A stretch of 64,000 nt of DNA from Verrucomicrobiales bacterium. GTDB taxonomy: Bacteria > Verrucomicrobiota > Verrucomicrobiia > Verrucomicrobiales > DEV007. The stretch is taken from the NCBI GenBank assembly GCA_029213065.1, contig JARGPH010000002.1, positions 153,305 through 217,304 of the forward strand, written 5' to 3'. The notes under the pieces are model-generated. The model saw only the letters and a list, made by a program, of their open reading frames with translations. It did not search any database and was not told the origin of the DNA. Position 1 is the first letter of the stretch, and each line of letters opens with the position of its first letter. The translations under genes were made by a program, and so were the position numbers. Below are positions 1 through 64,000 of the stretch, piece by piece.

Positions 1-2
1 AA

Positions 3-578
3 AGGGGGGACACGATCGGCCGAATGGTGGGAACTGATTCCTTCTGGGTGCGGGCGACTCTTCCGATTTCCGATTTGAAGCGGATTCGACTTCCCTCGAA
101 GGGAGATAAGGGCGCCTCCGCCGGGATTGTCATCGATACGGGTGGCAAGGAGGACTCGGTTCGCGAAGGGACCGTGGTGAGACTGCTCAGCGATCTCGAA
201 AGCACAGGACGCATGGCCCGCGTTCTTATTGAGGTTTCCGACCCTTTGAATATCGGCACCGGAGCCGATTCGAATGATCCATTGTTATTGGGGAGCTATG
301 TTCGCGTCGATATTGAGGCGGGACATCTCAGCGATGTTCTCACGGTTCCGCGCAGTGCGCTTCGTGAAGGCAACCGGCTTTGGGTGGTCGGTCAGGACAA
401 CCGGATTCGGATTGTTGAACCCGAGATTCTCTGGACCCTGCCTGAAACGGTGTTGGTGGAGAATCAACTGCAGTCCAGCGAACGCCTTGTCGTCAGTGAG
501 CTCAAAAGCGCTCTTCCCGGAATGTTGGTAAATCCTCAACCGCTCGAGGCGGATCAGAAAGCGACTGACAAGCCATGA
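3..578 (+). CDS. RND efflux periplasmic adaptor (HlyD/MFP family), 3' part
   Basis: C-terminal part of a membrane-fusion adaptor that would link an inner-membrane RND pump to an outer-membrane channel. The frame is open to the left edge, so the true start is outside the window; the ATG at 24 is internal. The visible part has the beta-barrel and membrane-proximal pattern of MFPs: the stretch around GSYVRVDIEAG followed by VLTVPRSALREG, then WVVGQDNRIRIVEPE. The stop overlaps the start of the downstream RND permease (ATGA at 575-578), which points to translational coupling and supports the assignment. Substrate cannot be read from the sequence. Confidence 0.85.
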   Translation, partial: RGDTIGRMVGTDSFWVRATLPISDLKRIRLPSKGDKGASAGIVIDTGGKEDSVREGTVVRLLSDLESTGRMARVLIEVSDPLNIGTGADSNDPLLLGSYVRVDIEAGHLSDVLTVPRSALREGNRLWVVGQDNRIRIVEPEILWTLPETVLVENQLQSSERLVVSELKSALPGMLVNPQPLEADQKATDKP

Positions 579-3500
579 AATCCGGGTCCCTTGCTGAAAA
601 AGAAAAGGGCGTCGTGGCCTGGTTTGCCTGCAATGATGTTGCGGCGAACCTCCTCATGATTGCGATTGTCGTCTCGGGGATTCTCGTGGCGATGAACATT
701 CGTCAGGAAGTGTATCCGGTTTACGAGCTGAATACTGTCGAAATTGATATGGACTACCGCGGGGCGAGTCCGGAGGAGGTTGAGCGTTCTGTCGTCCTGC
801 CGATTGAGTCCGAGCTGCGGGGGATGGAGCTGGTGAGGCGGATCATTTCGGTGGCACGCGAGGGAAATGCCAGCGTCGAGGTCGAGGTGATGCCTGACTT
901 TGATAGAAATCGAGCCCTGCAGGAGGTGACTGCTGCGGTTCAGCGCGTCAGTCTTTTTCCCGATGAAGTCGAACCGCCCGTGATCACTCTGGGCGCGGGG
1001 CGCCGGCGTGAAGTCATGCGAATCGCCCTTTATGGCGATCTCGACGAGCAATCACTCGTCAGCTACGCACGCCAAATGGAGGACGGGCTTCTCGCCGAGC
1101 CGGGGATTGCCCTGGTTCAGTTGCGGGGAATCCGCAGGCCTGAAATCACCGTCGAGGTGCCTCAGGAGCGACTCCGGGCTCTCGATCTCACGCTCGGTGA
1201 TGTCGCGGAAACGATTGAGTCGGCCGCCCTCGATGTTCCGGCGGGGACGATGCGCACGCCTGCGGGCGATATCCTTTTGAAAACGACGGAGCGCCGCGAT
1301 TTTGCAAGTGAGTTCGGAGAGCTGCCGATTCTCAGCACGACCGAGGGAACCCGTGTGCGCCTTTCCGACATCGCGACGATTGTTGATGGCTTTGAAGAGC
1401 AGGAGCGGGAAAACTACTTCAACGGGCAGCGGGCTGTCTCATTGGCGGTCTTCAGTTCCGACTCGCAGCCGCCACTCGAGGTCGCAAAGGCGGTGCGTCG
1501 ATTTGTGGAAAAACGGAAACCAAGCCTGCCGCCGTCGATTCAGATAGCACTCTCCCGGGACCGTTCGATTGATTATCAGGAGAGGGTTACTCTGTTGCTT
1601 CAAAATGGCGTTTCAGGCCTGCTTCTCGTCTTGATCGCTCTTGGATTCTTTCTTGAGTTGCGAGTCGCGTTCTGGACCGCAATCGGGATTCCGGTTTCGA
1701 TTTTGGGGTCGCTCATTCTCATGCCGGTGATGGATGCGAGCATCAACATGATCTCGCTTTTCGGCTTCATCATCACGCTCGGGATTGTTGTGGATGATGC
1801 CGTCGTCGTCGGTGAGGACATCTTTCATAAAATCTCACAGGGCATGTCGCGTCGTGCCGCCGCCGTAGCCGGAGCAAAGCAAATGACGGTTCCGGTGCTC
1901 TTCGCGGTTTCGACTAACATTATCGCCTTTCTGCCGCTGCTCTTTGTGCCGGGGGAAATCGGACAGTTCTTCATGATCCTCCCCGCCGTCGTGATTTCGG
2001 TGTTCATTGTTTCGCTGGTTGAGTGTCTGCTCATCCTCCCGGCCCACCTTGCTTTTTCCCACGGGAAAGAGGGGAGTATGACGCTATTTGCGCGGTTCGA
2101 CCGCGCCCAGACGAAACTGCGCGAGCGACTCGATGCGGGAATGGAACGAGCTTATCGCCCTCTTCTTGATACTGCGGTGCGCTTTCGCTATCTCACGATC
2201 ACCGCGTTTGTTGCCGCTTTGTTAGTGATGGGTGCCTGGATCATGAGCGGGAGAATTGATTTTATTTTCCGCCCTTCGATTGAGACTGATTTTATTCAGG
2301 CTGAGATTGAACTGCCATCCGGCACTCCGGTGGATCGAACTCGTGTTGTCACCTTCGATGTCGAGGCTGCGGCTCAGCGCGCTCTCGACAAGGTCGGTGA
2401 GAAAGATATCCTTGTGGGATTTCTCACCTCAGTCGCGGATGGAAACAGCAACGAAGGGGAGGTGAGTGTCATGCTCGTTCCTCAGAGTCAGCGTGAGATC
2501 ACCGCTGAAGAGTTCGTGACTCTTTGGCGGGAGGAGATCGGTGAGATACCCGATCTGGAATCGCTCTTTTTTGACTGGTTGATTGGTCCCGGCGGCGAGG
2601 CGGAGATCGACGTGCAGCTTGCCCATCCTGATCTTGAAACCCTGCGCCACGCTGCCGCTGAAGTCGCCGAGGCGATCGGGCGATACCCGGGGGTGGAGGA
2701 CATCCGGAAAGGATTCGGAAGGGAAATGCCCCAGCTCGGTTTTGAAATCAAACCGGCAGGGCGCAGTCTCGGGATTGATGCCAGAATGCTCGGTGAGCAG
2801 ATCCGGCATTCGTTTTACGGAGCTGAGGCGCTGCGACAGCCGCGTGATCGCCAGGAAGTTCGTGTCATGGTCCGGCTCCCCGAAGCCGACCGGCGCTCCA
2901 TGAGCGGGCTTGAGGAACTTCTCATTCGTGCTCCCGGTGGCGGGGAAATTCCGATCGCTCAGGCCGCCACCATCACCGAGGCAACCGCTCCCGTGAAGAT
3001 TGAGCGGGTCGACGGAGGGCGCGTCGTTAATGTCACCGCGAACGTGATTCAAGATGTCACCACGGGAAACCGCGTTCTCGGTGCGTTTCAGAAAAAGGAA
3101 CTGCCCGAAATCCTCGCCCGCTACCCCGGGTTGCGATACAGCTTCGAGGGCGAGCAGCGGGAGGAACGCGATGCCATGAGCGAATTGTTGTGGGGCCTTG
3201 TGGTCGCGCTCTTCGCGATTTATGCGATCATGGCGGCTATTCTGCGAAGCTACTCTCAGGCTTTCATCGTGCTCCTGACAATTCCCTGGAGCCTGTCCGG
3301 TGCTGTCTTGGGCCATGAGTTGCTCGGCTTCGAATTAAGCGTTTTCAGTGTCTTCGGAATGATCGCCCTCTGCGGCATGGTCGTGAATGGCGCGTTTGTT
3401 CTCGCGGTGACGCGGAACCGCTATCTTGAGGAGGGCGGCGATCCGGATTCGGTCACTCAGTTGGCGGCGCTGCGCCGCTTCCGCCCGATTCTTCTCACCG

Positions 3501-3673
3501 CGATCACGACCTTCCTCGGACTCGGCCCGATGATTTTTGAAACCTCGACACAGGCTCTCTTTCTCGTGCCCATGGCGATTTCACTCGGAATTGGAACCCT
3601 CGTCTCGACCTTTGTGATCCTCCTTTTGATTCCTGCGTCCTTTCGGGTTGTGGATGATTTTTCGGGGAAGTAG
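575..3673 (+). CDS. RND family efflux permease (AcrB/MMPL type)
   Basis: Inner-membrane proton-driven exporter of 1032 residues, the usual length for the HAE1/AcrB family. The N-terminal membrane helix is followed by a large periplasmic loop containing VEVEVMPDFDRNRALQEV. Membrane helices then run from about residue 345 to 495, including LGIVVDDAVVVGED, where the paired Asp match the proton-relay Asp of TM4 in AcrB. A second periplasmic loop follows, and a second helix block from about 870 to the end. It is translationally coupled to the adaptor upstream. No outer-membrane factor is visible here, so it is either upstream of the window or elsewhere. Substrate unknown. Confidence 0.93.
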   Translation: MKSGSLAEKEKGVVAWFACNDVAANLLMIAIVVSGILVAMNIRQEVYPVYELNTVEIDMDYRGASPEEVERSVVLPIESELRGMELVRRIISVAREGNASVEVEVMPDFDRNRALQEVTAAVQRVSLFPDEVEPPVITLGAGRRREVMRIALYGDLDEQSLVSYARQMEDGLLAEPGIALVQLRGIRRPEITVEVPQERLRALDLTLGDVAETIESAALDVPAGTMRTPAGDILLKTTERRDFASEFGELPILSTTEGTRVRLSDIATIVDGFEEQERENYFNGQRAVSLAVFSSDSQPPLEVAKAVRRFVEKRKPSLPPSIQIALSRDRSIDYQERVTLLLQNGVSGLLLVLIALGFFLELRVAFWTAIGIPVSILGSLILMPVMDASINMISLFGFIITLGIVVDDAVVVGEDIFHKISQGMSRRAAAVAGAKQMTVPVLFAVSTNIIAFLPLLFVPGEIGQFFMILPAVVISVFIVSLVECLLILPAHLAFSHGKEGSMTLFARFDRAQTKLRERLDAGMERAYRPLLDTAVRFRYLTITAFVAALLVMGAWIMSGRIDFIFRPSIETDFIQAEIELPSGTPVDRTRVVTFDVEAAAQRALDKVGEKDILVGFLTSVADGNSNEGEVSVMLVPQSQREITAEEFVTLWREEIGEIPDLESLFFDWLIGPGGEAEIDVQLAHPDLETLRHAAAEVAEAIGRYPGVEDIRKGFGREMPQLGFEIKPAGRSLGIDARMLGEQIRHSFYGAEALRQPRDRQEVRVMVRLPEADRRSMSGLEELLIRAPGGGEIPIAQAATITEATAPVKIERVDGGRVVNVTANVIQDVTTGNRVLGAFQKKELPEILARYPGLRYSFEGEQREERDAMSELLWGLVVALFAIYAIMAAILRSYSQAFIVLLTIPWSLSGAVLGHELLGFELSVFSVFGMIALCGMVVNGAFVLAVTRNRYLEEGGDPDSVTQLAALRRFRPILLTAITTFLGLGPMIFETSTQALFLVPMAISLGIGTLVSTFVILLLIPASFRVVDDFSGK

Positions 3674-3685
3674 CGCCTTTCAAGA

Positions 3686-5242
3686 TCAGTGCGGTGCCTC
3701 CTGAACGGATTTCAGCAGTGCCTGAAGCCTCTCGACGATCTCGGGATTCTCTTCCCAGAGGTTCTCCGTTTCCGAGGGATCGTTGCCCAAATGATAGAGC
3801 TGACCGGCGGGCCCGCCTTCTTTCGCCGGATTGAGATCGCGTGGGTTTGTGAATCCACCCGATCCGCGGTGGGGGATCATTTTCCAGGGCCCCTGACGAA
3901 CCGCGAAAGTTCCCCAGAGCGAATGATGAATCGCAAAGTCGCGGACGGGTTTCTCCGGCTTCGCATTTCGCAAAGCAGGGAGGATGTTGACGCTGTCAGG
4001 ACTGGCTCCTTCCGGCAAGGTGCCTCCGGTAATCGCAGCGCAGGTCGCGAGGAGGTCGGTCAGCTCGACGAGTTCGTCATTCACGGTCCCTGCGGGAGTG
4101 AATCCGGGCCAGCGCACCACGAAGGGGACGCGATGTCCACCTTCCCAGATGTCGGCCTTGGTGCCGCGGAGGTGAGCGTTGCCCTGATGCCCGAATTCTT
4201 TCATCGCCGCTCCTCGTCCTCTGATTTTGTAGTGTTTCAGGTCGTCTCCTTCTTTCGCGTCCCACCAGTGATAGAGCCCTCCGTTGTCTGAGGTGAAAAT
4301 GACGAGGGTGTTGTCGGCCAGTTCGGTGCGGTCGAGGGCGTCGAGAATCGCTCCGACAAAGGCGTCCGTTTCGACGACGAAGTCACCGTAGTCTCCGGCT
4401 TCGCTGGTTCCGTTGAATTCTGCATTCGGGATCACGGGGAGGTGCGGCGAAGTCAGCGGAGCGTAGAGGAAAAAGGGCGTGTCAGGGCGTTCTGCCTCTT
4501 GCTCTTCGATGATGCGAACCGCTTCGCCGGTGAGCCGTGGCATCACTCCGGCAATCGTGAAATCGGGTGAGCGCACCCCTTCGTCGACGACGATGAAGTC
4601 GGTACGGATCGCCGCTTGTTTCAGGTCGGGGACCTGGTAGGGCCGGTCGTCGACGAGGTAGCAGAAGGGCGACATGTTGAGTGAGGCCGAGATCCCGAAA
4701 AAGCGATCAAAGCCCACTGCGGTGGGGCCACCTCTCACAGGAACGGAAAAGTCGACATCGAATCCGGGGCGTGGTGGGAAGCGTCGTTCAAGGGGAACTG
4801 CGGGAAGTGGTTCACCCCTTGTGTCGGTCCATTCCATTCCGAGATGCCACTTCCCGACGCAGGCAGTGTCGTAGCCGGCCTCGCGGAGGAAGCCGGGAAC
4901 GGTGACCTGATCCGGTTCGATGAGTGGCGGGTCAAAGCCATCGAGGACGCGGTATTTGAGCCGGGTTCGCCAGCTGTAGCGTCCTGTCAGGATTCCGTAA
5001 CGTGTCGGTGTGCAGACCGCTGACGGGGTATGCGCATCGGTGAATCGCATGCCTTCTGCGGCGAGACGATCCACGTGCGGAGTCTGGATTCGCGACTCCG
5101 GGTTGTAAGCGGAGACGTCGCCGTACCCGAGATCGTCGGCGAGGATGTAGATGATGTTCGGGTGCTGCGGTGATGCGTTGGTGTTGAAAGCGATTGTCAC
5201 GGCTGAGAGCGCGATCAGGAAAATGGGGAGCCTCGGGGACAT
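3686..5242 (-). CDS. Secreted sulfatase (arylsulfatase family, S1)
   Basis: 518-residue type I sulfatase with an N-terminal signal peptide (hydrophobic segment about residues 4-22). Metal-binding Asp are at 36-37 in ILADDLGYGD. The formylglycine motif is CTPTR with Cys at 77, followed by YGILTGRYSWR. The later metal motif FTSDNGGLYHWW is present. It hydrolyses sulfate esters, probably on algal or host polysaccharides, in the periplasm or outside; the exact substrate cannot be read. Activation needs a formylglycine-generating enzyme; the only FGE-fold protein in this window (16932-18080) lacks one of the two catalytic Cys. The gene is transcribed towards the RND operon and divergently from 5458-6048. 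Confidence 0.95.
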   Translation of the reverse strand: MSPRLPIFLIALSAVTIAFNTNASPQHPNIIYILADDLGYGDVSAYNPESRIQTPHVDRLAAEGMRFTDAHTPSAVCTPTRYGILTGRYSWRTRLKYRVLDGFDPPLIEPDQVTVPGFLREAGYDTACVGKWHLGMEWTDTRGEPLPAVPLERRFPPRPGFDVDFSVPVRGGPTAVGFDRFFGISASLNMSPFCYLVDDRPYQVPDLKQAAIRTDFIVVDEGVRSPDFTIAGVMPRLTGEAVRIIEEQEAERPDTPFFLYAPLTSPHLPVIPNAEFNGTSEAGDYGDFVVETDAFVGAILDALDRTELADNTLVIFTSDNGGLYHWWDAKEGDDLKHYKIRGRGAAMKEFGHQGNAHLRGTKADIWEGGHRVPFVVRWPGFTPAGTVNDELVELTDLLATCAAITGGTLPEGASPDSVNILPALRNAKPEKPVRDFAIHHSLWGTFAVRQGPWKMIPHRGSGGFTNPRDLNPAKEGGPAGQLYHLGNDPSETENLWEENPEIVERLQALLKSVQEAPH

Positions 5243-5457
5243 GTTGCTTATTCCAACGTGTCAGGGGCGTCGCGTGAATCTTTTTCTTTGGCGCGATGAG
5301 TTGTGGGTGGCGAACGGGGGCTGAGCGCGGGTCGACGTTGTTTCAGACTTTGGCAGTGAGGAGATTAAGAAAAAGAAAAAGAGGGTGGGTGGGGAGGCTT
5401 GATTCCGTCGGATTCACTGCTTTTCGGGAAGGGGTGAACCCGATACTTTCAGTCTTA

Positions 5458-6048
5458 ATGAAATCACTTTGCCTCACTCTATCGCTTCTCGCCGCCGGCT
5501 TTACCTGTTCCGCTTTCGGTGATGATGTTATCAAGGACGACTTTTCGGGGGAATCCCTTTCCGGGAGCTGGGCCGCGGTAAAAGGCGATTGGAAAATTGA
5601 GGATGGGATGCTCAGTGGTGCGGAACTGGAATCTGACAAGCACGCTGCGGTCCTGAACTACAGCGCGCCTCACAACAGCAACGACGGTGAGATTAAGTTT
5701 CAACTCAATGGCAGCAAGGAATTCCACTTGAGCTTCAACCATCCCAAAGGGCATCTCTATCGTGTCATTGTTAAAGAGGATGGTGTTTCACTTCGAACTG
5801 ACAAAGATAAAAAGGATCCCGCTTCCAAGGCGATTAATCTGGAGACAGTCAAGGGAGCCTTTGAGCAGGGAAAGACCTACACAATGCGCTTCAAGGTCGC
5901 TGACGGCACCGCGACAGCCGAATTCGACAATGGCCTGAAAGTGACAGGGACGCATGAATTGCTGAAGAAGAAGAAAACCGGTTATCGACTCATCATCAAA
6001 GGCGACGGGGTTCTCTTTGATGACTTCATTATTCATTCTCAGGGGTAG
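5458..6048 (+). CDS. Secreted DUF1080-like (concanavalin-fold) protein
   Basis: About 196 residues when started at the ATG at 5458, which gives a clean signal peptide (MKSLCLTLSLLAAGFTCSAFG). The longer reading from 5296 adds a charged, low-complexity segment with no homology signal and would bury the signal peptide. The mature part begins DDVIKDDFSGESLSGSWAAV and continues GDWKIEDGMLSG, the pattern of DUF1080/3-keto-disaccharide-hydrolase-like beta-sandwich proteins common in Verrucomicrobiota and Planctomycetota. Binding or cleaving a glycan is plausible; no catalytic residues can be named. It diverges from the sulfatase, sharing the 5243-5457 region. Confidence 0.7.
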   Translation: MKSLCLTLSLLAAGFTCSAFGDDVIKDDFSGESLSGSWAAVKGDWKIEDGMLSGAELESDKHAAVLNYSAPHNSNDGEIKFQLNGSKEFHLSFNHPKGHLYRVIVKEDGVSLRTDKDKKDPASKAINLETVKGAFEQGKTYTMRFKVADGTATAEFDNGLKVTGTHELLKKKKTGYRLIIKGDGVLFDDFIIHSQG

Positions 6049-6125
6049 CGCGAAACTCGTTGCCACTCTGCGATTGATGGACTTCGTGGAAAACTGTCGG
6101 AGGCGGATGGCATGTGAATTGCTGA

Positions 6126-6722
6126 ATGGCAGTTCGTGCTATGATTGAACTGATTGCGACTCAATTCCCCTACGAAGCGAAGCTCAATGACGGAACTCCC
6201 TGTGTGATTCGCCGGATGGATCAGGGTGATGAGACGGACTTCCGTGAATTTCATCAGTTCATCCCCGACGAAGAGCAATTATTCATTAAGTCCCAGATCA
6301 AAGATGGAAGTCTTTTTCGGGATTGGATGGCGAAGCCGGACGATCCCGAGCATCTCGCCCTCTTCGCGATCGTCGACGGCGGCGTTGCCGCGATGGGCTC
6401 GCTCCATCAGCGCATGGGCGGTTGGAAACGTCATATCGGGAAAGTCTATTTCCTGACACATCCCGATTACAAAGGACTCGGGCTCATCGATATTCTTCTG
6501 GAATCCATTGTCCGCGTTTCGACCCAGTTCGGTCTCACCAAGCTGGAATCCGAGCTCAACGGGGAAAGGCTCAATGCGATCGATTCGATGTCTGCCGCGG
6601 GGTTCAAGGAACTGGTTCGTCTCCCCAACTACATTCGCGACATGAAAGCCGAGTCTCACGACTACGTGCTCATGGGCATCAACCTTGTGGCCTCATACGA
6701 CAATCTGGGCGCCGGAGACTGA
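6126..6722 (+). CDS. GNAT-family N-acetyltransferase
   Basis: 198 residues with the GNAT layout: N-terminal beta strand CVIRRMDQGDETDFREF, a central strand ending HIGKVYFLTHPDYKGLGL, which corresponds to the acetyl-CoA-binding motif A (degenerate Q/RxxGxG/A, here YKGLGL), and a later ALxxAGF-like segment (DSMSAAGFKEL). Acceptor substrate is unknown. An alternative ATG at 6141 would remove five residues. No close operon partner; followed by a gap holding a dispersed repeat. Confidence 0.7.
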   Translation: MAVRAMIELIATQFPYEAKLNDGTPCVIRRMDQGDETDFREFHQFIPDEEQLFIKSQIKDGSLFRDWMAKPDDPEHLALFAIVDGGVAAMGSLHQRMGGWKRHIGKVYFLTHPDYKGLGLIDILLESIVRVSTQFGLTKLESELNGERLNAIDSMSAAGFKELVRLPNYIRDMKAESHDYVLMGINLVASYDNLGAGD

Positions 6723-6765
6723 GCTCAGCCCCGCGTTCGCCGGGCTTCGATGGGGCGGCTCGACC

Positions 6766-6796
6766 CAAGAGGGTCAGGTCACCGACCTGACAGGGT
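6766..6796 (+). repeat. Dispersed AACAGGGT-type palindromic element, copy 1
   Basis: Contains AGGGTCAGGTCA followed by CCGACCTGACAGGGT. The centre is a perfect inverted repeat GTCAGGTC-acc-GACCTGAC (6773-6791). It matches the copy at 35749 at most positions and shares its first half with the copy at 16204. Located between the GNAT gene and the FAD oxidoreductase, about 120 bases before the latter's start. Confidence 0.55.
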
Positions 6797-6918
6797 ATCG
6801 TCAGCGTGTTGTCACCCTGAAAAAGTGATCGGGATGAGCGTGCTCGGACATATTGGACGCGTTTTGTGAACCATATTTACGTGGTTGAAAATCAAGCCGT
6901 GCAATCTAGCCTTCAGGC

Positions 6919-9000
6919 GTGAAAACCCCATTATTACGCAAACTTGCGGTGCTTTTGATCGCCGTAACCGCTACGAATACCAGTCTCTTTTCGGCTGAAT
7001 CTGAATCCTTTGACCTCGTTGTCTACGGCGGCAGCAGCGCCGGAATCGTCGCGGGTATTCAGGCCAAAGCGATGGGTAAATCCGTTGTTGTGATAGAACC
7101 CACCGATCGGGAGGGAGGCCTCACGACGGGGGGACTCGGCCAGACTGATATCGGGAACAAGCAGGTCATCGGTGGTTTGTCCCGTGAGTTTTACGAGCGA
7201 ATCGCAGCGCATTATGCAGATCCGGAGGCGTGGAACTGGCAGAAGCGTGAGGATTACAAGGACACCGGCCAGACGCGGACCGCAAAGGGGGAAGCGACGA
7301 TGTGGACCTTCGAACCCAGCGCCGCTCTCAAGGTTTACCGTGAGTGGATTGCTGAAACCGGTTTGGAGGTCGTTTTCAATGAACGCCTCAATCGCGAGAC
7401 GGGCGTGAAAATGGACGGCACCAAAATCGTGGAGATCACAATGGAATCCGGCCGCCGCTTCGCGGGAAAGATGTTCATCGATGCGACTTACGAAGGGGAC
7501 CTGATGGCTGCCGCCGGCGTTGACTACACCTTCGGGCGTGAGGCGGTTGCTCAATACGATGAATCGCTCAACGGCGTGCAGACGAAGATGGCGAAACATC
7601 ACAATTTCGTGGACGGAGTTGATCCCTACCGTGTCAAAGGCGACCCCGGGAGCGGCCTTCTTCCTTTCCTCGATCCCGAGGGGCCCGGTGAAGAGGACAG
7701 CGGGGACAAGAGGATTCAGGCATACTGTTACCGGATGTGTCTCACGAACCATCCTGCAAACCGGATTCCCTTCCACAAGCCGGATGGCTACGATGAAGAG
7801 TGGTTCGAACTTCTCCTTCGCAATTTTGAAGCGGGTGAAAATGGAATGCCCTGGATCAATTCAGCGATGCCGAACCGGAAAACGGACACGAACAACCGGA
7901 CCGGGTTCTCGACTGACTTTATCGGGCAGAACTATGACTGGCCTGAAGCGAGCTACGCCGAGCGCGACGCGATCGCGAAGCGTCATCGACTTTACCAGCA
8001 GGGGCTCATGTGGACCCTCGCAAACCACCCCCGTATCCCCGATCACATTCGCAACGCGGTCGCGAAGTGGGGGATGTGCAAAGACGAGTTCACCGAAGGC
8101 AATGGCTGGCAGGAGCAACTCTATGTGCGTGAAGCGCGCCGCATGGTGGGCGATTTCGTGATGACACAGAATCACTGCCAACAGAAAGAAGAGGTCAATG
8201 ACAGTATCGGAATGGGGGCCTACACGATGGACTCCCACAACACGCAGCGGTATGTCACCGCTGACGGATTTGCGAAGAATGAGGGCGATGTTCAGGTCGG
8301 TGGGTTTCCTCCGTATCCGATCAGCTACCGGTCGATTGTGCCGAAGAAAGCGGAGTGCGGGAACCTGCTCGTGCCGGTTTGTCTCTCCGCTTCTCACATG
8401 GCCTTCGGTTCGATTCGGATGGAGCCGGTTTTCATGGTGCTCGGTCAATCTGCCGCCACTGCCGCGAGCATTGCGATCGACGAGGGGATCCCGGTTCAGA
8501 ATGTGGACTACAGCAAACTCAAGGCTGAGCTGGAAACGGGAAATCAAATTCTCGAACACAGCCCACCTTCCAATTTCGTTGCGATCAAGACACTTGAGGG
8601 AATCGTCGTCGATGATTCCGATACCGTGATCCGTCCCTCATGGACGAGGTCGTCGATGAGAAACGGCGTTCATCAGGGGTACCACCACGATGGGAACGCA
8701 CAGGATGGCAAAGCGGTTGTCGAATTCAACGTGGCGTTGGACGGTCCCGGCAAATACGAGGTCCAGGTCGCCTATGTCCCGAACAGCAATCGCGCCACCA
8801 ATGTTCCCGTGATGATCCATCATGCAGGAGGGGAAGACGAAGTGAAGCTCAATCAGCGCGAGGCACCGAAAGTGAAAGGCGCCTTCACCTCCGTGGGAAC
8901 TTTTCAATTTGAGACCGATGGCAAAGTAACGATCTCGAACCGGGGCACCGACGGCTTCGTCGTCATTGATGCGGTGCGCTGGATTCCAGTATCGGAGTGA
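6919..9000 (+). CDS. Secreted FAD-dependent oxidoreductase with C-terminal Golvesin-like domain
   Basis: 693 residues, GTG start at 6919. Signal peptide about residues 1-25, then an FAD-binding Rossmann segment FDLVVYGGSSAGIVAGIQAKAMG and the redox-linked stretch EGGLTTGGLGQTDIGNKQVIGGLSREFY typical of the FAD_oxidored (PF12831) family. Most of the protein up to about residue 540 is this domain. The last roughly 120 residues (YHHDGNAQDGKAVVEFN... GKYEVQVAYVPNSNRATNVP ... DGFVVIDAVRWIPV) match the pattern of the Golvesin/xanthan-lyase carbohydrate-binding-like domain. Such proteins are abundant in polysaccharide-degrading Verrucomicrobiota; the substrate is unknown, probably a sugar or glycan derivative. 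Confidence 0.85.
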   Translation: MKTPLLRKLAVLLIAVTATNTSLFSAESESFDLVVYGGSSAGIVAGIQAKAMGKSVVVIEPTDREGGLTTGGLGQTDIGNKQVIGGLSREFYERIAAHYADPEAWNWQKREDYKDTGQTRTAKGEATMWTFEPSAALKVYREWIAETGLEVVFNERLNRETGVKMDGTKIVEITMESGRRFAGKMFIDATYEGDLMAAAGVDYTFGREAVAQYDESLNGVQTKMAKHHNFVDGVDPYRVKGDPGSGLLPFLDPEGPGEEDSGDKRIQAYCYRMCLTNHPANRIPFHKPDGYDEEWFELLLRNFEAGENGMPWINSAMPNRKTDTNNRTGFSTDFIGQNYDWPEASYAERDAIAKRHRLYQQGLMWTLANHPRIPDHIRNAVAKWGMCKDEFTEGNGWQEQLYVREARRMVGDFVMTQNHCQQKEEVNDSIGMGAYTMDSHNTQRYVTADGFAKNEGDVQVGGFPPYPISYRSIVPKKAECGNLLVPVCLSASHMAFGSIRMEPVFMVLGQSAATAASIAIDEGIPVQNVDYSKLKAELETGNQILEHSPPSNFVAIKTLEGIVVDDSDTVIRPSWTRSSMRNGVHQGYHHDGNAQDGKAVVEFNVALDGPGKYEVQVAYVPNSNRATNVPVMIHHAGGEDEVKLNQREAPKVKGAFTSVGTFQFETDGKVTISNRGTDGFVVIDAVRWIPVSE

Positions 9001-9092
9001 TACTGGTGTTGAGCGGCTGTTTTTGAATTGGAGATTTCCGGTATTTTCCTTTCAGATCGAAGATGGAGAAAATAGAAGGAGAACATCCAAAA

Positions 9093-9380
9093 ATGACAGG
9101 GAGAAAGAATCGACGCCTTCCTTTTAAATTGATCGTGGGAGGTATCATAGCGGGCGCAGCAGCGTGTATTTGGGCGATTGTTCACGTTGATCGCTCGATG
9201 TCATCGATTCAGACGGGTTTTAACGAAGTTGGCGATTCGAAGGAGCTTTCCGACGTCCTCGGTCCGGGACTGCAAGAGTTGGGGTCTTTCCCAACTGCGG
9301 TCTATGTTCTCGGGACGGTGGGCTTCCTCTCTCTCCTCGTTGGGCTTGTGTTGCATTTTCGTAGGGAAAAATCCCAATGA
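9093..9380 (+). CDS. Small two-helix membrane protein, function unknown
   Basis: 95 residues from the ATG at 9093, chosen because AGGAG lies 11 bases upstream (9077-9081); an in-frame ATG at 9063 would add ten residues. Basic N-terminus (RKNRRLPFK), one hydrophobic helix (LIVGGIIAGAAACIWAIVHV), a soluble loop of about 35 residues (SSIQTGFNEVGDSKELSDVLGPG), a second helix and a short basic tail. The layout recalls the N-terminal part of MotA/TolQ/ExbB-like proteins but no partner gene is nearby. It stands alone, convergent with the kinase gene. Confidence 0.6.
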   Translation: MTGRKNRRLPFKLIVGGIIAGAAACIWAIVHVDRSMSSIQTGFNEVGDSKELSDVLGPGLQELGSFPTAVYVLGTVGFLSLLVGLVLHFRREKSQ

Positions 9381-9413
9381 GGCCCGGAGCAACACGCCGG
9401 GGAGAGCTCAATT

Positions 9414-12400
9414 CTACAGCGAATCCGCGAATTTCTTCAGTGCTTCGTTGAGGCGGGCGATCTCGATTTCGCAGGTAGCAAGGAGCGGGGCTGCTTCCTC
9501 AAGGTCGCCATTTCGGGCCGCCTGATCGAGGTTGGTGGCCAGTTTCAGGGCGGGCTCTGCCGCGAAATTCCCGACGAGTCCTTTGAGCGAATGGGCGGCG
9601 CGGTGGAGTTCTTCAGCGTTGTCTGCCTTGAGAGCTTCACGTGCTGCGGTCAAGAGTCCGGATGATTCGGTAGAGAAGACGGCGATGAGCTGTTTCATCA
9701 CTCCGGGATCGCCAATCATGGAGTGAAATTCCCCGGCATCGAAAGGGGCTTCTTCCACTTCCTTTGCCTCATCTTCGGGCTCAACTTCGGCGCTGTTGGG
9801 TTCGACCGGGGTGTCATTCGCGTTCCCGGCCTTCGCGGCGAAATGTTCGAGGACTTCGAAAAGCTGTTCGGAGCGGACCGGTTTTGAAACGTAGTTGTCC
9901 ATTCCCGCCTCGATGCATTGTTCGCGATCTCCTTTCATCGCATTTGCTGTCATCGCGATGATGGGAATGCGCGGGGTTCCGCTGACTGATTCGAATTGGC
10001 GGATCGCGGAGGTGGCTTCAAATCCATCCATTTCCGGCATTTGGATATCCATTAAAATGGCATCGAACTTTTCGTTCTTCCAAAGCTCGATTGCTTCGCG
10101 TCCATTGTTTGCGAGCCTGACTTCATGGCCACGCTCTTCTAGCAGTTTGATCGCGACCATTTGATTGACGCGTCCGTCTTCAGCGAGAAGAACGCTCATC
10201 GAGGGGATGTGATCGGGTTTTTTCCGGGAGGTGACGGGATAATCCTGACTTGTTGCGTTGTCGCGAGTCGCGGAACCGAATAAGCGGGTGATGGCATCGA
10301 GGAGATCGGATTGCTTGACCGGTTTGGTGAGAACGCGGCTGATACCGAGGGAGGCCAGTTTCTGAGAGGAAATCTGACACCCGGCTGAGGTCAGAATCAG
10401 AATCGCCGGCGATTTTTCGCCGAACTGCGCCTGAATCCGGCGGGCCACTTCGTAGCCGTCCATTTCGGGCATCATGACATCGAGGAGGATGAGTTCGAAT
10501 CGTTTGTCGGTCTCGATGGTATCCTCGAGGGTCTGGAGGCCTTCGATTCCACTTCGAACGTGGGTTGGGCACATTTCCCAGTTTGCGAGCATCTCGGAGA
10601 GAATGAGACAGTTCGTTTCGTTGTCATCGATGATGAGAACGGGGAGGGAGTTCAGTGTTTCCGGGGCGACATAGGCGTCGTGTGGATCCTCTGAGCCGAG
10701 GTCGAAAAGCGCGGTGAAATGGAAGGTGCTCCCTTTCCCGGGTCTGCTCTCCACCCAGATAGATCCATTCATCAGTTTGATCAACTGTCGGGCAATCGTG
10801 AGTCCCAGCCCGGTTCCTCCGAAGGTCCGGGTCGTGGAGCCTTCCGCCTGGGAGAAAGATTCAAAGATCGCGTCCTGTTTTTCCAGAGGGATCCCTATCC
10901 CGGTGTCTTTGACCAGAAAATGGAGTGAGACCTGGTCACGAGTTTGAGATTCGAGCTGAATATCGACGACGACTTCCCCCTCGGAGGTGAATTTGAGGGC
11001 GTTGCCGATCAAATTGACGAAAATCTGGCGCAGTCTCCCGAGGTCACCGATGAGGCAATCGGGAACGTTTGACTGCACTTGATAGGCCAGTTCAAGGCCC
11101 TTTTCGGTGGCTCGTAATGCCAGGGTTTGGAGGGTATCTCCGATGGAATCGCGGAGGTGGAACTCGTGGGGATCGAGATCGAGTTTCCCGGCCTCAATCT
11201 TGGAGAAGTCGAGTATGTCGTTGATCACGACGAGGAGGGATTCGGCGGATTGACTTACGAGATTCAGATTCTCCCGCTGTTGCTTGGTTAGATCGGTTCC
11301 CAAAGTCAGCTCTGTCATTCCGATAATGCCATTCATCGGTGTCCGGATCTCATGGCTCATGTTGGCGAGAAATTCGCTTTTTGCGACACTTACGGATTCG
11401 GCCTTTTCCTTGGCGGTTTTCAATTCCTCCGCAGAGCGCTGCCTCGCGCGGACGTGGCCGAGCTGATTGCCGACGCTTCCGACAAGTTGGAGCAGTCTTT
11501 TATCCGGTTGAAGGGTTTCGGAGGTGAAAAACTCCAGGACAGCGATGATCTGGTTGTTCATCTTCACGGGAAAGCCGAAGGCACTTTTCAGTCCGATTTC
11601 GGAGCAGAGTTTGGCTCTCGGGAAATTCGGGTCGTTTCGCACATCGACAATCCATTGAGGCTTTCCGCTCTCCCAGATCCGACCGGGGAGGCCGGATCCT
11701 TTTTTGAGCTCCGTTTTCTCCGAGATCAGTCGGAATTTGTTGTGCTCGACGGCTCGATCAAGATGCCAGATCCGCGTTGGAGCCAGGGTGTTCTCTTTAT
11801 CAGCAGGCAGGTAGACATGTCCCACCGGCCATCCTGTACTCTCGCAGATCTCGTCGATCGACAGCTGAAGGGCCTCTTCAAAGTGTTTTGTTTCAGAAGC
11901 GAAGGCGAGGGTCCGGTGGAGGAGACGGGCATCGGCGACTTGCCGGGCAAGCGAACCTTCCGCGCCGGAGATGGCCGCCCGCATCTTGTTAAAGGCGACG
12001 GTTAAGTCTCCCAGCTCGCCGTTACTGGTAACGGGAATGTCTTCGTTCAAGCTGCCTTCTGCGATCTGCTGTGTCGCGAGGGAGAGCGATTTGATTGGCG
12101 CGAGGATCCGGTCGGCTCCACGCTGGGAAATGATCCAGGCCGCTCCTGCCATTCCCAGAAAGAACAGGGCCGAGGCTCCGATTGCGATGTTGCTGAGCCA
12201 CTCGAGCCGGTTCGCTTTCCGGGTCACTCTCAGACTGCAGTCCCTCGATAGCTCCGACAACAGCGCGGTCGATTTACGTGAGGTTGGCACTGCTTCGGTC
12301 CTCAGGAAATGGCGTGCAATATTCCAGTCGTCTGCATTTCGAAGCTTGATCACCTCGCGCGAAAGATTCCGGCAGTGGGGAAACTGCCTTGTAATTCGCT

Positions 12401-13151
12401 TTTGAAATTCCCGCTGTTGAGGTGATAAGCTTCCCGCAATTTCCCCCAATGCTGCTATTTGCTTTGATGCCAACTCAAATCTCAATTCAAAGCTCCTCTG
12501 ATCGACTCCGGAGCCCGAAGTCACGTAACTGCTGAGTGCTGCGACGCTTCTGGAAAATGCGCCCCGGAAGTCCGCCATGATCGCCAGATTTTCACGGGAG
12601 CTACTTTCGGACCCGGTGGCCGATTCCAGCTCAATTATCGCTGTGATTTCGTCGTAGATCATTCCCATGATGGGTTGTAATCTGGTCTCAAAAAGGTGGC
12701 GGGCCGGTTCGTTGCCCGGTGTTTGCGCTACTTCCTCGACCCACCACTGAACTTCCTTCAACTCGCTGAGGAGTTGTCGTGATTGCCTGATCGTATCCTG
12801 TTCGGCAGTGGTCGAGGTTTTCGAGCTTAACTCGACCAGCTGTTCGATGGCGGGGTCGATTTTGCTCTCCCAGATGTCGCGGCGCTCCGAACGGAATGCT
12901 TCGTCGTCAATGAGAACCCAGCCACGGAGGTTTGCCAGTGTGCTGTGCACGCCCTCCACGACCACCCTCGACGCCTGTGCCATCGGAGCGTCCACTTCTG
13001 CGAGTTGCGCGGTGCGGCTTCGCATGTAGAAGGAAAAAATCAGAACCACGAGGAGTAAAAGCAGGCCAATCGCGGCGACTGCCATGTGGGACTGAAGGAG
13101 GCGGATCCGCAATCCAACGCCGCGCTCCTGAGCCTGTTCGGCCTCACTCAT
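9414..13151 (-). CDS. Hybrid sensor histidine kinase (HAMP-GAF-HisKA-HATPase-REC-REC-HPt)
   Basis: 1245-residue phosphorelay kinase. TM helix at about 22-44, a periplasmic helical sensor of roughly 280 residues, second TM near 320-340, HAMP ([21 protein letters not shown]), GAF at about 420-570, and HisKA with [10 protein letters not shown] (phospho-accepting His 600). HATPase_c has the N box and the [13 protein letters not shown] box. The two receiver domains have Asp 891 ([11 protein letters not shown]) and Asp 1035 ([11 protein letters not shown]). The C-terminal HPt has AAHSLKG (His 1187). All phosphotransfer residues are present. The final response regulator is not in this window. Its start overlaps by 8 bases the stop of the repeat protein encoded upstream, so the two are probably co-translated and functionally linked. 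Confidence 0.95.
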
Positions 13152-14091
13152 TTTTCAGCCAGTGAGGATTCTTATCGACACGGGACCGGAGCATTTCCAT
13201 TTGTGAACCAAGGATGCCGATCCGCTGGAAGACTTCGGCGGGAAGCTTGCGCCCGGGATGATAGGCTTTCCTCGGGGGCTTCGCGTCTTTGCGCAGGGAA
13301 TGCAAGTAGGCAAGTTCAGCGACCATCAAGGTCGCCATTTCGTAGACGTCGTTCGGTTCCGCGTTCTCGAGCTGTTCCTCATCCACTTCGAAACTCAGCA
13401 TGGCAACACCGGAGAGTTCCCCGATGGCCCGGATGCTTTCAAAGCTGGCGACCAATCCACGATAGACGTCGGCGGGACGCTTCTGCCGAACGAAAGCGGG
13501 TGGAGGAGGGGGCGTGCTGAGAACACCTCCCGGTTCATCCAGTAATCGTGCCGCGTAGGCGATTGCTACCGAGACTTCGAGGAAAACGTCGCCGGGTGCA
13601 AAGCGCTTATCGAGCAACTGGTTGAGCGCGCGGTTCGCTGACATGATGGCATTGAAAACGCGGGAGGGATCAATATTTTCCTCCAAAGGAGGCCGCTTTG
13701 ATTTCTCCGGGATCTTCAACGCCTTCTTTACGGCTGCCAGTCTCGTCAGTGATCTTTCCACCACGGTGAGGACATCTCCCGGTTTGAGTTCCCCCTGAAG
13801 CACGGGTGGTTCCTCAACTTGTTCTCCTGTGATCTCCAGCCCCAGACGATTGGCTTTTCGGAAAAGCGATACCGATGCAAAATAGACTTCGCGGGGTGCC
13901 GCATTTTTCACCTGAATGATGGGAGGCTCCACAACGGGCTTTCCCATTTCCAATCGAATCAGATCCACTTCGCTCTCCAGAACGGCGACGCTCTGATAGA
14001 CCACTGCCGGGGTTACTTCCGGGTTCTCTTGAGCGACACCCATCAGAGGGATGCAAATCACAGGGAACACACGACTAACCGACCTCCACAT
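13144..14091 (-). CDS. Secreted protein with eight P-x-x-V-(Y/F) helical repeats, function unknown
   Basis: About 315 residues from the ATG at 14091, which begins a clean signal peptide ([20 protein letters not shown]); the longer reading starts at a TTG and is unlikely. The mature part is built of eight repeats each opening Pro-x-x-Val-(Tyr/Phe/Leu) and running about 17 residues as a predicted helix: [64 protein letters not shown]. Spacing is 38-40 residues, with one short step of 24. No known family recognised. The stop overlaps the start of the hybrid kinase, suggesting a periplasmic signal-binding partner for it; that is inference. Confidence 0.75.
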
Positions 14092-14274
14092 CGACCCGAG
14101 TATCACAATAATTGAATGAGATGGCAATCCTGATCTGATGCCATTGTTCCGCGGGAGCTATAACTGTGCACATAGATGAATGCCGGAAGGGGAGGCGGCG
14201 TCGCAGTTTCTCAGCATCTAATTGATCGCCGAACCGGCTCCTGATAAGGTGGCTCGCAGAAAAGGGATGATGTT

Positions 14275-14934
14275 ATGATCAAATTTTGGCCCACCGGGGT
14301 GGTGATTCTATTTATGGTATGCTCTTCACACGCAGGGGATGTTTCCGCCACAATACTGACTCTTGGTGATTCGATCACCGAAGGCGGCGGGAGCTTCGTG
14401 TCTTACCGTGAGGTTCTGGTCTCCGAATTAAAAAAGAGAGGTGCAAAATTCCAGTTTGTGGGGCCGAAAACAGACGAAGTGTCTCCTCATGCAGGCTATA
14501 GCGGAAGGAACACGGCTTTCCTCCTCAGTATTTCGAAGGAGCTCTTCAGTGCCTATCCTGCTGATATTCTGATGCTTCATTCGGGGCACAACAGTTTCAG
14601 TAAAGACAAGCCGGTTCCCGGGATTGTTCGCGACACTGAAGCGATCATCGAGAATGCGAGGGCAGCCAACCCCGGCGTGACAATTCTCCTGGCGCAGGTG
14701 ATCCCTGCCGGAAAGCTGCCGAAGTATTCCTATATCCCCGAATTGAACGAGGAACTGGCCGCCCTCGCTGCCCGCCTTTCCAAACGCAGCTACGATATCG
14801 TCCTGGTGGATCAGGCCGGTGGATTTGATTGGGAAAGCGATACTGTCAGCGACAGGGTTCACCCCAATGCGGCGGGTGCGAAGAAGATGGCCGACAAATG
14901 GATGGCGGCTCTGTTGGCGTTGGAAAAGCGATAA
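14275..14934 (+). CDS. Secreted SGNH/GDSL hydrolase
   Basis: 219 residues with a signal peptide (residues 1-20). Block I is LTLGDSITEGGG with the nucleophile Ser. The block III-like segment is HSGHNSF, and block V DRVHPNAAG carries the catalytic Asp and His. Family members are esterases or acetylxylan/rhamnogalacturonan acetylesterases; an exported enzyme in this gene context most likely de-esterifies polysaccharides. Stands alone; it converges with the alcohol dehydrogenase gene 34 bases downstream. Confidence 0.85.
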   Translation: MIKFWPTGVVILFMVCSSHAGDVSATILTLGDSITEGGGSFVSYREVLVSELKKRGAKFQFVGPKTDEVSPHAGYSGRNTAFLLSISKELFSAYPADILMLHSGHNSFSKDKPVPGIVRDTEAIIENARAANPGVTILLAQVIPAGKLPKYSYIPELNEELAALAARLSKRSYDIVLVDQAGGFDWESDTVSDRVHPNAAGAKKMADKWMAALLALEKR

Positions 14935-14967
14935 GGGGGCGCGTGGTGTTTGCGATCCCTCATTCCG

Positions 14968-15987
14968 CTAATCGTTCGAAAGCACGATTCGATAGCGCGC
15001 ATCGCCGGACTTGAGACGGTCGAATGCTTCGTTGATTTGGCTCATGGGAAACATCTCGACCTCGGGCTGAATCTGGTGGCGATTCGCAAATTCCAGCATC
15101 GTCTCGATCGTGGAGGGACTTCCAACGGGGGAGCCGGAGATTGAGCGTTGGCCTGTAATCAGAGACATCGCGCCGACATCGAGTGGTTCGAGAGCCGCTC
15201 CGACAAAGTGAAGGCGTCCTTTCGGTTTCAGGGTATTGACGAAGCGGTGCCACTGGAGTTTCACGTTGACGGTTGAGATGATGAAATCAAAGTGGTTCGC
15301 GGCAGCCTTGATCTCGGCTTCATCCCGGGAGTTCAGCGTCTTGTGAGCGCCCATGCTCAGCGCTTCTTCACGCTTTGATTCGCTTGAAGTGAAAGCGGTG
15401 ACTTCGCATCCCCAGTGGCTGAGAAATTTCAGAGCCATGTGCCCGAGCCCTCCGATCCCGATTACGGCCACCTTATCTGTCGACTTCACCTCGAACTGGA
15501 CGAGCGGGTTGAAAACGGTAATGCCTCCGCAAAGGAGCGGCCCCGCAGACTTGAGGTCAATGCCCTCCGGTATCACAACGACGCTCGCGGCATCAGCGCG
15601 GACCTTGTCGGCGAAACCGCCGTGTCGTTGCACGATGGTGCCTTGCGCCTCGGAGCAGAGATTTTCGTCGCCGGTATGGCAGGATTCACAGTGACCGCAG
15701 TAACTCGAATGCCAGCCGAGTCCAACCGTGGTGTCGGCTGCAAGGTGATCTACATTCGACCCGACGCCGGCAACTTTTCCAATGACTTCGTGGCCTCCGA
15801 CGAGCGGATACTCTGAGAGTCCCCACTCATTGTCGATCATGCTGAGGTCGCTGTGGCAGATCCCGCAGTAATGAACGTCGATTTCGACTTCGTTCGGTTT
15901 GAGTTCGCCGACTTCGTAGGTAAAAGGTTCGAGAGAGCCGCCCGCTTCATTGGCGGCGTGGGCGTTGATGGTTGTGGTGTTGCTCAT
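14968..15987 (-). CDS. NAD(P)-dependent zinc alcohol dehydrogenase (YahK/CAD type)
   Basis: 339 residues from the ATG at 15987 ([17 protein letters not shown]); the open frame runs upstream to 16224 but that extension is basic, unlike the family, and crosses a dispersed repeat. Medium-chain dehydrogenase with catalytic zinc motif CGICHSD and [10 protein letters not shown]. The structural-zinc cysteines are in [16 protein letters not shown]. The cofactor-binding [12 protein letters not shown] is present. Family members reduce aliphatic and aromatic aldehydes with NADPH in the cytoplasm. No operon partner. Confidence 0.92.
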
Positions 15988-16203
15988 GGGGTGTGTTGGT
16001 CTCTCAGAGATACGAATTGACGAGCGGATCAGGATGCGTTTTCGCTCATCCGGTTTTCTTCTTTCAAGAACCGATCTGTTTTGGGGAGTGATTGGTGCGC
16101 TTCTAACTCTCCTTCCCTGAGATTTTTCAGTACAACGAAGACCGGGGTGTTTATGAAGAAATTTGGATCCCGAGTAGGAGGTGAAAGGGTTTAGTCTGAG
16201 ACT

Positions 16204-16235
16204 CAACAGGGTAAGGTCAGTCACTCAACCCTGTT
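16204..16235 (-). repeat. Dispersed AACAGGGT-type element, copy 2
   Basis: Begins CAACAGGGTAAGGTCA and ends ACTCAACCCTGTT, giving terminal inverted arms AACAGGGT/ACCCTGTT. Its first half is nearly identical to the copy at 35749 and similar to that at 6766. It lies between the alcohol dehydrogenase and the doc gene. Strand is arbitrary because the ends are inverted repeats. Confidence 0.5.
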
Positions 16236-16268
16236 TGATTTCTGCCGCAGTTCTAAGAAGCTCCCTGA

Positions 16269-16664
16269 TCAAGCCGCCGTCTGAGTCACGGAACGAAGCC
16301 ATTCTGCGAAGCTTTCCTCGGTGCGGTCGCCGGAGGCGAGAGCGAGGTATTCCGGATATTTCTCGATTTCGCTCGCCGTAACGACAATGCCATTTACGGC
16401 GAGAAACAATTCACAAATAACCGCTGCGGTTCGCTTGTTGCCGTCGAGAAAAGGGTGATTTTTAGCCAGCCCGAATCCATAAGCTGCCGCGAGGGCGCAG
16501 AGGTCAGGAGGCGGATCGCCGTAGCTGAAAAGTTGCAGTGGTTTCGACAATGCTGAGAGGAGCATGCCCTCGTCACGTATTCCTTCCTGACCTCCGTGCT
16601 CGGCGAGCTGACGCTGATGAATAAGCTGAGTTACTTCCTCCTCGATCCATTCAGGTTCGATCAT
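16269..16664 (-). CDS. doc: Doc/Fic-type toxin (death-on-curing family)
   Basis: 131 residues, the usual size for Doc proteins. The Fic/Doc core HPFLDGNKRT is at residues 70-79 with the catalytic His. Doc kinases inactivate EF-Tu by phosphorylation; the same fold AMPylates in Fic proteins, so the exact reaction is inferred. The start codon overlaps the antitoxin stop (ATGA, 16661-16664), the classical antitoxin-first toxin-antitoxin layout. The antitoxin is an AbrB/MazE-type protein instead of Phd. Confidence 0.88.
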   Translation of the reverse strand: MIEPEWIEEEVTQLIHQRQLAEHGGQEGIRDEGMLLSALSKPLQLFSYGDPPPDLCALAAAYGFGLAKNHPFLDGNKRTAAVICELFLAVNGIVVTASEIEKYPEYLALASGDRTEESFAEWLRSVTQTAA

Positions 16665-16885
16665 TTCGCAAGCTTTCTGAGAAGATTGCGGTTATCACGC
16701 ATAATCTTTTCGGCCATCTCCAATTGACGATCCTTTTTCTCGTCGTAGCCGGAAATTTCGAGCCCTCTTGGAGTCTCGGTCACCGTAACCGTATCTCCTT
16801 TCTCAACGCGCAGTTTCTCCAACAGTTCTTTCGGTAAAATCAGTCCGGTGGAATTGCCGATCGAGGTGAGCTTGAGCGTTTTCAT
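16661..16885 (-). CDS. AbrB/MazE-type antitoxin
   Basis: 74 residues. The N-terminal half is a swapped-hairpin DNA-binding domain: LTSIGNSTGLILPKELLEKL then GDTVTVTETPRGLEISG. The C-terminal tail (EMAEKIMRDNRNLLRKL) is helical and would bind and neutralise Doc. First gene of the pair. It probably autorepresses the promoter immediately upstream, which contains two GTTATAAC-like half sites. Confidence 0.88.
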   Translation of the reverse strand: MKTLKLTSIGNSTGLILPKELLEKLRVEKGDTVTVTETPRGLEISGYDEKKDRQLEMAEKIMRDNRNLLRKLAK

Positions 16886-16891
16886 GAGGCT

Positions 16892-16920
16892 AGTATAACT
16901 TTGGTTATAACGTCTTGCAA
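16892..16920 (-). promoter_or_regulatory. Promoter/operator of the abrB-doc toxin-antitoxin operon
   Basis: Read on the minus strand: TTGCAA (16915-16920), a 17-base spacer, TATACT (16892-16897), then six bases to the antitoxin ATG. This is a near-consensus sigma-70 promoter and implies a leaderless or almost leaderless mRNA. Within it GTTATAAC (palindromic) and GTTATAC lie about one helical turn apart and overlap the -10, a fitting operator for an AbrB-type autorepressor. Confidence 0.65.
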
Positions 16921-16931
16921 TGGGATTTCGC

Positions 16932-18080
16932 TCAGTCTCTTTCCTCCTTGTGATGCACGTTCCCGGAGTTCCAGATCTGCATCATTTCCTCTGCACTGGG
17001 AATCTCGAGAGGCCGGACAAGGCGAAAGCCGAGCCATTGAGCGTCGGTGAGATACCAGAGGCTTTTCGGCAATTGGGCATCCTGAACCATCCAATCGAGC
17101 GAGGAATAGACCCGGGATGCCGACCGACATAGCTCAGGGTAATCATACCAGCTGCCTCCCCGCGCAGAACGCATAAAGCGGGTCGTCGCCGGAATATAGG
17201 GATCGATGAAAACGGTTTTACCGGGCTCCCCGGGGAATTGCTTTCGCAGCGCCGCGAGGCGGTCCGGCACGTAGCGATCAAGGCACCATTCCATGACATT
17301 GCCGTGCATGTCGTAGAGTCCCCACGGGTTGGGTTCCCCGATTCCGATTTTCTCGTAGCCGACCCTGATTTGGTGCGGATCGATCACTTCATACTTCATC
17401 AGTTTCTCAGGATCGTTTCCAAACCAATACGGGGTCGTTGTTCCGGCGCGGCAGGCGTATTCCCATTCGGCTTCGGTGGGGAGGCGGTAAAAGTGTCCCG
17501 TCTGAGCTGAGAGCCACTGACAGAATTTGCTGGCGGCATGGTGAGTCATGCAAACCGCTGGAAATCCATCCGTTCCCATTCCAAACGACATCTCGGTGTA
17601 GGGCGTTGTCGGAGAAGAGATGAGACCGGCGAATGCCTTAGCTGATTGAGGTTGAAGACGAGTGCCGTCCTTTCGTCGGGCTACTGAGGTGATCATGAAG
17701 GGTTCAAATTCATCCCAGGTCACCTCGAATTTCCCGATCCAGAAGGGGCTCAGCTTCGCACGATATTGAGGGCCTTCGTCTGCATTGCGTCCGGTTTCGC
17801 TTTCCGGCGATCCCATGAGCACCTCGCCGCGCGGAATCGCGACCATCGAGTAAGGGGCACCGGTTTGAGGAATCTTCGCTTCGTAGTCGGACATTTCAGC
17901 TTCCACGACTTGCGTGGCTAGAATATGACGCCGGATTTGTTCGACAATTTCGGCTTCTGACTCGGGGAAATGGTCGTGATCGAGCGGGACGGGCGCTGAA
18001 TGGACTTCCTCAGCCTGAATAGACAGGAGCGCTTGCGAAAGCAAAAGAACGGCTGCGAGGCTTTGAGAAAGTCGATTCAT
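16932..18080 (-). CDS. Secreted FGE/SUMF1-fold protein, probably not a canonical FGE
   Basis: 382 residues from the ATG at 18080, which gives a signal peptide (MNRLSQSLAAVLLLSQALLS). The open frame upstream to 18167 is excluded because it runs through the amtB terminator. Formylglycine-generating-enzyme domain signatures: MVAIPRGEVLMGS, FWIGKFEVTWDEF, RLPTEAEWEYACRAGTTTPYWFG, GLYDMHGNVMEWCLDRY, RSARGGSWYDYPELCRSASR, WLGFRLVRP. In aerobic FGEs two Cys five residues apart activate oxygen. Here the second aligns with Cys 318 but the first position is Asp 313 by my hand alignment. So the fold is clear, but sulfatase activation is doubtful. Confidence 0.85.
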   Translation of the reverse strand: MNRLSQSLAAVLLLSQALLSIQAEEVHSAPVPLDHDHFPESEAEIVEQIRRHILATQVVEAEMSDYEAKIPQTGAPYSMVAIPRGEVLMGSPESETGRNADEGPQYRAKLSPFWIGKFEVTWDEFEPFMITSVARRKDGTRLQPQSAKAFAGLISSPTTPYTEMSFGMGTDGFPAVCMTHHAASKFCQWLSAQTGHFYRLPTEAEWEYACRAGTTTPYWFGNDPEKLMKYEVIDPHQIRVGYEKIGIGEPNPWGLYDMHGNVMEWCLDRYVPDRLAALRKQFPGEPGKTVFIDPYIPATTRFMRSARGGSWYDYPELCRSASRVYSSLDWMVQDAQLPKSLWYLTDAQWLGFRLVRPLEIPSAEEMMQIWNSGNVHHKEERD

Positions 18081-18140
18081 TCGAGCAATCGTAGGAGAGA
18101 CGAGTCCCGAAACGCAATCCGCGATGACGTCTTTGGCCAC

Positions 18141-18174
18141 AAAAAGGCCCCGATCAGCGTGGGCCAATCGGGGC
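18141..18174 (-). terminator. Rho-independent terminator of amtB
   Basis: Inverted arms GCCCCGAT (18147-18154) and ATCGGGGC (18167-18174) with a 12-base loop. On the minus strand the hairpin is followed by CTTTTTG. It sits 31 bases after the amtB stop and supports the downstream FGE-like gene starting at 18080. Confidence 0.85.
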
Positions 18175-18204
18175 GTTTGGATAAGGCGTTTTCAGGAACG
18201 AACC

Positions 18205-19503
18205 CTACAGATTGTAGTCTTTCTCTCCATGCTCGGCGAGGTCGAGGCCTTCCTCTTCGGTTTCGGGACTGACGCGGAGTCCCACCGTCGCTTTACAGAT
18301 CTTAACGATGATAATCGTCGCAACGGCAGACCAAACGAGAGTGAAACCGACGCCGAGAATTTGGATTCCGAACTGCTGAATCGCGCTTTTGCCTTCGCTG
18401 ACACCGCTACCGCCGAGAGCTTCGCTGGCGAGGAAGGAAACGAGGAGTGTTCCCATGATTCCGCCGATTCCGTGAACGGCGAAGACGTCGAGGCTGTCGT
18501 CGATGCCCATTTTGCTCTTCACGAGGTCACAGGCGAAGTAGCAGACAACGCCGGCGAGGAGACCGATGATGATCGCTCCCATGGGACCTACGTTGCCTGA
18601 GGCGGGGGTGATAGAGGCAAGCCCTGCCACCATACCGGTGACGATACCAACGAGTCCCGGCTTACCGGTTCGCACTTTCTCCACGATCATCCAAGTGAGC
18701 GAGGCGGTGGCCGCGGAAATGTGGGTCACGAGCATCGTCATGCCGGCGGAGCCACCTGCGGAGAGCTGACTGCCGGCGTTGAAACCGAACCAGCCAAACC
18801 AGAGCAATGAAGCCCCGATCATAACCAGGCTCGGACTGTGTGGAGGTGTCAGTGTTTTCGGAAAGCCGCGGCGGGGACCGACCATTTTGGCCAAAATCAG
18901 CGCGGAAATCGCTGCGGTCGCGTGGACAACGATACCTCCCGCAAGATCGATCGTGCCATTGTTGAGCATCCAGCCGGCATCTGACCAGACCCAGTGAACC
19001 GCGGGGGCGTAGACGAGAATGAGCCAGAGGGCTGAGAAAAGCATCACGGCGGAGAATTTCATCCGCTCAACGAACGCACCGATGATCAGAGCCGGCGTGA
19101 TGATCGCAAAAGTCATCTGGAACATGATGAAAACGGTCTCGGGGATGGTTCCCACGGTGCTGTCAGCGGTGACGCCCCTGAGAAAGGCTGCGCTGAAGTC
19201 GCCGACAAAGCCGTTGGAGCCTTTGAATGCGAAACTGTAGAGAAAGGCGACCCACATCACCGAGGCGAGACAGGCAATCGCGAAACAGTGCATCAGGACC
19301 GAGAGGATGTTCTTCGAGCGAACCAACCCGGCGTAGAAGAGGGCGAGACCCGGAAGGGTCATGATGAGAACGAGGCAGGTTGCGGTCAGCATCCAGGCGG
19401 TATCTCCGGAGTCCGCGGCACTCTCCTGAGCGAAAAGAGGGGCGGTAAAGAAAAGCCCAAGCGCAATGATGAACCGCTTTTTGAGTTGAATCGTAGGAAT
19501 CAT
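18205..19503 (-). CDS. amtB: Ammonium transporter (AmtB)
   Basis: 432-residue Amt/Rh channel with a cleavable N-terminal signal (FIIALGLFFTAPLFAQES), as in many AmtB proteins, then eleven predicted membrane helices. The pore twin histidines are His 194 (GGIVVHATAAIS) and His 344 (DVFAVHGIGGIMG). The family signature AGGIVVH and the extracellular ammonium-binding aromatic region (AVHWVWSDAGW) are present. It moves ammonium into the cytoplasm. No glnK/PII gene is adjacent, so regulation by PII would be from elsewhere. Transcribed alone, with its own terminator. Confidence 0.97.
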   Translation of the reverse strand: MIPTIQLKKRFIIALGLFFTAPLFAQESAADSGDTAWMLTATCLVLIMTLPGLALFYAGLVRSKNILSVLMHCFAIACLASVMWVAFLYSFAFKGSNGFVGDFSAAFLRGVTADSTVGTIPETVFIMFQMTFAIITPALIIGAFVERMKFSAVMLFSALWLILVYAPAVHWVWSDAGWMLNNGTIDLAGGIVVHATAAISALILAKMVGPRRGFPKTLTPPHSPSLVMIGASLLWFGWFGFNAGSQLSAGGSAGMTMLVTHISAATASLTWMIVEKVRTGKPGLVGIVTGMVAGLASITPASGNVGPMGAIIIGLLAGVVCYFACDLVKSKMGIDDSLDVFAVHGIGGIMGTLLVSFLASEALGGSGVSEGKSAIQQFGIQILGVGFTLVWSAVATIIIVKICKATVGLRVSPETEEEGLDLAEHGEKDYNL

Positions 19504-19623
19504 AAGTAGGTGATAATAGGGGGACTGCGCGGAAATTGGGGGGCGCAGTCCGTGTCTCTATCACTATTGACGATGTTGCGTCAACGCAGAACGGGAAGGA
19601 TTCCTCTTCCCGGAGGCCTGAAA

Positions 19624-20256
19624 TCAGGCATCACCGCTAGTGAGGCGATGCGTGAGATGGTTCACAAGGTGTCCAAGGCGCTCGGAAACGTCGTCGATTT
19701 CGAGAAGCTCCTGCCTTTGTTCGGGCGTATTCACGAAGGTGTGGGCCACGACGTCACCAATCGCGGCAGGGTCCTTGATGCCCCTGAGGTGCTCCTGCAT
19801 GGGCTTGGACATAGGCTGCCCGTCTCCGCACATTTGACTGCCCAAATCAATCAGTTCCAGAGCGAGTGATCGCGAGTAGGACTCATCTGAATGAAAACAG
19901 GGGCGGGGGATAATGGTCGCGATTCGGAATGGCGCCACTTGTTCCCATCCGAGAATCTCAACCCGTTGAATCCCTGAGAGCATGAGGTGGGAAGTCCCGT
20001 CGTGATGGGTCACGCAGGCACGGACGAGCCCGGCGGTTGTAATCGGGAAGACGGGATCCGGATGGGTGTCGCAATTGACACCCGGACGGACATTTCCGAC
20101 ACAAAACATACGATCATGCTGAAGCGTGTATTGCAGCATATCCCGATACCGCTGCTCAAAAATGAACAGGGGCATGTAGCTGTGCGGGAACAGTGTTGCT
20201 CCGCTCAGAACCATTACCGGCAGTGTGTTCGGGAGATTTGCCTCTTCTTCTAGCAT
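19624..20256 (-). CDS. LON peptidase N-terminal (substrate-binding) domain protein
   Basis: About 210 residues from the ATG at 20256 (MLEEEANLPNTLPVMVL); the open frame extends to a TTG at 20289. It has the Lon N-domain signature LPVMVLSGATLFPHSYMPLFIFEQRYRDML and no ATPase or protease domain, so it is one of the stand-alone LON-substrate-binding proteins whose role is not settled. On the minus strand TTGGTT, 17 bases, TATACA lies just before the ATG, a possible promoter giving an almost leaderless mRNA. Divergent from rpsO. Confidence 0.8.
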   Translation of the reverse strand: MLEEEANLPNTLPVMVLSGATLFPHSYMPLFIFEQRYRDMLQYTLQHDRMFCVGNVRPGVNCDTHPDPVFPITTAGLVRACVTHHDGTSHLMLSGIQRVEILGWEQVAPFRIATIIPRPCFHSDESYSRSLALELIDLGSQMCGDGQPMSKPMQEHLRGIKDPAAIGDVVAHTFVNTPEQRQELLEIDDVSERLGHLVNHLTHRLTSGDA

Positions 20257-20305
20257 AGGGTGTATAATGTGTTTACGTGCCGAAACCAATCAAGTCTCCT
20301 TCTTT

Positions 20306-20414
20306 AGTCGAAAAAACTCGACTTCGAGGCATATTTTTCATTGCATCAGCGTCAATTTGTGATTGAGTTCGCGCACCGAAACACAGGCAAAAACTTCGGT
20401 GTCAAGGTGACACC
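20306..20414 (+). promoter_or_regulatory. Structured leader of rpsO (possible S15 autoregulatory RNA)
   Basis: Three hairpins precede rpsO: AGTCGA/TCGACT (20306-20323), CACCGAA/TTCGGTG (20374-20401), and GGTGTCA/TGACACC (20398-20414). The last two share bases 20398-20401, so they exclude each other or stack. The only Shine-Dalgarno-like AAGG lies in the third loop, about 21 bases before the ATG, and no normal site is closer. rpsO mRNAs in several phyla are repressed by S15 binding leader structures of unrelated shape; this fits but is not proven. Confidence 0.4.
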
Positions 20415-20428
20415 CCAATTCGAATATA

Positions 20429-20686
20429 ATGAGCGATTCCAGCAATACTACAGCAGATCTTAAACTCCACGAAGGAGATACCGGCAGTGCCGACGTGCAA
20501 ATTGTGCGTCTCACCGAACGTATTCTGCATCTGACTGAGCACATGTCAGAAAACAAGAAAGATTTATCATCACGCCGCGGGCTTCTTCGCCTCGTTGCGC
20601 GTCGCCGGAAGTTGTTAGACTATCTGGCACGGACTGAACACGATCGTAATCACAAAGTGTTGTCCACTCTCGGCCTTCGCCGATAG
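20429..20686 (+). CDS. rpsO: 30S ribosomal protein S15
   Basis: 85 residues, full length for S15. Recognisable throughout: [37 protein letters not shown] and [11 protein letters not shown]. Binds the central domain of 16S rRNA during 30S assembly. Followed by a strong terminator and then pnp, the conserved rpsO-pnp order. No clear Shine-Dalgarno sequence precedes the ATG; the leader is structured (see the leader entry). Confidence 0.98.
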
Positions 20687-20702
20687 ATTCCCTTTTTGAA
20701 GA

Positions 20703-20727
20703 GCGCCGGTTCGCACCGGCGCTTTTT
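20703..20727 (+). terminator. Rho-independent terminator after rpsO
   Basis: GCGCCGGT (20703-20710), loop TCGC, ACCGGCGC (20715-20722), then TTTTT. Perfect 8-bp GC-rich stem. It separates rpsO from pnp, so pnp needs read-through or its own promoter in 20728-20859. Confidence 0.92.
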
Positions 20728-20859
20728 CGTATCTGCTTCCGGGCTTTTTCAGGCCCGGTTGAGGGAAACTCCACATTCGGAGTAAAAAGTCGCTGAATAC
20801 CCTTTGGTTTCGGGCTTTTCCCCTTGGATACATCTGATTTTTAAACCGAAAGAAAAAAT

Positions 20860-22974
20860 ATGAGTATAGAAAAACTATCGTGCCAGGTCGGTGCGCAGGA
20901 AATGACATTTGAAACCGGTAAAATGGGCAAACTCGCCGATGGCGCAGTGACTGTTCAGGTCGGTGATACTGTTGTTATGGTGACCGCCGTGTCACAAACG
21001 AAGGTTCGTGAGGGCCAGGACTGGTTCCCACTTTCCGTGGAATACAAAGAGAAAGCAGCTGCAGCGGGTCGCTTTCCAGGTGGATACTTCAAGCGTGAAG
21101 GCCGCCCTACAGAGAAAGAAATTCTCACCTGCCGGATGACGGATCGCCCATTGCGTCCGCTTTTCCCTAAAGGTTACCTCTACGACACACAGGTTGTTTC
21201 CCTCCTCCTCAGTGCGGACGGAGTGAATGATTCTGATATTCTCAGCATGAACGGTGCTTCCGCCGCGCTCATGGTTTCCGACATTCCTTTCGAAGGCCCT
21301 GTCGGTGCGGTTCGCGTTGGTCTTATTGACGACGAATTCGTGATCAACCCTACTTTCGAGCAGCGTGAGCAGAGCTCACTCGATCTCGTTTATGCAGGTC
21401 TTCGTGACAAAGTCATTATGATCGAAGGTGGCGCGAATGAGATTCCTGACGAGAAGTTCAAGGAGTCACTCATTTTTGCTCAGAAAGCAATCCAGCCACT
21501 GCTCGATGCTCAGGAAGAGCTCGCTAAGCGTGCCGGAAAAGAGAAGCGGACTCCGGTTCTCATGGAAGTTCACGACGAAATGCTCGAAATCGCCTACGCT
21601 GTAGCCGGTGACCGCATCGAAGACGCGATCTACCAGCCAAGCAAGCACGCCCGTGGCGCTGCCGTTGGTGCACTTCGCAAAGAAGTTGAGGCCAAAATCC
21701 TTGAGAAATTCCCCGATGCGAACGAGTTCGCGATGTCTCAGGCATTCGATTTCCTCCAGAAGAAAGCATTCCGCATCTCCATCCTTGATAAAGGACAGCG
21801 CTGCGACGGACGTGACATCGACACGATTCGCCCGCTTTCCGGTGAAACGTCACTCCTCCCGCGCACACACGGTTCGGCCTTGTTTGCCCGTGGTGAGACT
21901 CAGGCGCTTGCGATCGCAACGCTTGCTCCTGCTGACGAGAAGCAGTATCTCGACAACTACGCAGGTGGCGAAGACACGAAGCGTTTCATTCTTCACTATA
22001 ACTTCCCTCCTTTCTCCGTTGGTGAAACCGGCCGTATGGGTGGTTTGAACCGTCGTGAAATCGGTCACGGTGATCTTGCAGAGCGTTCCATCAAGCCCGT
22101 CATTCCTGACGAAGCTGATTTCCCTTACGCAATTCGTATCTCCAGCGAAGTAATGGAATCAAACGGTTCCACTTCAATGGCTTCGGTTTGTTCCGGTGTT
22201 ATGGCTCTTCTCGACGCGGGGGTTCCGCTCAAGCGTCCTGTTGCCGGTATCTCCTGTGGACTTGTAACTGAGTTCGAAGGCGACGACCTCAAGCGCTACG
22301 TAACGATGCTCGACATCATTGGTAACGAGGATTTCATGGGTGACATGGACTTCAAACTTTGCGGAACCAGCGAAGGTGTTACCGGTTTCCAGCTTGACCT
22401 TAAGCTTCGCGGTCTTTCCCTCGATATCTTCCTCGAAGGTGTCGACAAGGCAGCTAAAGGACGTCACACCGTTCTCGATGTCATGAATGGTGTGATCAAT
22501 ACTCCTGCTGACCTCAGCGAGCACGCTCCACGTATCGAGAGCTTCAAGATCGATCCTCAGAAGATCGGTGAGCTTATCGGGCCCGGTGGTAAGAACATCA
22601 AAGGCATCCAGGCCGAGACCGGTGCGGATATCAACATCGCTGACGACGGCATGGTGAGCATTTACGCAGCACACGAAGAGGCGCTTAACCGCGCAATCGA
22701 GCTTGTGAAGCGCACTACCGCTGAAATCGAAGTGGGAGTCACTTATCACGGTAAAGTGGTAAGCACGACGAACTTCGGTGCTTTCGTTCAAGTCCTTCCG
22801 GGCAAAGATGGCATGATCCACATCTCAGAGCTTGCGGACTTCCGCGTTGAGAAGGTTGAGGACGTCGTCAAGGTCGGTGACATGGTGCACGCCAAGTGTA
22901 TCGGTGTTGACGAGCGCGGACGCGTCAAGCTGAGCCGTAAGGCGGCGATGGCCGAAATGGATGCCGAAGCTTAA
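20860..22974 (+). CDS. pnp: Polynucleotide phosphorylase
   Basis: 704 residues, full length. Two RNase PH-like domains ([20 protein letters not shown] near the start; the second with [31 protein letters not shown] and the active-site region [23 protein letters not shown]). These are followed by a KH domain ([16 protein letters not shown]) and an S1 domain ([33 protein letters not shown]). It degrades RNA 3' to 5' using phosphate, usually as a trimer in the degradosome. Codon usage is strongly biased, as expected for high expression. Ends with its own terminator. Confidence 0.98.
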
Positions 22975-23004
22975 TCGCTGAGACACCACGTTTCTTTTCC
23001 AAAG

Positions 23005-23038
23005 AGCCTGCTTCCGGATTCGGAGGCAGGCTTTTTTT
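23005..23038 (+). terminator. Rho-independent terminator after pnp
   Basis: AGCCTGC plus TCCG (23005-23016) pairs with CGGA plus GCAGGCT (23021-23032) around a GATT loop with one T-G wobble, followed by a run of seven T. It lies 30 bases after the pnp stop. Confidence 0.92.
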
Positions 23039-23519
23039 GTGGGGATTTGGTCGGGCTTGATCGATTTGATACTCCCTGTCCCATGGGGATCTTAACCGGA
23101 AACCTCAGTGTTGGAATGGCGGGGTAGGGTGGCCGGTGCCTCTTACAGCGATCTGCCCGTGCCGGGGCGGATTGTGTTTGGCAGGATACCGGGACGATCC
23201 GGCAGGGCTATAGAGTTCCGGCTAAACCCTCCCGGGTTGATCGCTCAAGAGGGGGGAATCGAGCCGGTGGTGGAAAACCGGCATGGATTGGACGGCAACG
23301 TGCTTCTCTTCGATGACGGGGAAGCACAAAATAGTGGAAGCATTGCGAACAAGCGCTAGAAACCCGCTGAAAGGTGTGCTAAATTTTATTAAAATTATAT
23401 AATCTTGTAATTTTTATTTAATGTTGATGTAAATTTAAATATAAATTCTCATTTCAGCGCTGAACGCTTGAGAATTTTGTAATTATTGATTATTGTCGCC
23501 CGTTAATTGTAATATTTTA
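23039..23519 (+). other. Non-coding gap with AT-rich promoter region of the OmpA-like operon
   Basis: No supported gene. An open frame of 83 codons (23108-23359) has no recognisable protein pattern. From about 23380 to 23519 the sequence turns sharply AT-rich, unlike anything else in the window, and probably contains the promoter and upstream element for the four-gene envelope operon that starts at 23520. I cannot fix a single -10/-35 pair. Confidence 0.5.
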
Positions 23520-25388
23520 ATGAAGTTCGTCTTCATCGTCATTCTTTTCGTCGTCGCAGTAGCGGTGTTTACCATACTCGCAGGGCTCGGTTACCGGTCC
23601 AGCGTGGAAGGGGAACTCCGTCAGTTGGCCATGGTCGAACTGAAAGAAGCGGGTTACGACGGGGTGGATGTCAGGTTCGACTATCTGCACGCCCGTGTCA
23701 CCGGTGAGGTCGACAGCGAGGCGGATAAGGCGAAGGTAATTGAGCTCTTAAACTCAAAGGTTCCCACGGGGCATTTTCCGGCAGTGGCAGATGCGTCGCT
23801 GGCGATTCGTCCGACGCTTCATCCTGAGATCCATGTGGTTCGAGCAGCAGGGGGGAACGACGTCTCAGTGACGGGATTTCTTGCCCACCTTGATGAGCCG
23901 GCCGTCGCCCTGATTGCGGGGCGCTTGAATTCACTGGAAGCGATTGAGACAATCAACAACTCGATTGGACTCGACCCCCGGCGCTTTACCTTTCCCGCCG
24001 TGGCTGAACTGGCATCACTTGCCGCTCAGCTGATCGACAATTCGGAAGAGGCTGAGGTGCAGTTGACCGGCAATGTGCTGACGATAAAGGGAGAGCTCGC
24101 CAACGATGGGCTCAAAGCCTCACTGCTGGATCTTGCTGATCGAATCGGAGCGGGTGAGGTAGTGGATCGTCTCACGGTTGCTGAACCGGTTTCTTTGAGG
24201 ATTCCTTCGGCGATTAAAGTAACCCGCAATCGCTTTGGGGTGATCGTCTCGGGAACGCTCGGGAGCGATGAAAGCAAGAACGCGCTTATCGGCATTTTCA
24301 GCGGGATGGATTCGCCGGTGCATCTTACTGATAAAATTGAAGTGAGTCGTCTGCACTCGGCGGCGCTCTGGGAGGACTTTGCCGGCGATATCATTCCCAC
24401 GCTCCTGGCGACCTTTTCCGGTGAGCTGACAGCCGACTTTTCCGCTGAGGCGGTGAGGTTGTCAGGGCAAGTCGCAGATGAGGCGGCAAGGGATGCCGTT
24501 ATCGCTTCTTTCCGGGATTTGAGTGCCCGACAGCCATCAATGGAATTGTTGACTGAAATCGAGATTCTTGGCGCTGCGACGCAGGAGGCGGCTTCAGTTC
24601 AGGTGCTTGCCAATTATGAAGGTGAATTGCTCGTCCTCGACGGGATTCTTCCCAGTTCAGCTTTCGTGAAAAATCTCGAAACCCGTTTAGCCGACAAGTT
24701 TCCTGATATAAGCGTCAAGGACGAGTTGGCGGAGTCGGAAGATGAGGTCGAGGCGCCGTGGCTGGACAATCTTCCCGAATTCTTTGAAGAGCTGATTTCC
24801 CGGACCGACTCGGCCAACGTTGAATTCAAAGGCGAGACCCTGCTTCTCGAGGGCATCGTGAAATTGCAGAGCGATAAGCAGATTCTGCAGAATATTGCGA
24901 TTAACTCTCTTCCTGAAGGCACTGTTATCAAAAATGAACTGATGACGGCTGGTGACCAGTTCCCCCAATTGGCGCTCATGCCGGAAGTGAGAACGCAGAT
25001 TGCTGAGTCTCTCAAAGCCCTGCCCATCTATTTCGACAGTGGGAGCGAAATTGTGAAAGCGAGCCAGTCTGCAAAGGTGGATTCGATTGTCGAGATCATC
25101 ACTAAAACCGGTATGTCACCACCCATTCTCGTGACGGGGTTTGCCGACAATGTCGGTAACGCGGAATACAACCGTGCCTTGAGCCTCCGCCGCGCAAATG
25201 GAGTGGTTCAGCAACTTCAAGCTGGCGGAATAACTGAGGATAGCATTACAGTTGAAACGAAAGGGGAGGATGTATCAAATGTTTCCCGCAGTGATCGTTG
25301 GAAGTCACGGCGGGTCGAGGTGGCGCTTGCTCCTTTGAAAACTGAATCCGACGCTGACACTGAAACCGACGCGACTGCGAATCCCTGA
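23520..25388 (+). CDS. Membrane-anchored BON-like / OmpA C-terminal domain protein
   Basis: 622 residues from the ATG at 23520 (MKFVFIVILFVVAVAVFTIL); a start at 23493 would put nine polar residues before the helix. One N-terminal membrane helix is followed by several BON-like modules, the first around GVDVRFDYLHARVTGEVDSEADKAKVIELL. Later repeats have the form VQLTGNVLTIKGEL and VRLSGQVADEAARDAVIASF. A C-terminal OmpA peptidoglycan-binding domain follows (LPIYFDSGSEIV ... VTGFADNVGNAEYNRALSLRRANGV ... DRWKSRRVEVALAP). The overall plan resembles mycobacterial ArfA (BON plus OmpA). Probably anchors the envelope to peptidoglycan; function unknown. First gene of a four-gene operon, 8 bases before the next. 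Confidence 0.8.
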   Translation: MKFVFIVILFVVAVAVFTILAGLGYRSSVEGELRQLAMVELKEAGYDGVDVRFDYLHARVTGEVDSEADKAKVIELLNSKVPTGHFPAVADASLAIRPTLHPEIHVVRAAGGNDVSVTGFLAHLDEPAVALIAGRLNSLEAIETINNSIGLDPRRFTFPAVAELASLAAQLIDNSEEAEVQLTGNVLTIKGELANDGLKASLLDLADRIGAGEVVDRLTVAEPVSLRIPSAIKVTRNRFGVIVSGTLGSDESKNALIGIFSGMDSPVHLTDKIEVSRLHSAALWEDFAGDIIPTLLATFSGELTADFSAEAVRLSGQVADEAARDAVIASFRDLSARQPSMELLTEIEILGAATQEAASVQVLANYEGELLVLDGILPSSAFVKNLETRLADKFPDISVKDELAESEDEVEAPWLDNLPEFFEELISRTDSANVEFKGETLLLEGIVKLQSDKQILQNIAINSLPEGTVIKNELMTAGDQFPQLALMPEVRTQIAESLKALPIYFDSGSEIVKASQSAKVDSIVEIITKTGMSPPILVTGFADNVGNAEYNRALSLRRANGVVQQLQAGGITEDSITVETKGEDVSNVSRSDRWKSRRVEVALAPLKTESDADTETDATANP

Positions 25389-25396
25389 ATTTTAAA

Positions 25397-25636
25397 ATGT
25401 CTCCCGAGATCACACCTGAATTCACAGATTTTCTTAAAGAATGGGGAATCACACTCGGCATTGCGGGTGGTATTTGCCTGCTAATTGGAACGGTAGCGGG
25501 CTGGATTATTTGGAAGAATACGCGTAAGATTGCCGAGAAGATCGAGAAAGAGAACCGCGTCGCTTTGAATGACTTTGAGCGCACCAGTGACGAAATTTCT
25601 AAAATTAAAGCCAGCCTTATGGATGCGGCTGAGTAA
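25397..25636 (+). CDS. Small single-helix membrane protein
   Basis: 79 residues: short acidic N-terminus, one membrane helix with glycines (IAGGICLLIGTVAGWIIW) and a charged helical tail (RKIAEKIEKENRVALNDFERTSDEISKIKASL). The ending of the helix, IIWK followed by a charged coil, is shared with the N-termini of the two genes downstream (KFIWGRY and YFIWRKG). Not a recognised family. Sits between the two OmpA-domain genes, so it is probably part of the same complex. Confidence 0.7.
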   Translation: MSPEITPEFTDFLKEWGITLGIAGGICLLIGTVAGWIIWKNTRKIAEKIEKENRVALNDFERTSDEISKIKASLMDAAE

Positions 25637-25678
25637 TCCCTTTACACACTTACACAGACAAACCATTCGGAGACACGT

Positions 25679-28600
25679 ATGCACGATATAAATCTATTTT
25701 TGCTGAAGAGCTGGCTGCCCGTTGGAGTGGCGGCGATCGTCTTTTTCGTCATTGGACTTTTACTCGCCAAATTCATTTGGGGGCGTTATTCAAGTCGTCT
25801 GACGAATGCTGTTGAGGAGAACCTCAATCTGGCCGGTCAGTGGAGTTCGCTCGGGGCTTCTCAGCGTGATCTGTTCAAGAAGCTGCGTTCCCGTTGGCAG
25901 GCTGACCGTGAATCCTGGGAAACGACCATCTCTGCGAAAGAGAGTCAAATCCGGGATCTCACTGCAAAGCTTTACTCTTCAGGAAAGACCGTAGTACTTG
26001 ATTCCGATGACAATTCTGAGATCAAGGAGAAGGTTGCGGAGCTTGAAGCTCTTCTCACTGAAAAAGACGCGGCGATCTCAACACTGAAGTCGGAAGTCGA
26101 ATTCCACGAGAATGCGGCGAAAGACAAGAAGGCGACAGATATCACCGTTCCGATTTCCCCGGTCAACGCGCTCGTCGCTTCTCCGGCTTCCACCGAAAGC
26201 CTCAATCAGAAGATCAAGGATCTCGAGCAGGATTTGATCGATACGCACGACGAGCTGCATGATGTCCGTGAAGGGTATCGCAAGCAGGTTGAACTGGTCG
26301 AGTCGCTCGAGGCGAAATTGATTGAAGCACCCGGTTCGAATCGCGAATTGATGGAGTCGGCTTCGAAGGTGGCGGATTTGGAAAGCGAAGTGGTGACTCT
26401 CTCCGCGAGTCTTCATAAGGAGTCCCGTAAGGGCGCTCAGTTTGCAGCGCTCTTTTCACAGCGAAGTCGTGAAATCTCCGCACTTCGTGAGGCGAAGCTG
26501 GCGACGGTCGCTGCCGAAGAGCTTGATTCACTTACTGCGACTCACGAAGAACTTACGGCTACCCATGAAGAGCTTGCGGCCACGCACGGCGAAGTGGTTG
26601 CGGTGCACGACGAACTCGTCGCTACGCACGCTGAACTGGCGGCCGTGCATGACGAGCTATTGGCGACGCATGGTGATCTCGAAGCGACTCGAAAAGAAAT
26701 GGTCGCGGCCCATAAGGAAGAGGTGGAGACACTTAAATCCACGAACAAAGCGTTGGTAGGGAAGCTGGAATCGGAAATCAAGGGGCTCAAAGTGGACCTC
26801 AAGTCAAGCGAGTCCGAAGTCACCTTACTGAAGGGCAAGCTGGAGGCTGCAGAGGCTGAGATTGAATCAAATGTCGAGCGGCTCGCGGTTCTCGAAGATC
26901 TCGAACGTCGCAAGGCATCGATTCAGAGTGAATTGAATGACGCCTGTCACGAGATGTATGATGTCCGCACCGCCTTGCGCAACCGTCTCGATGAAATCGC
27001 GATGCTTGAAGCCAGACTCGACGAATTGGACGGGCTCGAAGCAGAGCATGAAGCCACCCTTCAGGAACTTTCAGACGCGCGTCATGAACTCAGCGATGTG
27101 AGACTCGCCCTCAATGAGAAAGCTGACTTGTTGAGCAAAGCCGAAGCAGGTGCTGAGGAACTCGAGGCGATCATTGCGGATCGCGGAGCCGAGGTGAATG
27201 ACCTTTCCACAGAGGTTCGCCAGCAGCGTGACCTGGTCAGACAGCTTAAAAACACCCTGGCCGAGCAGGAAGGTGAACTCGAGGCTCTCAATATCGAGTC
27301 CTCTGAAGTTCACTCGGTAATCGCGGCCAAGACAACCTTGCTCGAGGAGCATCAGGTACGAATCGCCGATCTGGAAACGGCTCTCGCAGATCGCTACAAA
27401 GAGATGAATGCGATTCGCGTCGAGTCGAGCGATCACTCCTTTGCCGCCAAGTATCACGAATCGCGTGCCGAGCAGCTCGCTGCAGAGCTTGAGCGCCGTG
27501 TTGCGATCTTCGACGAATCAGATAAGCGCGTTGCAACCGCCGAAGAGGCACTCGTGATTGCCAATGATAAGATTGCGGAGCTGACCGAATTGCTTGCTTC
27601 TTCCGAGGCTACCATCAGCGAACTGAGAGCATCCCTCGATGAGGTATCGCACGAGAAAGACCAGAAAATCCGCGACCTTGAAAACGCCTCATCACGAGTG
27701 CAGATTCTCGAACAGGCGGCACGTGAGCGCGAAGAGAAGCTTTCACAGATCGAGTTTGATCTTCAGACAAGCAAGAGTGAAGCGAGTGATTTCTCAAGCC
27801 GGCTTGCCCGGATCACTACGGAGATCGAAGAAGCGCGGAAAGAACAGAAGCTTTCTGAGACAGAGGTGACTCAGTTGGAGGAAGCATTGCGTGAAAGTGA
27901 TGCGAAGACACTGCGTCTTTCTGAAGAAGTCGAAGCGAAAGCAAACGAGCTCGAGCGTGTTTCCAGCGAACTCTCTGAACTGAAGGAAGCGCTTGAAACG
28001 AAAGAGGCCTCAGCGGCCGAGGCTGAGATTCGCATCGAATCGTTGAAGAACACCCTCGAAGCGAAGGTTAAGGCACTGGAGACCGAGAATCTCGAACTCA
28101 GTGCCGCTGCGATCGCACCGGAAGTGGTTCAGTCGCTGAAAGATCAGGTGGAAACACTCGAAAGCGAGACCCGTGAACTTAACGGGAAGAACTCAGCTTC
28201 TCAGGATGAAATTAAAGCCCTGAGTGATCAGATAAAGGCTCTTGAGAGTGAAAATCGTGAACTTTCAGGCAATAGCGAGAACTCCGAAAAAGAGGTTCAG
28301 AGTCTGCAGCGCGAAGTGGCGGCACTGCGTGACAGTTTGGATCGTTACCTGCAGCAGCGGGAGGAGAGCATCGCCGAGATCGAAAACCTCCGGGACAAAG
28401 TCGGCCGACGCGGGGATTCGATCCGTGAGCTCAAAGGGCAACTCAGCAGCATTATGATGCAGCGCTCTTCGCGCGAAGATGAGATTTCTCTTTTGAAGGA
28501 CAAACTCAAGGCTGTTGAAGCGGAGTTGAAAGCTTCCGATGCCTCCGCAAAGCAATCGCTTCAGGCTTCGGTCGAGGAAACTCCTCCGTCCGTCGAAATC

Positions 28601-29116
28601 GATCTGGAGGAGGCGATCAAGAGCTCGCTTTCTTTCGAGCACGCTTCCGATGGCGGCACCTCGCTCGATGACCTCGGTGAGAAGCAGGGGCATCATTCTT
28701 CACCGAAGGAGAGTGAATCAGTTGCCGCTGAAGATCCTGAGCCAGTAGCAGAGGAAGCCGGAGAAGTGCGCGGGCAGGATGATGATTCCGCGATCTATTT
28801 CGATGAATCTGCCGCAGGCCTTTCTGATTCCGAACTGGAAAAGATCGATCATTGCGCAAGGCTTGCACGGCGTTCCCGCGGGAAGCTTGCGGTGACGGTA
28901 ATTGGGTTTGCCGGATCTGAAGGCAGTGCCGATTTCAACGAGTCGCTGAGCGCAAGACGTGCTGAAGCGGTTCGTGAACGTCTCCTTGAGCGCGGTGTCA
29001 CGCAGAGCAACGTCCATGTCCGCAATGCGGGGCAGGACCGTCGCTTCAGTGACTGGAAAGCTCGACGGGTTGAACTGGTCGTTGCTCCCAAGGCTGTTGC
29101 TGAAACCGTGAACTGA
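25679..29116 (+). CDS. Giant coiled-coil protein with N-terminal membrane helix and C-terminal OmpA domain
   Basis: 1145 residues. N-terminal membrane helix (VGVAAIVFFVIGLLLAKFIW), then about 950 residues of almost continuous coiled coil rich in Glu, Lys, Leu and Ala. At residues 287-349 nine consecutive heptads of the form ATHEEL(T/A) occur. The C-terminal 110 residues are an OmpA-like domain (AIYFDESAAGLSDSE ... VTVIGFAGSEGSADFNESLSARRAEAVRERL ... DWKARRVELVVAP). A coil this long could span on the order of the periplasm width or more, tying inner membrane to peptidoglycan. Third gene of the operon; its stop overlaps the next start (TGATG). No homolog recognised by name. Confidence 0.85.
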   Translation: MHDINLFLLKSWLPVGVAAIVFFVIGLLLAKFIWGRYSSRLTNAVEENLNLAGQWSSLGASQRDLFKKLRSRWQADRESWETTISAKESQIRDLTAKLYSSGKTVVLDSDDNSEIKEKVAELEALLTEKDAAISTLKSEVEFHENAAKDKKATDITVPISPVNALVASPASTESLNQKIKDLEQDLIDTHDELHDVREGYRKQVELVESLEAKLIEAPGSNRELMESASKVADLESEVVTLSASLHKESRKGAQFAALFSQRSREISALREAKLATVAAEELDSLTATHEELTATHEELAATHGEVVAVHDELVATHAELAAVHDELLATHGDLEATRKEMVAAHKEEVETLKSTNKALVGKLESEIKGLKVDLKSSESEVTLLKGKLEAAEAEIESNVERLAVLEDLERRKASIQSELNDACHEMYDVRTALRNRLDEIAMLEARLDELDGLEAEHEATLQELSDARHELSDVRLALNEKADLLSKAEAGAEELEAIIADRGAEVNDLSTEVRQQRDLVRQLKNTLAEQEGELEALNIESSEVHSVIAAKTTLLEEHQVRIADLETALADRYKEMNAIRVESSDHSFAAKYHESRAEQLAAELERRVAIFDESDKRVATAEEALVIANDKIAELTELLASSEATISELRASLDEVSHEKDQKIRDLENASSRVQILEQAAREREEKLSQIEFDLQTSKSEASDFSSRLARITTEIEEARKEQKLSETEVTQLEEALRESDAKTLRLSEEVEAKANELERVSSELSELKEALETKEASAAEAEIRIESLKNTLEAKVKALETENLELSAAAIAPEVVQSLKDQVETLESETRELNGKNSASQDEIKALSDQIKALESENRELSGNSENSEKEVQSLQREVAALRDSLDRYLQQREESIAEIENLRDKVGRRGDSIRELKGQLSSIMMQRSSREDEISLLKDKLKAVEAELKASDASAKQSLQASVEETPPSVEIDLEEAIKSSLSFEHASDGGTSLDDLGEKQGHHSSPKESESVAAEDPEPVAEEAGEVRGQDDDSAIYFDESAAGLSDSELEKIDHCARLARRSRGKLAVTVIGFAGSEGSADFNESLSARRAEAVRERLLERGVTQSNVHVRNAGQDRRFSDWKARRVELVVAPKAVAETVN

Positions 29117-29382
29117 TGTTGAAACGAGGAATGATTGAAGATGTGAGTGTGCTCGCCACGCTCGATATTCCTGAGGGAGCGGAGTGGATCTACTACGCTG
29201 TCAGCGGACTCTTCTTCTTAATCAGCGGAGTGATCTGCGGTTATTTCATTTGGAGAAAAGGCTATCTTCAGACGCTTGATGCGGAACTGGAGGTGCGCCG
29301 GACCGACGACGAACTTCAGAATTTGCGTCACGATTTGAGTCTCGAGGAGGACGAACTCACCTCTGATCCTGACGGCAAGTAG
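29116..29382 (+). CDS. Small single-helix membrane protein
   Basis: 88 residues: N-terminal soluble segment, one membrane helix (WIYYAVSGLFFLISGVICGYFIW) and a charged helical tail (RRTDDELQNLRHDLSLEEDELTSDPDG). The helix end FIWRKGYLQTLDAELE resembles the corresponding parts of the proteins at 25397 and 25679. Translationally coupled to the coiled-coil gene by a one-base stop/start overlap. Function unknown; likely a partner in the same envelope complex. Confidence 0.7.
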   Translation: MLKRGMIEDVSVLATLDIPEGAEWIYYAVSGLFFLISGVICGYFIWRKGYLQTLDAELEVRRTDDELQNLRHDLSLEEDELTSDPDGK

Positions 29383-29547
29383 GGGGAGGCAAACGGCACC
29401 GGCCGCAGCGGAAGGCAACTCTTTCCACCGGGGTGAACCTCTCACTTTCAGTTTCCTTCATTCCTGCCGCAATGGCGTAGGGAATTTGCTTTTCAATCGC
29501 GTTTTGTTAAGCTTCGCTCTACTTTTTCAGGAATACTTTAGAATTTT

Positions 29548-30711
29548 ATGAATCGCAAACTACGCATGGGAATGGTCGGTGGCGGCCGCGGAGCTTTTAT
29601 TGGCCAGGTACACCGGATGGCTGCCAACCTCGATGGCAAGATTGATCTCGTTGCGGGGTGTTTCTCATCTGACCCGGAGAAGTCAAAGCTCTCAGGCGAA
29701 GATTTCTTCGTTGATGCCGATCGTGCTTATTCCAGCTACCGGGAAATGGCCGAGAAAGAGGCGGCTCGCGAAGACAAGATCGATTTCGTTTCCATCGTGG
29801 TGCAGAATTTTCTCCACTTCGACGTCGCGAAGACTTTTCTCGAAGCCGGATTCAATGTCATTTGCGACAAGCCGATGACCCTTTCCTACGAAGAGGCTCT
29901 CGAGCTCCGTGAAATCGTGAACAAAGGCGATCTTGTCTTTGCTCTGACACACAACTACACCGGCTATCCAATGGTGAAGCAGGCGAAGCGCATGGTGAAA
30001 GATGGTGACCTTGGTCGTATCCTCAAGATCGTTGCTGAGTACCCTCAGGGCTATGCCGTTGGCGATGTGGAAGGGGACGGTCAGGGCAAGATCAACAACT
30101 GGCGCTCCGATCCTAAGATTGCAGGTATCTCCAATTGCATGGGCGATATCGGAACGCATGCTCACAATTTGATTCGTTATATCACCGGGCTTGAGATCGA
30201 TGAGATTTGTTCAGATCTGACCGCTTTTATCCCCGGTCGTGAACTGGATGATGACGGAAACAACCTCGTCCGCTTTGAAGGCGGGGCAAAAGGCATCATC
30301 CATGCTTCACAGATTTCCAACGGGGACGAGAACGCTCTCAATATCCGGGTTTATGGAACGAAGGCATCACTCGAATGGCATCAGGAGGATCCCAACGAAC
30401 TCATCGTGAAATACGCCAATGCCCCCCGGAAGATTTACCGCCGTGGAAACGATTACATCTGCGAGGACGCGGCCGGACATGGCTTCACGAGAACCCCCTT
30501 TGCTCACCCCGAGGGATTCATCGAAGCGTTTGCCAACATTTACCTCGCGGCAGCCCGGGCCATCGCAGACAGGATTGATGGCAACCCGGCTCCTGAAGGT
30601 GGCTACGACTTCCCGAACGTGGATGACGGCGTTGCCGGTCTTGCTTTTATCAAGGCATCGGTAGAGAGCTCAAAGTCCGATCAGAAGTGGATCAAGTTTC
30701 CGGCGGTCTAG
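29548..30711 (+). CDS. Gfo/Idh/MocA family oxidoreductase
   Basis: 387 residues. N-terminal Rossmann domain (LRMGMVGGGRGAFIGQVH), the signature stretch VICDKPMTLSYEEALEL with the conserved Lys-Pro, and a C-terminal alpha/beta substrate domain. ISNCMGDIGTHAHNLIRYITG contains the usual catalytic-region Asp and His. Cytoplasmic (no signal). These enzymes oxidise or epimerise sugars and inositols with NAD(P). Close relatives in this phylum are often annotated as inositol 2-dehydrogenase-like, but the substrate is not readable. Stands alone. Confidence 0.9.
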   Translation: MNRKLRMGMVGGGRGAFIGQVHRMAANLDGKIDLVAGCFSSDPEKSKLSGEDFFVDADRAYSSYREMAEKEAAREDKIDFVSIVVQNFLHFDVAKTFLEAGFNVICDKPMTLSYEEALELREIVNKGDLVFALTHNYTGYPMVKQAKRMVKDGDLGRILKIVAEYPQGYAVGDVEGDGQGKINNWRSDPKIAGISNCMGDIGTHAHNLIRYITGLEIDEICSDLTAFIPGRELDDDGNNLVRFEGGAKGIIHASQISNGDENALNIRVYGTKASLEWHQEDPNELIVKYANAPRKIYRRGNDYICEDAAGHGFTRTPFAHPEGFIEAFANIYLAAARAIADRIDGNPAPEGGYDFPNVDDGVAGLAFIKASVESSKSDQKWIKFPAV

Positions 30712-30876
30712 CGCTGGAGCCTGCATCACTGCATCATTCAGCAGGGCGGTAACTGCCGGCTACTGTTTGTCTTCCGACCGTCGGATGAGGTCCGGCGGTT
30801 GGAAACTCTAATTGGAGGATAAATTCATGGACGGGGCTAGCTGTCTTCAGTAGCTTCCGGGGGAACCCATTTGACT

Positions 30877-32016
30877 ATGACGCTGATTCAATCTCTAGCC
30901 TGCTTGTCCATTTTAGCGTTTTCGATTCCCGTCGCGGGAGAGGAGATCGTCATCGAGAACACCTCTTCCAGCGACGCTAAGCTTTATTCCAACACGGGCA
31001 GCGGCTGGAACTATGAGGGCACCGTCCGCTCGGGAGGCCGGGGGCAGAGCTTTCAAACAACCGTTGGCGAGAGTTGGGGCTTCGCGGATCCTTATCTGTC
31101 CCGTGTTGATATCATCAAGACGACGACGGTGAGAAGCTGGGGGACCAATTCACTGGTCCTGACCGAGCGGGATTTCAATCGGGGCGGGGTGCCTCAACCG
31201 CTCCAGCGGAATATTTCGATAACGAACTATTCGTCTGAGTCTGTCACGGTTTATACCAATCAGGGTAACGGGTGGCATCTTGAGGGCACGGTTCGCGCGG
31301 GATCGAATGCGACCTATCCGGTGAGAAATGGAGAACGCTGGGGAATTGATGATCCGGGGATTGCGGGGTTGAACCTGGTGAAGGAAATCACGATTAAAAG
31401 TTACGATCCTCTCCCGGGAATGACGGTGAATGATCAGGATTTGGGGATTACCCAGATGATTCTCCCGCCGCCCCCGGCTCCGAAATCGAAGGTTCTCACG
31501 GCCGACAACCGGAGTAATGACGATCTCAATCTGTATGTTGATAGCGGCGGCGGTTATCGATACATCAGCAAGGTGAGGGCGGGAACAGAGGGCACTTTTC
31601 AGACCGTTCAGGGCGATGCCTGGACCTTCGACGACCCGCACAAGTCGGGGATCAATCCGATCCGGAGACTCGTGATTAACGCGTGGGGTTCCAACGTTCT
31701 TTCTGTCAATGACGCGGATATCCACGGCGGTGGTGGTGGAGGGGGAATTCTCCCGATTTTTCCCAAGCCGAAGCCGCAACCACTCGCCAAAGTTGCGATC
31801 ACCTTTGATAACAAGTCGATTCACAAAGGAGAAATTTATCAGAAGAACGGACTGTTTTCGAAGAACCTTCTGGGAACGGTCGGGTCATGGGGACAGAAGA
31901 CTTACCGTCTCACTCCCGGAGACACCATTGTGATTTCCAGACCCGGTTCAATGAAAACGATTCAGTATCGTGTCCCGAGCTCGAGTCAGACTTACTCGTT
32001 CAAACCAAGAGGATAG
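30877..32016 (+). CDS. Secreted protein with four VHL-beta-like repeats, function unknown
   Basis: 379 residues from the ATG at 30877 (the longer reading starts at a TTG). Signal peptide ends near VAGEE. The rest is four repeats of about 75 residues separated by Pro- or Gly-rich linkers, one with seven glycines. Each repeat begins I.I.N.S and has LY.N.G.GW.Y.GTVR.G followed by F.T..GE.WGF.DP. This pattern, with Asn-x-Ser, a Tyr/Trp strand, a Gly turn and T..G..W...D, recalls the von Hippel-Lindau beta domain found in some bacterial secreted proteins. The fourth repeat is the most diverged. Role unknown; binding of a protein or glycan is a guess. Confidence 0.65.
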   Translation: MTLIQSLACLSILAFSIPVAGEEIVIENTSSSDAKLYSNTGSGWNYEGTVRSGGRGQSFQTTVGESWGFADPYLSRVDIIKTTTVRSWGTNSLVLTERDFNRGGVPQPLQRNISITNYSSESVTVYTNQGNGWHLEGTVRAGSNATYPVRNGERWGIDDPGIAGLNLVKEITIKSYDPLPGMTVNDQDLGITQMILPPPPAPKSKVLTADNRSNDDLNLYVDSGGGYRYISKVRAGTEGTFQTVQGDAWTFDDPHKSGINPIRRLVINAWGSNVLSVNDADIHGGGGGGGILPIFPKPKPQPLAKVAITFDNKSIHKGEIYQKNGLFSKNLLGTVGSWGQKTYRLTPGDTIVISRPGSMKTIQYRVPSSSQTYSFKPRG

Positions 32017-32117
32017 ATTTTGGCTCTGCTTCAAGAAACAGCCGTCTAAATAAATTGATGTTACTGTCAGGTCGTTCTTGATTACGGGGAGTTACTCGTT
32101 TTCCTTGCCGCACCCAA

Positions 32118-33299
32118 ATGGCAAGAACCCCTCGATATCAAGCTGAGTCCGGCGTAAGTCCTCTCTGGGCGTCTGAGCCGTTTCGTGTTTTCTTCCCCCT
32201 CGGCATTGCCGCCGGCATTTTCGGATTGATTCTCTGGCCGCTTCACTATCTGGGATGGTGGCCGACCTACCCTGCTATTCAGCACCCCCGGATTCTTATT
32301 CTCGGGTTCGGAGCGGCTTTTCTTTTCGGATTTCTCGGAACGGCGTGGCCGCGGTTTTTAGAGGCGAAGGTTCTCTCCGCCTATGAGGTCGCAGTGCTCC
32401 TCTTTACCTGGTGTGTCTCTCAGCTTTACTATGTGAAAGGGGATATCCCGCACGGTGATTTGGCTTCAGCGATTGCCTGCCTTTGGCTCCTGATTATCCT
32501 CGGTGTCCGGATGATTCGGAGGGAACGGGAGTTGCCACCACCCGGGTTCGCGCTGGCTTTTTCATCGGTCGCCCTTACGACCGTGACGCTCTTCTGCTGG
32601 GTTGCCGGCTGGGACAAACACTCGCCGGAGTGGTATCACGTTTTTCGACTGATTGCGTATCAGGGCTTTCTGCTCCTTCCTCTAATGGGAGTCGGCTCCT
32701 ATCTATTCGCCCGTTTCTTTCAGATTCCGGGACGGAAGCCGACGATGGCTCCGGCGAAGTATCGCGGTCCGGCTGTATGGGGCTCGGCGGTGATTGTGCT
32801 CGTTTCTTTCGCGGTCGAAGCGTTTCTCTCGGCACGATACGGCAACCTTCTGCGGCTCGCCGGTCTCGCTGTCTGGGCTGCGGGCGCGGTGCCGGGAATC
32901 TGGATGGTTCGCGCGCCGGGGACTCGCCCCTGGGCCCTGCGGCTCGGGTTGATTCTCATTGCGGTGGGCTTTCTCTGCCGCACGATCTGGCCGCTTCAGC
33001 TTTTTGCTTTCGAACACCTTCTCTTCCTCTGCGGTTTCGGGCTGGTGATCATGCTCACAGCGGACCGGGTCATCATGGGGCATTGCGCGAGTCCGGCCGA
33101 GGTGGAGCTGAAGAGCAAAACCTGGCGCTGGATTGCCTGGCTGACCTTCATCGCCGCGGCGACCCGGGCCACTGCTGATCTGGTTCCTTCGACTCGGGTT
33201 TCTCATCATATCTACGCGGCGATCATGGTGTCGATCGTGCTCCTGATCTGGTTTGTGATGCATGTAAAACGTTTCAGCAGAGAGGCACCCTCAGAATGA
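32118..33299 (+). CDS. NnrS family membrane protein
   Basis: 393 residues with about twelve hydrophobic helices. Family cues: the start SEPFRVFFPLGIAAGIFGLILWPLHYLGWWP, the segment HPRILILGFGAAFLFGFLGTAWPRFL, and later histidines in HVFRLIAYQGFLLLPLMG and FEHLLFLCGFGLVIMLTADRVIMGH. NnrS proteins are heme- and copper-containing membrane proteins linked to nitric-oxide stress and denitrification in proteobacteria. No denitrification genes are visible here. Its stop overlaps the next start (ATGA at 33296-33299). Confidence 0.85.
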   Translation: MARTPRYQAESGVSPLWASEPFRVFFPLGIAAGIFGLILWPLHYLGWWPTYPAIQHPRILILGFGAAFLFGFLGTAWPRFLEAKVLSAYEVAVLLFTWCVSQLYYVKGDIPHGDLASAIACLWLLIILGVRMIRRERELPPPGFALAFSSVALTTVTLFCWVAGWDKHSPEWYHVFRLIAYQGFLLLPLMGVGSYLFARFFQIPGRKPTMAPAKYRGPAVWGSAVIVLVSFAVEAFLSARYGNLLRLAGLAVWAAGAVPGIWMVRAPGTRPWALRLGLILIAVGFLCRTIWPLQLFAFEHLLFLCGFGLVIMLTADRVIMGHCASPAEVELKSKTWRWIAWLTFIAAATRATADLVPSTRVSHHIYAAIMVSIVLLIWFVMHVKRFSREAPSE

Positions 33300-36091
33300 A
33301 TCCGTCGTCCGGGATCCTCAATTATCTTGCCGGGTGTTACCGGGAGAACGGTAGCCGCGTCGGGATAGGCAGTCTCGAAAGCAGCCGGGTAAAGCAATCG
33401 CTCATCATAAGCGGTGAGGACCCGGTGATTTCGCGGTCGGTCTTCGACGGAATCCATTTTGTTCCCGGAAAACGGGCCGCCTCACTGGCGACTCAGGCTC
33501 AGCTTTATGCAAAGGATAGAGATCTCTTTTTCGGGGCTGTTTTCTATATAGGTAAGAGTGGAGGCGATACTCTGCGTCGGAAGCCGACCTTTGCCCCGTT
33601 GATTCTCTATCCGGCAACTGTTTCCTCTGTGAATGAAGATTCGGGTGCGGAGTTCTCGATTGAGACGGAGCGATGCATTTTGAATGATGCGCTTCTCTGC
33701 GAGATCGGTTCAGACGAGTTCGTGGCGAAAGTGGAAGCGGCGATCGAAACAACGGGCCACAATGAAGGCAGCATCGGCGAGTTGAGGCGTCTTTTTCGCG
33801 ATGAAATGAGCGATGTCGAAACGGATCAACTCCTCGGGTATCCGCATTTGCTCACGAACCGGGAATTGCGCGAGGTCTACACTTCCGTCGCCGAGTCGAA
33901 AACGAGTCCTTCACATCTTCTTCCCGGTGCGGTGTTCTTCCTCGCCGATAAATCGGCTGAGATGCGGGGCGTCCTCAATGATCTCGAGGAAATGGCTGCT
34001 CTTGATGGAGGCCCTTCCGATCCTGTCGGGGCGATACTGGATCTCGGTGGTGGCGCAGCGGGTGGAAGTGGGTCAAAACGAAAGGAAGGCTACATTCCCG
34101 CATCACTGAGTCCGGCTCAGGAGCAGATTTCAAAATCAGCCGCGAGTCGTCCTCTCACCCTCGCGGTGGGGCCTCCGGGAACGGGGAAATCGTTTACGAT
34201 CGCTGCGCTGGCAATCGAGGCAATGAGTCGGGGGGAGTCGGTCCTCATTGTTTCGAAAATGGACCACGCGGTTGATGTCGTTGCCGACAAAATCGAAGAG
34301 AGTCTCGGCATATCAAATGTGTGTGTCAGGGCGGGGCGCAAGAGTTATCTCAAGGAGTTGAAGCGTTTCCTCAGTGACCTTCTTTCGGGGATGTACTTCG
34401 ATAGTGATATCACCGGCAAGGCGATGAAAACCTCGGCTGCCGAATTGCGTGCCATCACCGCAAAGATTGAAAAAACGGAGCACGCCCTCGAGAAGCGGAG
34501 CCGGCGCGAAGAGCGGCGCGGCGATATTCTGTCGGATCCTGATCCCTGGATCTTTAAACGCTGGCGGCAGAAGCGAATTCGAAAGCACGCTGCCGGGGAT
34601 GACACTGTGATCAGCCGTCTTGCTTTGTTGATCAGCGCGGAGGTTGATCAGCGCATCTCGAGGACGGTGTCTTATCTGGAAAAGGCGAGGGGCTTTTACC
34701 TGAATCAGGCTCTAACAAGTCACCGCGGAACTTTTCAGGCTTTCAACAAAGGGATTCGGGCTCGAACCACCCATAAGAAGGAGGAGTATTTTCAATCCGT
34801 GAACTGGTCAGGCCTACTTGGAGCGCTTCCGGTTTGGCTCGTGAATCTCAGCGATCTGCATCGCGTCATTCCGTTGAAAAAGCATCTCTTCGATCTCGTG
34901 ATCATCGATGAGGCCTCACAATGTGATATCGCCTCCGCCTTGCCGGCCCTGCACCGGGCTAAGCGCGCTGTCATCACCGGTGATCCGAAGCAGTTGCGCC
35001 ATGTTTCCTTCCTTTCGCTCGCGAGTCAGGCGGATTTTGCCTGTCAGTTCGGCCTCGATGAATCGCAGCTCGAGCGGTTCAATTTTCGAAAAGTCAGCCT
35101 CGTTGATTTGGCTTCCGGCTCGATCAGTGAACAGGAATCGGTCGTCTTCCTGAACGAGCATTTCAGGAGCCGCCCCGGCATCATCAGTTTCAGTAACGAA
35201 GCGTTTTACTCAAACAAGCTCGCGATCATGACCGGTCACCGCATGATCGATCGCCTCGGATCGGCGGAGTATTCTGTCGACAGGGTCGGGGGCACTCGAT
35301 CCGAGAGCGGAGTGAACCAGGCTGAGATCGACGCTATCTTCGATGAGCTGGAGAAGTTGGCTGCGCCGGGGGGGGCGGCATTGAGCATAGGCATTCTTTC
35401 GCCGTTTCGCGCCCAGGTGGATGCCATTTTGAAAAGAGTCGAAGCGTCGCCGATGCTGCACCTTCTTTTGAATCGACACGATCTTCTCGTGGGAACGGCG
35501 CACTCGTTTCAGGGCGAGGAGCGGGATGTCATGTTGCTCTCGCTCGCGCTTGATGACGCGAGTCCCTCCGCGAGTTTCCGCTACCTCGACAAAGAGGACG
35601 TCTTTAATGTTTCCATCACGCGGGCACGCTTGGAAAACCGCGTTCTCGTTTCCTTCGGTGCTGAATCGAAAGCGGGGCCGCTTGTCCGGCGGTTCATTGC
35701 GCATGCCGATGAGATCGAGCGAGCCCACGGCGCCTCCAGTGAAGTTCCCAACAGGGTTAGGTCATCGACTCAACAGGGTTGGGTCGACGGTGATACCGCG
35801 AATCTGCTTAAAGCCCTCGCAGATCGCGGCTTTGTCGTGGAGGAGAGCTTTACGATCGGCGGCTACGAGGTCGACCTTTTGTGTATCGGTGAGAGGGTTT
35901 CCCTCGCGATCGATCTGATCGGGTTCCCGGGGCCTCATGCGGAGGCGATGGGACTGAATCGCCACCTCATGCTGAAGCGGGCGGGGATTCAGGTTTTCCC
36001 TATTGCGCTGTCGGAATGGCTCGTGAAACCGGCCCGGGTCCTCGATGATCTCGATCGGCTGAACCTTTCCTGGAGTGCGCGGAGCATCTGA
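33296..36091 (+). CDS. SF1 (UPF1-like) helicase with C-terminal restriction-fold domain
   Basis: 931 residues. N-terminal region without a recognised family (about 1-270). Helicase motifs: Walker A GPPGTGKS at 292-299, a coiled segment of about 200 residues inserted after motif I, DEASQCD (Asp-Glu 538-539), TGDPKQLRH, FLNEHFRSRPGI, HSFQGEERDVMLLSL and SITRARLENRVLVSF. The last about 100 residues (GGYEVDLLCIGERVSLAIDLIGFPGPH ... LMLKRAGIQVFPIALSEWL) resemble Vsr/DUF559/RAP-type nuclease folds, but the usual Glu-x-Lys/Asp is replaced by Asp-Leu-Ile. Helicase-nuclease proteins of this kind act in DNA repair or phage defence; which applies is unknown. A dispersed repeat lies in the linker before the last domain. 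Coupled to nnrS by overlap. Confidence 0.85.
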   Translation: MNPSSGILNYLAGCYRENGSRVGIGSLESSRVKQSLIISGEDPVISRSVFDGIHFVPGKRAASLATQAQLYAKDRDLFFGAVFYIGKSGGDTLRRKPTFAPLILYPATVSSVNEDSGAEFSIETERCILNDALLCEIGSDEFVAKVEAAIETTGHNEGSIGELRRLFRDEMSDVETDQLLGYPHLLTNRELREVYTSVAESKTSPSHLLPGAVFFLADKSAEMRGVLNDLEEMAALDGGPSDPVGAILDLGGGAAGGSGSKRKEGYIPASLSPAQEQISKSAASRPLTLAVGPPGTGKSFTIAALAIEAMSRGESVLIVSKMDHAVDVVADKIEESLGISNVCVRAGRKSYLKELKRFLSDLLSGMYFDSDITGKAMKTSAAELRAITAKIEKTEHALEKRSRREERRGDILSDPDPWIFKRWRQKRIRKHAAGDDTVISRLALLISAEVDQRISRTVSYLEKARGFYLNQALTSHRGTFQAFNKGIRARTTHKKEEYFQSVNWSGLLGALPVWLVNLSDLHRVIPLKKHLFDLVIIDEASQCDIASALPALHRAKRAVITGDPKQLRHVSFLSLASQADFACQFGLDESQLERFNFRKVSLVDLASGSISEQESVVFLNEHFRSRPGIISFSNEAFYSNKLAIMTGHRMIDRLGSAEYSVDRVGGTRSESGVNQAEIDAIFDELEKLAAPGGAALSIGILSPFRAQVDAILKRVEASPMLHLLLNRHDLLVGTAHSFQGEERDVMLLSLALDDASPSASFRYLDKEDVFNVSITRARLENRVLVSFGAESKAGPLVRRFIAHADEIERAHGASSEVPNRVRSSTQQGWVDGDTANLLKALADRGFVVEESFTIGGYEVDLLCIGERVSLAIDLIGFPGPHAEAMGLNRHLMLKRAGIQVFPIALSEWLVKPARVLDDLDRLNLSWSARSI
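35749..35785 (+). repeat. Dispersed AACAGGGT-type element, copy 3, inside helicase gene
   Basis: Two direct units, CAACAGGGTTAGGTC and CAACAGGGTTGGGTC, separated by seven bases (35749-35763 and 35771-35785). The element is in frame and encodes about 12 residues (NRVRSSTQQGWV) in the linker between the helicase and the nuclease-like domain. Confidence 0.55.
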
Positions 36092-36104
36092 TCTTTAAGC
36101 ACAG

Positions 36105-36166
36105 ATTCGCTTCGCTCTCACCGATGGGATCGGATTCACACAGATCGGATGGGCTTCGAAGCGAAT
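36105..36166. repeat. Inverted repeat between convergent genes
   Basis: Perfect 10-bp arms ATTCGCTTCG (36105-36114) and CGAAGCGAAT (36157-36166) around 42 bases that themselves contain repeated CACAGAT/GATCGGAT-like words. Lies between the helicase stop and the convergent DUF3108 gene. There is no T-tract, so it is not a clear terminator. Confidence 0.45.
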
Positions 36167-36181
36167 GGCACGGCCGCGAAA

Positions 36182-37006
36182 TCAATCGAGCCAATCCATC
36201 TCGATGAGACGGGCCGAAATGTAACCTACGGAAATGTAAGTCTGAAGCTCGAGGGGAATGCGATAGCGATCATCGGAAACCCAGAGCGAGGTCTTTTTGA
36301 TCTTCTCGTAATTCTTGATCGAAAGGTCACCGTTAATTTTTCCGACATCGGCATCCAGCTTGATCGCGGAATACTTTGTTCCTTTCATTTTGTGAACTTC
36401 CCGGCCGACGACGACGAAATTCGCGAGGTAGGGTTTGTTGAAAGGCGTGACGACCATGGACACTTTCTGTCCCTTTTTCAGTTCAAGACTGCGAAGGTAA
36501 AAGGCTGATGAGAGAACGTCGTGACCGTAGTCGAATTTAAAACTCCGGGACTGGCTCACCGCCTCCGTGTTCTCTTTTTTCGAGGTAGTACGAAACTGCT
36601 GCTCGTTGTTTCCGAAAATAATGTCGTAGCTGTTCACCTCGTTGCGCTCCCTTTCCGAGAGTTGAAAGGTGAGGGGTCTCAATGAGTTTTCGCTGACGAT
36701 GGAGCGGGCTTTGAAATCGTAGGGCCAGACAAGGCGGGCAAACCCGGTGCTTTTGCCGGAAGCGTCGCCCACAAATTTTCCTTCGCTTGAGCCATCACGC
36801 ATGATGGCGACTTCAAACTTGCCGGCATTGACCCGGTTGTTCCAGCTCAGGGTGTAGTCGAGCTTCACGGGGCGGAGATCGGCGTGGCCTCCGGGAGGGA
36901 GACGGGTCACGTCTTTCAACCACTTCGGCGTGTCCTGGGCGCGGAGACTCCCCATCGGAGTGACGGCGAGCAGAAACAGGAAAAGAGAGAAAAGACAGAC
37001 TTTCAT
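36182..37006 (-). CDS. DUF3108 domain secreted protein
   Basis: About 274 residues from the ATG at 37006, which opens a signal peptide (MKVCLFSLFLFLLAVTPMGSLRA); the open frame upstream to 37102 adds a non-signal segment overlapping the 5' end of the next gene. The mature protein has the DUF3108 pattern: LDYTLSWNNRVNAGKFEVAI, YDFKARSIVSENSLRPLTF, FDYGHDVLSSAFYLRSLELKKGQKVSMVV, and a C-terminal LWVSDDRYRIPLELQ. DUF3108 proteins are periplasmic beta-barrel-like proteins of unknown role. Divergent from the PQQ-propeller lipoprotein. Confidence 0.8.
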   Translation of the reverse strand: MKVCLFSLFLFLLAVTPMGSLRAQDTPKWLKDVTRLPPGGHADLRPVKLDYTLSWNNRVNAGKFEVAIMRDGSSEGKFVGDASGKSTGFARLVWPYDFKARSIVSENSLRPLTFQLSERERNEVNSYDIIFGNNEQQFRTTSKKENTEAVSQSRSFKFDYGHDVLSSAFYLRSLELKKGQKVSMVVTPFNKPYLANFVVVGREVHKMKGTKYSAIKLDADVGKINGDLSIKNYEKIKKTSLWVSDDRYRIPLELQTYISVGYISARLIEMDWLD

Positions 37007-37093
37007 GGTGAGGGGGCCAAAAGCGAAAGCTGTTGTGAGTCGTGACGCAAAGGTGGCGTTGAAAAGGGCTGAATTCAACCTATACATTGACGA

Positions 37094-38326
37094 ATGAGAC
37101 ATTTTGCCTATGTGAAATATTTGAGATCGGTTTCGCGGACTTCCGCGACGGGCATAGGGCTGGCACTTGTTTTGGGGCTGTTAAATTCGGGGTGTGGCAA
37201 AAAGATTTCAGAAGAAGAGACTGAAAATACGGAACCAGAAGTCACTCAATCTTCGGATTGGCCTCTTTTTCGAGGTGATCCTCAAATGCAGGGGGTGAGC
37301 ACGGAGAACATCGCACCTCCCTTGCAGATCAAATGGTCGTTCGAGCCGCCGGTAGCAGAGGGGAAAAAGCGGCCACCGATTGACGCTTCACCTGTGGTCG
37401 CGGGAGGTCGTGTTTTTGTAGGCACTCAGGACGGCCACTTTTACGGGATCAGTCTCGAGGACGGTTCCGAGATCTGGTCCGTTAAGGCAGAAGGGCCTAT
37501 CAGTGCCCCCGCGGCGATTCTGCAAGACCGGGTATTTGTCGGAGACACCTACGGTTTTATTTACGCTTTCGATGTAAAAACTGGTGAGGAGCTCTGGCGT
37601 TTCGAGACTGAGGGCAAAATCGAAGGCGGGGTGAACACCTATGTGACGGATTCCGGCTCTGAAGAGATCTTCGTGGGAAGCCACGACTACTTTTTATACT
37701 GCCTCAATGCTGCGACCGGCGAAGTGGTCTGGAAGCACGAAACCGGGAACTACGTTGTCGCGACGCCTTCTCTCATCGAGCTGGAAGGGCGTGAAGCGGT
37801 TTCCTTCGGCGGGTGTGACGGGATTTTGCACATCGTATCCGCCTCGGGAGAAGGCGAGCCTCAGGAACTCGAAGTCGGGGCCTACATTGCGAACACATCG
37901 GCAGTTCGGGACGGGATCGCCTACGTGGCGCACAATGGCGGCGAGGTCCTCGCGATCGATATCGAATCGGGTGAAACGGCCTGGAAACTCGATACGAAGA
38001 TTGAATACATCGCTTCGCCCGCCGTCGATGACACGAATCTCTACATCGGTGGACCGGACAAGCGTCTCGTCGCCTACGACAGGGTCCTCGGCGAGGAAAA
38101 GTGGGCCTTTCGAGCGACACGGGCCCTGAGCAGTTCCCCTGTCATTACCGGAGACACAATCTGGCAGGGAGGAATGGACGGTCGGCTCTACGCTATTAAT
38201 AAGGAGGACGGCACCGAGGCCTGGAATTTTGATCTGGGGGCGCAAATTAAAGCCTCTCCGGCGGTATCACGCGGGGTGCTCGTTATTTGCGGGGATGACG
38301 GCGTGGTGTATGGTTTCGGTAAGTGA
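37094..38326 (+). CDS. PQQ-like beta-propeller lipoprotein (BamB-like)
   Basis: 410 residues with lipobox LLNSGC (lipidated Cys 34), then an acidic linker and repeated propeller blades of the form VFVGTQDGHFYGISLEDGSEIWSV, VFVGDTYGFIYAFDVKTGEELWRF and LYCLNAATGEVVWKHE. The opening DWPLFRGDPQMQGVS is typical of PQQ-binding-like proteins of this phylum. It resembles BamB of the outer-membrane assembly machine but could equally be another scaffold; there are no Bam partners here. No PQQ-dehydrogenase active site seen. Confidence 0.85.
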   Translation: MRHFAYVKYLRSVSRTSATGIGLALVLGLLNSGCGKKISEEETENTEPEVTQSSDWPLFRGDPQMQGVSTENIAPPLQIKWSFEPPVAEGKKRPPIDASPVVAGGRVFVGTQDGHFYGISLEDGSEIWSVKAEGPISAPAAILQDRVFVGDTYGFIYAFDVKTGEELWRFETEGKIEGGVNTYVTDSGSEEIFVGSHDYFLYCLNAATGEVVWKHETGNYVVATPSLIELEGREAVSFGGCDGILHIVSASGEGEPQELEVGAYIANTSAVRDGIAYVAHNGGEVLAIDIESGETAWKLDTKIEYIASPAVDDTNLYIGGPDKRLVAYDRVLGEEKWAFRATRALSSSPVITGDTIWQGGMDGRLYAINKEDGTEAWNFDLGAQIKASPAVSRGVLVICGDDGVVYGFGK

Positions 38327-38356
38327 AACGTCCAACACGGAGTTCCCCTAATCCTT

Positions 38357-39736
38357 ATGTCTGAAACAGCCAATTCTAAATCTTCCGACGGTCTTATCGA
38401 CAAATTGAATATCCCGCTCGCCGACGGTGAGGGGGATCAGACGGAGGTGGGAAATTACTTCGTCGCAAATTACCCGCCTTTCTCATTCTGGGACCGGGAG
38501 GACACAGAGCAAGAGCAGATCCACGAAGTGCTCAATTCACCCAGTCCCGAGGACACGAACCTGGGAGTCTACTTTCACATTCCGTTTTGCCGGAAGCGCT
38601 GTCACTTTTGCTACTTCCGCGTCTACACCGACAAGAATTCCAATGAGATCAATGCGTATCTCGATGCGGGGATCAAGGAATTCGAACGCTATGCCCAGAC
38701 TTCCTACCTGGCCGGCAGAAAGCCGCAGTTCGTTTACTTCGGCGGCGGGACACCAAGTTATCTCTCGATCAATCAGCTCACCGATCTGACAAACCGGATG
38801 AAGGATCTCTTCCCCTGGGACGAGACCGAAGAGGTCGCCTTTGAGTGCGAACCCGGAACACTTACTGAGAAGAAGCTCGAAGCACTTCGCGACATCGGGG
38901 TGACGAGACTCAGCCTCGGGATTGAGAACTTCGACGATCACATCCTCGAAGTGAACGGCCGTGCTCACCGCTCGAAAGAAGCGTTCCGTGCCCTTGGTTT
39001 TGCAAACACGCTAGGTTTTGATCAGGTCAATATCGATCTCATCGCCGGGATGATGGATGAGACCGAAGACAACTGGAAGCGTTGCGTCGAAACCGCGATC
39101 GAGCAGTCGCCTGACTGCGTCACGATCTACCAGATGGAGATTCCCTACAACACGACGATTTATAAGGAGATGAAAGCTTCCGGTCGTATCACTGCTCCGG
39201 TCGCGAACTGGCACACGAAGCGGGAATGGGTCGACTGGGCCTTCGATAAGTTCCAGGAAGCCGGATACACCGTGAACAGTGCCTACACCGTTGTGAAGAA
39301 TCCTGAAACGACAAAATTCATCTACCGTGACAGTCTCTGGGAAGGGGCCGATCTGCTTTCTGCCGGTGTCGCGAGTTTCGGCCACTTCGGCGGGGTGCAC
39401 TATCAGAATCAGGCCGATGTCGGTCCTTACATGACTCAGGTCGACAAAGGGGAGCTTCCGATTTTCCGTTCCTACAAGACAAACGCGGAGGAGCGTTTCA
39501 TTCGCGAATTCGTGCTCCAGCTCAAGCTCGGCCGCACGAGCCTTCAGTATTTCAGAGACAAGTATGGCGTAGATCCCGAGGCCCGCTTTCCCGCGGAGCT
39601 CGCCAGTCTCAAAGAGCAGGGATACTTTTCCATCGATAACGGGGACATCGTCGTGAGCCGCGACGGATTGCTGCAAATTGACCGCCTTCTTCATGGCTTC
39701 TTCCTCGAAGAACATCGTGATGCACGTTACACCTGA
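38357..39736 (+). CDS. HemN/HemW-like radical SAM protein
   Basis: 459 residues. Radical SAM cluster motif CRKRCHFC (Cys 78, 82, 85) preceded by GVYFHIPF, as in coproporphyrinogen III oxidase-like enzymes. GGGTPSYLS and the segment RLSLGIENFDDHILEVNGRAH match the HemN/HemW family (there usually G.QSf....L...gR.H). Membership in the family is sure, but whether it decarboxylates coproporphyrinogen or has another substrate is not: the CxxxCxxC is followed by Tyr-Phe-Arg. The 3' end overlaps the next gene by 17 bases, and the FAD enzyme follows directly, so a three-gene pathway is likely. Confidence 0.85.
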   Translation: MSETANSKSSDGLIDKLNIPLADGEGDQTEVGNYFVANYPPFSFWDREDTEQEQIHEVLNSPSPEDTNLGVYFHIPFCRKRCHFCYFRVYTDKNSNEINAYLDAGIKEFERYAQTSYLAGRKPQFVYFGGGTPSYLSINQLTDLTNRMKDLFPWDETEEVAFECEPGTLTEKKLEALRDIGVTRLSLGIENFDDHILEVNGRAHRSKEAFRALGFANTLGFDQVNIDLIAGMMDETEDNWKRCVETAIEQSPDCVTIYQMEIPYNTTIYKEMKASGRITAPVANWHTKREWVDWAFDKFQEAGYTVNSAYTVVKNPETTKFIYRDSLWEGADLLSAGVASFGHFGGVHYQNQADVGPYMTQVDKGELPIFRSYKTNAEERFIREFVLQLKLGRTSLQYFRDKYGVDPEARFPAELASLKEQGYFSIDNGDIVVSRDGLLQIDRLLHGFFLEEHRDARYT

Positions 39737-40349
39737 TCCATCTGAAATGAGGCAGGCCGCGAGCGATGCGCTTGCCGAGGCATTGCATCAGCTCCTGCCG
39801 TTCCACTTTTTCTATGAAAAGGCGGGGCTGGAACTGCCGGATTTCACCTTTCTCGAAGGGAACGAAGTGCCGTATCCCTATCGTTCATTACTCGTTCATC
39901 AGAATGACATGACGCCGACTCTGGCCGCGTTCCACCATTCCAAGCTCTATCTGGAAGTGCACGCCCATGAGTCCACCGACGAGTTCGTGATGCGTCTCGT
40001 CACCCTGCACGCGAAGTCTTCAGACAAGCCGGTTGAATACGGGGCGATTGCGATTCAGTTAGGCTCATTGCCCGACGCGGTCCGTGAAGAGGTCGTCAGT
40101 GGCAAAAAGCCTCTCGGCGGGATTCTTGCCGAGTATCAGGTTGCTCACAGCGGGCAGCCGTCGAGTTACTTTTCGGTTCCGGGTGATGCGCTCATTGCCG
40201 ATGCACTCGACCAGCGCGAAGGCGAAGTCCTTTACGGCAGGTGCAATCAGCTCCTCGACGGAGAAGGCATGGTTTTCGCCGACATCGTCGAGATATTGCC
40301 GCGTTCCAATGAATCCGAACAATGGGTTCAGACCGTATCTGATAGGTGA
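39720..40349 (+). CDS. Chorismate lyase-like protein (UbiC fold)
   Basis: 209 residues from the ATG at 39720, overlapping the radical SAM gene. By hand it aligns with E. coli UbiC over most of its length: MRLVTLHAKSSDKPVEYGAI with LREILLCADGEPWLAGRT, GKKPLGGILAEY with GKTPLGRYLF, and ADIVEILP with LTELFLP. The residues that correspond to UbiC Arg 76 and Glu 155 are Arg 92 and Glu 191, both kept. UbiC turns chorismate into 4-hydroxybenzoate and pyruvate. This makes 4-hydroxybenzoate or a related aromatic acid a plausible product, to be used by the flavoprotein downstream. The alignment is from memory and needs a search. Confidence 0.6.
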   Translation: MHVTPDPSEMRQAASDALAEALHQLLPFHFFYEKAGLELPDFTFLEGNEVPYPYRSLLVHQNDMTPTLAAFHHSKLYLEVHAHESTDEFVMRLVTLHAKSSDKPVEYGAIAIQLGSLPDAVREEVVSGKKPLGGILAEYQVAHSGQPSSYFSVPGDALIADALDQREGEVLYGRCNQLLDGEGMVFADIVEILPRSNESEQWVQTVSDR

Positions 40350-40364
40350 AAACCTTTCTTTATC

Positions 40365-41642
40365 ATGAGTGATTCAAACTGGGATGTCGTCGTCATCGGA
40401 GCAGGACCTGCGGGTGCGACTGCTGCCGCCCTCCTCGCTGAGAAAGGGAGGAAGGTTCTCGTGCTGGAAAAGGAAAAGTTTCCCCGCTACCACGTCGGCG
40501 AATCGATGATGCCGTATTGCTGGTTCACCCTCGATCGACTCGGGATTGTCGATAAGATGGACCAAATCGGCTTTCAGCAGAAGCACAGTGTGCAGTTTGT
40601 CTCCAGAGACGGACAGGTTTCGAAGCCTTTCTACTTTTTCGAGCACGACGAGAGGGCCTCGGCCGTGACTTGGCAGGTCGAGCGGATGGAGTTTGACCAA
40701 ATGATCGTTGATCGTGCCGTAGAGCTCGGTGCCGAGGTTCAGGATGAGCAGAAAGTAACGCAACTCATCAAAGACGACGCCGGAGCCGTCATTGGCGTTT
40801 CGGTCGAGAACTCCGCCGGTGAGAAACGCGACGTGTTCGCGAAAATCGTGATTGATGGCTCGGGGCGTGACGCCGTTGTCGCCAGCAAAGAAAAATGGCG
40901 GAACCGGGATCCGGCTCTGAACAAGATTGCAATCTGGACCTACTACGACGGCGCGATGCGTGACCCCGGGCTCGATGCCGGATCGACCACCGTGGCCTAC
41001 ATTCCCGGAAAGGGATGGTTCTGGTATATCCCGATGCGGAACAACCGCGTCAGCGTCGGACTCGTTGCGGACCGCGACTACCTCTACCGTGACTCCCGTG
41101 ACCCGGGTGAGATTTTTGAACGCGAGATTCTCGAGAACGCCTGGATCAAGGAGCACCTCGAGCCCGGTAAACAGGTGGGCCAGTACTGGGTTACCGGCGA
41201 ATACAGTTACCGTGCCAATTATTGCGCCGGAGACGGCGTCGTTCTCGTCGGAGATGCCTTTGCCTTTCTCGATCCGGTCTTTTCCTCCGGTGTTTTCCTC
41301 GCCCTCAAGTCCGGGGAGCTCGCCGCTGATGCGATCGAGATGGCGCTTGAAAAAGGGGACGCCAGCGCCGCACAATTCGAGCACTACGGCAAAGATGTCT
41401 GCCTCGCGATCGAACGCATGAGAAAGATCGTTTACGCCTTCTATCATCCCGAGTTCAACTTCGGGAAGCTCGTCAAAAAGCATCCGCATCTCCGCCCGAT
41501 TCTCACCGATCTTCTCATTGGCGATGTCTTCGTCGATAAGTTTGAAGAGCTCTTCGCGGCGGTGCGTGAGATCTGTGATCTGCCCACCGAGCTGGACTAC
41601 GGCTTCCGTGTTGCGGATTTGGAGGCGACGGCGGGAGGGTGA
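40365..41642 (+). CDS. Flavin-dependent oxidoreductase, tryptophan-halogenase / geranylgeranyl-reductase-like
   Basis: 425 residues. FAD-binding VVVIGAGPAGATAAALL (GAGPAG 12-17), EKEKFPRYHVGESMMP, a second FAD contact GDGVVLVGDAFAFLDPVFSSGVFLAL. The segment GWFWYIP (W218-x-W-x-I-P 223) matches the WxWxIP motif of flavin halogenases of the non-tryptophan subgroup. The same superfamily includes reductases and hydroxylases, so halogenation is not certain. It follows the chorismate-lyase-like gene by 15 bases; flavoproteins of this kind act on carrier-bound or free aromatic acids in pigment and phenolic pathways. Confidence 0.8.
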   Translation: MSDSNWDVVVIGAGPAGATAAALLAEKGRKVLVLEKEKFPRYHVGESMMPYCWFTLDRLGIVDKMDQIGFQQKHSVQFVSRDGQVSKPFYFFEHDERASAVTWQVERMEFDQMIVDRAVELGAEVQDEQKVTQLIKDDAGAVIGVSVENSAGEKRDVFAKIVIDGSGRDAVVASKEKWRNRDPALNKIAIWTYYDGAMRDPGLDAGSTTVAYIPGKGWFWYIPMRNNRVSVGLVADRDYLYRDSRDPGEIFEREILENAWIKEHLEPGKQVGQYWVTGEYSYRANYCAGDGVVLVGDAFAFLDPVFSSGVFLALKSGELAADAIEMALEKGDASAAQFEHYGKDVCLAIERMRKIVYAFYHPEFNFGKLVKKHPHLRPILTDLLIGDVFVDKFEELFAAVREICDLPTELDYGFRVADLEATAGG

Positions 41643-42054
41643 ATCGTCACCCTTTGAGGGATCCCCCCGGCACCCGTCTGCCTGAATGTGTAAGCGACAT
41701 CCCCATCGCGCAGGATTCAGGAGGAGAAGATGCCCATTTTAAGACCGCACCTGTCCCCGTTTGTCGCCGAGTGATTGAACATTTACGTCAGCGTGGTGGG
41801 GCCGAGACTTCGCCGGCGTGTCTGTCCTTTTCGTTCAAAATGATGCGCTTTCGCTGATTGAGCCTGATTTTCGTTTATGGGGGATTTGTTGAACCAAAAT
41901 GGATTTGAAATGGCAATTGGAATAGTTGGGAGTCGTTTCTTGAGTCGGAACGTCGTTGATGATGCCTTTTGCCAAAGCAACACATACCACTTGAAAAGGA
42001 GGGATCGCGAAAAACCGCTCATTAAACCCTGTTTGGTCTTGCACCTGAGAGGGT
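41643..42054 (+). other. Gap with no supported gene; contains possible fourth copy of the dispersed repeat
   Basis: A 68-codon frame (41877-42083) shows no family pattern. At 42024-42056, on the minus strand, the sequence CTCAGGTGCAAGACC plus AAACAGGGTTT resembles the dispersed repeat at 6766, and its ends AAACCCT/AGGGTTT are inverted. This possible copy reaches the first codon of the downstream helicase frame. Confidence 0.4.
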
Positions 42055-44064
42055 TTGAACGGATGTCTAAGGCCCGTGATTAGTATTTCAGATCTTGGTA
42101 GTGCCTCAGAATCTCTTGCCCAATCAACGGGTAAGTTTTTCAGCGACACGGGTGCGCTCTCGGGGCTGAAGGATTTCGAGTTCCGTCCCGAGCAACAGCA
42201 GATGGCCGTCGCGGTGGCGCGGGCTCTGGAGGAGGAACGGCCTCTTGTCGTGGAAGCGGGAACCGGCGTCGGCAAATCGCTCGCTTACCTTGCTCCGGCG
42301 GTGAAGAAGGCGCTCAATGAAGGCCGAAAGGCGATCATTTCGACGCATACGATCAATTTGCAGGAGCAGCTCATCGAAAAGGATCTTCCCTTGCTACAAT
42401 CGGTCATGGATGAGCCTTTCAAAGCTCTCTTACTGAAAGGACGGCGGAATTACCTGTGCCCGGTGCGGCTCCGCATCGCGATGTCGGGTGGCGGGGAGAT
42501 GTTTTCGTCGTCCGAGTTGGAAGAGCTTAAGGCTATCTGGGAATGGGCTCAGACGACCAAAGAGGGAACTTTGAGCGAGTTGGGGTTTTCTCCGGCTCCG
42601 CGGGTTTGGTCTCAGGTTTGCAGCGAGACCCATGCCTGCACCGCCCGCAGTTGCGGCCCGAACGGAAATTGTTTCTACCAGGAGGTGCGCAAGCTGGTCG
42701 CGGATGCCGATGTGCTCGTGTTGAACCACACGCTCTTCTTTACGCTTTTGAGCAGCAATACTGAGTTCAGTGATTCAGGAAAAGGCTTCCTCTTCGCGAA
42801 TGACTTTCTGATTTTTGACGAGGCGCATACCCTGGAGCAGGTTGCGGCGCGGCAGCTGGGGATTTCGCTGTCTCAGACGGGGATGAAGTTCGACCTGCAT
42901 CGGCTTTTCAACCCGAAGAACCGTAAAGGGCTCTTTCAATTCACGGGAGACACGGCGGGGCGCCGGCTCACGATGAAGCTGCTCGATGATATTGATGAAT
43001 TCTTCGGTGATGTCGAGGAAGCCTGCCAGTGGGGCGAGTGGGGGCGGGAATTCCGTGTCCGCGAGCCGGAGCTGGTCGATGATACGCTCGGGGCCGGATT
43101 GATCGAGGTTAGCCGTCGGGCCCGGGCTCAGGCGGAGTTGGCGAAGGAGACGACCAAAAACGAGCTGAATGAGCTGGCCCGTCGTCTCAATGAGATGCGG
43201 GCTGCCCTCGCGACGTTTCTGGATCAGAAGGAGGACGGTCTCGTCTACTGGGTGGAGAAGGACCACCGCGAGGCCTTGACCTTAAATGCGGCACCGATCG
43301 ACGTGTCGGAGCTGCTGCGGCCGGTCTTTTTCGAAAGGGACAGGCCCTGTGTCTTCACGAGTGCGACCCTGGGGATCGGCGAGAAAGATCTCGGGTATTT
43401 CAAAGGTCGCGTCGGCGCGGAAGAGGTCGAAGCGGTTCAAATCGGGAGCCCGTTCGACTACCGGATGCAGATGAAGATCCATCTCGTCCGCAAAATGCCC
43501 GAACCTCGTGAGGAAGGATACGAGGTTGCGTTGGCCAAGTGGATCAAGCATTTCATCGCCAAATCAGGCGGTCGCGCCTTCGTTCTCTTCACGAGCTACA
43601 AGCTGATGCAGCGCATGGCGGCTCAATTGGAGGATTTCTTCGAAGGAGAGTCACTTACTTTGCTGGTGCAGGGGAAGGGAAGTTCCCGCGGGCAGCTTAT
43701 AGAGGAGTTCAAAGAGGACGAAACGAGCGTGCTTTTCGGCACAGACAGTTTCTGGACCGGGGTCGATGTCCCGGGGAAGGCGCTCACGAATGTGATCATC
43801 ACGCGACTGCCGTTTGCGGTGCCGGATCATCCCCTGACGCAGGCGAGATTGGAGCACATCGAGGAGCACGGCGGGAATTCATTCATGCAATATACGGTTC
43901 CCGAGGCGATTTTGAAGCTGAGGCAGGGGGTAGGCCGTCTCATTCGCAGTGGCGAAGATGAGGGAATGGTTGTCTTGCTCGACAATCGAATTTTGAGTAA
44001 ACGTTACGGGAAAGTGTTTCTCGATGCTCTGCCGGATGCACCGGTGGAGATTGAGGAGTCGTAG
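42055..44064 (+). CDS. DinG/XPD-type ATP-dependent helicase
   Basis: 669 residues in the open frame, which begins with TTG at 42055; a GTG at 42079 is an alternative, and neither has a good ribosome site. Walker A AGTGVGKS at 68-75, Q-motif-like FRPEQQQMA, four cysteines of an FeS domain (YLCPVR, VCSETHACTARSCGPNGNCFYQ), DEAH box (LIFDEAHTLEQVA), and C-terminal motifs FTSATLG, FGTDSFWTGVDVPGKAL and LRQGVGRLIRS. This is the Rad3/XPD/DinG family of iron-sulfur helicases that unwind DNA 5' to 3' and clear R-loops. No exonuclease domain at the N-terminus. Followed by a palindromic element. Confidence 0.9.
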   Translation: MNGCLRPVISISDLGSASESLAQSTGKFFSDTGALSGLKDFEFRPEQQQMAVAVARALEEERPLVVEAGTGVGKSLAYLAPAVKKALNEGRKAIISTHTINLQEQLIEKDLPLLQSVMDEPFKALLLKGRRNYLCPVRLRIAMSGGGEMFSSSELEELKAIWEWAQTTKEGTLSELGFSPAPRVWSQVCSETHACTARSCGPNGNCFYQEVRKLVADADVLVLNHTLFFTLLSSNTEFSDSGKGFLFANDFLIFDEAHTLEQVAARQLGISLSQTGMKFDLHRLFNPKNRKGLFQFTGDTAGRRLTMKLLDDIDEFFGDVEEACQWGEWGREFRVREPELVDDTLGAGLIEVSRRARAQAELAKETTKNELNELARRLNEMRAALATFLDQKEDGLVYWVEKDHREALTLNAAPIDVSELLRPVFFERDRPCVFTSATLGIGEKDLGYFKGRVGAEEVEAVQIGSPFDYRMQMKIHLVRKMPEPREEGYEVALAKWIKHFIAKSGGRAFVLFTSYKLMQRMAAQLEDFFEGESLTLLVQGKGSSRGQLIEEFKEDETSVLFGTDSFWTGVDVPGKALTNVIITRLPFAVPDHPLTQARLEHIEEHGGNSFMQYTVPEAILKLRQGVGRLIRSGEDEGMVVLLDNRILSKRYGKVFLDALPDAPVEIEES

Positions 44065-44390
44065 CCCGGGCCTCTACGGGCAGGGTGGGGCGAAGCGTCC
44101 CGCTGAGCCGCGTGGTCCGATTCCATGTGATTTTTCCCCCATCAATATCTCGCAATCGTATGGGGGAACCATTCGGACCTGTTCCCGGACGGCGCGGCTC
44201 GGCAGGGACGCCTCGCCCTACCTTTATAGACTATTGAACGTTGGGGGGAAGGGAGCGCTGAATCCACAACCTTCCGGTGGGAGTCTCTGTTGGCAGCAGG
44301 ATGCAGCCACTCCTTTTTGCGATGGCGGAAGAGTGAATCGGGTGAACTGATCGTTCGACAGTTCTCATTGCGTTTATTATTAGTACCGCG
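44065..44390 (+). other. Gap between helicase and nagA, carrying a long palindrome
   Basis: No gene. The first half is taken up by the imperfect palindrome described separately (44084-44222). The second half (44223-44390) has no clear feature; it must hold the nagA promoter, but no confident -35/-10 pair stands out. Confidence 0.4.
44084..44222. repeat. Long interrupted palindrome (REP/MITE-like element)
   Basis: Outer arms 44084-44119 and 44186-44222 match as inverted repeats over about 36 bases with a few mismatches: GGGCGAAGCGTCCC against GGGACGCCTCGCCC, and GAGCCGCG against CGCGGCTC. Inner arms TTCCCCCAT and ATGGGGGAA are perfect, and GTCCGATT/ATTCGGAC nearly so. GC-rich, between genes, no open frame. 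Words like GGTAGGGCGAGGCGTCCC are the kind of sequence found in high-copy intergenic repeats of this phylum, but copy number cannot be judged from one window. Confidence 0.7.
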
Positions 44391-45302
44391 ATGCCCTACT
44401 TTGACCTTCAGGTAAACGGATACGGTGGAACGGACTTTTGTTCCAATACAATGACGGCGGAAGCCTTTCATTCGGCTTGTGAAGCGCTCGCTGCGGATGG
44501 AATTGACAGCTTTCTTGCGACGATTATCACGGATTCCGTCGACGCCTTGTCCGGAAAGCTGGAGCGCATGGTGAAATTTCGGGATGAAGACCCGCTCATC
44601 AGGAAAATGGTGCGCGGTTTCCACGTCGAGGGGCCTTTTATCAGCCCGGTTGAAGGCTACGTCGGGGCTCATCCGGCAAGCGAGGTGCGTCCCGCAAACG
44701 TAGATGATGCAAAACGGCTCATCGATGCCGGGAATGGTCTCATTCGGCTCATGACGCTCGCTCCGGAGTGCGACGAAGGAGCGAAGACGACGCGGTTCCT
44801 GGCGGAGGAGGGGATCACGGTGTCAGCCGGGCACTGCGATCCGGGTATGGAGACCCTCGAGCGCGCCATCGATGCCGGACTTTCGATGGTCACTCATTTG
44901 GGCAATGGCTGCCCTGTGACGGTGAATCGACACGAGAATTTCATTCAGCGGGCTTTGTCGCTTTCTGATCGCCTCTGGATCTGCTTCATCCCCGACGGGG
45001 CGCACGTTCCGTTCTTTGCGATGAAGAATTATCTGAAGGTGGTGGGTCTTGAGCGAACGATCATGACGACGGATGCGATCATGGCGGCGGGACTGGGGCC
45101 GGGGACTTACGAACTGTCCGGTGCGCCGGTGGTGATCGATGAGTATGGCGTGGCACGACGTCCGGGATCTGAAAATCTTGCGGGCTCGACGATTCGGGGA
45201 CATGAGGTGGCAAGGAATCTGCGTAGTGATCTCGGAATGAACGATTCCGAGATTGATTTGGTCTTCCGGGCGAACCCTCTTAAGGCGCTCCAACTGGATT
45301 GA
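44391..45302 (+). CDS. nagA: N-acetylglucosamine-6-phosphate deacetylase-like amidohydrolase (short form)
   Basis: 303 residues, about 80 shorter than typical NagA. It begins directly at the barrel (YFDLQVNGYGGTDF) and ends at VFRANPLKALQL, so the small beta-sandwich domain built from the N- and C-termini in normal NagA is missing. Catalytic barrel residues are kept: HVEGPFI (His 78, Glu 80), VSAGHCD (His 148), VTHLGN (His 169) and TTDAI (Asp 228, the usual catalytic Asp). It would remove acetate from GlcNAc-6-phosphate in amino-sugar or cell-wall recycling. No nagB or transporter adjacent. Confidence 0.85.
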   Translation: MPYFDLQVNGYGGTDFCSNTMTAEAFHSACEALAADGIDSFLATIITDSVDALSGKLERMVKFRDEDPLIRKMVRGFHVEGPFISPVEGYVGAHPASEVRPANVDDAKRLIDAGNGLIRLMTLAPECDEGAKTTRFLAEEGITVSAGHCDPGMETLERAIDAGLSMVTHLGNGCPVTVNRHENFIQRALSLSDRLWICFIPDGAHVPFFAMKNYLKVVGLERTIMTTDAIMAAGLGPGTYELSGAPVVIDEYGVARRPGSENLAGSTIRGHEVARNLRSDLGMNDSEIDLVFRANPLKALQLD

Positions 45303-45387
45303 TTTTCGAGTGGTTTTCTGACAAGCTTCATCTAAGATCCGGAATCGATTTTGATGCCTGTCTCTTGAGATAGCTTTCTTACCTATT

Positions 45388-47121
45388 ATGGAACAACGAC
45401 TCGCCGGGATTTTGGTCCCGGTCTTTTCACTTCGTGGCGAAAATGATCTGGGCATCGGTGATGTCAGGTCGCTTCGCGATTTCGTTCGATTTGCATCCGA
45501 GGTCGGAATGGGCTTCGTGCAGTTGCTCCCGATCAATGAGACGGGGCCGGATAACAGCCCCTACAACGCGATCAGCTCGGTCGCGATTGAGCCGATGACG
45601 CTGAACTGCACCCCGGATGGTCTCAAGGACCTCAGTAAAGAGGCTTTCGATCGAGTCAGTTCCAATTACGACCTCGAGGCGATGAATGAGGGGGCGGTTG
45701 ACTACGTTCAGGTCCGAAAACTGAAGCACGAGCTGCTCGGAGCGGCGTTTGATCAATTTTGTGATGCTGTTTACGGAAAAGTGGACGTCCGGGCGAACGC
45801 TTTCGATGAGTTTTGTGCGAAAGAGGCGGCCTGGCTCAATGACTATTGCCTTTTCCGCCTCTTCATGGATCGCGAAGGCGGAAGTCAGGTCTGGCAGCAA
45901 TGGAGTGAGGATATTCGCAAGAAGAATGATGCGCTCGCCAAGATCATGGAAGAGGCCAAGGTCGACCCGGAAGGGATTGATCGGGAGCTTCGCTATTTCG
46001 CCTACGTGCAGTGGGTTGCTTTCGAGCAGTGGCACGCGGTGAGGGACTACGCGGCGAGTCGGGGAATCAGTCTGATGGGAGATATTCCCTTCGGTGTAAG
46101 CCTCTACAGCGTCGATGTCTGGGCCAATTTGGAGATATTCGATCTCGATTGGTATGGCGGTGCTCCACCGGAGCAACTCTTCAAAGACGATGAGTTCGTC
46201 CAGAAGTGGGGACAGAACTGGGGAATCCCACTTTACCGCTGGGAGGTCCTCGAGGAGCGGAATTTTGACTGGTGGCGCCAGCGAATCGCGAAGACGACAG
46301 AGATTTTCAAAATGTTCCGCGTTGATCACGCTCTCGGGTTCTATCGGATTTATTCATTTCCCTGGAACCCAGTTAGAAACGAGGAGTTTTTACCCTTATC
46401 GGAGGATGAGGCAGCGTCCCGTTGTGACGGTCGTCGGCCCGGATTCCGGCCTCGCCCGGATCACAATGATGAGGCTAAGAAGCTCAATCGCGAAGCGGGA
46501 GAGAAGTATCTCAAGATGATCCAGGAAGCGGCGGGAGATGCCGAAGTGATCGCCGAAGATCTCGGAACGGTTCCCGATTATGTTCGCCCATCGCTCGCTG
46601 AATTGAGGATTGCGGGGATGAAAGTGCCTCAGTGGGAGTTCAAAGACGGTCACGTCGCGTCAGGGCTTCATTATCCGGCCTGTTCCTTTGCTGCTTACGC
46701 GACGCACGACCACTTTCCGGTTCGGGCTCAGTGGGAGCAGCAGTATCAGGTCATGGAGGAGGAGCAGCACGGCAGTCCCGAATGGTGGGATGCCCGCAAT
46801 TTTCTCGCTACTCTGGCGTCTTTCGCCGGAATCGAGTTCTCTGACGAGGAGCCTCCGGCGTATACGGAAGAGGTCTGGGCGCAGCTTTTGAAGGAACTTT
46901 CGATGTCGAATTCGGACCGTATCGCGGTGATGATCAACGATCTCCTCTTCTCCACGGAGCGAATCAACGTGCCTGGAGTCATGGACGGAACGAACTGGAG
47001 CTATCGCGTTCCGGTGACTGGAAACGAAATGGTCACATCGGCAGCCTTCGGCGAACTCAGAGAGATGTTAAAAAATGCCTTGAATGAAACGGGACGTTCG
47101 CGAAAAGTGGGCGGCTTCTAG
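45388..47121 (+). CDS. malQ: 4-alpha-glucanotransferase (amylomaltase, GH77)
   Basis: 577 residues. GH77 signatures: [79 protein letters not shown] with the nucleophile Asp 313, [13 protein letters not shown] with acid/base Glu 390, and ATHDHFP. It transfers maltodextrin units between alpha-1,4-glucans in glycogen and maltodextrin metabolism in the cytoplasm. Followed at 56 bases by mdh; co-transcription possible. Confidence 0.95.
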
Positions 47122-47177
47122 AGTCTCTGCAGGAGCAACTGTTCCGCAGTCTAAATTTATCAGAATTTCCAAAGTTT

Positions 47178-48176
47178 ATGAGCAAACCAATCCGTGTCGC
47201 AATCACGGGAGCCGCCGGTCAGATCGGTTACTCCCTCCTTTTTCGTATCGCCAGTGGGGCCATGTTCGGCCCCGATCAGAAAGTGGCGTTGAATTTGATC
47301 GAAATCGAGCCGGGTATGAAGGCGCTTGAGGGCGTTGTCATGGAGCTCGACGATTGCGCGTTTCCTCTTCTCACGGATATCGTCGCCACTTCGGATCTCA
47401 ATGTCGGCTTCAAGGACGTTGACTGGTCACTCCTCGTTGGCAGTGTTCCACGCAAGGCGGGTATGGAGCGAAAGGACCTGCTCGGTATCAATGGTAAGAT
47501 TTTCACCGGTCAGGGGCAGGCGATAGCAGCGAATGCCGCACCGGGCGCACGCACTCTCGTGGTCGGAAACCCCTGCAACACCAACTGTCTCATCGCGATG
47601 AACAGTGCCTCCGCCGTTGCCGGAGCTGATTTTTCCAGTGATCGTTGGTTTGCGATGACTCGTCTCGATGAAAACCGTGCCAAGTCGCAGCTTGCGGCAA
47701 AAGCGGGTGTTCACGTCAGTGAAGTTTCCAACACGGTTATCTGGGGTAACCACTCAGCGACGCAGTATCCTGATTTTTACAATGCTCAGATCTCCGGGAA
47801 GCCGGCCGCAGAAGTAATCTCTGACGAAGCCTGGCTTCAGGGTGAGTTTATCGAAACGGTTCAGAAACGTGGTGCAGCGATTATCGCGGCACGTGGCTCC
47901 AGTTCTGCTGCTTCTGCTGCGAATGCAATCGTTGACACGGTTCGCGGGCTCACGACACCGACGGCTGATGGCGATTTCAACAGCGTTTGTGTCTGTTCAG
48001 ACGGTTCCTACGGAGTCGACGAAGGTCTCATTTCCTCTTTCCCGATCAAAACTGACGGAGAGAAGTGGGAGATCGTTCAGGACGTCCCCGTAAACGATTT
48101 CAGTAAGGAAAAAATTGAAGCCTCTGTTCAGGAATTGCGGGAAGAGCGCGAAGCGGTTTCCGACCTCTTGCCTTAA
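47178..48176 (+). CDS. mdh: Malate dehydrogenase
   Basis: 332 residues, the type I (cytosolic/plant-like, about 330 aa) group. NAD-binding [19 protein letters not shown], the mobile loop with catalytic Arg residues ([15 protein letters not shown]), [12 protein letters not shown], the proton-relay Asp in [14 protein letters not shown] and the catalytic His in [14 protein letters not shown]. Interconverts malate and oxaloacetate with NAD in the TCA cycle. No clear hairpin terminator follows before the PKS-NRPS leader. Confidence 0.97.
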
Positions 48177-48285
48177 TTTTCCAGAAGTTTTGTGATTGTT
48201 GATAATTAAAACCAGTTAAATCGCTCCGTATAGCCTGTTGACTCAAGAGGTCATCGCCGTAAGGTCCACCCTTCCTCTGACTTGA

Positions 48286-48391
48286 AGATTTGCTCAAAAT
48301 CTGACACAATTCAAGGTGTTCTGTAAGGTACCCACTTAGATACACCACCAACCATAAGTGAGATGCTGCGAGAGGTTACCCCCAACCTCTC
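48286..48391 (+). promoter_or_regulatory. Structured upstream/leader region of the PKS-NRPS gene
   Basis: Three inverted repeats in order: AGATTT/AAATCT (48286-48302, 5-base gap), CACTTA/TAAGTG (48333-48360) and GAGAGGTT/AACCTCTC (48370-48391, perfect 8-bp stem with a six-base C-rich loop). The last ends 42 bases before the ATG at 48434 and is followed, after about 20 bases, by TTTTTA, so it could act as an attenuator-like hairpin; the first could be an operator. No strong ribosome site precedes the ATG. Confidence 0.4.
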
Positions 48392-48433
48392 AAGCCCTCG
48401 CTTATTTCCGTTTTTACAAGAAAGATACGTAAC

Positions 48434-51400
48434 ATGTCCAAGAACGAATCAGCGAATCGCGAGCCTTTGGCTATCGTGGGGATAGGATGTCGACTACCGG
48501 GAGGCGTTTCCGGTCCCGAGTCCTTTTGGCAAATGATGGTTGAAGGCAAATCGGGAATTGTCCCTGTGCCTACTGATCGTTGGAATCGTGAGCGGTGGCA
48601 CCACGAGAACGTGGATATCCCGAGTAAGATGATCACCAAGTGGGGTGGTTTTGTTCACGATCACGACAAGTTCGATGCACAGTTTTTCGGTATCTCGCCT
48701 CGTGAGGCTCTGCGAATGGATCCCCAGCAGCGCTGGATGCTCGAGACAGCATGGGAGTCTCTTGAGGATGCAGGCATGGCGCCTGACAGCCTTCGTGGTT
48801 CTCAAACTTCGGTTTACGTGGGTATTGCTTCAAATGATTATGCGAACGTCGCTCAGAGTGACTCGCGTAATGTGGACGTTCACACAAACTCGGGAAGTAC
48901 TCTCTCGATTGCCTCGAACCGTATTTCGTATCTCTTTGACCTGAAGGGACCTTCTGTATCGGTTGATACGGCGTGTTCCTCTGCGCTGGTTGCGATCAAC
49001 CTCGCGTGTGAAAGCGTCTGGGCAGGGCAGGCGACGATGGCTCTGGCCGGAGGTGTCAACGCACTCCTCACCCCGGATGCTTCGATTGGTTTCTCCAAGG
49101 CGACGATGCTTTCCCCGACGGGACAGTGTTTCGCATTCGACGACCGCGCGAACGGTTATGTTCGTGGTGAAGGTGCCGGGATGTTCGTGATCAAACCTCT
49201 CGCGAAGGCGCAGGAGGATGGTGACCGGATCTATTGCACGATCAAGGCGGCAGTGATCAACCAGGATGGTAACACCTCGTCGATGACAGTTCCCGGGGTT
49301 GAGACTCAGGCGGAGATGCTTCGCATTGCCTACAAGCAGGCGGGAATCGAGCCAAAGCGTGTTCGCTACATGGAAGCGCACGGAACGGGAACGCCGGTGG
49401 GTGACCCCATCGAAACCCGTGCCCTCGGTATCGTTCTTGCAGACGGACGTGACGAAGATGACGTTTGTCTCGTTGGTTCAGTGAAAACAAATGTGGGACA
49501 CCTCGAGTCAGGCTCGGGTGTCGCAGGTGTTGCCAAGGCCGCGCTGGTCTTGCATCACGACACGATTCCGCCGAACTTGAATTTCAAGAACCCGAATCCG
49601 AACATTCCGTTCGACGAGTTCAAGATGAAGGTTGCGACGGAGTTGCAGCCATTGCCTCACCTCGGTGAGCATTTGCCGGTGGTCGGCGTGAACAGTTTTG
49701 GATTTGGTGGCACCAACTCACACATCGTTCTCGAAGCGGCTCCTCCGACTTTGAAGAAGGCAGGAGCTTCTGACGATAAAGCGAAAGCGAAGCGTCCCGT
49801 TCTTCTGCCTGTTTCCGCTCGTGGCGACGATGCGCTCACTGACACGGTCAAGAAGTGGCGTCGTTACCTCAAGGGAACCAATAGCGATCTCAATGCCATC
49901 GCCGCAGCAGCGGGCACAAAGCGTGAGCATCACGACAACCGTCTCGCGATCATCGCGGACGATAAGGTGGACCTTCTTCACGAGATGACCGAGTGGCTTG
50001 CCACCGGTAGCAGTGATAAAGTGATTCCGGGCAAGCCTGCAGGTGAAGCCCATCCCCTCGTATTTGTCTTCACAGGGCAGGGGGCTCAGTGGTGGAAGAT
50101 GGGGCAGGACCTCATCAAGCGTGAGCCCGTTTTCCTCGGCGTTCTCGAAGAGATTGATAAGCACCTCAAGCCGCTCGCGGGCTGGTCGCTCATCGACGAG
50201 ATGACGAAGGACGAGGAGTCTTCTCAGATCAATCGCACCAACATCGCTCAGCCTGCTATTTTCGGTCTTCAGATCGCGTTGGCGGAACTTTGGAAGTCCT
50301 GGGGCATTGTTCCCTCAAAAGTAGTCGGTCACTCTGTGGGTGAGGTCGCTGCGGCATACGTTGCCGGCGCCTACACGATGGAGGACGCCGTTACGATTAT
50401 TTATCACCGTTCACGTCTTCAGGACGAGACTGGTGGAAACGGCCGCATGGTCGCGGTGGGCATTTCCCAGGCGGAAGCCAAGAAGGCGCTTGCCGGCATT
50501 GAAGAGCAGGTTCAAGTCGCAGTGGTAAACAGTCCCGGTATGCTCACGCTGGCCGGTGATACCGAGCCACTCGAGGCAGTCGTCGAGAAGCTGGAGGAGG
50601 AAGGTAAATTCGTCCGCTGGCTCAGAATCGACTACGCGTTCCACACGCATCAGATGGAGCCGATCAAGGAGGAGCTTCTTGAGACTCTCAAAGACATCAA
50701 GCCGCGCGAAACGACGATTCCCTACATCTCCACTGTGACCGGCGGAATGTGCGAGGGAACGAAGCTCGACGGCGAGTATTGGTGGAACAACGTGCGTGAG
50801 TCCGTTCTCTTCGCTCCGGCGATCGCGAACCTGATCCGCTCCGGTGAGGACACCTTCCTTGAACTCGGGCCACACCCTGCGCTTCAGAATCCGATTCTCG
50901 AGTGTCTTTCCGATCAGGGCCGCAAAGGATTTTATTTCTCCAGCCTGAAGCGTAAGACAGATGAGTCTGTCGAAATGCTGACGCAGCTCGCGAATCTGCA
51001 TAACCACGGTTACAAGATCGACTGGGCATCTGTGAACCAGTCCGACGGTGCTGAGGTTCGTCTTCCCACTTACGCGTGGCAGAAAGAGAAATTCTGGCTC
51101 GAGTCTCCCGAGAATGAGTACCTTCGTTGTGCTCCGCTTGAGCATCCTCTGCTCGGGTTGGTTCAATCGGCGCCGAAGCCAACCTGGCGTTTCGATCTTG
51201 ATCCACGTTACTTTACCTGGCTCGATGATCACCGTTTCTGGGACAGCGTTGTTTTCCCGGCGGCCGGTTATGGCGAGATCGGTATTGCGATTTCCCGCAA
51301 GTTGTTCCCCGACGAGAATTATGTCGTCGAGGACCTGGAGATGAAAAAGGCCCTCTTCGTGACTGAAGAGAAAGTGCCGACGGTTCAGGTCGTCTTCGAT

Positions 51401-54400
51401 CCTGATACCCGTGTTTTCCAAATCTTCAGCAGCACTGGTGACCAGAAAGACTGGGAGCTGAATTCTCAGGGGGTATTGCGCAAGCAGCCATTGCCTGTTG
51501 ATAAGACCGCTGACTTCGAGGCGATCAAAGCCGGGATGGAAAAACATTTTACTCATGAAGAGTATTATGAGGACTACGAGGATGCCGGATATCAGTTCCG
51601 TCCTTTGTTCCAGCACCTTCAGAATGTGTGGAGAAAAGACGGTGAGGCGCTCGCGGAGATCGTTGCGCCTGAAGGGCTTCGCAGCACGATTCCCGATCAC
51701 CACTTTCATCCTGCTGTGCTCGATGCCTGTTTCCACACTGTCAAAGGTGGACAGGTCATCCCGGACGGAGCCAAGGGAAGCGATTACTTTTACCTCCCCG
51801 CAGCGATTCGCAGTATCCGACTTTATTCCGAAAAACCACCGCTTCGTCTCTGGGGACATGCCAAGGTGAATTCAGACAATGATCGCGAATACATCATCGC
51901 TGACATCGATGTCTACGATGACGCCGGTAACCTCGTAGCCGAGATCTACGGTTTCCGTGCCGACCGTGTTGAGCAGAGTGACAACGACGATCTTGAAAAA
52001 TGCCTCTACGAAGCTCGTTGGGAGCAGGGGATGCTCAAGGGAACCCGTATCGAAGGTTCTGCTAAAGTGCCCTCATCGGATGATTTGGTGAAAGCGGCCA
52101 GCGAAGGGCTTCAAGAGCTCTATGATGCCCGCGGTCTCGCCGATCACTACGGCAAATTCCTTCCTGCGATGGAGGCGATTTCGCGTCAGTTCATTACCAA
52201 TGCCTACATTGAGTTGGGTTGGAATCCTGAAGTGGGTGACACCGTCGAGGTGGATTCCCACATGGCTGATCTCTCGATTGCTGATCACCATCGCAAGCTC
52301 GTCTATGGACAACTCACGGCTCTTACCGAAGCGGGAGTTCTCGAAGACGCCGGCAATGACACCTGGAAGGTTGTCGAAAAGCCTGAGCACGAGGAAGCGC
52401 TTCAGTGGGTCAACAAGCTCGCGGTTGAAATGCCCGAGTTCGCCTCTGAGGCCGAACTTCAGCGTCTCACCGGTCCGAATCTCGCAGGTGTTCTCAGTGG
52501 TGAGACCGATCCTCTTGAGGTTCTCTTTCCCGGCGGATCAGCCAGCGTCATGGAGCGGTTCTACCGCGAAGGGGCTGACTTTCCCGTCATCAACGAACAG
52601 ATTCATCTCGCGCTTGCCGCAGCGGTCAAGAACCTTCCTGAGCGACGCGCGATTCGCGTTCTCGAGGTGGGCGCCGGAACCGGTTCACTCACGAATGAGA
52701 TTCTCGACGTGTTCCCGCCGGAACGCACCGAATACGTCTTCACCGATAACGGCCCGCTTTTCCTTCAGTCCGCTCAGGACCGATTCGAAGAGGAGTATCC
52801 GTTTGTGGAATACAAAATGTTCGATTGTGAGAAGAGCCCTGAATCCCAGGGAATCGAGCCACATCATTTTGACATCATTCTCGCCTCGAACGTGATTCAC
52901 GCGACGCAGGACCTTACCGTAACGATGAACAACCTTCGTCGTTGCATGGCTCCGGATGCGACCCTGATGTTCCTCGAGGTTACCTGGCGCCGTGCCGCGC
53001 TCGATAACGTCTTCGGACTTCTCGGCGGTTGGTGGCGTTTCACCGACACTGATCTCCGTAAGCACTCAGCGCTGCTCACTCGGAAAGAGTGGACGAAGTT
53101 TCTCAGCAGTCTCGATTTCCGTGAGGTGACCAGTTTCATCAGTTCCCCGAACGAAACAGAAGATCAGCAGGCCTGTCTCGTTGCGAAAGCACCAAGCCCG
53201 GTTGAATTGCCGGTTGAAGAGGAAGAGGGCGACGCCGCTGCTTCTGTCGATACCGAAGAGGAAGCTGTGGTTAAAGAGCTTGTTCTGATTACGAATGACA
53301 AGTCAGGCCTCGGCAAGAAGCTTTCCGGTGAACTCGCTTCAGATGAGGTTGATACACTGCTCGTTGACGGAACCGTTGCTGCGATCACCGCCGCTCTCGA
53401 TACCCTTGCTGAAGAAGAGCGGTCAGTTAAGACAATTGTTCAAACGCTTGCCCTTGATCATCCAAAGGCCGCCGATCTGGATCTGGCTTCTTTGACTGAC
53501 GCACAGGACACGGGCGTTCACTTCGCACTCGAATTGGTTCCGGCGATTGTGGGACGTGAGTGGGAGACAAAACCACAGATCGTATTTCTCACTCGTGGAA
53601 CGATGCCGGTTGAGCCGGGCAAACCACTTCCAGGTTTGGCCTCCGCGCCGATCACCGGATTGCTGCGAGTCGTAAACAACGAGCACCCTGAGTTCTGTTG
53701 GTCACAGATCGATCTCGATCCTGCGGAGAATCCATTCGAGTTCAAAGATCTTTGCGACGAAATCAATCTTTCCGATGGGGAACACGAAATCGCCTACCGC
53801 GGAAACGGTCGCTATGTGCGTCGCGTTCACCGCGTCAAGCCGGATGATCTTCCAGCACGAACCCGCAATGCGGTTCAGGCGGATGGAACGGTTCTTCCTT
53901 ATCGCCTCCAAATTGATAAGCCGGGTATTCTCACGAATCTCAGCTTGAACGAAACGACACGTCGCGAGCCGGATCCCGATGAGATCGAGATTCAGATCAA
54001 AGCGGGAGGTATTAACTTCCGTGATGTCATGAAGGCTCTCGGAATCTATCCGGGTAACCCTGTTGACTTGAAGTGGTTCGGTGATGATTTCTCCGGAACC
54101 GTCGTCAAAGTGGGCTCCAATGTGAAGGATCTCAAAGTCGGCGACAATGTCGTCGGTATGGCGCCATACTGTTTCCGCAGTTATGTGACCGTTCACCGCA
54201 ACATGGTGTTCCGTAAGCCGGACACGATGAGTCATGTCGAGGCTTCGACCTTGCCGACCGTGTTCCTCACAACGCACTATGCGATGAATGAACTCGCCCG
54301 GATGGAGAAGGGTGAGAGCATCCTCATTCATGCCGGAACCGGTGGAGTGGGGCAGGCTGCGATTCAAATTGCCCAGCACCTCGGCCTCGTTGTTTTCTCA

Positions 54401-57400
54401 ACTGCGGGAAGTCCCGAGAAACGTCAGCTCCTCACCGACATGGGTGTCGATCACGTGCTCGATTCACGGACCCTTAAGTTCGCGGATGAGATCATGGAGA
54501 TCACCAATGGAGAAGGGGTCGATGCGGTTCTCAACTCGCTTGCCGGCGACTTCATTCCGAAAAACTTCAGCGTTCTGAAAACGTTCGGACGCTACATGGA
54601 GATTGGTAAAGTTGACGTTTACGGCAACTCGAAGATCGGTCTCGAACCACTTCGTAACAACATCAGTTTCTTCGTCATTGATTTGGCGCAGCACTTGCAG
54701 AGCAAGCCTGCTTACGTCGCGAAAATGTTCTCCGAGCTGGAGGCGATGTTCTACGACGAGACTTACAAGCCGCTTCCGAACAAGGCGTTCCCGGTTACCG
54801 AGGTGGTCGAAGCATTCCGCTACATGGCGGCAGGCAAGCACATCGGTAAAAACGTTCTCGACTTCGACCTTCCTGAAATCGAGATCGGACAGCCGACCGA
54901 AGACGGAAACCGCTTCCGTGGAGATGGCACCTACCTGATCACCGGTGGGGCCGGCGGATTCGGACTCGAGCTCGCTCAGTTCATGGCTGACAACGGTGCG
55001 CGTCACTTTGCTCTCATGAGCCGTTCCGGCCCTAAAGAGGATGCGCTTGAGAAGATCGAAGCTCTCAAAGCCTGCGGCGCAACCGTGATCGATGCCCGTG
55101 GCGATGTCACGAAGCGTTCTGACATTGATAAAATCGTGAAAGAAATCCAGGCCGGCGATGCGCCGCTCATTGGAGTGATTCACGGTGCCATGGTTCTCGA
55201 TGATGAGTTTGTTCTCGAACTCAACAAGGAGCGTTTTGACAGCGTGCTTCTTCCGAAGATGCTCGGTGCCTGGAACCTTCACGAGGCGACCCTTGATATC
55301 GAACTCGATTCATTCATCTGTTTCTCTTCTTTCTCCGCCTTCATTGGTGCGGTTAAGCAGTCAAACTACAACGCAGGAAACGTGTTCCTCGATCAGCTGG
55401 CTTTCTACCGTCGTTCACTCGGCCTGCCTTCACTTACGTTCAACTGGGGTGCTCTTGAGGGTGCCGGCTTTGTTGCCCGTAACGAGAAGACTCAGCAGTA
55501 TCTCGAAATGGTCGGACTTGGTGCGACGAACATGGAGGAAACGCTCCACTTGTTCAGCCTTGGTGCTCCTTCTGATTGCTACCAGCTTGGTGCAGCCCGT
55601 TGTAACTGGCAGGCGCTCGCCCGCTTCAGTCCTTCCGTGGGTGGATCGAAGATGTTCCTTCCCGTGGTTCCACGCTCCACTGCCGGTGGAGGTGATTCCA
55701 TGTCCGCTCGAATTCTCGAAGCTCCCGCTGAGAAACGCGCGGGTCTCGTTGAAGATCTCATCGCAGCTCAGGTCGGCGCCGTTCTCGGAACTGATGCCTC
55801 TCGCCTCGATAAAGATACACCGTTGACCAATCTCGGTCTCGACTCACTCATGGCGATTGAGCTGGTGAACCGGATCGAAGAGAAGCTCGGCATGTCAATG
55901 CCGATGGGCTCTGTTCTCAATGGTCCGAGCATTAAGGATCTCTCCGTTCCGGTCCTTGAGAAACTGATCGAATCCGGTGGCAGCCAATCAGGCGATGGAT
56001 CGGGCATTGATGCTTCGAGCCTCGTTGAATTCGAAGTCACAGGTGAGATGCCGGAAATGTTCCCGCTCACCGAAGGTCAGAAGGCGCTCTGGTTCCTCAA
56101 CCGCCTTGCTCCGAATTCTTCGGCCTACAACCTGAACTTCTCAGGTAAGTTCCGTCCGCTCCTTAATATTGATGCGATGAAGAAGGCGTTCTCGCTTCTC
56201 TTCGAGCGTCATCCGCTCATCGACGTGACGTTCACAACCGTCAATGGCGAGCCTATGCAGGTCGTTCACACCGGACGGACGATCGATTTCCGCGAGCACG
56301 ATTGCACGGCCCTCGACGACGATCAGCTGAAAGAGCTCATCAGTGAGCACGCAAGCCGTCCGTTCAATCTTGAGCGTGGTCCCGTTGTTCGACTTGAGCT
56401 TTTCCGCACTGCGGACGACGCCCACGTCGCTCTCCTCAGCATGCACCACATCATCTCCGATGCGTGGTCCATTGCCGTGATGATTCAGGATCTCATCGAA
56501 TACTACTTCTCGACCAAGGCTGGAAGAACGCCACAGGTTGAGCCAATCGCGGCGTCCTACTCGGACTTCGTAAACTGGGAAAAAGCCCACCTCGAAAGCG
56601 AAGCGGGCGAGAATATGTTCGAGTTCTGGAAAGAGCATCTCGCCGGTGCTCCCGGAGCGATCGATCTTCCGACCGATCGCACTCGACCAGCCGTGCAGAC
56701 CTTCAATGGTGCCACTTACGGCTTCCAGTTGGATGAAGAACTCACGACCTCGGTCAACGAGCTGGCGAAAGAAAACAGCGTGACTCTGTTCACGACGCTT
56801 CTCTCTGCTTACGACATTCTCATGCACCGTTACTGCCAGCAGGACGACATCGTGATCGGTGTTCCTCTTGCCGGAAGAACGCAACCCGAGCTGAAGAGCA
56901 GTGTTGGCTACTTCATCAACCCGGTTCCGGTTCGAAGCACGGTTGATGACGACCCGACGGTTGAGGATTACCTCGCGAAGAACTCACTTGCCGTGAACGG
57001 AGCACTGGAAAACCAGCAGTATCCGCTCGCACGCATGGTGGATCGACTCGATGTCGTTCGTGATGCCGGTCGTTCACCGCTTTTCCAGGTCAGTTTCACG
57101 ATGGAAAAAGTGCCCGGGATCGATGATGAAGGTATCGCCGTGTTCCTTATCGGACAGGGAGGTCACACCTTCCACGTCGGTGATCTTTCAATGGAAACGA
57201 TCGACCTGACAACGCGTCAGTCACAGTTCGAAATTACCCTGACACTTGAAGAAGCCGGTGGGCAACTCTTCGGTTGCTGGCAGTATAACCGCGATCTATT
57301 CGACGAGGCAACGATCAAGGAATTGAACGGGCTCTACGAGCAGGTGCTCCGCCAGATCACGACTGATTCGACCACGAAGATTTCCGAAGTGAAGCTTCTC

Positions 57401-60400
57401 GCCGACAAAGATGAGAAGACACTCGTGTCGACGCTGAACAACACAAAAGCGAAGTTCGAAGACGACGCTTTGCTCCACGATCTTATCGCTGCGGTAGCGG
57501 CTGAGAAAGACGAGGATGTTGCGGTGATCTTTGAGGATAATCACACCTCCTACGGCAAGCTGAATCGACTCGCCAATGGCGTCGCCCGTGATCTTATCGC
57601 GAACGGTGTCAGTGTGGGAGACAATGTCGGCGTGCTCGCTGATCGTTCACCTCGCATGATCGGTGCTCTTCTCGGAGTGCTCAAAGCGGGTGCGACCTAT
57701 GTGCCGCTCGATCCTGATTTCCCGGCTCATCGTCTCGATCTCATGCTCGAAGATGCGGCTCCGAAAGCGTTGATCGCTTCCGGTAAGCATTATTCGAATG
57801 CACCGAAAGGAAGCTGGAAGGCGATTAATCTCGATGATATCGAAGGAACCTCGAAAGCACCTGAAGTGAAGGGTGTCACACCGGATTCACTTGCTTACAT
57901 CATCTATACTTCCGGTTCTACAGGAACACCGAAAGGCGTTGAGATCCCGCACCGTGCTGCAGTGAACTTTCTCCGTTCGATGGAGAAAGCTCCGGGCCTG
58001 AGCGCGGACGACACCCTTCTTGCGGTGACGACGCTCTCGTTCGATATCTCCCTCCTGGAACTCTTCCTGCCACTCCTTGCCGGCGCGAAAGTCGTCATGG
58101 CCGGCGGTGATGATGTCAAAGACGGTCGTCGACTTGCCAATCTTCTTTCCGAGGAGGACATCACGGTGATGCAGGCAACTCCTGCGACCTGGCAGCTTCT
58201 TCTCGACAGCGGTTGGGAAGGTAAGAGTGATCTCCGGATCTTCTGTGGCGGTGAAGCGCTCACGAGAAGCCTCGCGAACACGCTCGTCAACTCAGCTGCG
58301 GAAGTCTGGAACCTTTACGGCCCTACTGAAACAACGGTCTGGTCTTCGATTGAGAAGATCGAAGAAGGGGACGAGACGATTTCAATCGGTCTTCCGATCG
58401 CGAACACACAGGTTTATATTCTCGATGGAAACGACAAGCTCGTGCCTCAGGGATTCACCGGTGAACTCTGGATCGGTGGCGCAGGCCTCGCCCGGGGGTA
58501 TCGCAACCAGCCCGATCTCACTGCGGAAGCGTTCCGTGAGATTGAGCTTCCCGTTGTCGGAAAACAGCGACTTTACCGAACCGGCGACCTTGCACGCTGG
58601 AATCGGGACAACAAGCTGGAGTGCCTTGGACGTGTTGATTTCCAGGTGAAGGTCAGAGGTGTCCGGATGGAACTCGGCGATATCGAACAGCAGATGGAAA
58701 GCATCGCCGGTATCAAACAGGCTGTCGTTGCTAAACGCGAGGACCTGCCGACAGGTGAAGGCCTCGTCGGATACTACATCGCTGACAGCAGTTCGTTCGA
58801 GGCCGCTACGATTCGTGAGAATCTTGCCGCGAATCTTCCTGCGAGTTACATTCCCGCGTTCTTCAAGCGTGTTGAGGAATTTCCTCTGACGCCGAACCGT
58901 AAGATCGACCGCCGTCGTCTTCCTATGCCGACGATCGGTGCTTCCTCCGATGGAGAGAAAGTGGCACCGCGGACCTCTGCAGAAGAGCGACTCTGGAAAG
59001 TGTTCAGCCGCAATTTCGATTCAGAAGACTTCGGTGTTACCGACAACTTCTTCGAAATGGGCGGAGACTCACTGATGGCGCTTCGCATCATCGTTGACGT
59101 GTCTGACGAGTTCGGACAGGACGTGCCGGTGGACGTTTTCCTCACTCATGCCAATATCGAGCAACTGGCTCAATATCTGTCGAGTGAACGCGTTGAAACG
59201 GCTCCAGTGTCCTCCGGTTCAGATGAAGAGTCGGAAGTGATCCCATCGTTTGAAGACTTCGCCCACATCACGATCGAAGATACCGTCGAAGAGATGCCGA
59301 AATTGGATGCGGTCGCACTGACCTACATTCCGGATGTTTTGGCTAACTTGTCAGGGATGACACGCGACGAAATCTCCGAGAGAATGTTCGCGAACAAGCC
59401 GCGTCTCACGAATGTGTATGAACTCGACGAAGGTAAGATCGGTGTCTTGATGCTCCCTTGCTTCGAAACCGATTTCTACAAAGAACTCGATTCGGTGAAA
59501 GCTCCGACGATCGCCGCCCTTGAAATGGCAGCTGAAGCGGGTGCCAAGTGCGTTTCACTCACCGGTGTCATTCCAATGACAACCGACCACGGTCGCAAGA
59601 TCAGCGAGTGGATCAAAGGACGCAAAGACCTCCCGGAGATCACGACAGGTGACGCGACTCGTTCAGCGACGATTGTGAAGTCGGTTGAAGGCATCCTCGC
59701 TAAAACAGGACGTGACCTTTCTGACGAAACCCTCTCCGTGGTCGGTCTCGGCTCGATTGGATTTGGAACCTTGCGCCTAATGCTCGACGTCATGGAGCAT
59801 CCGAAGCACTTGATCCTCTGCGATCCCTATCAAACCGATGATCAGATGAGCCGTTGCCGCGACCTTATTCGCGACGCCGGTTACCAGGGGCAGGTGGATA
59901 TCGTGAAAAATGGAGGCGCGCTTCCTCCGGAGGTTTACGCAGCATCGATTGTCGTTGCTTCGTCCAACCTTCCCGGTGTTCTCGATATCAAGGCTCTGAA
60001 TCCGAATACGCTGATCGTGGATTACAGCTTCCCGCCAGTCTTCCGTGTTGATGAGGCGATTCGCCGATTCACAGCGGACCAAGACATTCTCTTCACGACA
60101 GGTGGAGAACTCAGGATGTCGAACGTGGTGAGCGAAACAATCTACCTTCCCGACGAAGCTGAAGATGTTGATGAGTCCGTTCAGGACGCGTTCAGCAAAT
60201 TCCTCGCGGGTCGTGATAAGAATGAAATCACCGGTTGTGTTCTCGTCAGTCTCCTGACCGGATCTAACGACGATCTTTCTTCCACGGTCGGGCCGCTCGA
60301 TCACAAGGAGGCAGTGGCTCACTACGAAGCTCTCGAAGAGATGGGCGTGACACCTGCAAAACTGCAGATGTCCGGCTTTTTCCTCCCCGAGAAGGGAATC

Positions 60401-60445
60401 GACTCGTTTCTCAATAATGAGCGGGATGCGTCGACTACTACTTGA
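48434..60445 (+). CDS. Hybrid PKS-NRPS megasynthase with C-terminal acyl-ACP-reductase-like domain
   Basis: 4003 residues, no loading domain or signal. By residue: KS 10-440 (Cys 181 in DTACSS, His 316, His 356); AT 540-830 (GHSVGE, Ser 634; YAFH at 734-737, between malonyl and methylmalonyl signatures); DH 900-1185 (His 933, Asp 1097, though HxxxG is HxxxD); C-methyltransferase 1200-1585 (EVGAGTG 1411-1417); pseudo-KR about 1610-1815; ER 1820-2145 (HAGTGGVGQ 1966-1974); KR 2164-2400 (TGGAGGFG 2170-2177, Ser/Tyr/Asn kept, LDD motif as in B-type KRs); ACP (Ser 2471); C 2535-2985 (HHIISDA 2671-2677); A 3010-3495 (code DILQFGLVWK, close to glycine); T (Ser 3546); AAR-like reductase about 3620-4003 (GLGSIG 3771-3776, candidate Cys 3935). 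Reducing, probably iterative polyketide joined to glycine and released reductively; product unknown. Monocistronic. Confidence 0.93.
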   Translation: MSKNESANREPLAIVGIGCRLPGGVSGPESFWQMMVEGKSGIVPVPTDRWNRERWHHENVDIPSKMITKWGGFVHDHDKFDAQFFGISPREALRMDPQQRWMLETAWESLEDAGMAPDSLRGSQTSVYVGIASNDYANVAQSDSRNVDVHTNSGSTLSIASNRISYLFDLKGPSVSVDTACSSALVAINLACESVWAGQATMALAGGVNALLTPDASIGFSKATMLSPTGQCFAFDDRANGYVRGEGAGMFVIKPLAKAQEDGDRIYCTIKAAVINQDGNTSSMTVPGVETQAEMLRIAYKQAGIEPKRVRYMEAHGTGTPVGDPIETRALGIVLADGRDEDDVCLVGSVKTNVGHLESGSGVAGVAKAALVLHHDTIPPNLNFKNPNPNIPFDEFKMKVATELQPLPHLGEHLPVVGVNSFGFGGTNSHIVLEAAPPTLKKAGASDDKAKAKRPVLLPVSARGDDALTDTVKKWRRYLKGTNSDLNAIAAAAGTKREHHDNRLAIIADDKVDLLHEMTEWLATGSSDKVIPGKPAGEAHPLVFVFTGQGAQWWKMGQDLIKREPVFLGVLEEIDKHLKPLAGWSLIDEMTKDEESSQINRTNIAQPAIFGLQIALAELWKSWGIVPSKVVGHSVGEVAAAYVAGAYTMEDAVTIIYHRSRLQDETGGNGRMVAVGISQAEAKKALAGIEEQVQVAVVNSPGMLTLAGDTEPLEAVVEKLEEEGKFVRWLRIDYAFHTHQMEPIKEELLETLKDIKPRETTIPYISTVTGGMCEGTKLDGEYWWNNVRESVLFAPAIANLIRSGEDTFLELGPHPALQNPILECLSDQGRKGFYFSSLKRKTDESVEMLTQLANLHNHGYKIDWASVNQSDGAEVRLPTYAWQKEKFWLESPENEYLRCAPLEHPLLGLVQSAPKPTWRFDLDPRYFTWLDDHRFWDSVVFPAAGYGEIGIAISRKLFPDENYVVEDLEMKKALFVTEEKVPTVQVVFDPDTRVFQIFSSTGDQKDWELNSQGVLRKQPLPVDKTADFEAIKAGMEKHFTHEEYYEDYEDAGYQFRPLFQHLQNVWRKDGEALAEIVAPEGLRSTIPDHHFHPAVLDACFHTVKGGQVIPDGAKGSDYFYLPAAIRSIRLYSEKPPLRLWGHAKVNSDNDREYIIADIDVYDDAGNLVAEIYGFRADRVEQSDNDDLEKCLYEARWEQGMLKGTRIEGSAKVPSSDDLVKAASEGLQELYDARGLADHYGKFLPAMEAISRQFITNAYIELGWNPEVGDTVEVDSHMADLSIADHHRKLVYGQLTALTEAGVLEDAGNDTWKVVEKPEHEEALQWVNKLAVEMPEFASEAELQRLTGPNLAGVLSGETDPLEVLFPGGSASVMERFYREGADFPVINEQIHLALAAAVKNLPERRAIRVLEVGAGTGSLTNEILDVFPPERTEYVFTDNGPLFLQSAQDRFEEEYPFVEYKMFDCEKSPESQGIEPHHFDIILASNVIHATQDLTVTMNNLRRCMAPDATLMFLEVTWRRAALDNVFGLLGGWWRFTDTDLRKHSALLTRKEWTKFLSSLDFREVTSFISSPNETEDQQACLVAKAPSPVELPVEEEEGDAAASVDTEEEAVVKELVLITNDKSGLGKKLSGELASDEVDTLLVDGTVAAITAALDTLAEEERSVKTIVQTLALDHPKAADLDLASLTDAQDTGVHFALELVPAIVGREWETKPQIVFLTRGTMPVEPGKPLPGLASAPITGLLRVVNNEHPEFCWSQIDLDPAENPFEFKDLCDEINLSDGEHEIAYRGNGRYVRRVHRVKPDDLPARTRNAVQADGTVLPYRLQIDKPGILTNLSLNETTRREPDPDEIEIQIKAGGINFRDVMKALGIYPGNPVDLKWFGDDFSGTVVKVGSNVKDLKVGDNVVGMAPYCFRSYVTVHRNMVFRKPDTMSHVEASTLPTVFLTTHYAMNELARMEKGESILIHAGTGGVGQAAIQIAQHLGLVVFSTAGSPEKRQLLTDMGVDHVLDSRTLKFADEIMEITNGEGVDAVLNSLAGDFIPKNFSVLKTFGRYMEIGKVDVYGNSKIGLEPLRNNISFFVIDLAQHLQSKPAYVAKMFSELEAMFYDETYKPLPNKAFPVTEVVEAFRYMAAGKHIGKNVLDFDLPEIEIGQPTEDGNRFRGDGTYLITGGAGGFGLELAQFMADNGARHFALMSRSGPKEDALEKIEALKACGATVIDARGDVTKRSDIDKIVKEIQAGDAPLIGVIHGAMVLDDEFVLELNKERFDSVLLPKMLGAWNLHEATLDIELDSFICFSSFSAFIGAVKQSNYNAGNVFLDQLAFYRRSLGLPSLTFNWGALEGAGFVARNEKTQQYLEMVGLGATNMEETLHLFSLGAPSDCYQLGAARCNWQALARFSPSVGGSKMFLPVVPRSTAGGGDSMSARILEAPAEKRAGLVEDLIAAQVGAVLGTDASRLDKDTPLTNLGLDSLMAIELVNRIEEKLGMSMPMGSVLNGPSIKDLSVPVLEKLIESGGSQSGDGSGIDASSLVEFEVTGEMPEMFPLTEGQKALWFLNRLAPNSSAYNLNFSGKFRPLLNIDAMKKAFSLLFERHPLIDVTFTTVNGEPMQVVHTGRTIDFREHDCTALDDDQLKELISEHASRPFNLERGPVVRLELFRTADDAHVALLSMHHIISDAWSIAVMIQDLIEYYFSTKAGRTPQVEPIAASYSDFVNWEKAHLESEAGENMFEFWKEHLAGAPGAIDLPTDRTRPAVQTFNGATYGFQLDEELTTSVNELAKENSVTLFTTLLSAYDILMHRYCQQDDIVIGVPLAGRTQPELKSSVGYFINPVPVRSTVDDDPTVEDYLAKNSLAVNGALENQQYPLARMVDRLDVVRDAGRSPLFQVSFTMEKVPGIDDEGIAVFLIGQGGHTFHVGDLSMETIDLTTRQSQFEITLTLEEAGGQLFGCWQYNRDLFDEATIKELNGLYEQVLRQITTDSTTKISEVKLLADKDEKTLVSTLNNTKAKFEDDALLHDLIAAVAAEKDEDVAVIFEDNHTSYGKLNRLANGVARDLIANGVSVGDNVGVLADRSPRMIGALLGVLKAGATYVPLDPDFPAHRLDLMLEDAAPKALIASGKHYSNAPKGSWKAINLDDIEGTSKAPEVKGVTPDSLAYIIYTSGSTGTPKGVEIPHRAAVNFLRSMEKAPGLSADDTLLAVTTLSFDISLLELFLPLLAGAKVVMAGGDDVKDGRRLANLLSEEDITVMQATPATWQLLLDSGWEGKSDLRIFCGGEALTRSLANTLVNSAAEVWNLYGPTETTVWSSIEKIEEGDETISIGLPIANTQVYILDGNDKLVPQGFTGELWIGGAGLARGYRNQPDLTAEAFREIELPVVGKQRLYRTGDLARWNRDNKLECLGRVDFQVKVRGVRMELGDIEQQMESIAGIKQAVVAKREDLPTGEGLVGYYIADSSSFEAATIRENLAANLPASYIPAFFKRVEEFPLTPNRKIDRRRLPMPTIGASSDGEKVAPRTSAEERLWKVFSRNFDSEDFGVTDNFFEMGGDSLMALRIIVDVSDEFGQDVPVDVFLTHANIEQLAQYLSSERVETAPVSSGSDEESEVIPSFEDFAHITIEDTVEEMPKLDAVALTYIPDVLANLSGMTRDEISERMFANKPRLTNVYELDEGKIGVLMLPCFETDFYKELDSVKAPTIAALEMAAEAGAKCVSLTGVIPMTTDHGRKISEWIKGRKDLPEITTGDATRSATIVKSVEGILAKTGRDLSDETLSVVGLGSIGFGTLRLMLDVMEHPKHLILCDPYQTDDQMSRCRDLIRDAGYQGQVDIVKNGGALPPEVYAASIVVASSNLPGVLDIKALNPNTLIVDYSFPPVFRVDEAIRRFTADQDILFTTGGELRMSNVVSETIYLPDEAEDVDESVQDAFSKFLAGRDKNEITGCVLVSLLTGSNDDLSSTVGPLDHKEAVAHYEALEEMGVTPAKLQMSGFFLPEKGIDSFLNNERDASTTT

Positions 60446-60480
60446 TGCTTGATATTTAATCAGAATCTGATTTCTTAAGG

Positions 60481-60505
60481 AGCCCCGAATTTCGGGGCTT
60501 TTTAA
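60481..60505 (+). terminator. Rho-independent terminator after the PKS-NRPS gene
   Basis: AGCCCCGAA (60481-60489) and TTCGGGGCT (60491-60499) form a perfect GC-rich stem, followed by TTTTTAATT. It lies 35 bases after the stop and isolates the megasynthase from the downstream gene. Confidence 0.93.
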
Positions 60506-60566
60506 TTGGAAGCTCAGTCTAATAATGCGTGTGCTTCTCCCGTCATACACTGGTCAGAAGAGGAAC

Positions 60567-62774
60567 ATGAGACAGACCGCTAAAATCATCCTGGGGCTGG
60601 TGCTCGTTTTCGGGATAGCCAACGTATTCGGCTATCCGCTTACTCTCGATCAACGGGAACGTTTCAAGCGCTACATTCCCCGCAGTTTCGCGAAGCTTGA
60701 AGCCGCGGAGCCTGTTCATGTCGTTTCGATCGGGGACGGGGTCATGGGTGGAATCACTCCACTGCCAACGGCGTGGGAAAGTGGCAATCCTCTGTTTTCC
60801 TATACGGGGATGTTCCTGACCCGTCTTGCACGGGAGTTTTTCTACACCGGTGGCGTTGAACTGCTGAACCCTCCGGAGGGTGGCTCCGCCAAGATATCGC
60901 CCTATCTGGGAAATGAGATCACCTTGGAGAATCTTACGATCCCGGACGGCAACGCCCTTGATGGCCTTCGCCGCGCGACGACGGATGCTTTCGTTCACGA
61001 TCCCGATATGCTTCTGGTCCAGTTTGGGATTTATGACTCCTTCGGCTACCTCTCAATCGACAGCTATCAGCGGGCCGTTCAGGAAATCATCGATGCCGCT
61101 AAGCGTTCCAATACCGACGTGGTGATCTTCAGCCCGACCCTTGTCAATTTTGGCGAAGGGGCCATGGAGTGGGGGATTACAAGGCCATACGCCACTGCGG
61201 CACGCGAAGTCGCGGCATTGAACGGGGTGCTCTTTATCGATCTGGGTGCTCACCTCACGAGGCTTGGTGGAGGGATCGATCCCGCCTCTGAACCTCAGGC
61301 GGGGATGCAGGTGATTGGCGACAAACTCACCGGCATTTTCAAGTTCGGACCTGATCTGCAGACTCGTGAGCGGATTCATCCAGCCGGGAAAGCGAACGAG
61401 TATCTTGGCGAAGTCATCTTTGATGATCTCAAGAACGGTCCCCGCGAATCGAATTTCACGTTTGCCGCAGTCGCCGCCTACGAGAACAACAGCAAGATCA
61501 ATGTCACGGTCGCGATCACGAATCAATCAGATCAGCCGCATGAAGGCAGTATCGGTGCACTCTCTGTCGGCAGTTCTATTGTTCCGGTTGATATCGCCCA
61601 GCGTTTCAAGGTGGATCCGGGAAAAACAACTCAGCTCCTCTTTCGCTACAAGCGCCCGCTCGTGGGAAAAGCGCGCGACGGTTCAGACCTCTTCTATCCA
61701 GTCGCGGCAAGTGATGAATTGGGGCGTTTCAGTTTTGTTCTCGAAGACACCGTCGGTTCGGAATTGGTGGATCTTCCTGTCCGGGTGGGGCCGGTCACGG
61801 CGCTATGGAAATCCCGCCACTACATCAACGTGTCGAATAAGCTGCGCATCGAATGGGATCTCGTGAGCGGCTACGACAAGCCGGTTTCGGGGACTTTTCA
61901 GGTGGGGATGGGAGATAAAGTGGGGCCACCAACCCCTTTTTCGGTATCTCCACTTGGAACCAAGACGGTATTTTCTATTTTTGACTTCGAGGGTGGCAAT
62001 GAGGCGCAGATCCAGAAAGATGTCTGGATTCAGGTCGAAGCGGACGGGCGGATCGTCCGCTTCACTCGCGAGATGGAGGCGACCAAGGATATCGTGCTCG
62101 GCGAACCGATCGCGATGAAGCCATGGGCGGACTACGCCAATGCAAGACCGGCCGGCACCGTCGATGCCAAAGCGCGGCCGGAAGGAAAGGCGACCTGGCT
62201 GTTCGATGCTGATGAAAAAGCACTGTATGCGATTGCGAGACTTGAGCGGCTTCGTATTCCGGACATGGGTGACAAAGCGGCGATTCAAGTCCGTCTCTTT
62301 CTCGATGCAAGATCCAGTGACGGTATCAGCAGTTTCGGGGCGATTGAGCCCATAGAAGTTTATACCAAAGCCTCTGATGGGCCCGGCGTGACTTCTCCGA
62401 TTCAACTCGGATCGTTCGGATCGGGCTACAACATGCTTTTGAGCGAAAAGGGTATTACTTCGACTCTGGATGATGCAGATGATGGTGCAAAACTTCTTAC
62501 GATTCGAATCCCGAGAACCTATCTCCATGAGCACGAGTGGGATTTGGGATCGATTGATTCTGTCCTCGGATTCCGTGCTGAACTGACGCTGGCTGACTCT
62601 CTCCCTGACGCGACTGAACCGTTCCCGGCCCGCAACCGCTATGAGACGAGCAGTCCTTCCTTTGCCTTCGACAATCGACCGATTCTCGGATTCCATGAGA
62701 ATGATGCAAGAGCGCTTTCCACGCTCAGACTCTCGCGGACCCCGGTGAGCAGTTGGTCGGTTAGGATTTATTAG
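60567..62774 (+). CDS. Exported SGNH-fold protein lacking the nucleophile Ser, with C-terminal beta-sandwich region
   Basis: About 735 residues from the ATG at 60567, chosen because AGAGG lies just upstream and it opens a signal/anchor helix (MRQTAKIILGLVLVFGIANVFG); a start at 60525 is possible. The N-terminal third follows the SGNH plan: VVSIGDGVMGG where GDS should be (Gly at residue 58 replaces Ser), LLVQFGIYDSFGYLS as block III, and RIHPAGKANEYLG with the late His. The block I Ser is therefore missing. The rest has beta-rich segments; WLFDADEKALYAIARLERLRIPDM ... IQVRLFLDAR resembles CBM9-like domains. Probably a binding or structural protein. It has its own transcription unit after the PKS terminator. 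Confidence 0.65.
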   Translation: MRQTAKIILGLVLVFGIANVFGYPLTLDQRERFKRYIPRSFAKLEAAEPVHVVSIGDGVMGGITPLPTAWESGNPLFSYTGMFLTRLAREFFYTGGVELLNPPEGGSAKISPYLGNEITLENLTIPDGNALDGLRRATTDAFVHDPDMLLVQFGIYDSFGYLSIDSYQRAVQEIIDAAKRSNTDVVIFSPTLVNFGEGAMEWGITRPYATAAREVAALNGVLFIDLGAHLTRLGGGIDPASEPQAGMQVIGDKLTGIFKFGPDLQTRERIHPAGKANEYLGEVIFDDLKNGPRESNFTFAAVAAYENNSKINVTVAITNQSDQPHEGSIGALSVGSSIVPVDIAQRFKVDPGKTTQLLFRYKRPLVGKARDGSDLFYPVAASDELGRFSFVLEDTVGSELVDLPVRVGPVTALWKSRHYINVSNKLRIEWDLVSGYDKPVSGTFQVGMGDKVGPPTPFSVSPLGTKTVFSIFDFEGGNEAQIQKDVWIQVEADGRIVRFTREMEATKDIVLGEPIAMKPWADYANARPAGTVDAKARPEGKATWLFDADEKALYAIARLERLRIPDMGDKAAIQVRLFLDARSSDGISSFGAIEPIEVYTKASDGPGVTSPIQLGSFGSGYNMLLSEKGITSTLDDADDGAKLLTIRIPRTYLHEHEWDLGSIDSVLGFRAELTLADSLPDATEPFPARNRYETSSPSFAFDNRPILGFHENDARALSTLRLSRTPVSSWSVRIY

Positions 62775-62889
62775 GTGCCTCGCGGCAGGGCGCGTCCGAA
62801 TTTCCGGGGAGAGCCCGGCCAGGCTGCGACATCATTGCGTGATCGAATCCGGCTGGGCGGGAACGATTCGATTACCTATCGTTTCGCAC

Positions 62890-63732
62890 ATGATGAAACG
62901 ATTCCTGTTATCGACGTTGCTGGGGCTGGCCTTTTTACTGTCTGGTCCGGCTCTGGGGGAACACGAAGGCAAAGTTCGAATCCTTCTTCTCGGAGACAGC
63001 ACGACAGAGGGAAGTGTTCCGCGTCGATTGAAACCCGAAGGCCCGCACTTCGAGGAAGTGATGGAGCAACTTCTTAACGGAGAGGACGATTTACCTCCGT
63101 GCGAGGTGATCAATTCCAGTCAGAGCGGCGAAACGATCAAACGGCTTTTCGATTCCGGTCGCTACGATAAGAAGGGTGCCGATCTCGAGGGCATCGACTA
63201 CATCTTTATCCGTTACGGGATCAACGACAAAGCGAAGCGGGAGAATTTCCCGGTGAATTTCGTGGCCGATTTTCACGGAATGATAGAGCGGCTCCGTAAA
63301 GATCATCCCGGCGCACTTATCATTCCGATGACCGTGATTCCCTTCTCCAGTGAAGAGGTGAGCAAGGAGATCAATGATCTGATCCGGGAGGTGGCGCATC
63401 ATGAAAAGCTCGAAGTCTTTGATATCTATCCCCGCTATGCCGCCGAGTTGGAAAAGGGCTACAATATGCTCAACTACCGGCGCTATCCGATCGCGAAGAT
63501 TCCCGAAAAGTATCACGAGTGGTTGCAGCCACGAGTCACGGGAGATCGTGTTGAGGTGATGGGGAACGAGCTTGATGGCATTTTCGGACATCTTCCCGGC
63601 TGGACTTCAGATCGGCATCCGAACCTTGCCGGTTACAACGTCATCGCCGACGAATCGGTCAAGTATCTCGCTCCGATTTTGCGGAAGCGAAACCCGGTGA
63701 AAGCGAAGGCCGCAGAGCCGGTGGCGAAGTGA
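62890..63732 (+). CDS. Secreted SGNH/GDSL hydrolase
   Basis: About 280 residues from the ATG at 62890 (MMKRFLLSTLLGLAFLLSG signal peptide); an upstream ATG at 62839 gives a non-signal extension. Block I LLLGDSTTEGS (Ser nucleophile), block III RYGINDKAKRENF (Gly and Asn of the oxyanion hole), block V SDRHPNLAGYN (catalytic Asp and His). All four SGNH residues are present. Likely an exported carbohydrate esterase. It lies downstream of the SGNH-fold protein without the nucleophile, so the two may act on the same envelope or glycan substrate. Confidence 0.85.
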   Translation: MMKRFLLSTLLGLAFLLSGPALGEHEGKVRILLLGDSTTEGSVPRRLKPEGPHFEEVMEQLLNGEDDLPPCEVINSSQSGETIKRLFDSGRYDKKGADLEGIDYIFIRYGINDKAKRENFPVNFVADFHGMIERLRKDHPGALIIPMTVIPFSSEEVSKEINDLIREVAHHEKLEVFDIYPRYAAELEKGYNMLNYRRYPIAKIPEKYHEWLQPRVTGDRVEVMGNELDGIFGHLPGWTSDRHPNLAGYNVIADESVKYLAPILRKRNPVKAKAAEPVAK

Positions 63733-63809
63733 CTCCGTTCGGAGCGCTGACGCATCCACGGAAGAGGCTTCCTTGACCGTGCCGGCTGATCCGTCGCAGA
63801 ATCTCCGAC

Positions 63810-64000
63810 ATGAAATCGGATCAGGTGAAGCGACGGGAATTTGTGAAGCACTCAGCCATTCTCGCCTCCGCGGCGGCCGCTTTTCCCGGCGGAGCCCATG
63901 CTCAGAGAAAGGACGTCGACAAGATTCGTGTCGCCCTGATTGGTTGCGGGGGACGAGGCACCGGCGCCGCTGCTCAGGCGCTCGCCGCCGATGATCGCGC
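63810..64000 (+). CDS. Tat-exported Gfo/Idh/MocA oxidoreductase, 5' part
   Basis: The frame from the ATG at 63810 is open to the right edge (63 codons seen). It starts MKSDQVKRREFVKHSAILAS, a twin-arginine signal (RREFVK) with a hydrophobic Ala-rich region ending AHAQ, followed by IRVALIGCGGRGTGAAAQAL, the Rossmann start of Gfo/Idh/MocA oxidoreductases. Export by Tat fits a cofactor loaded in the cytoplasm. Such secreted members act on sugars in polysaccharide use. The rest lies beyond the window. Confidence 0.85.
   Translation, partial: MKSDQVKRREFVKHSAILASAAAAFPGGAHAQRKDVDKIRVALIGCGGRGTGAAAQALAADDR

Follow-up and report, generated by a model that had tools for sequence, protein, structure and literature searches.

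A family-wide PKS-NRPS of Verrucomicrobiales with a TAD/AAR-like release domain and a putative acyl-glycine product

We describe a bacterial PKS-NRPS that carries its domains on one uninterrupted chain in the order KS-AT-DH-cMT-psKR-ER-KR-ACP-C-A-T, followed by a C-terminal domain of about 400 aa (the domains from KS to T were assigned by Pfam, except the putative psKR, which is placed by its position). The gene lies in a window of 64,000 nucleotides, the whole stretch of DNA that was analysed, from a Verrucomicrobiales bacterium. In our opinion there is an even chance, judging from the sequence, that it encodes an acyl-glycine synthase with an iterative PKS half and a release step of the TAD/AAR type, and that the product is then possibly sulfated.

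According to this proposal, the half running from KS to ACP would make a reduced, alpha-methylated acyl chain; we infer, as we do for the chain length, that it is most likely used repeatedly. The C-A-T half would join the acyl chain to glycine as an amide, the acyl-glycyl group would then pass from the thiol of the T domain to Cys3935 of the C-terminal domain, and an NAD(P)H-dependent release would most likely yield an N-acyl-glycinal or N-acyl-glycinol. A Sulfotransfer_3 enzyme, encoded beside the gene in five genera or elsewhere in the genome, would probably sulfate the product.

The coordinates are collected in Table 1. An earlier note on this DNA had described the single-chain order from KS to A, an intact SAM motif in the MT, an intact nucleotide motif in the ER and the lack of a loading domain, and all of this holds. 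Indeed, the KS begins at about residue 10, which leaves no docking or loading domain on the protein. The end of the gene, however, had been placed at 58920, whereas the stop of the reading frame is at 60445, so that the gene was cut 1.5 kb short. A range of 48434-58920 reaches only residue 3495, and both the T-domain serine (59069) and the whole C-terminal domain fall beyond it.

Table 1. Features of the PKS-NRPS gene and its downstream neighbour (positions in the window)
Feature	Residues or motifs	Position	Strand	Basis
PKS-NRPS ORF	4003 aa, ATG start	48434..60445	+	ORF list
KS	Cys181, His316, His356 invariant	48461..49735	+	PF00109/PF02801
AT	GHSVGE, YAFH	50060..51010	+	PF00698
DH	His933, Asp1097	51143..51979	+	PF21089/PF14765
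C-methyltransferase	SAM motif LEVGAGTGS; His1489/Glu1515 dyad	52595..53122	+	PF08242/PF13489
Structural pseudo-KR (putative)		53231..53890	+	MT-ER position; phmmer alignment of 1732-2342 to MAS
ER	GTGGVG nucleotide motif intact	53975..54859	+	PF08240/PF00107/PF13602
KR	Lys2275, Ser2298, Tyr2312	54926..55459	+	PF08659
ACP	Ser2471	55742..55963	+	PF00550/PF23297
C domain, bacterial type	HHIISDAW	56054..57424	+	PF00668
A domain, glycine type	Code DILQFGLVWK	57494..58933	+	PF00501
T (PCP) domain	Ser3546	59018..59179	+	PF00550, residues 3529-3582
TAD/AAR-like NAD(H) release domain	ITTGDAT, VGLGSIG, Cys3935, His3963	59246..60442	+	Homology to carmabin TAD
SGNH/GDSL hydrolase	749 aa, 79 bp downstream of PKS-NRPS	60525..62774	+	ORF

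The gene is real and is conserved across the genus and the family. Twenty-three full-length orthologues, which share 50-93% identity with it, keep all 21 of the catalytic residues checked, and this excludes chance. The PKS-NRPS is present in 51 of 75 genomes of the family, including every genome of the same genus that is at least 79% complete, and in 32 family genomes a frame of at least 3990 aa is open around the homologous domain. A literature search found no verrucomicrobial PKS-NRPS of such a kind. Outside the family the release domain was seen in genome G082 and three plasmid records, and among 388 genomes sampled across the phylum it occurred in the window's own genome only; no plasmid record spans 80% or more of the stretch from DH to A.

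As for the amino acid, the A-domain code is DILQ[F/L]GLVWK in all 24 sequences. This is close to a known glycine signature, DILQLGMIWK (PMC12283262), and it favours the loading of glycine.

The C-terminal domain gave no Pfam family above cut-off. It matches the structures of the carmabin synthetase TAD with an E-value of 2e-71 over query residues 20-407 at about 35% identity, that is, over its whole length. Cys3935, invariant in the 23 orthologues, aligns with the IMGC of that domain; by position it is the cysteine captured by dephospho-CoA in 9e56, its equivalence to Cys2238 being deduced from residue numbering. Modelling of the domain by AlphaFold gave a poor structure (pLDDT 53), which served only to locate solved relatives that sequence had already detected; with this low-confidence model the Z-scores were 20.9 to TAD and 13.9 to AAR, and the PigE family model gave a weak match (1.6e-6). 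In our reading of the sequence, the release domain is a TAD homologue, NAD(H)-binding and AAR-like in fold, that retains the conserved Cys. An SDR-type thioester reductase or a TE at this place was considered and rejected, the Pfam search having given no support. The carmabin TAD (9e4s, 9e4u, 9e4x, 9e50, 9e56) and VatR/HcaD share with our domain the place behind the T domain and the NAD(H) site as well as the homology just described, whereas here the domain sits on a PKS-NRPS with a glycine module in Verrucomicrobiales. Cyanobacterial AAR and the PigE/TamH thioester reductases resemble it in fold and cysteine chemistry, but they are stand-alone or fused to an aminotransferase, not to a PKS-NRPS.

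These relatives also raise a different outcome, somewhat unlikely in our opinion, namely that the domain amidates the terminus to give an N-acyl-glycinamide and that a polyketide hydroxyl, or something else, is the substrate of the sulfotransferase. Terminal amidation has been proposed for carmabin, vatiamide and hectoramide, and the VatR/HcaD offloading domains are believed to be responsible for it, the amidation mechanism itself being unstudied in that work (PMC10949194). The carmabin TAD and, by reported function, VatR/HcaD are the closest sequence relatives of our domain, which is by sequence nearer to these TADs than to PigE or AAR. Against this, the fold is that of an acyl-ACP reductase with bound NAD(H), and aldehydes are what the related PigE makes from thioesters (PMC8341465). 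Further, an amide terminus would offer no new hydroxyl to the co-occurring sulfotransferase.

How far the sulfotransferase can be tied to the pathway deserves some discussion. Both genes occur in 49 genomes and neither in 22, with two genomes having the PKS-NRPS only and two the sulfotransferase only. After correction for the tree, the pairing has weak support (of 5-6 informative pairs, 4-5 are concordant; sign test p about 0.22). The two genes adjoin each other in five genera (g8, g14, g15, g16 and g17), and within g15 and g17 their presence and absence match; at locus L064 the adjoining sulfotransferase occupies 2746-3855. The sulfotransferase of the window's own genome is on another contig, next to lpxB, and it may act on other substrates. 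An apparent fusion of sulfotransferase and release domain in one genome (G046, a 1536-aa frame) was rejected as an accidental long frame, since the two are separated by about 1.5 kb and do not share a frame. Among the other neighbours, a homologue of the SGNH/GDSL hydrolase adjoins the PKS-NRPS in 10 of the 14 same-genus loci examined; its tie to the pathway is uncertain. An SDR gene beside the PKS in L064 and L065 was set aside as a candidate aldehyde reductase, since its partner is a gene of the enolase superfamily and it was seen there in two genera only. The window's own genome encodes a candidate Sfp-type PPTase.

Regarding the PKS half, the usual AFH rule would place its AT in the malonyl type. 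In our trees the KS falls outside the group of CurL, DEBS and MAS (group support 86/90, SH-aLRT 82), its own position being weakly supported, and the closest KSs by identity (52-53%) belong to stand-alone bacterial single-module PKSs. Further PKS modules were found neither in the window nor in the flanks of the 23 relatives (up to about 4 kb). Given this KS placement, the missing docking and loading domains and the absence of a nearby module at 23 loci, a single-module PKS that stands alone and may be iterative is plausible, and repeated use is favoured; an ordinary cis-AT elongation module was rejected on the KS placement and the lack of other modules nearby. It is conceivable, though we consider it unlikely, that the half makes a single extension, lengthening a fatty acyl starter provided in trans by one reduced and methylated C2 unit, before glycine is joined and the product released. 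There is indeed one module only, without a loading domain, and starters can derive from fatty acid synthesis. But the neighbours of the PKS-NRPS in the relatives examined included no gene for an acyl-AMP ligase, an ACP or a starter, and the KS stands apart from the modular extension group, nearest to stand-alone enzymes.

The earlier note's view that the full set is rare on one bacterial protein stands for the fused PKS-NRPS but not for the PKS half alone: KS-AT-DH-MT-ER-KR-ACP is collinear on a single protein in Deinococcus, Paraburkholderia, Gloeocapsa and Nostoc. The plasmid clusters of Deinococcus sp. QL22 and sp. KNUC1210 are alike in that a PKS of the same domain order is followed by a C-domain/NRPS gene, with thioester reductase and PPTase genes near; they differ in having separate genes, another reductase type and an aminotransferase. 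Mycocerosic acid synthase, also a stand-alone reducing module, ranks first or nearly first among the PDB matches over KS-AT-DH, but it lacks an MT and an NRPS half and its KS is not sister in the tree. Polycyclic tetramate macrolactam synthases are bacterial iterative PKS-NRPSs of the order KS-AT-DH-KR-ACP-C-A-T-TE with an ornithine A domain; ours, in contrast, has an MT, an ER and a glycine code, and no TE.

The likeness to fungal highly reducing PKS-NRPSs (LovB, PsoA, tenellin synthase) in the order KS-AT-DH-MT-ER-KR-ACP-C(-A-T), on a stand-alone chain with neither loading nor docking domain, was rightly pointed out earlier. The closeness to the fungal enzymes that it implied finds no support: the C domain is not of the fungal type, its score being 217 bits to bacterial Txo2 but 84 to PsoA and 42 to LovB; KS identity to LovB/PsoA is 40%; the ER motif is intact and the code is for glycine; and the TAD/AAR-like release replaces an SDR reductase or Dieckmann cyclase, no Pfam domain of either kind being present at the C-terminus. 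The KS phylogeny proposed in that note speaks against nesting among modular cis-AT enzymes, and it does not make the KS sister to fungal HR-PKSs, a clade with LovB/PsoA being neither shown nor rejected (AU p 0.14 and 0.36). Acquisition of the gene from a fungus, which the identical domain order and these AU values would allow, is very improbable, and we reject it because of the C domain, the identity values of the KS and the type of release domain, the gene also being family-wide in Verrucomicrobiales.

The product is probably a lipid, possibly sulfated, that is not among the known ones. The most specific form of our proposal is speculative and rather doubtful as a whole: a sulfated N-(methyl-branched acyl)-glycinol serving family-wide as an N-acyltaurine-like structural lipid, made by a sulfotransferase linked to the lineage together with a fungal-like iterative PKS-NRPS, with an AAR-type release newly seen on such an enzyme. 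Because the glycine and release modules are on the same protein, the product could become accessible by one heterologous expression, and fungal-style one-chain iterative logic can be tested in bacteria; the poorly understood TAD/AAR-like domain, standing beside a defined residue, makes reduction versus amidation directly testable. Specialised metabolism seldom has a 12-kb megasynthase as a near-core, stand-alone gene of a lineage, and this retention suggests a basic role of the product, for example as a membrane or surface lipid.

The earlier note had described the PKS-NRPS gene as spanning 48434-58920, with the domain order of fungal hybrids. The order is correct, since KS, AT, DH, MT, ER, KR, ACP, C, A and T were all recovered in that succession (Pfam). 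The gene end is not: position 58920 is only residue 3495 of the ORF (table). The two most interesting features, a C-terminal release domain and conservation throughout the lineage, went unmentioned there.

The roughly 400 residues after the T domain give no Pfam family above cut-off. By phmmer they are homologous to PDB 9e4s/9e4x across nearly their full length (E 2e-71). Matches in the structural comparison are titled 'TAD from Carmabin Biosynthetic Pathway' (the TAD being an NAD(H)-binding offloading domain) and include NAD and NADH complexes and a Cys2238-dephospho-CoA disulfide; cyanobacterial acyl-ACP reductase (AAR) is the next group. Because the predicted model used for this comparison is poor, our claim of homology rests on sequence. 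Judging from residue numbering, Cys3935 (motif EITGC) would correspond to TAD Cys2238.

By the general rule, the AT motif YAFH is of the malonyl type. The AT would supply malonyl units, the cMT would alpha-methylate the growing chain, and KR, DH and ER would carry out full beta-reduction; the stand-alone module suggests a putative iterative use of the PKS half. C and A would then form an amide bond to glycine. The A-domain code, extracted with a GrsA segment as alignment anchor, occurs in two forms, DILQFGLVWK (the window and 20 orthologues) and DILQLGLVWK (three further orthologues), and it is from its resemblance to DILQLGMIWK, listed among glycine-activating domains in a recent survey (PMC12283262), that glycine is predicted.

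Finally, the acyl-glycyl chain would move from the T-domain thiol onto Cys3935, followed by NAD(P)H-dependent release. Terminal amidation is a serious rival to reduction at this step: TADs, the closest sequence relatives of the release domain, are believed to yield terminal amides (PMC10949194, where the mechanism had yet to be investigated). However, the fold is a dehydrogenase fold and a sulfotransferase requires a hydroxyl, and for these reasons we favour reduction as the predicted outcome. Reduction of a thioester to an aldehyde is known from PigE, which is related to AAR (PMC8341465).

A Sulfotransfer_3 protein is the neighbour of the PKS-NRPS in four divergent members (loci L060, L061, L064, L065). 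By coordinates, its gene lies within about 2 kb in genera g8, g14, g15, g16 and g17, where in most cases it directly adjoins the PKS-NRPS gene and shares its strand. The window's own genome has it on a different contig, beside lpxB. Across the family, 49 genomes have both genes, 22 neither, and 2 + 2 are discordant (Fisher p 1.4e-14, inflated because the genomes share ancestry). On a topA tree, 4-5 of 5-6 independent informative pairs agree (sign test p ~0.22). Incompleteness or contamination affects the discordant genomes (G015 77% complete, G017 52%, G481 81%; G039 90%, with 6% contamination). Within g15, four genomes have both genes and six have neither.

The release domain served as search query in relatives and in 75 family genomes, and is present in 51 of these. 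In 32 of the 51 the frame stays open over 3990 aa or more; the shorter frames elsewhere are probably often due to contig ends. Within the window's genus 30/34 genomes carry the domain, the four without it being at most 77% complete. Named contigs, mostly from metagenome assemblies, place the lineage in Verrucomicrobiales. All 21 catalytic residues checked are kept in 23 full-length orthologues (50-93% identity), including the methyltransferase His/Glu pair, DH His/Asp, the carrier serines and the TAD Cys. The gene has no dedicated cluster. Malate dehydrogenase and 4-alpha-glucanotransferase upstream and a 749-aa SGNH hydrolase downstream are syntenic at genus level, and none of the tested neighbours was found outside the window's genus.

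Coordinates of the PKS-NRPS and of other loci observed
Location	Coordinates	Feature	Remarks
Window	48434-60445	PKS-NRPS ORF	4003 residues
Window	40365-41642	FAD-dependent halogenase/oxidoreductase-like protein	Trp_halogenase 106 bits; CmlS-like below cut-off
Window	62839-63732	Second GDSL-type hydrolase, 297 aa	Immediately after 749-aa hydrolase; homologue in one same-genus relative only
Own genome, contig C20 (L075)	6067-17105	Another hybrid	KS-AT protein with class-III aminotransferase domain, then C-A-T-TE protein
Own genome, contig C3 (L076)	3380-11182	2600-aa A-T-KS-AT-KR-T-TE protein	Third assembly line of genome
G082, other family of the order (L066)	2689-16944	4751-aa NRPS, four C-A modules	Terminal domain of same release type
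Pantoea stewartii plasmid (L085)	7845-9134	Free-standing 429-aa TAD-like protein, annotated hypothetical	Flanked by luciferase-like monooxygenase and NRPS genes; may act in trans as a release enzyme
Paraburkholderia plasmid (L091)	6490-17975	Stand-alone reducing PKS	LTA-synthase-family protein, deacetylase, class I/II PLP aminotransferase nearby; looks like a lipid pathway
Caballeronia plasmid (L095)	4562-15901	Stand-alone reducing PKS	Neighbours and reading as L091
Sulfitobacter plasmid (L098)	5965-16799	Stand-alone reducing PKS	Then MMPL transporter and outer-membrane lipoprotein-sorting protein; likely another lipid system

The earlier note considered such an architecture rare in bacteria. 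This holds for PKS plus NRPS on one chain, for which the plasmid search returned 0 records with at least 80% of the DH-to-A query, but not for the PKS half: single proteins spanning 95-100% of it, in the same order, occur on plasmids of Deinococcus, Paraburkholderia, Gloeocapsa, Nostoc and Caballeronia, some adjoining lipid or surface-polysaccharide genes. Deinococcus sp. QL22 has the same logic, but split across genes (PPTase, PKS, NRPS, thioester reductase).

The KS is 52-53% identical to Planktothrix, Paraburkholderia and Deinococcus PKSs, against 40% to the fungal LovB and PsoA (the LovB KS query matched the PDB chain letter for letter). For the C domain, bit scores are 217 with Txo2, 84 with PsoA and 42 with LovB. 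In neither of two KS trees do the verrucomicrobial KSs join the group holding CurL, DEBS and MAS; they fall instead into a poorly resolved set that also contains the fungal pair, loading KSQ domains and stand-alone bacterial single-module PKSs. Constraining the verrucomicrobial KSs to group with the fungal pair was not rejected (p 0.14 and 0.36). Hence the nesting among modular cis-AT domains that would have counted against the earlier proposal is absent, and a fungal affinity is likewise not shown. The enzyme is a PKS-NRPS with a fungal-like order, a bacterial C domain, a predicted glycine module and TAD/AAR-type release, and its gene is near-core in this Verrucomicrobiales lineage.
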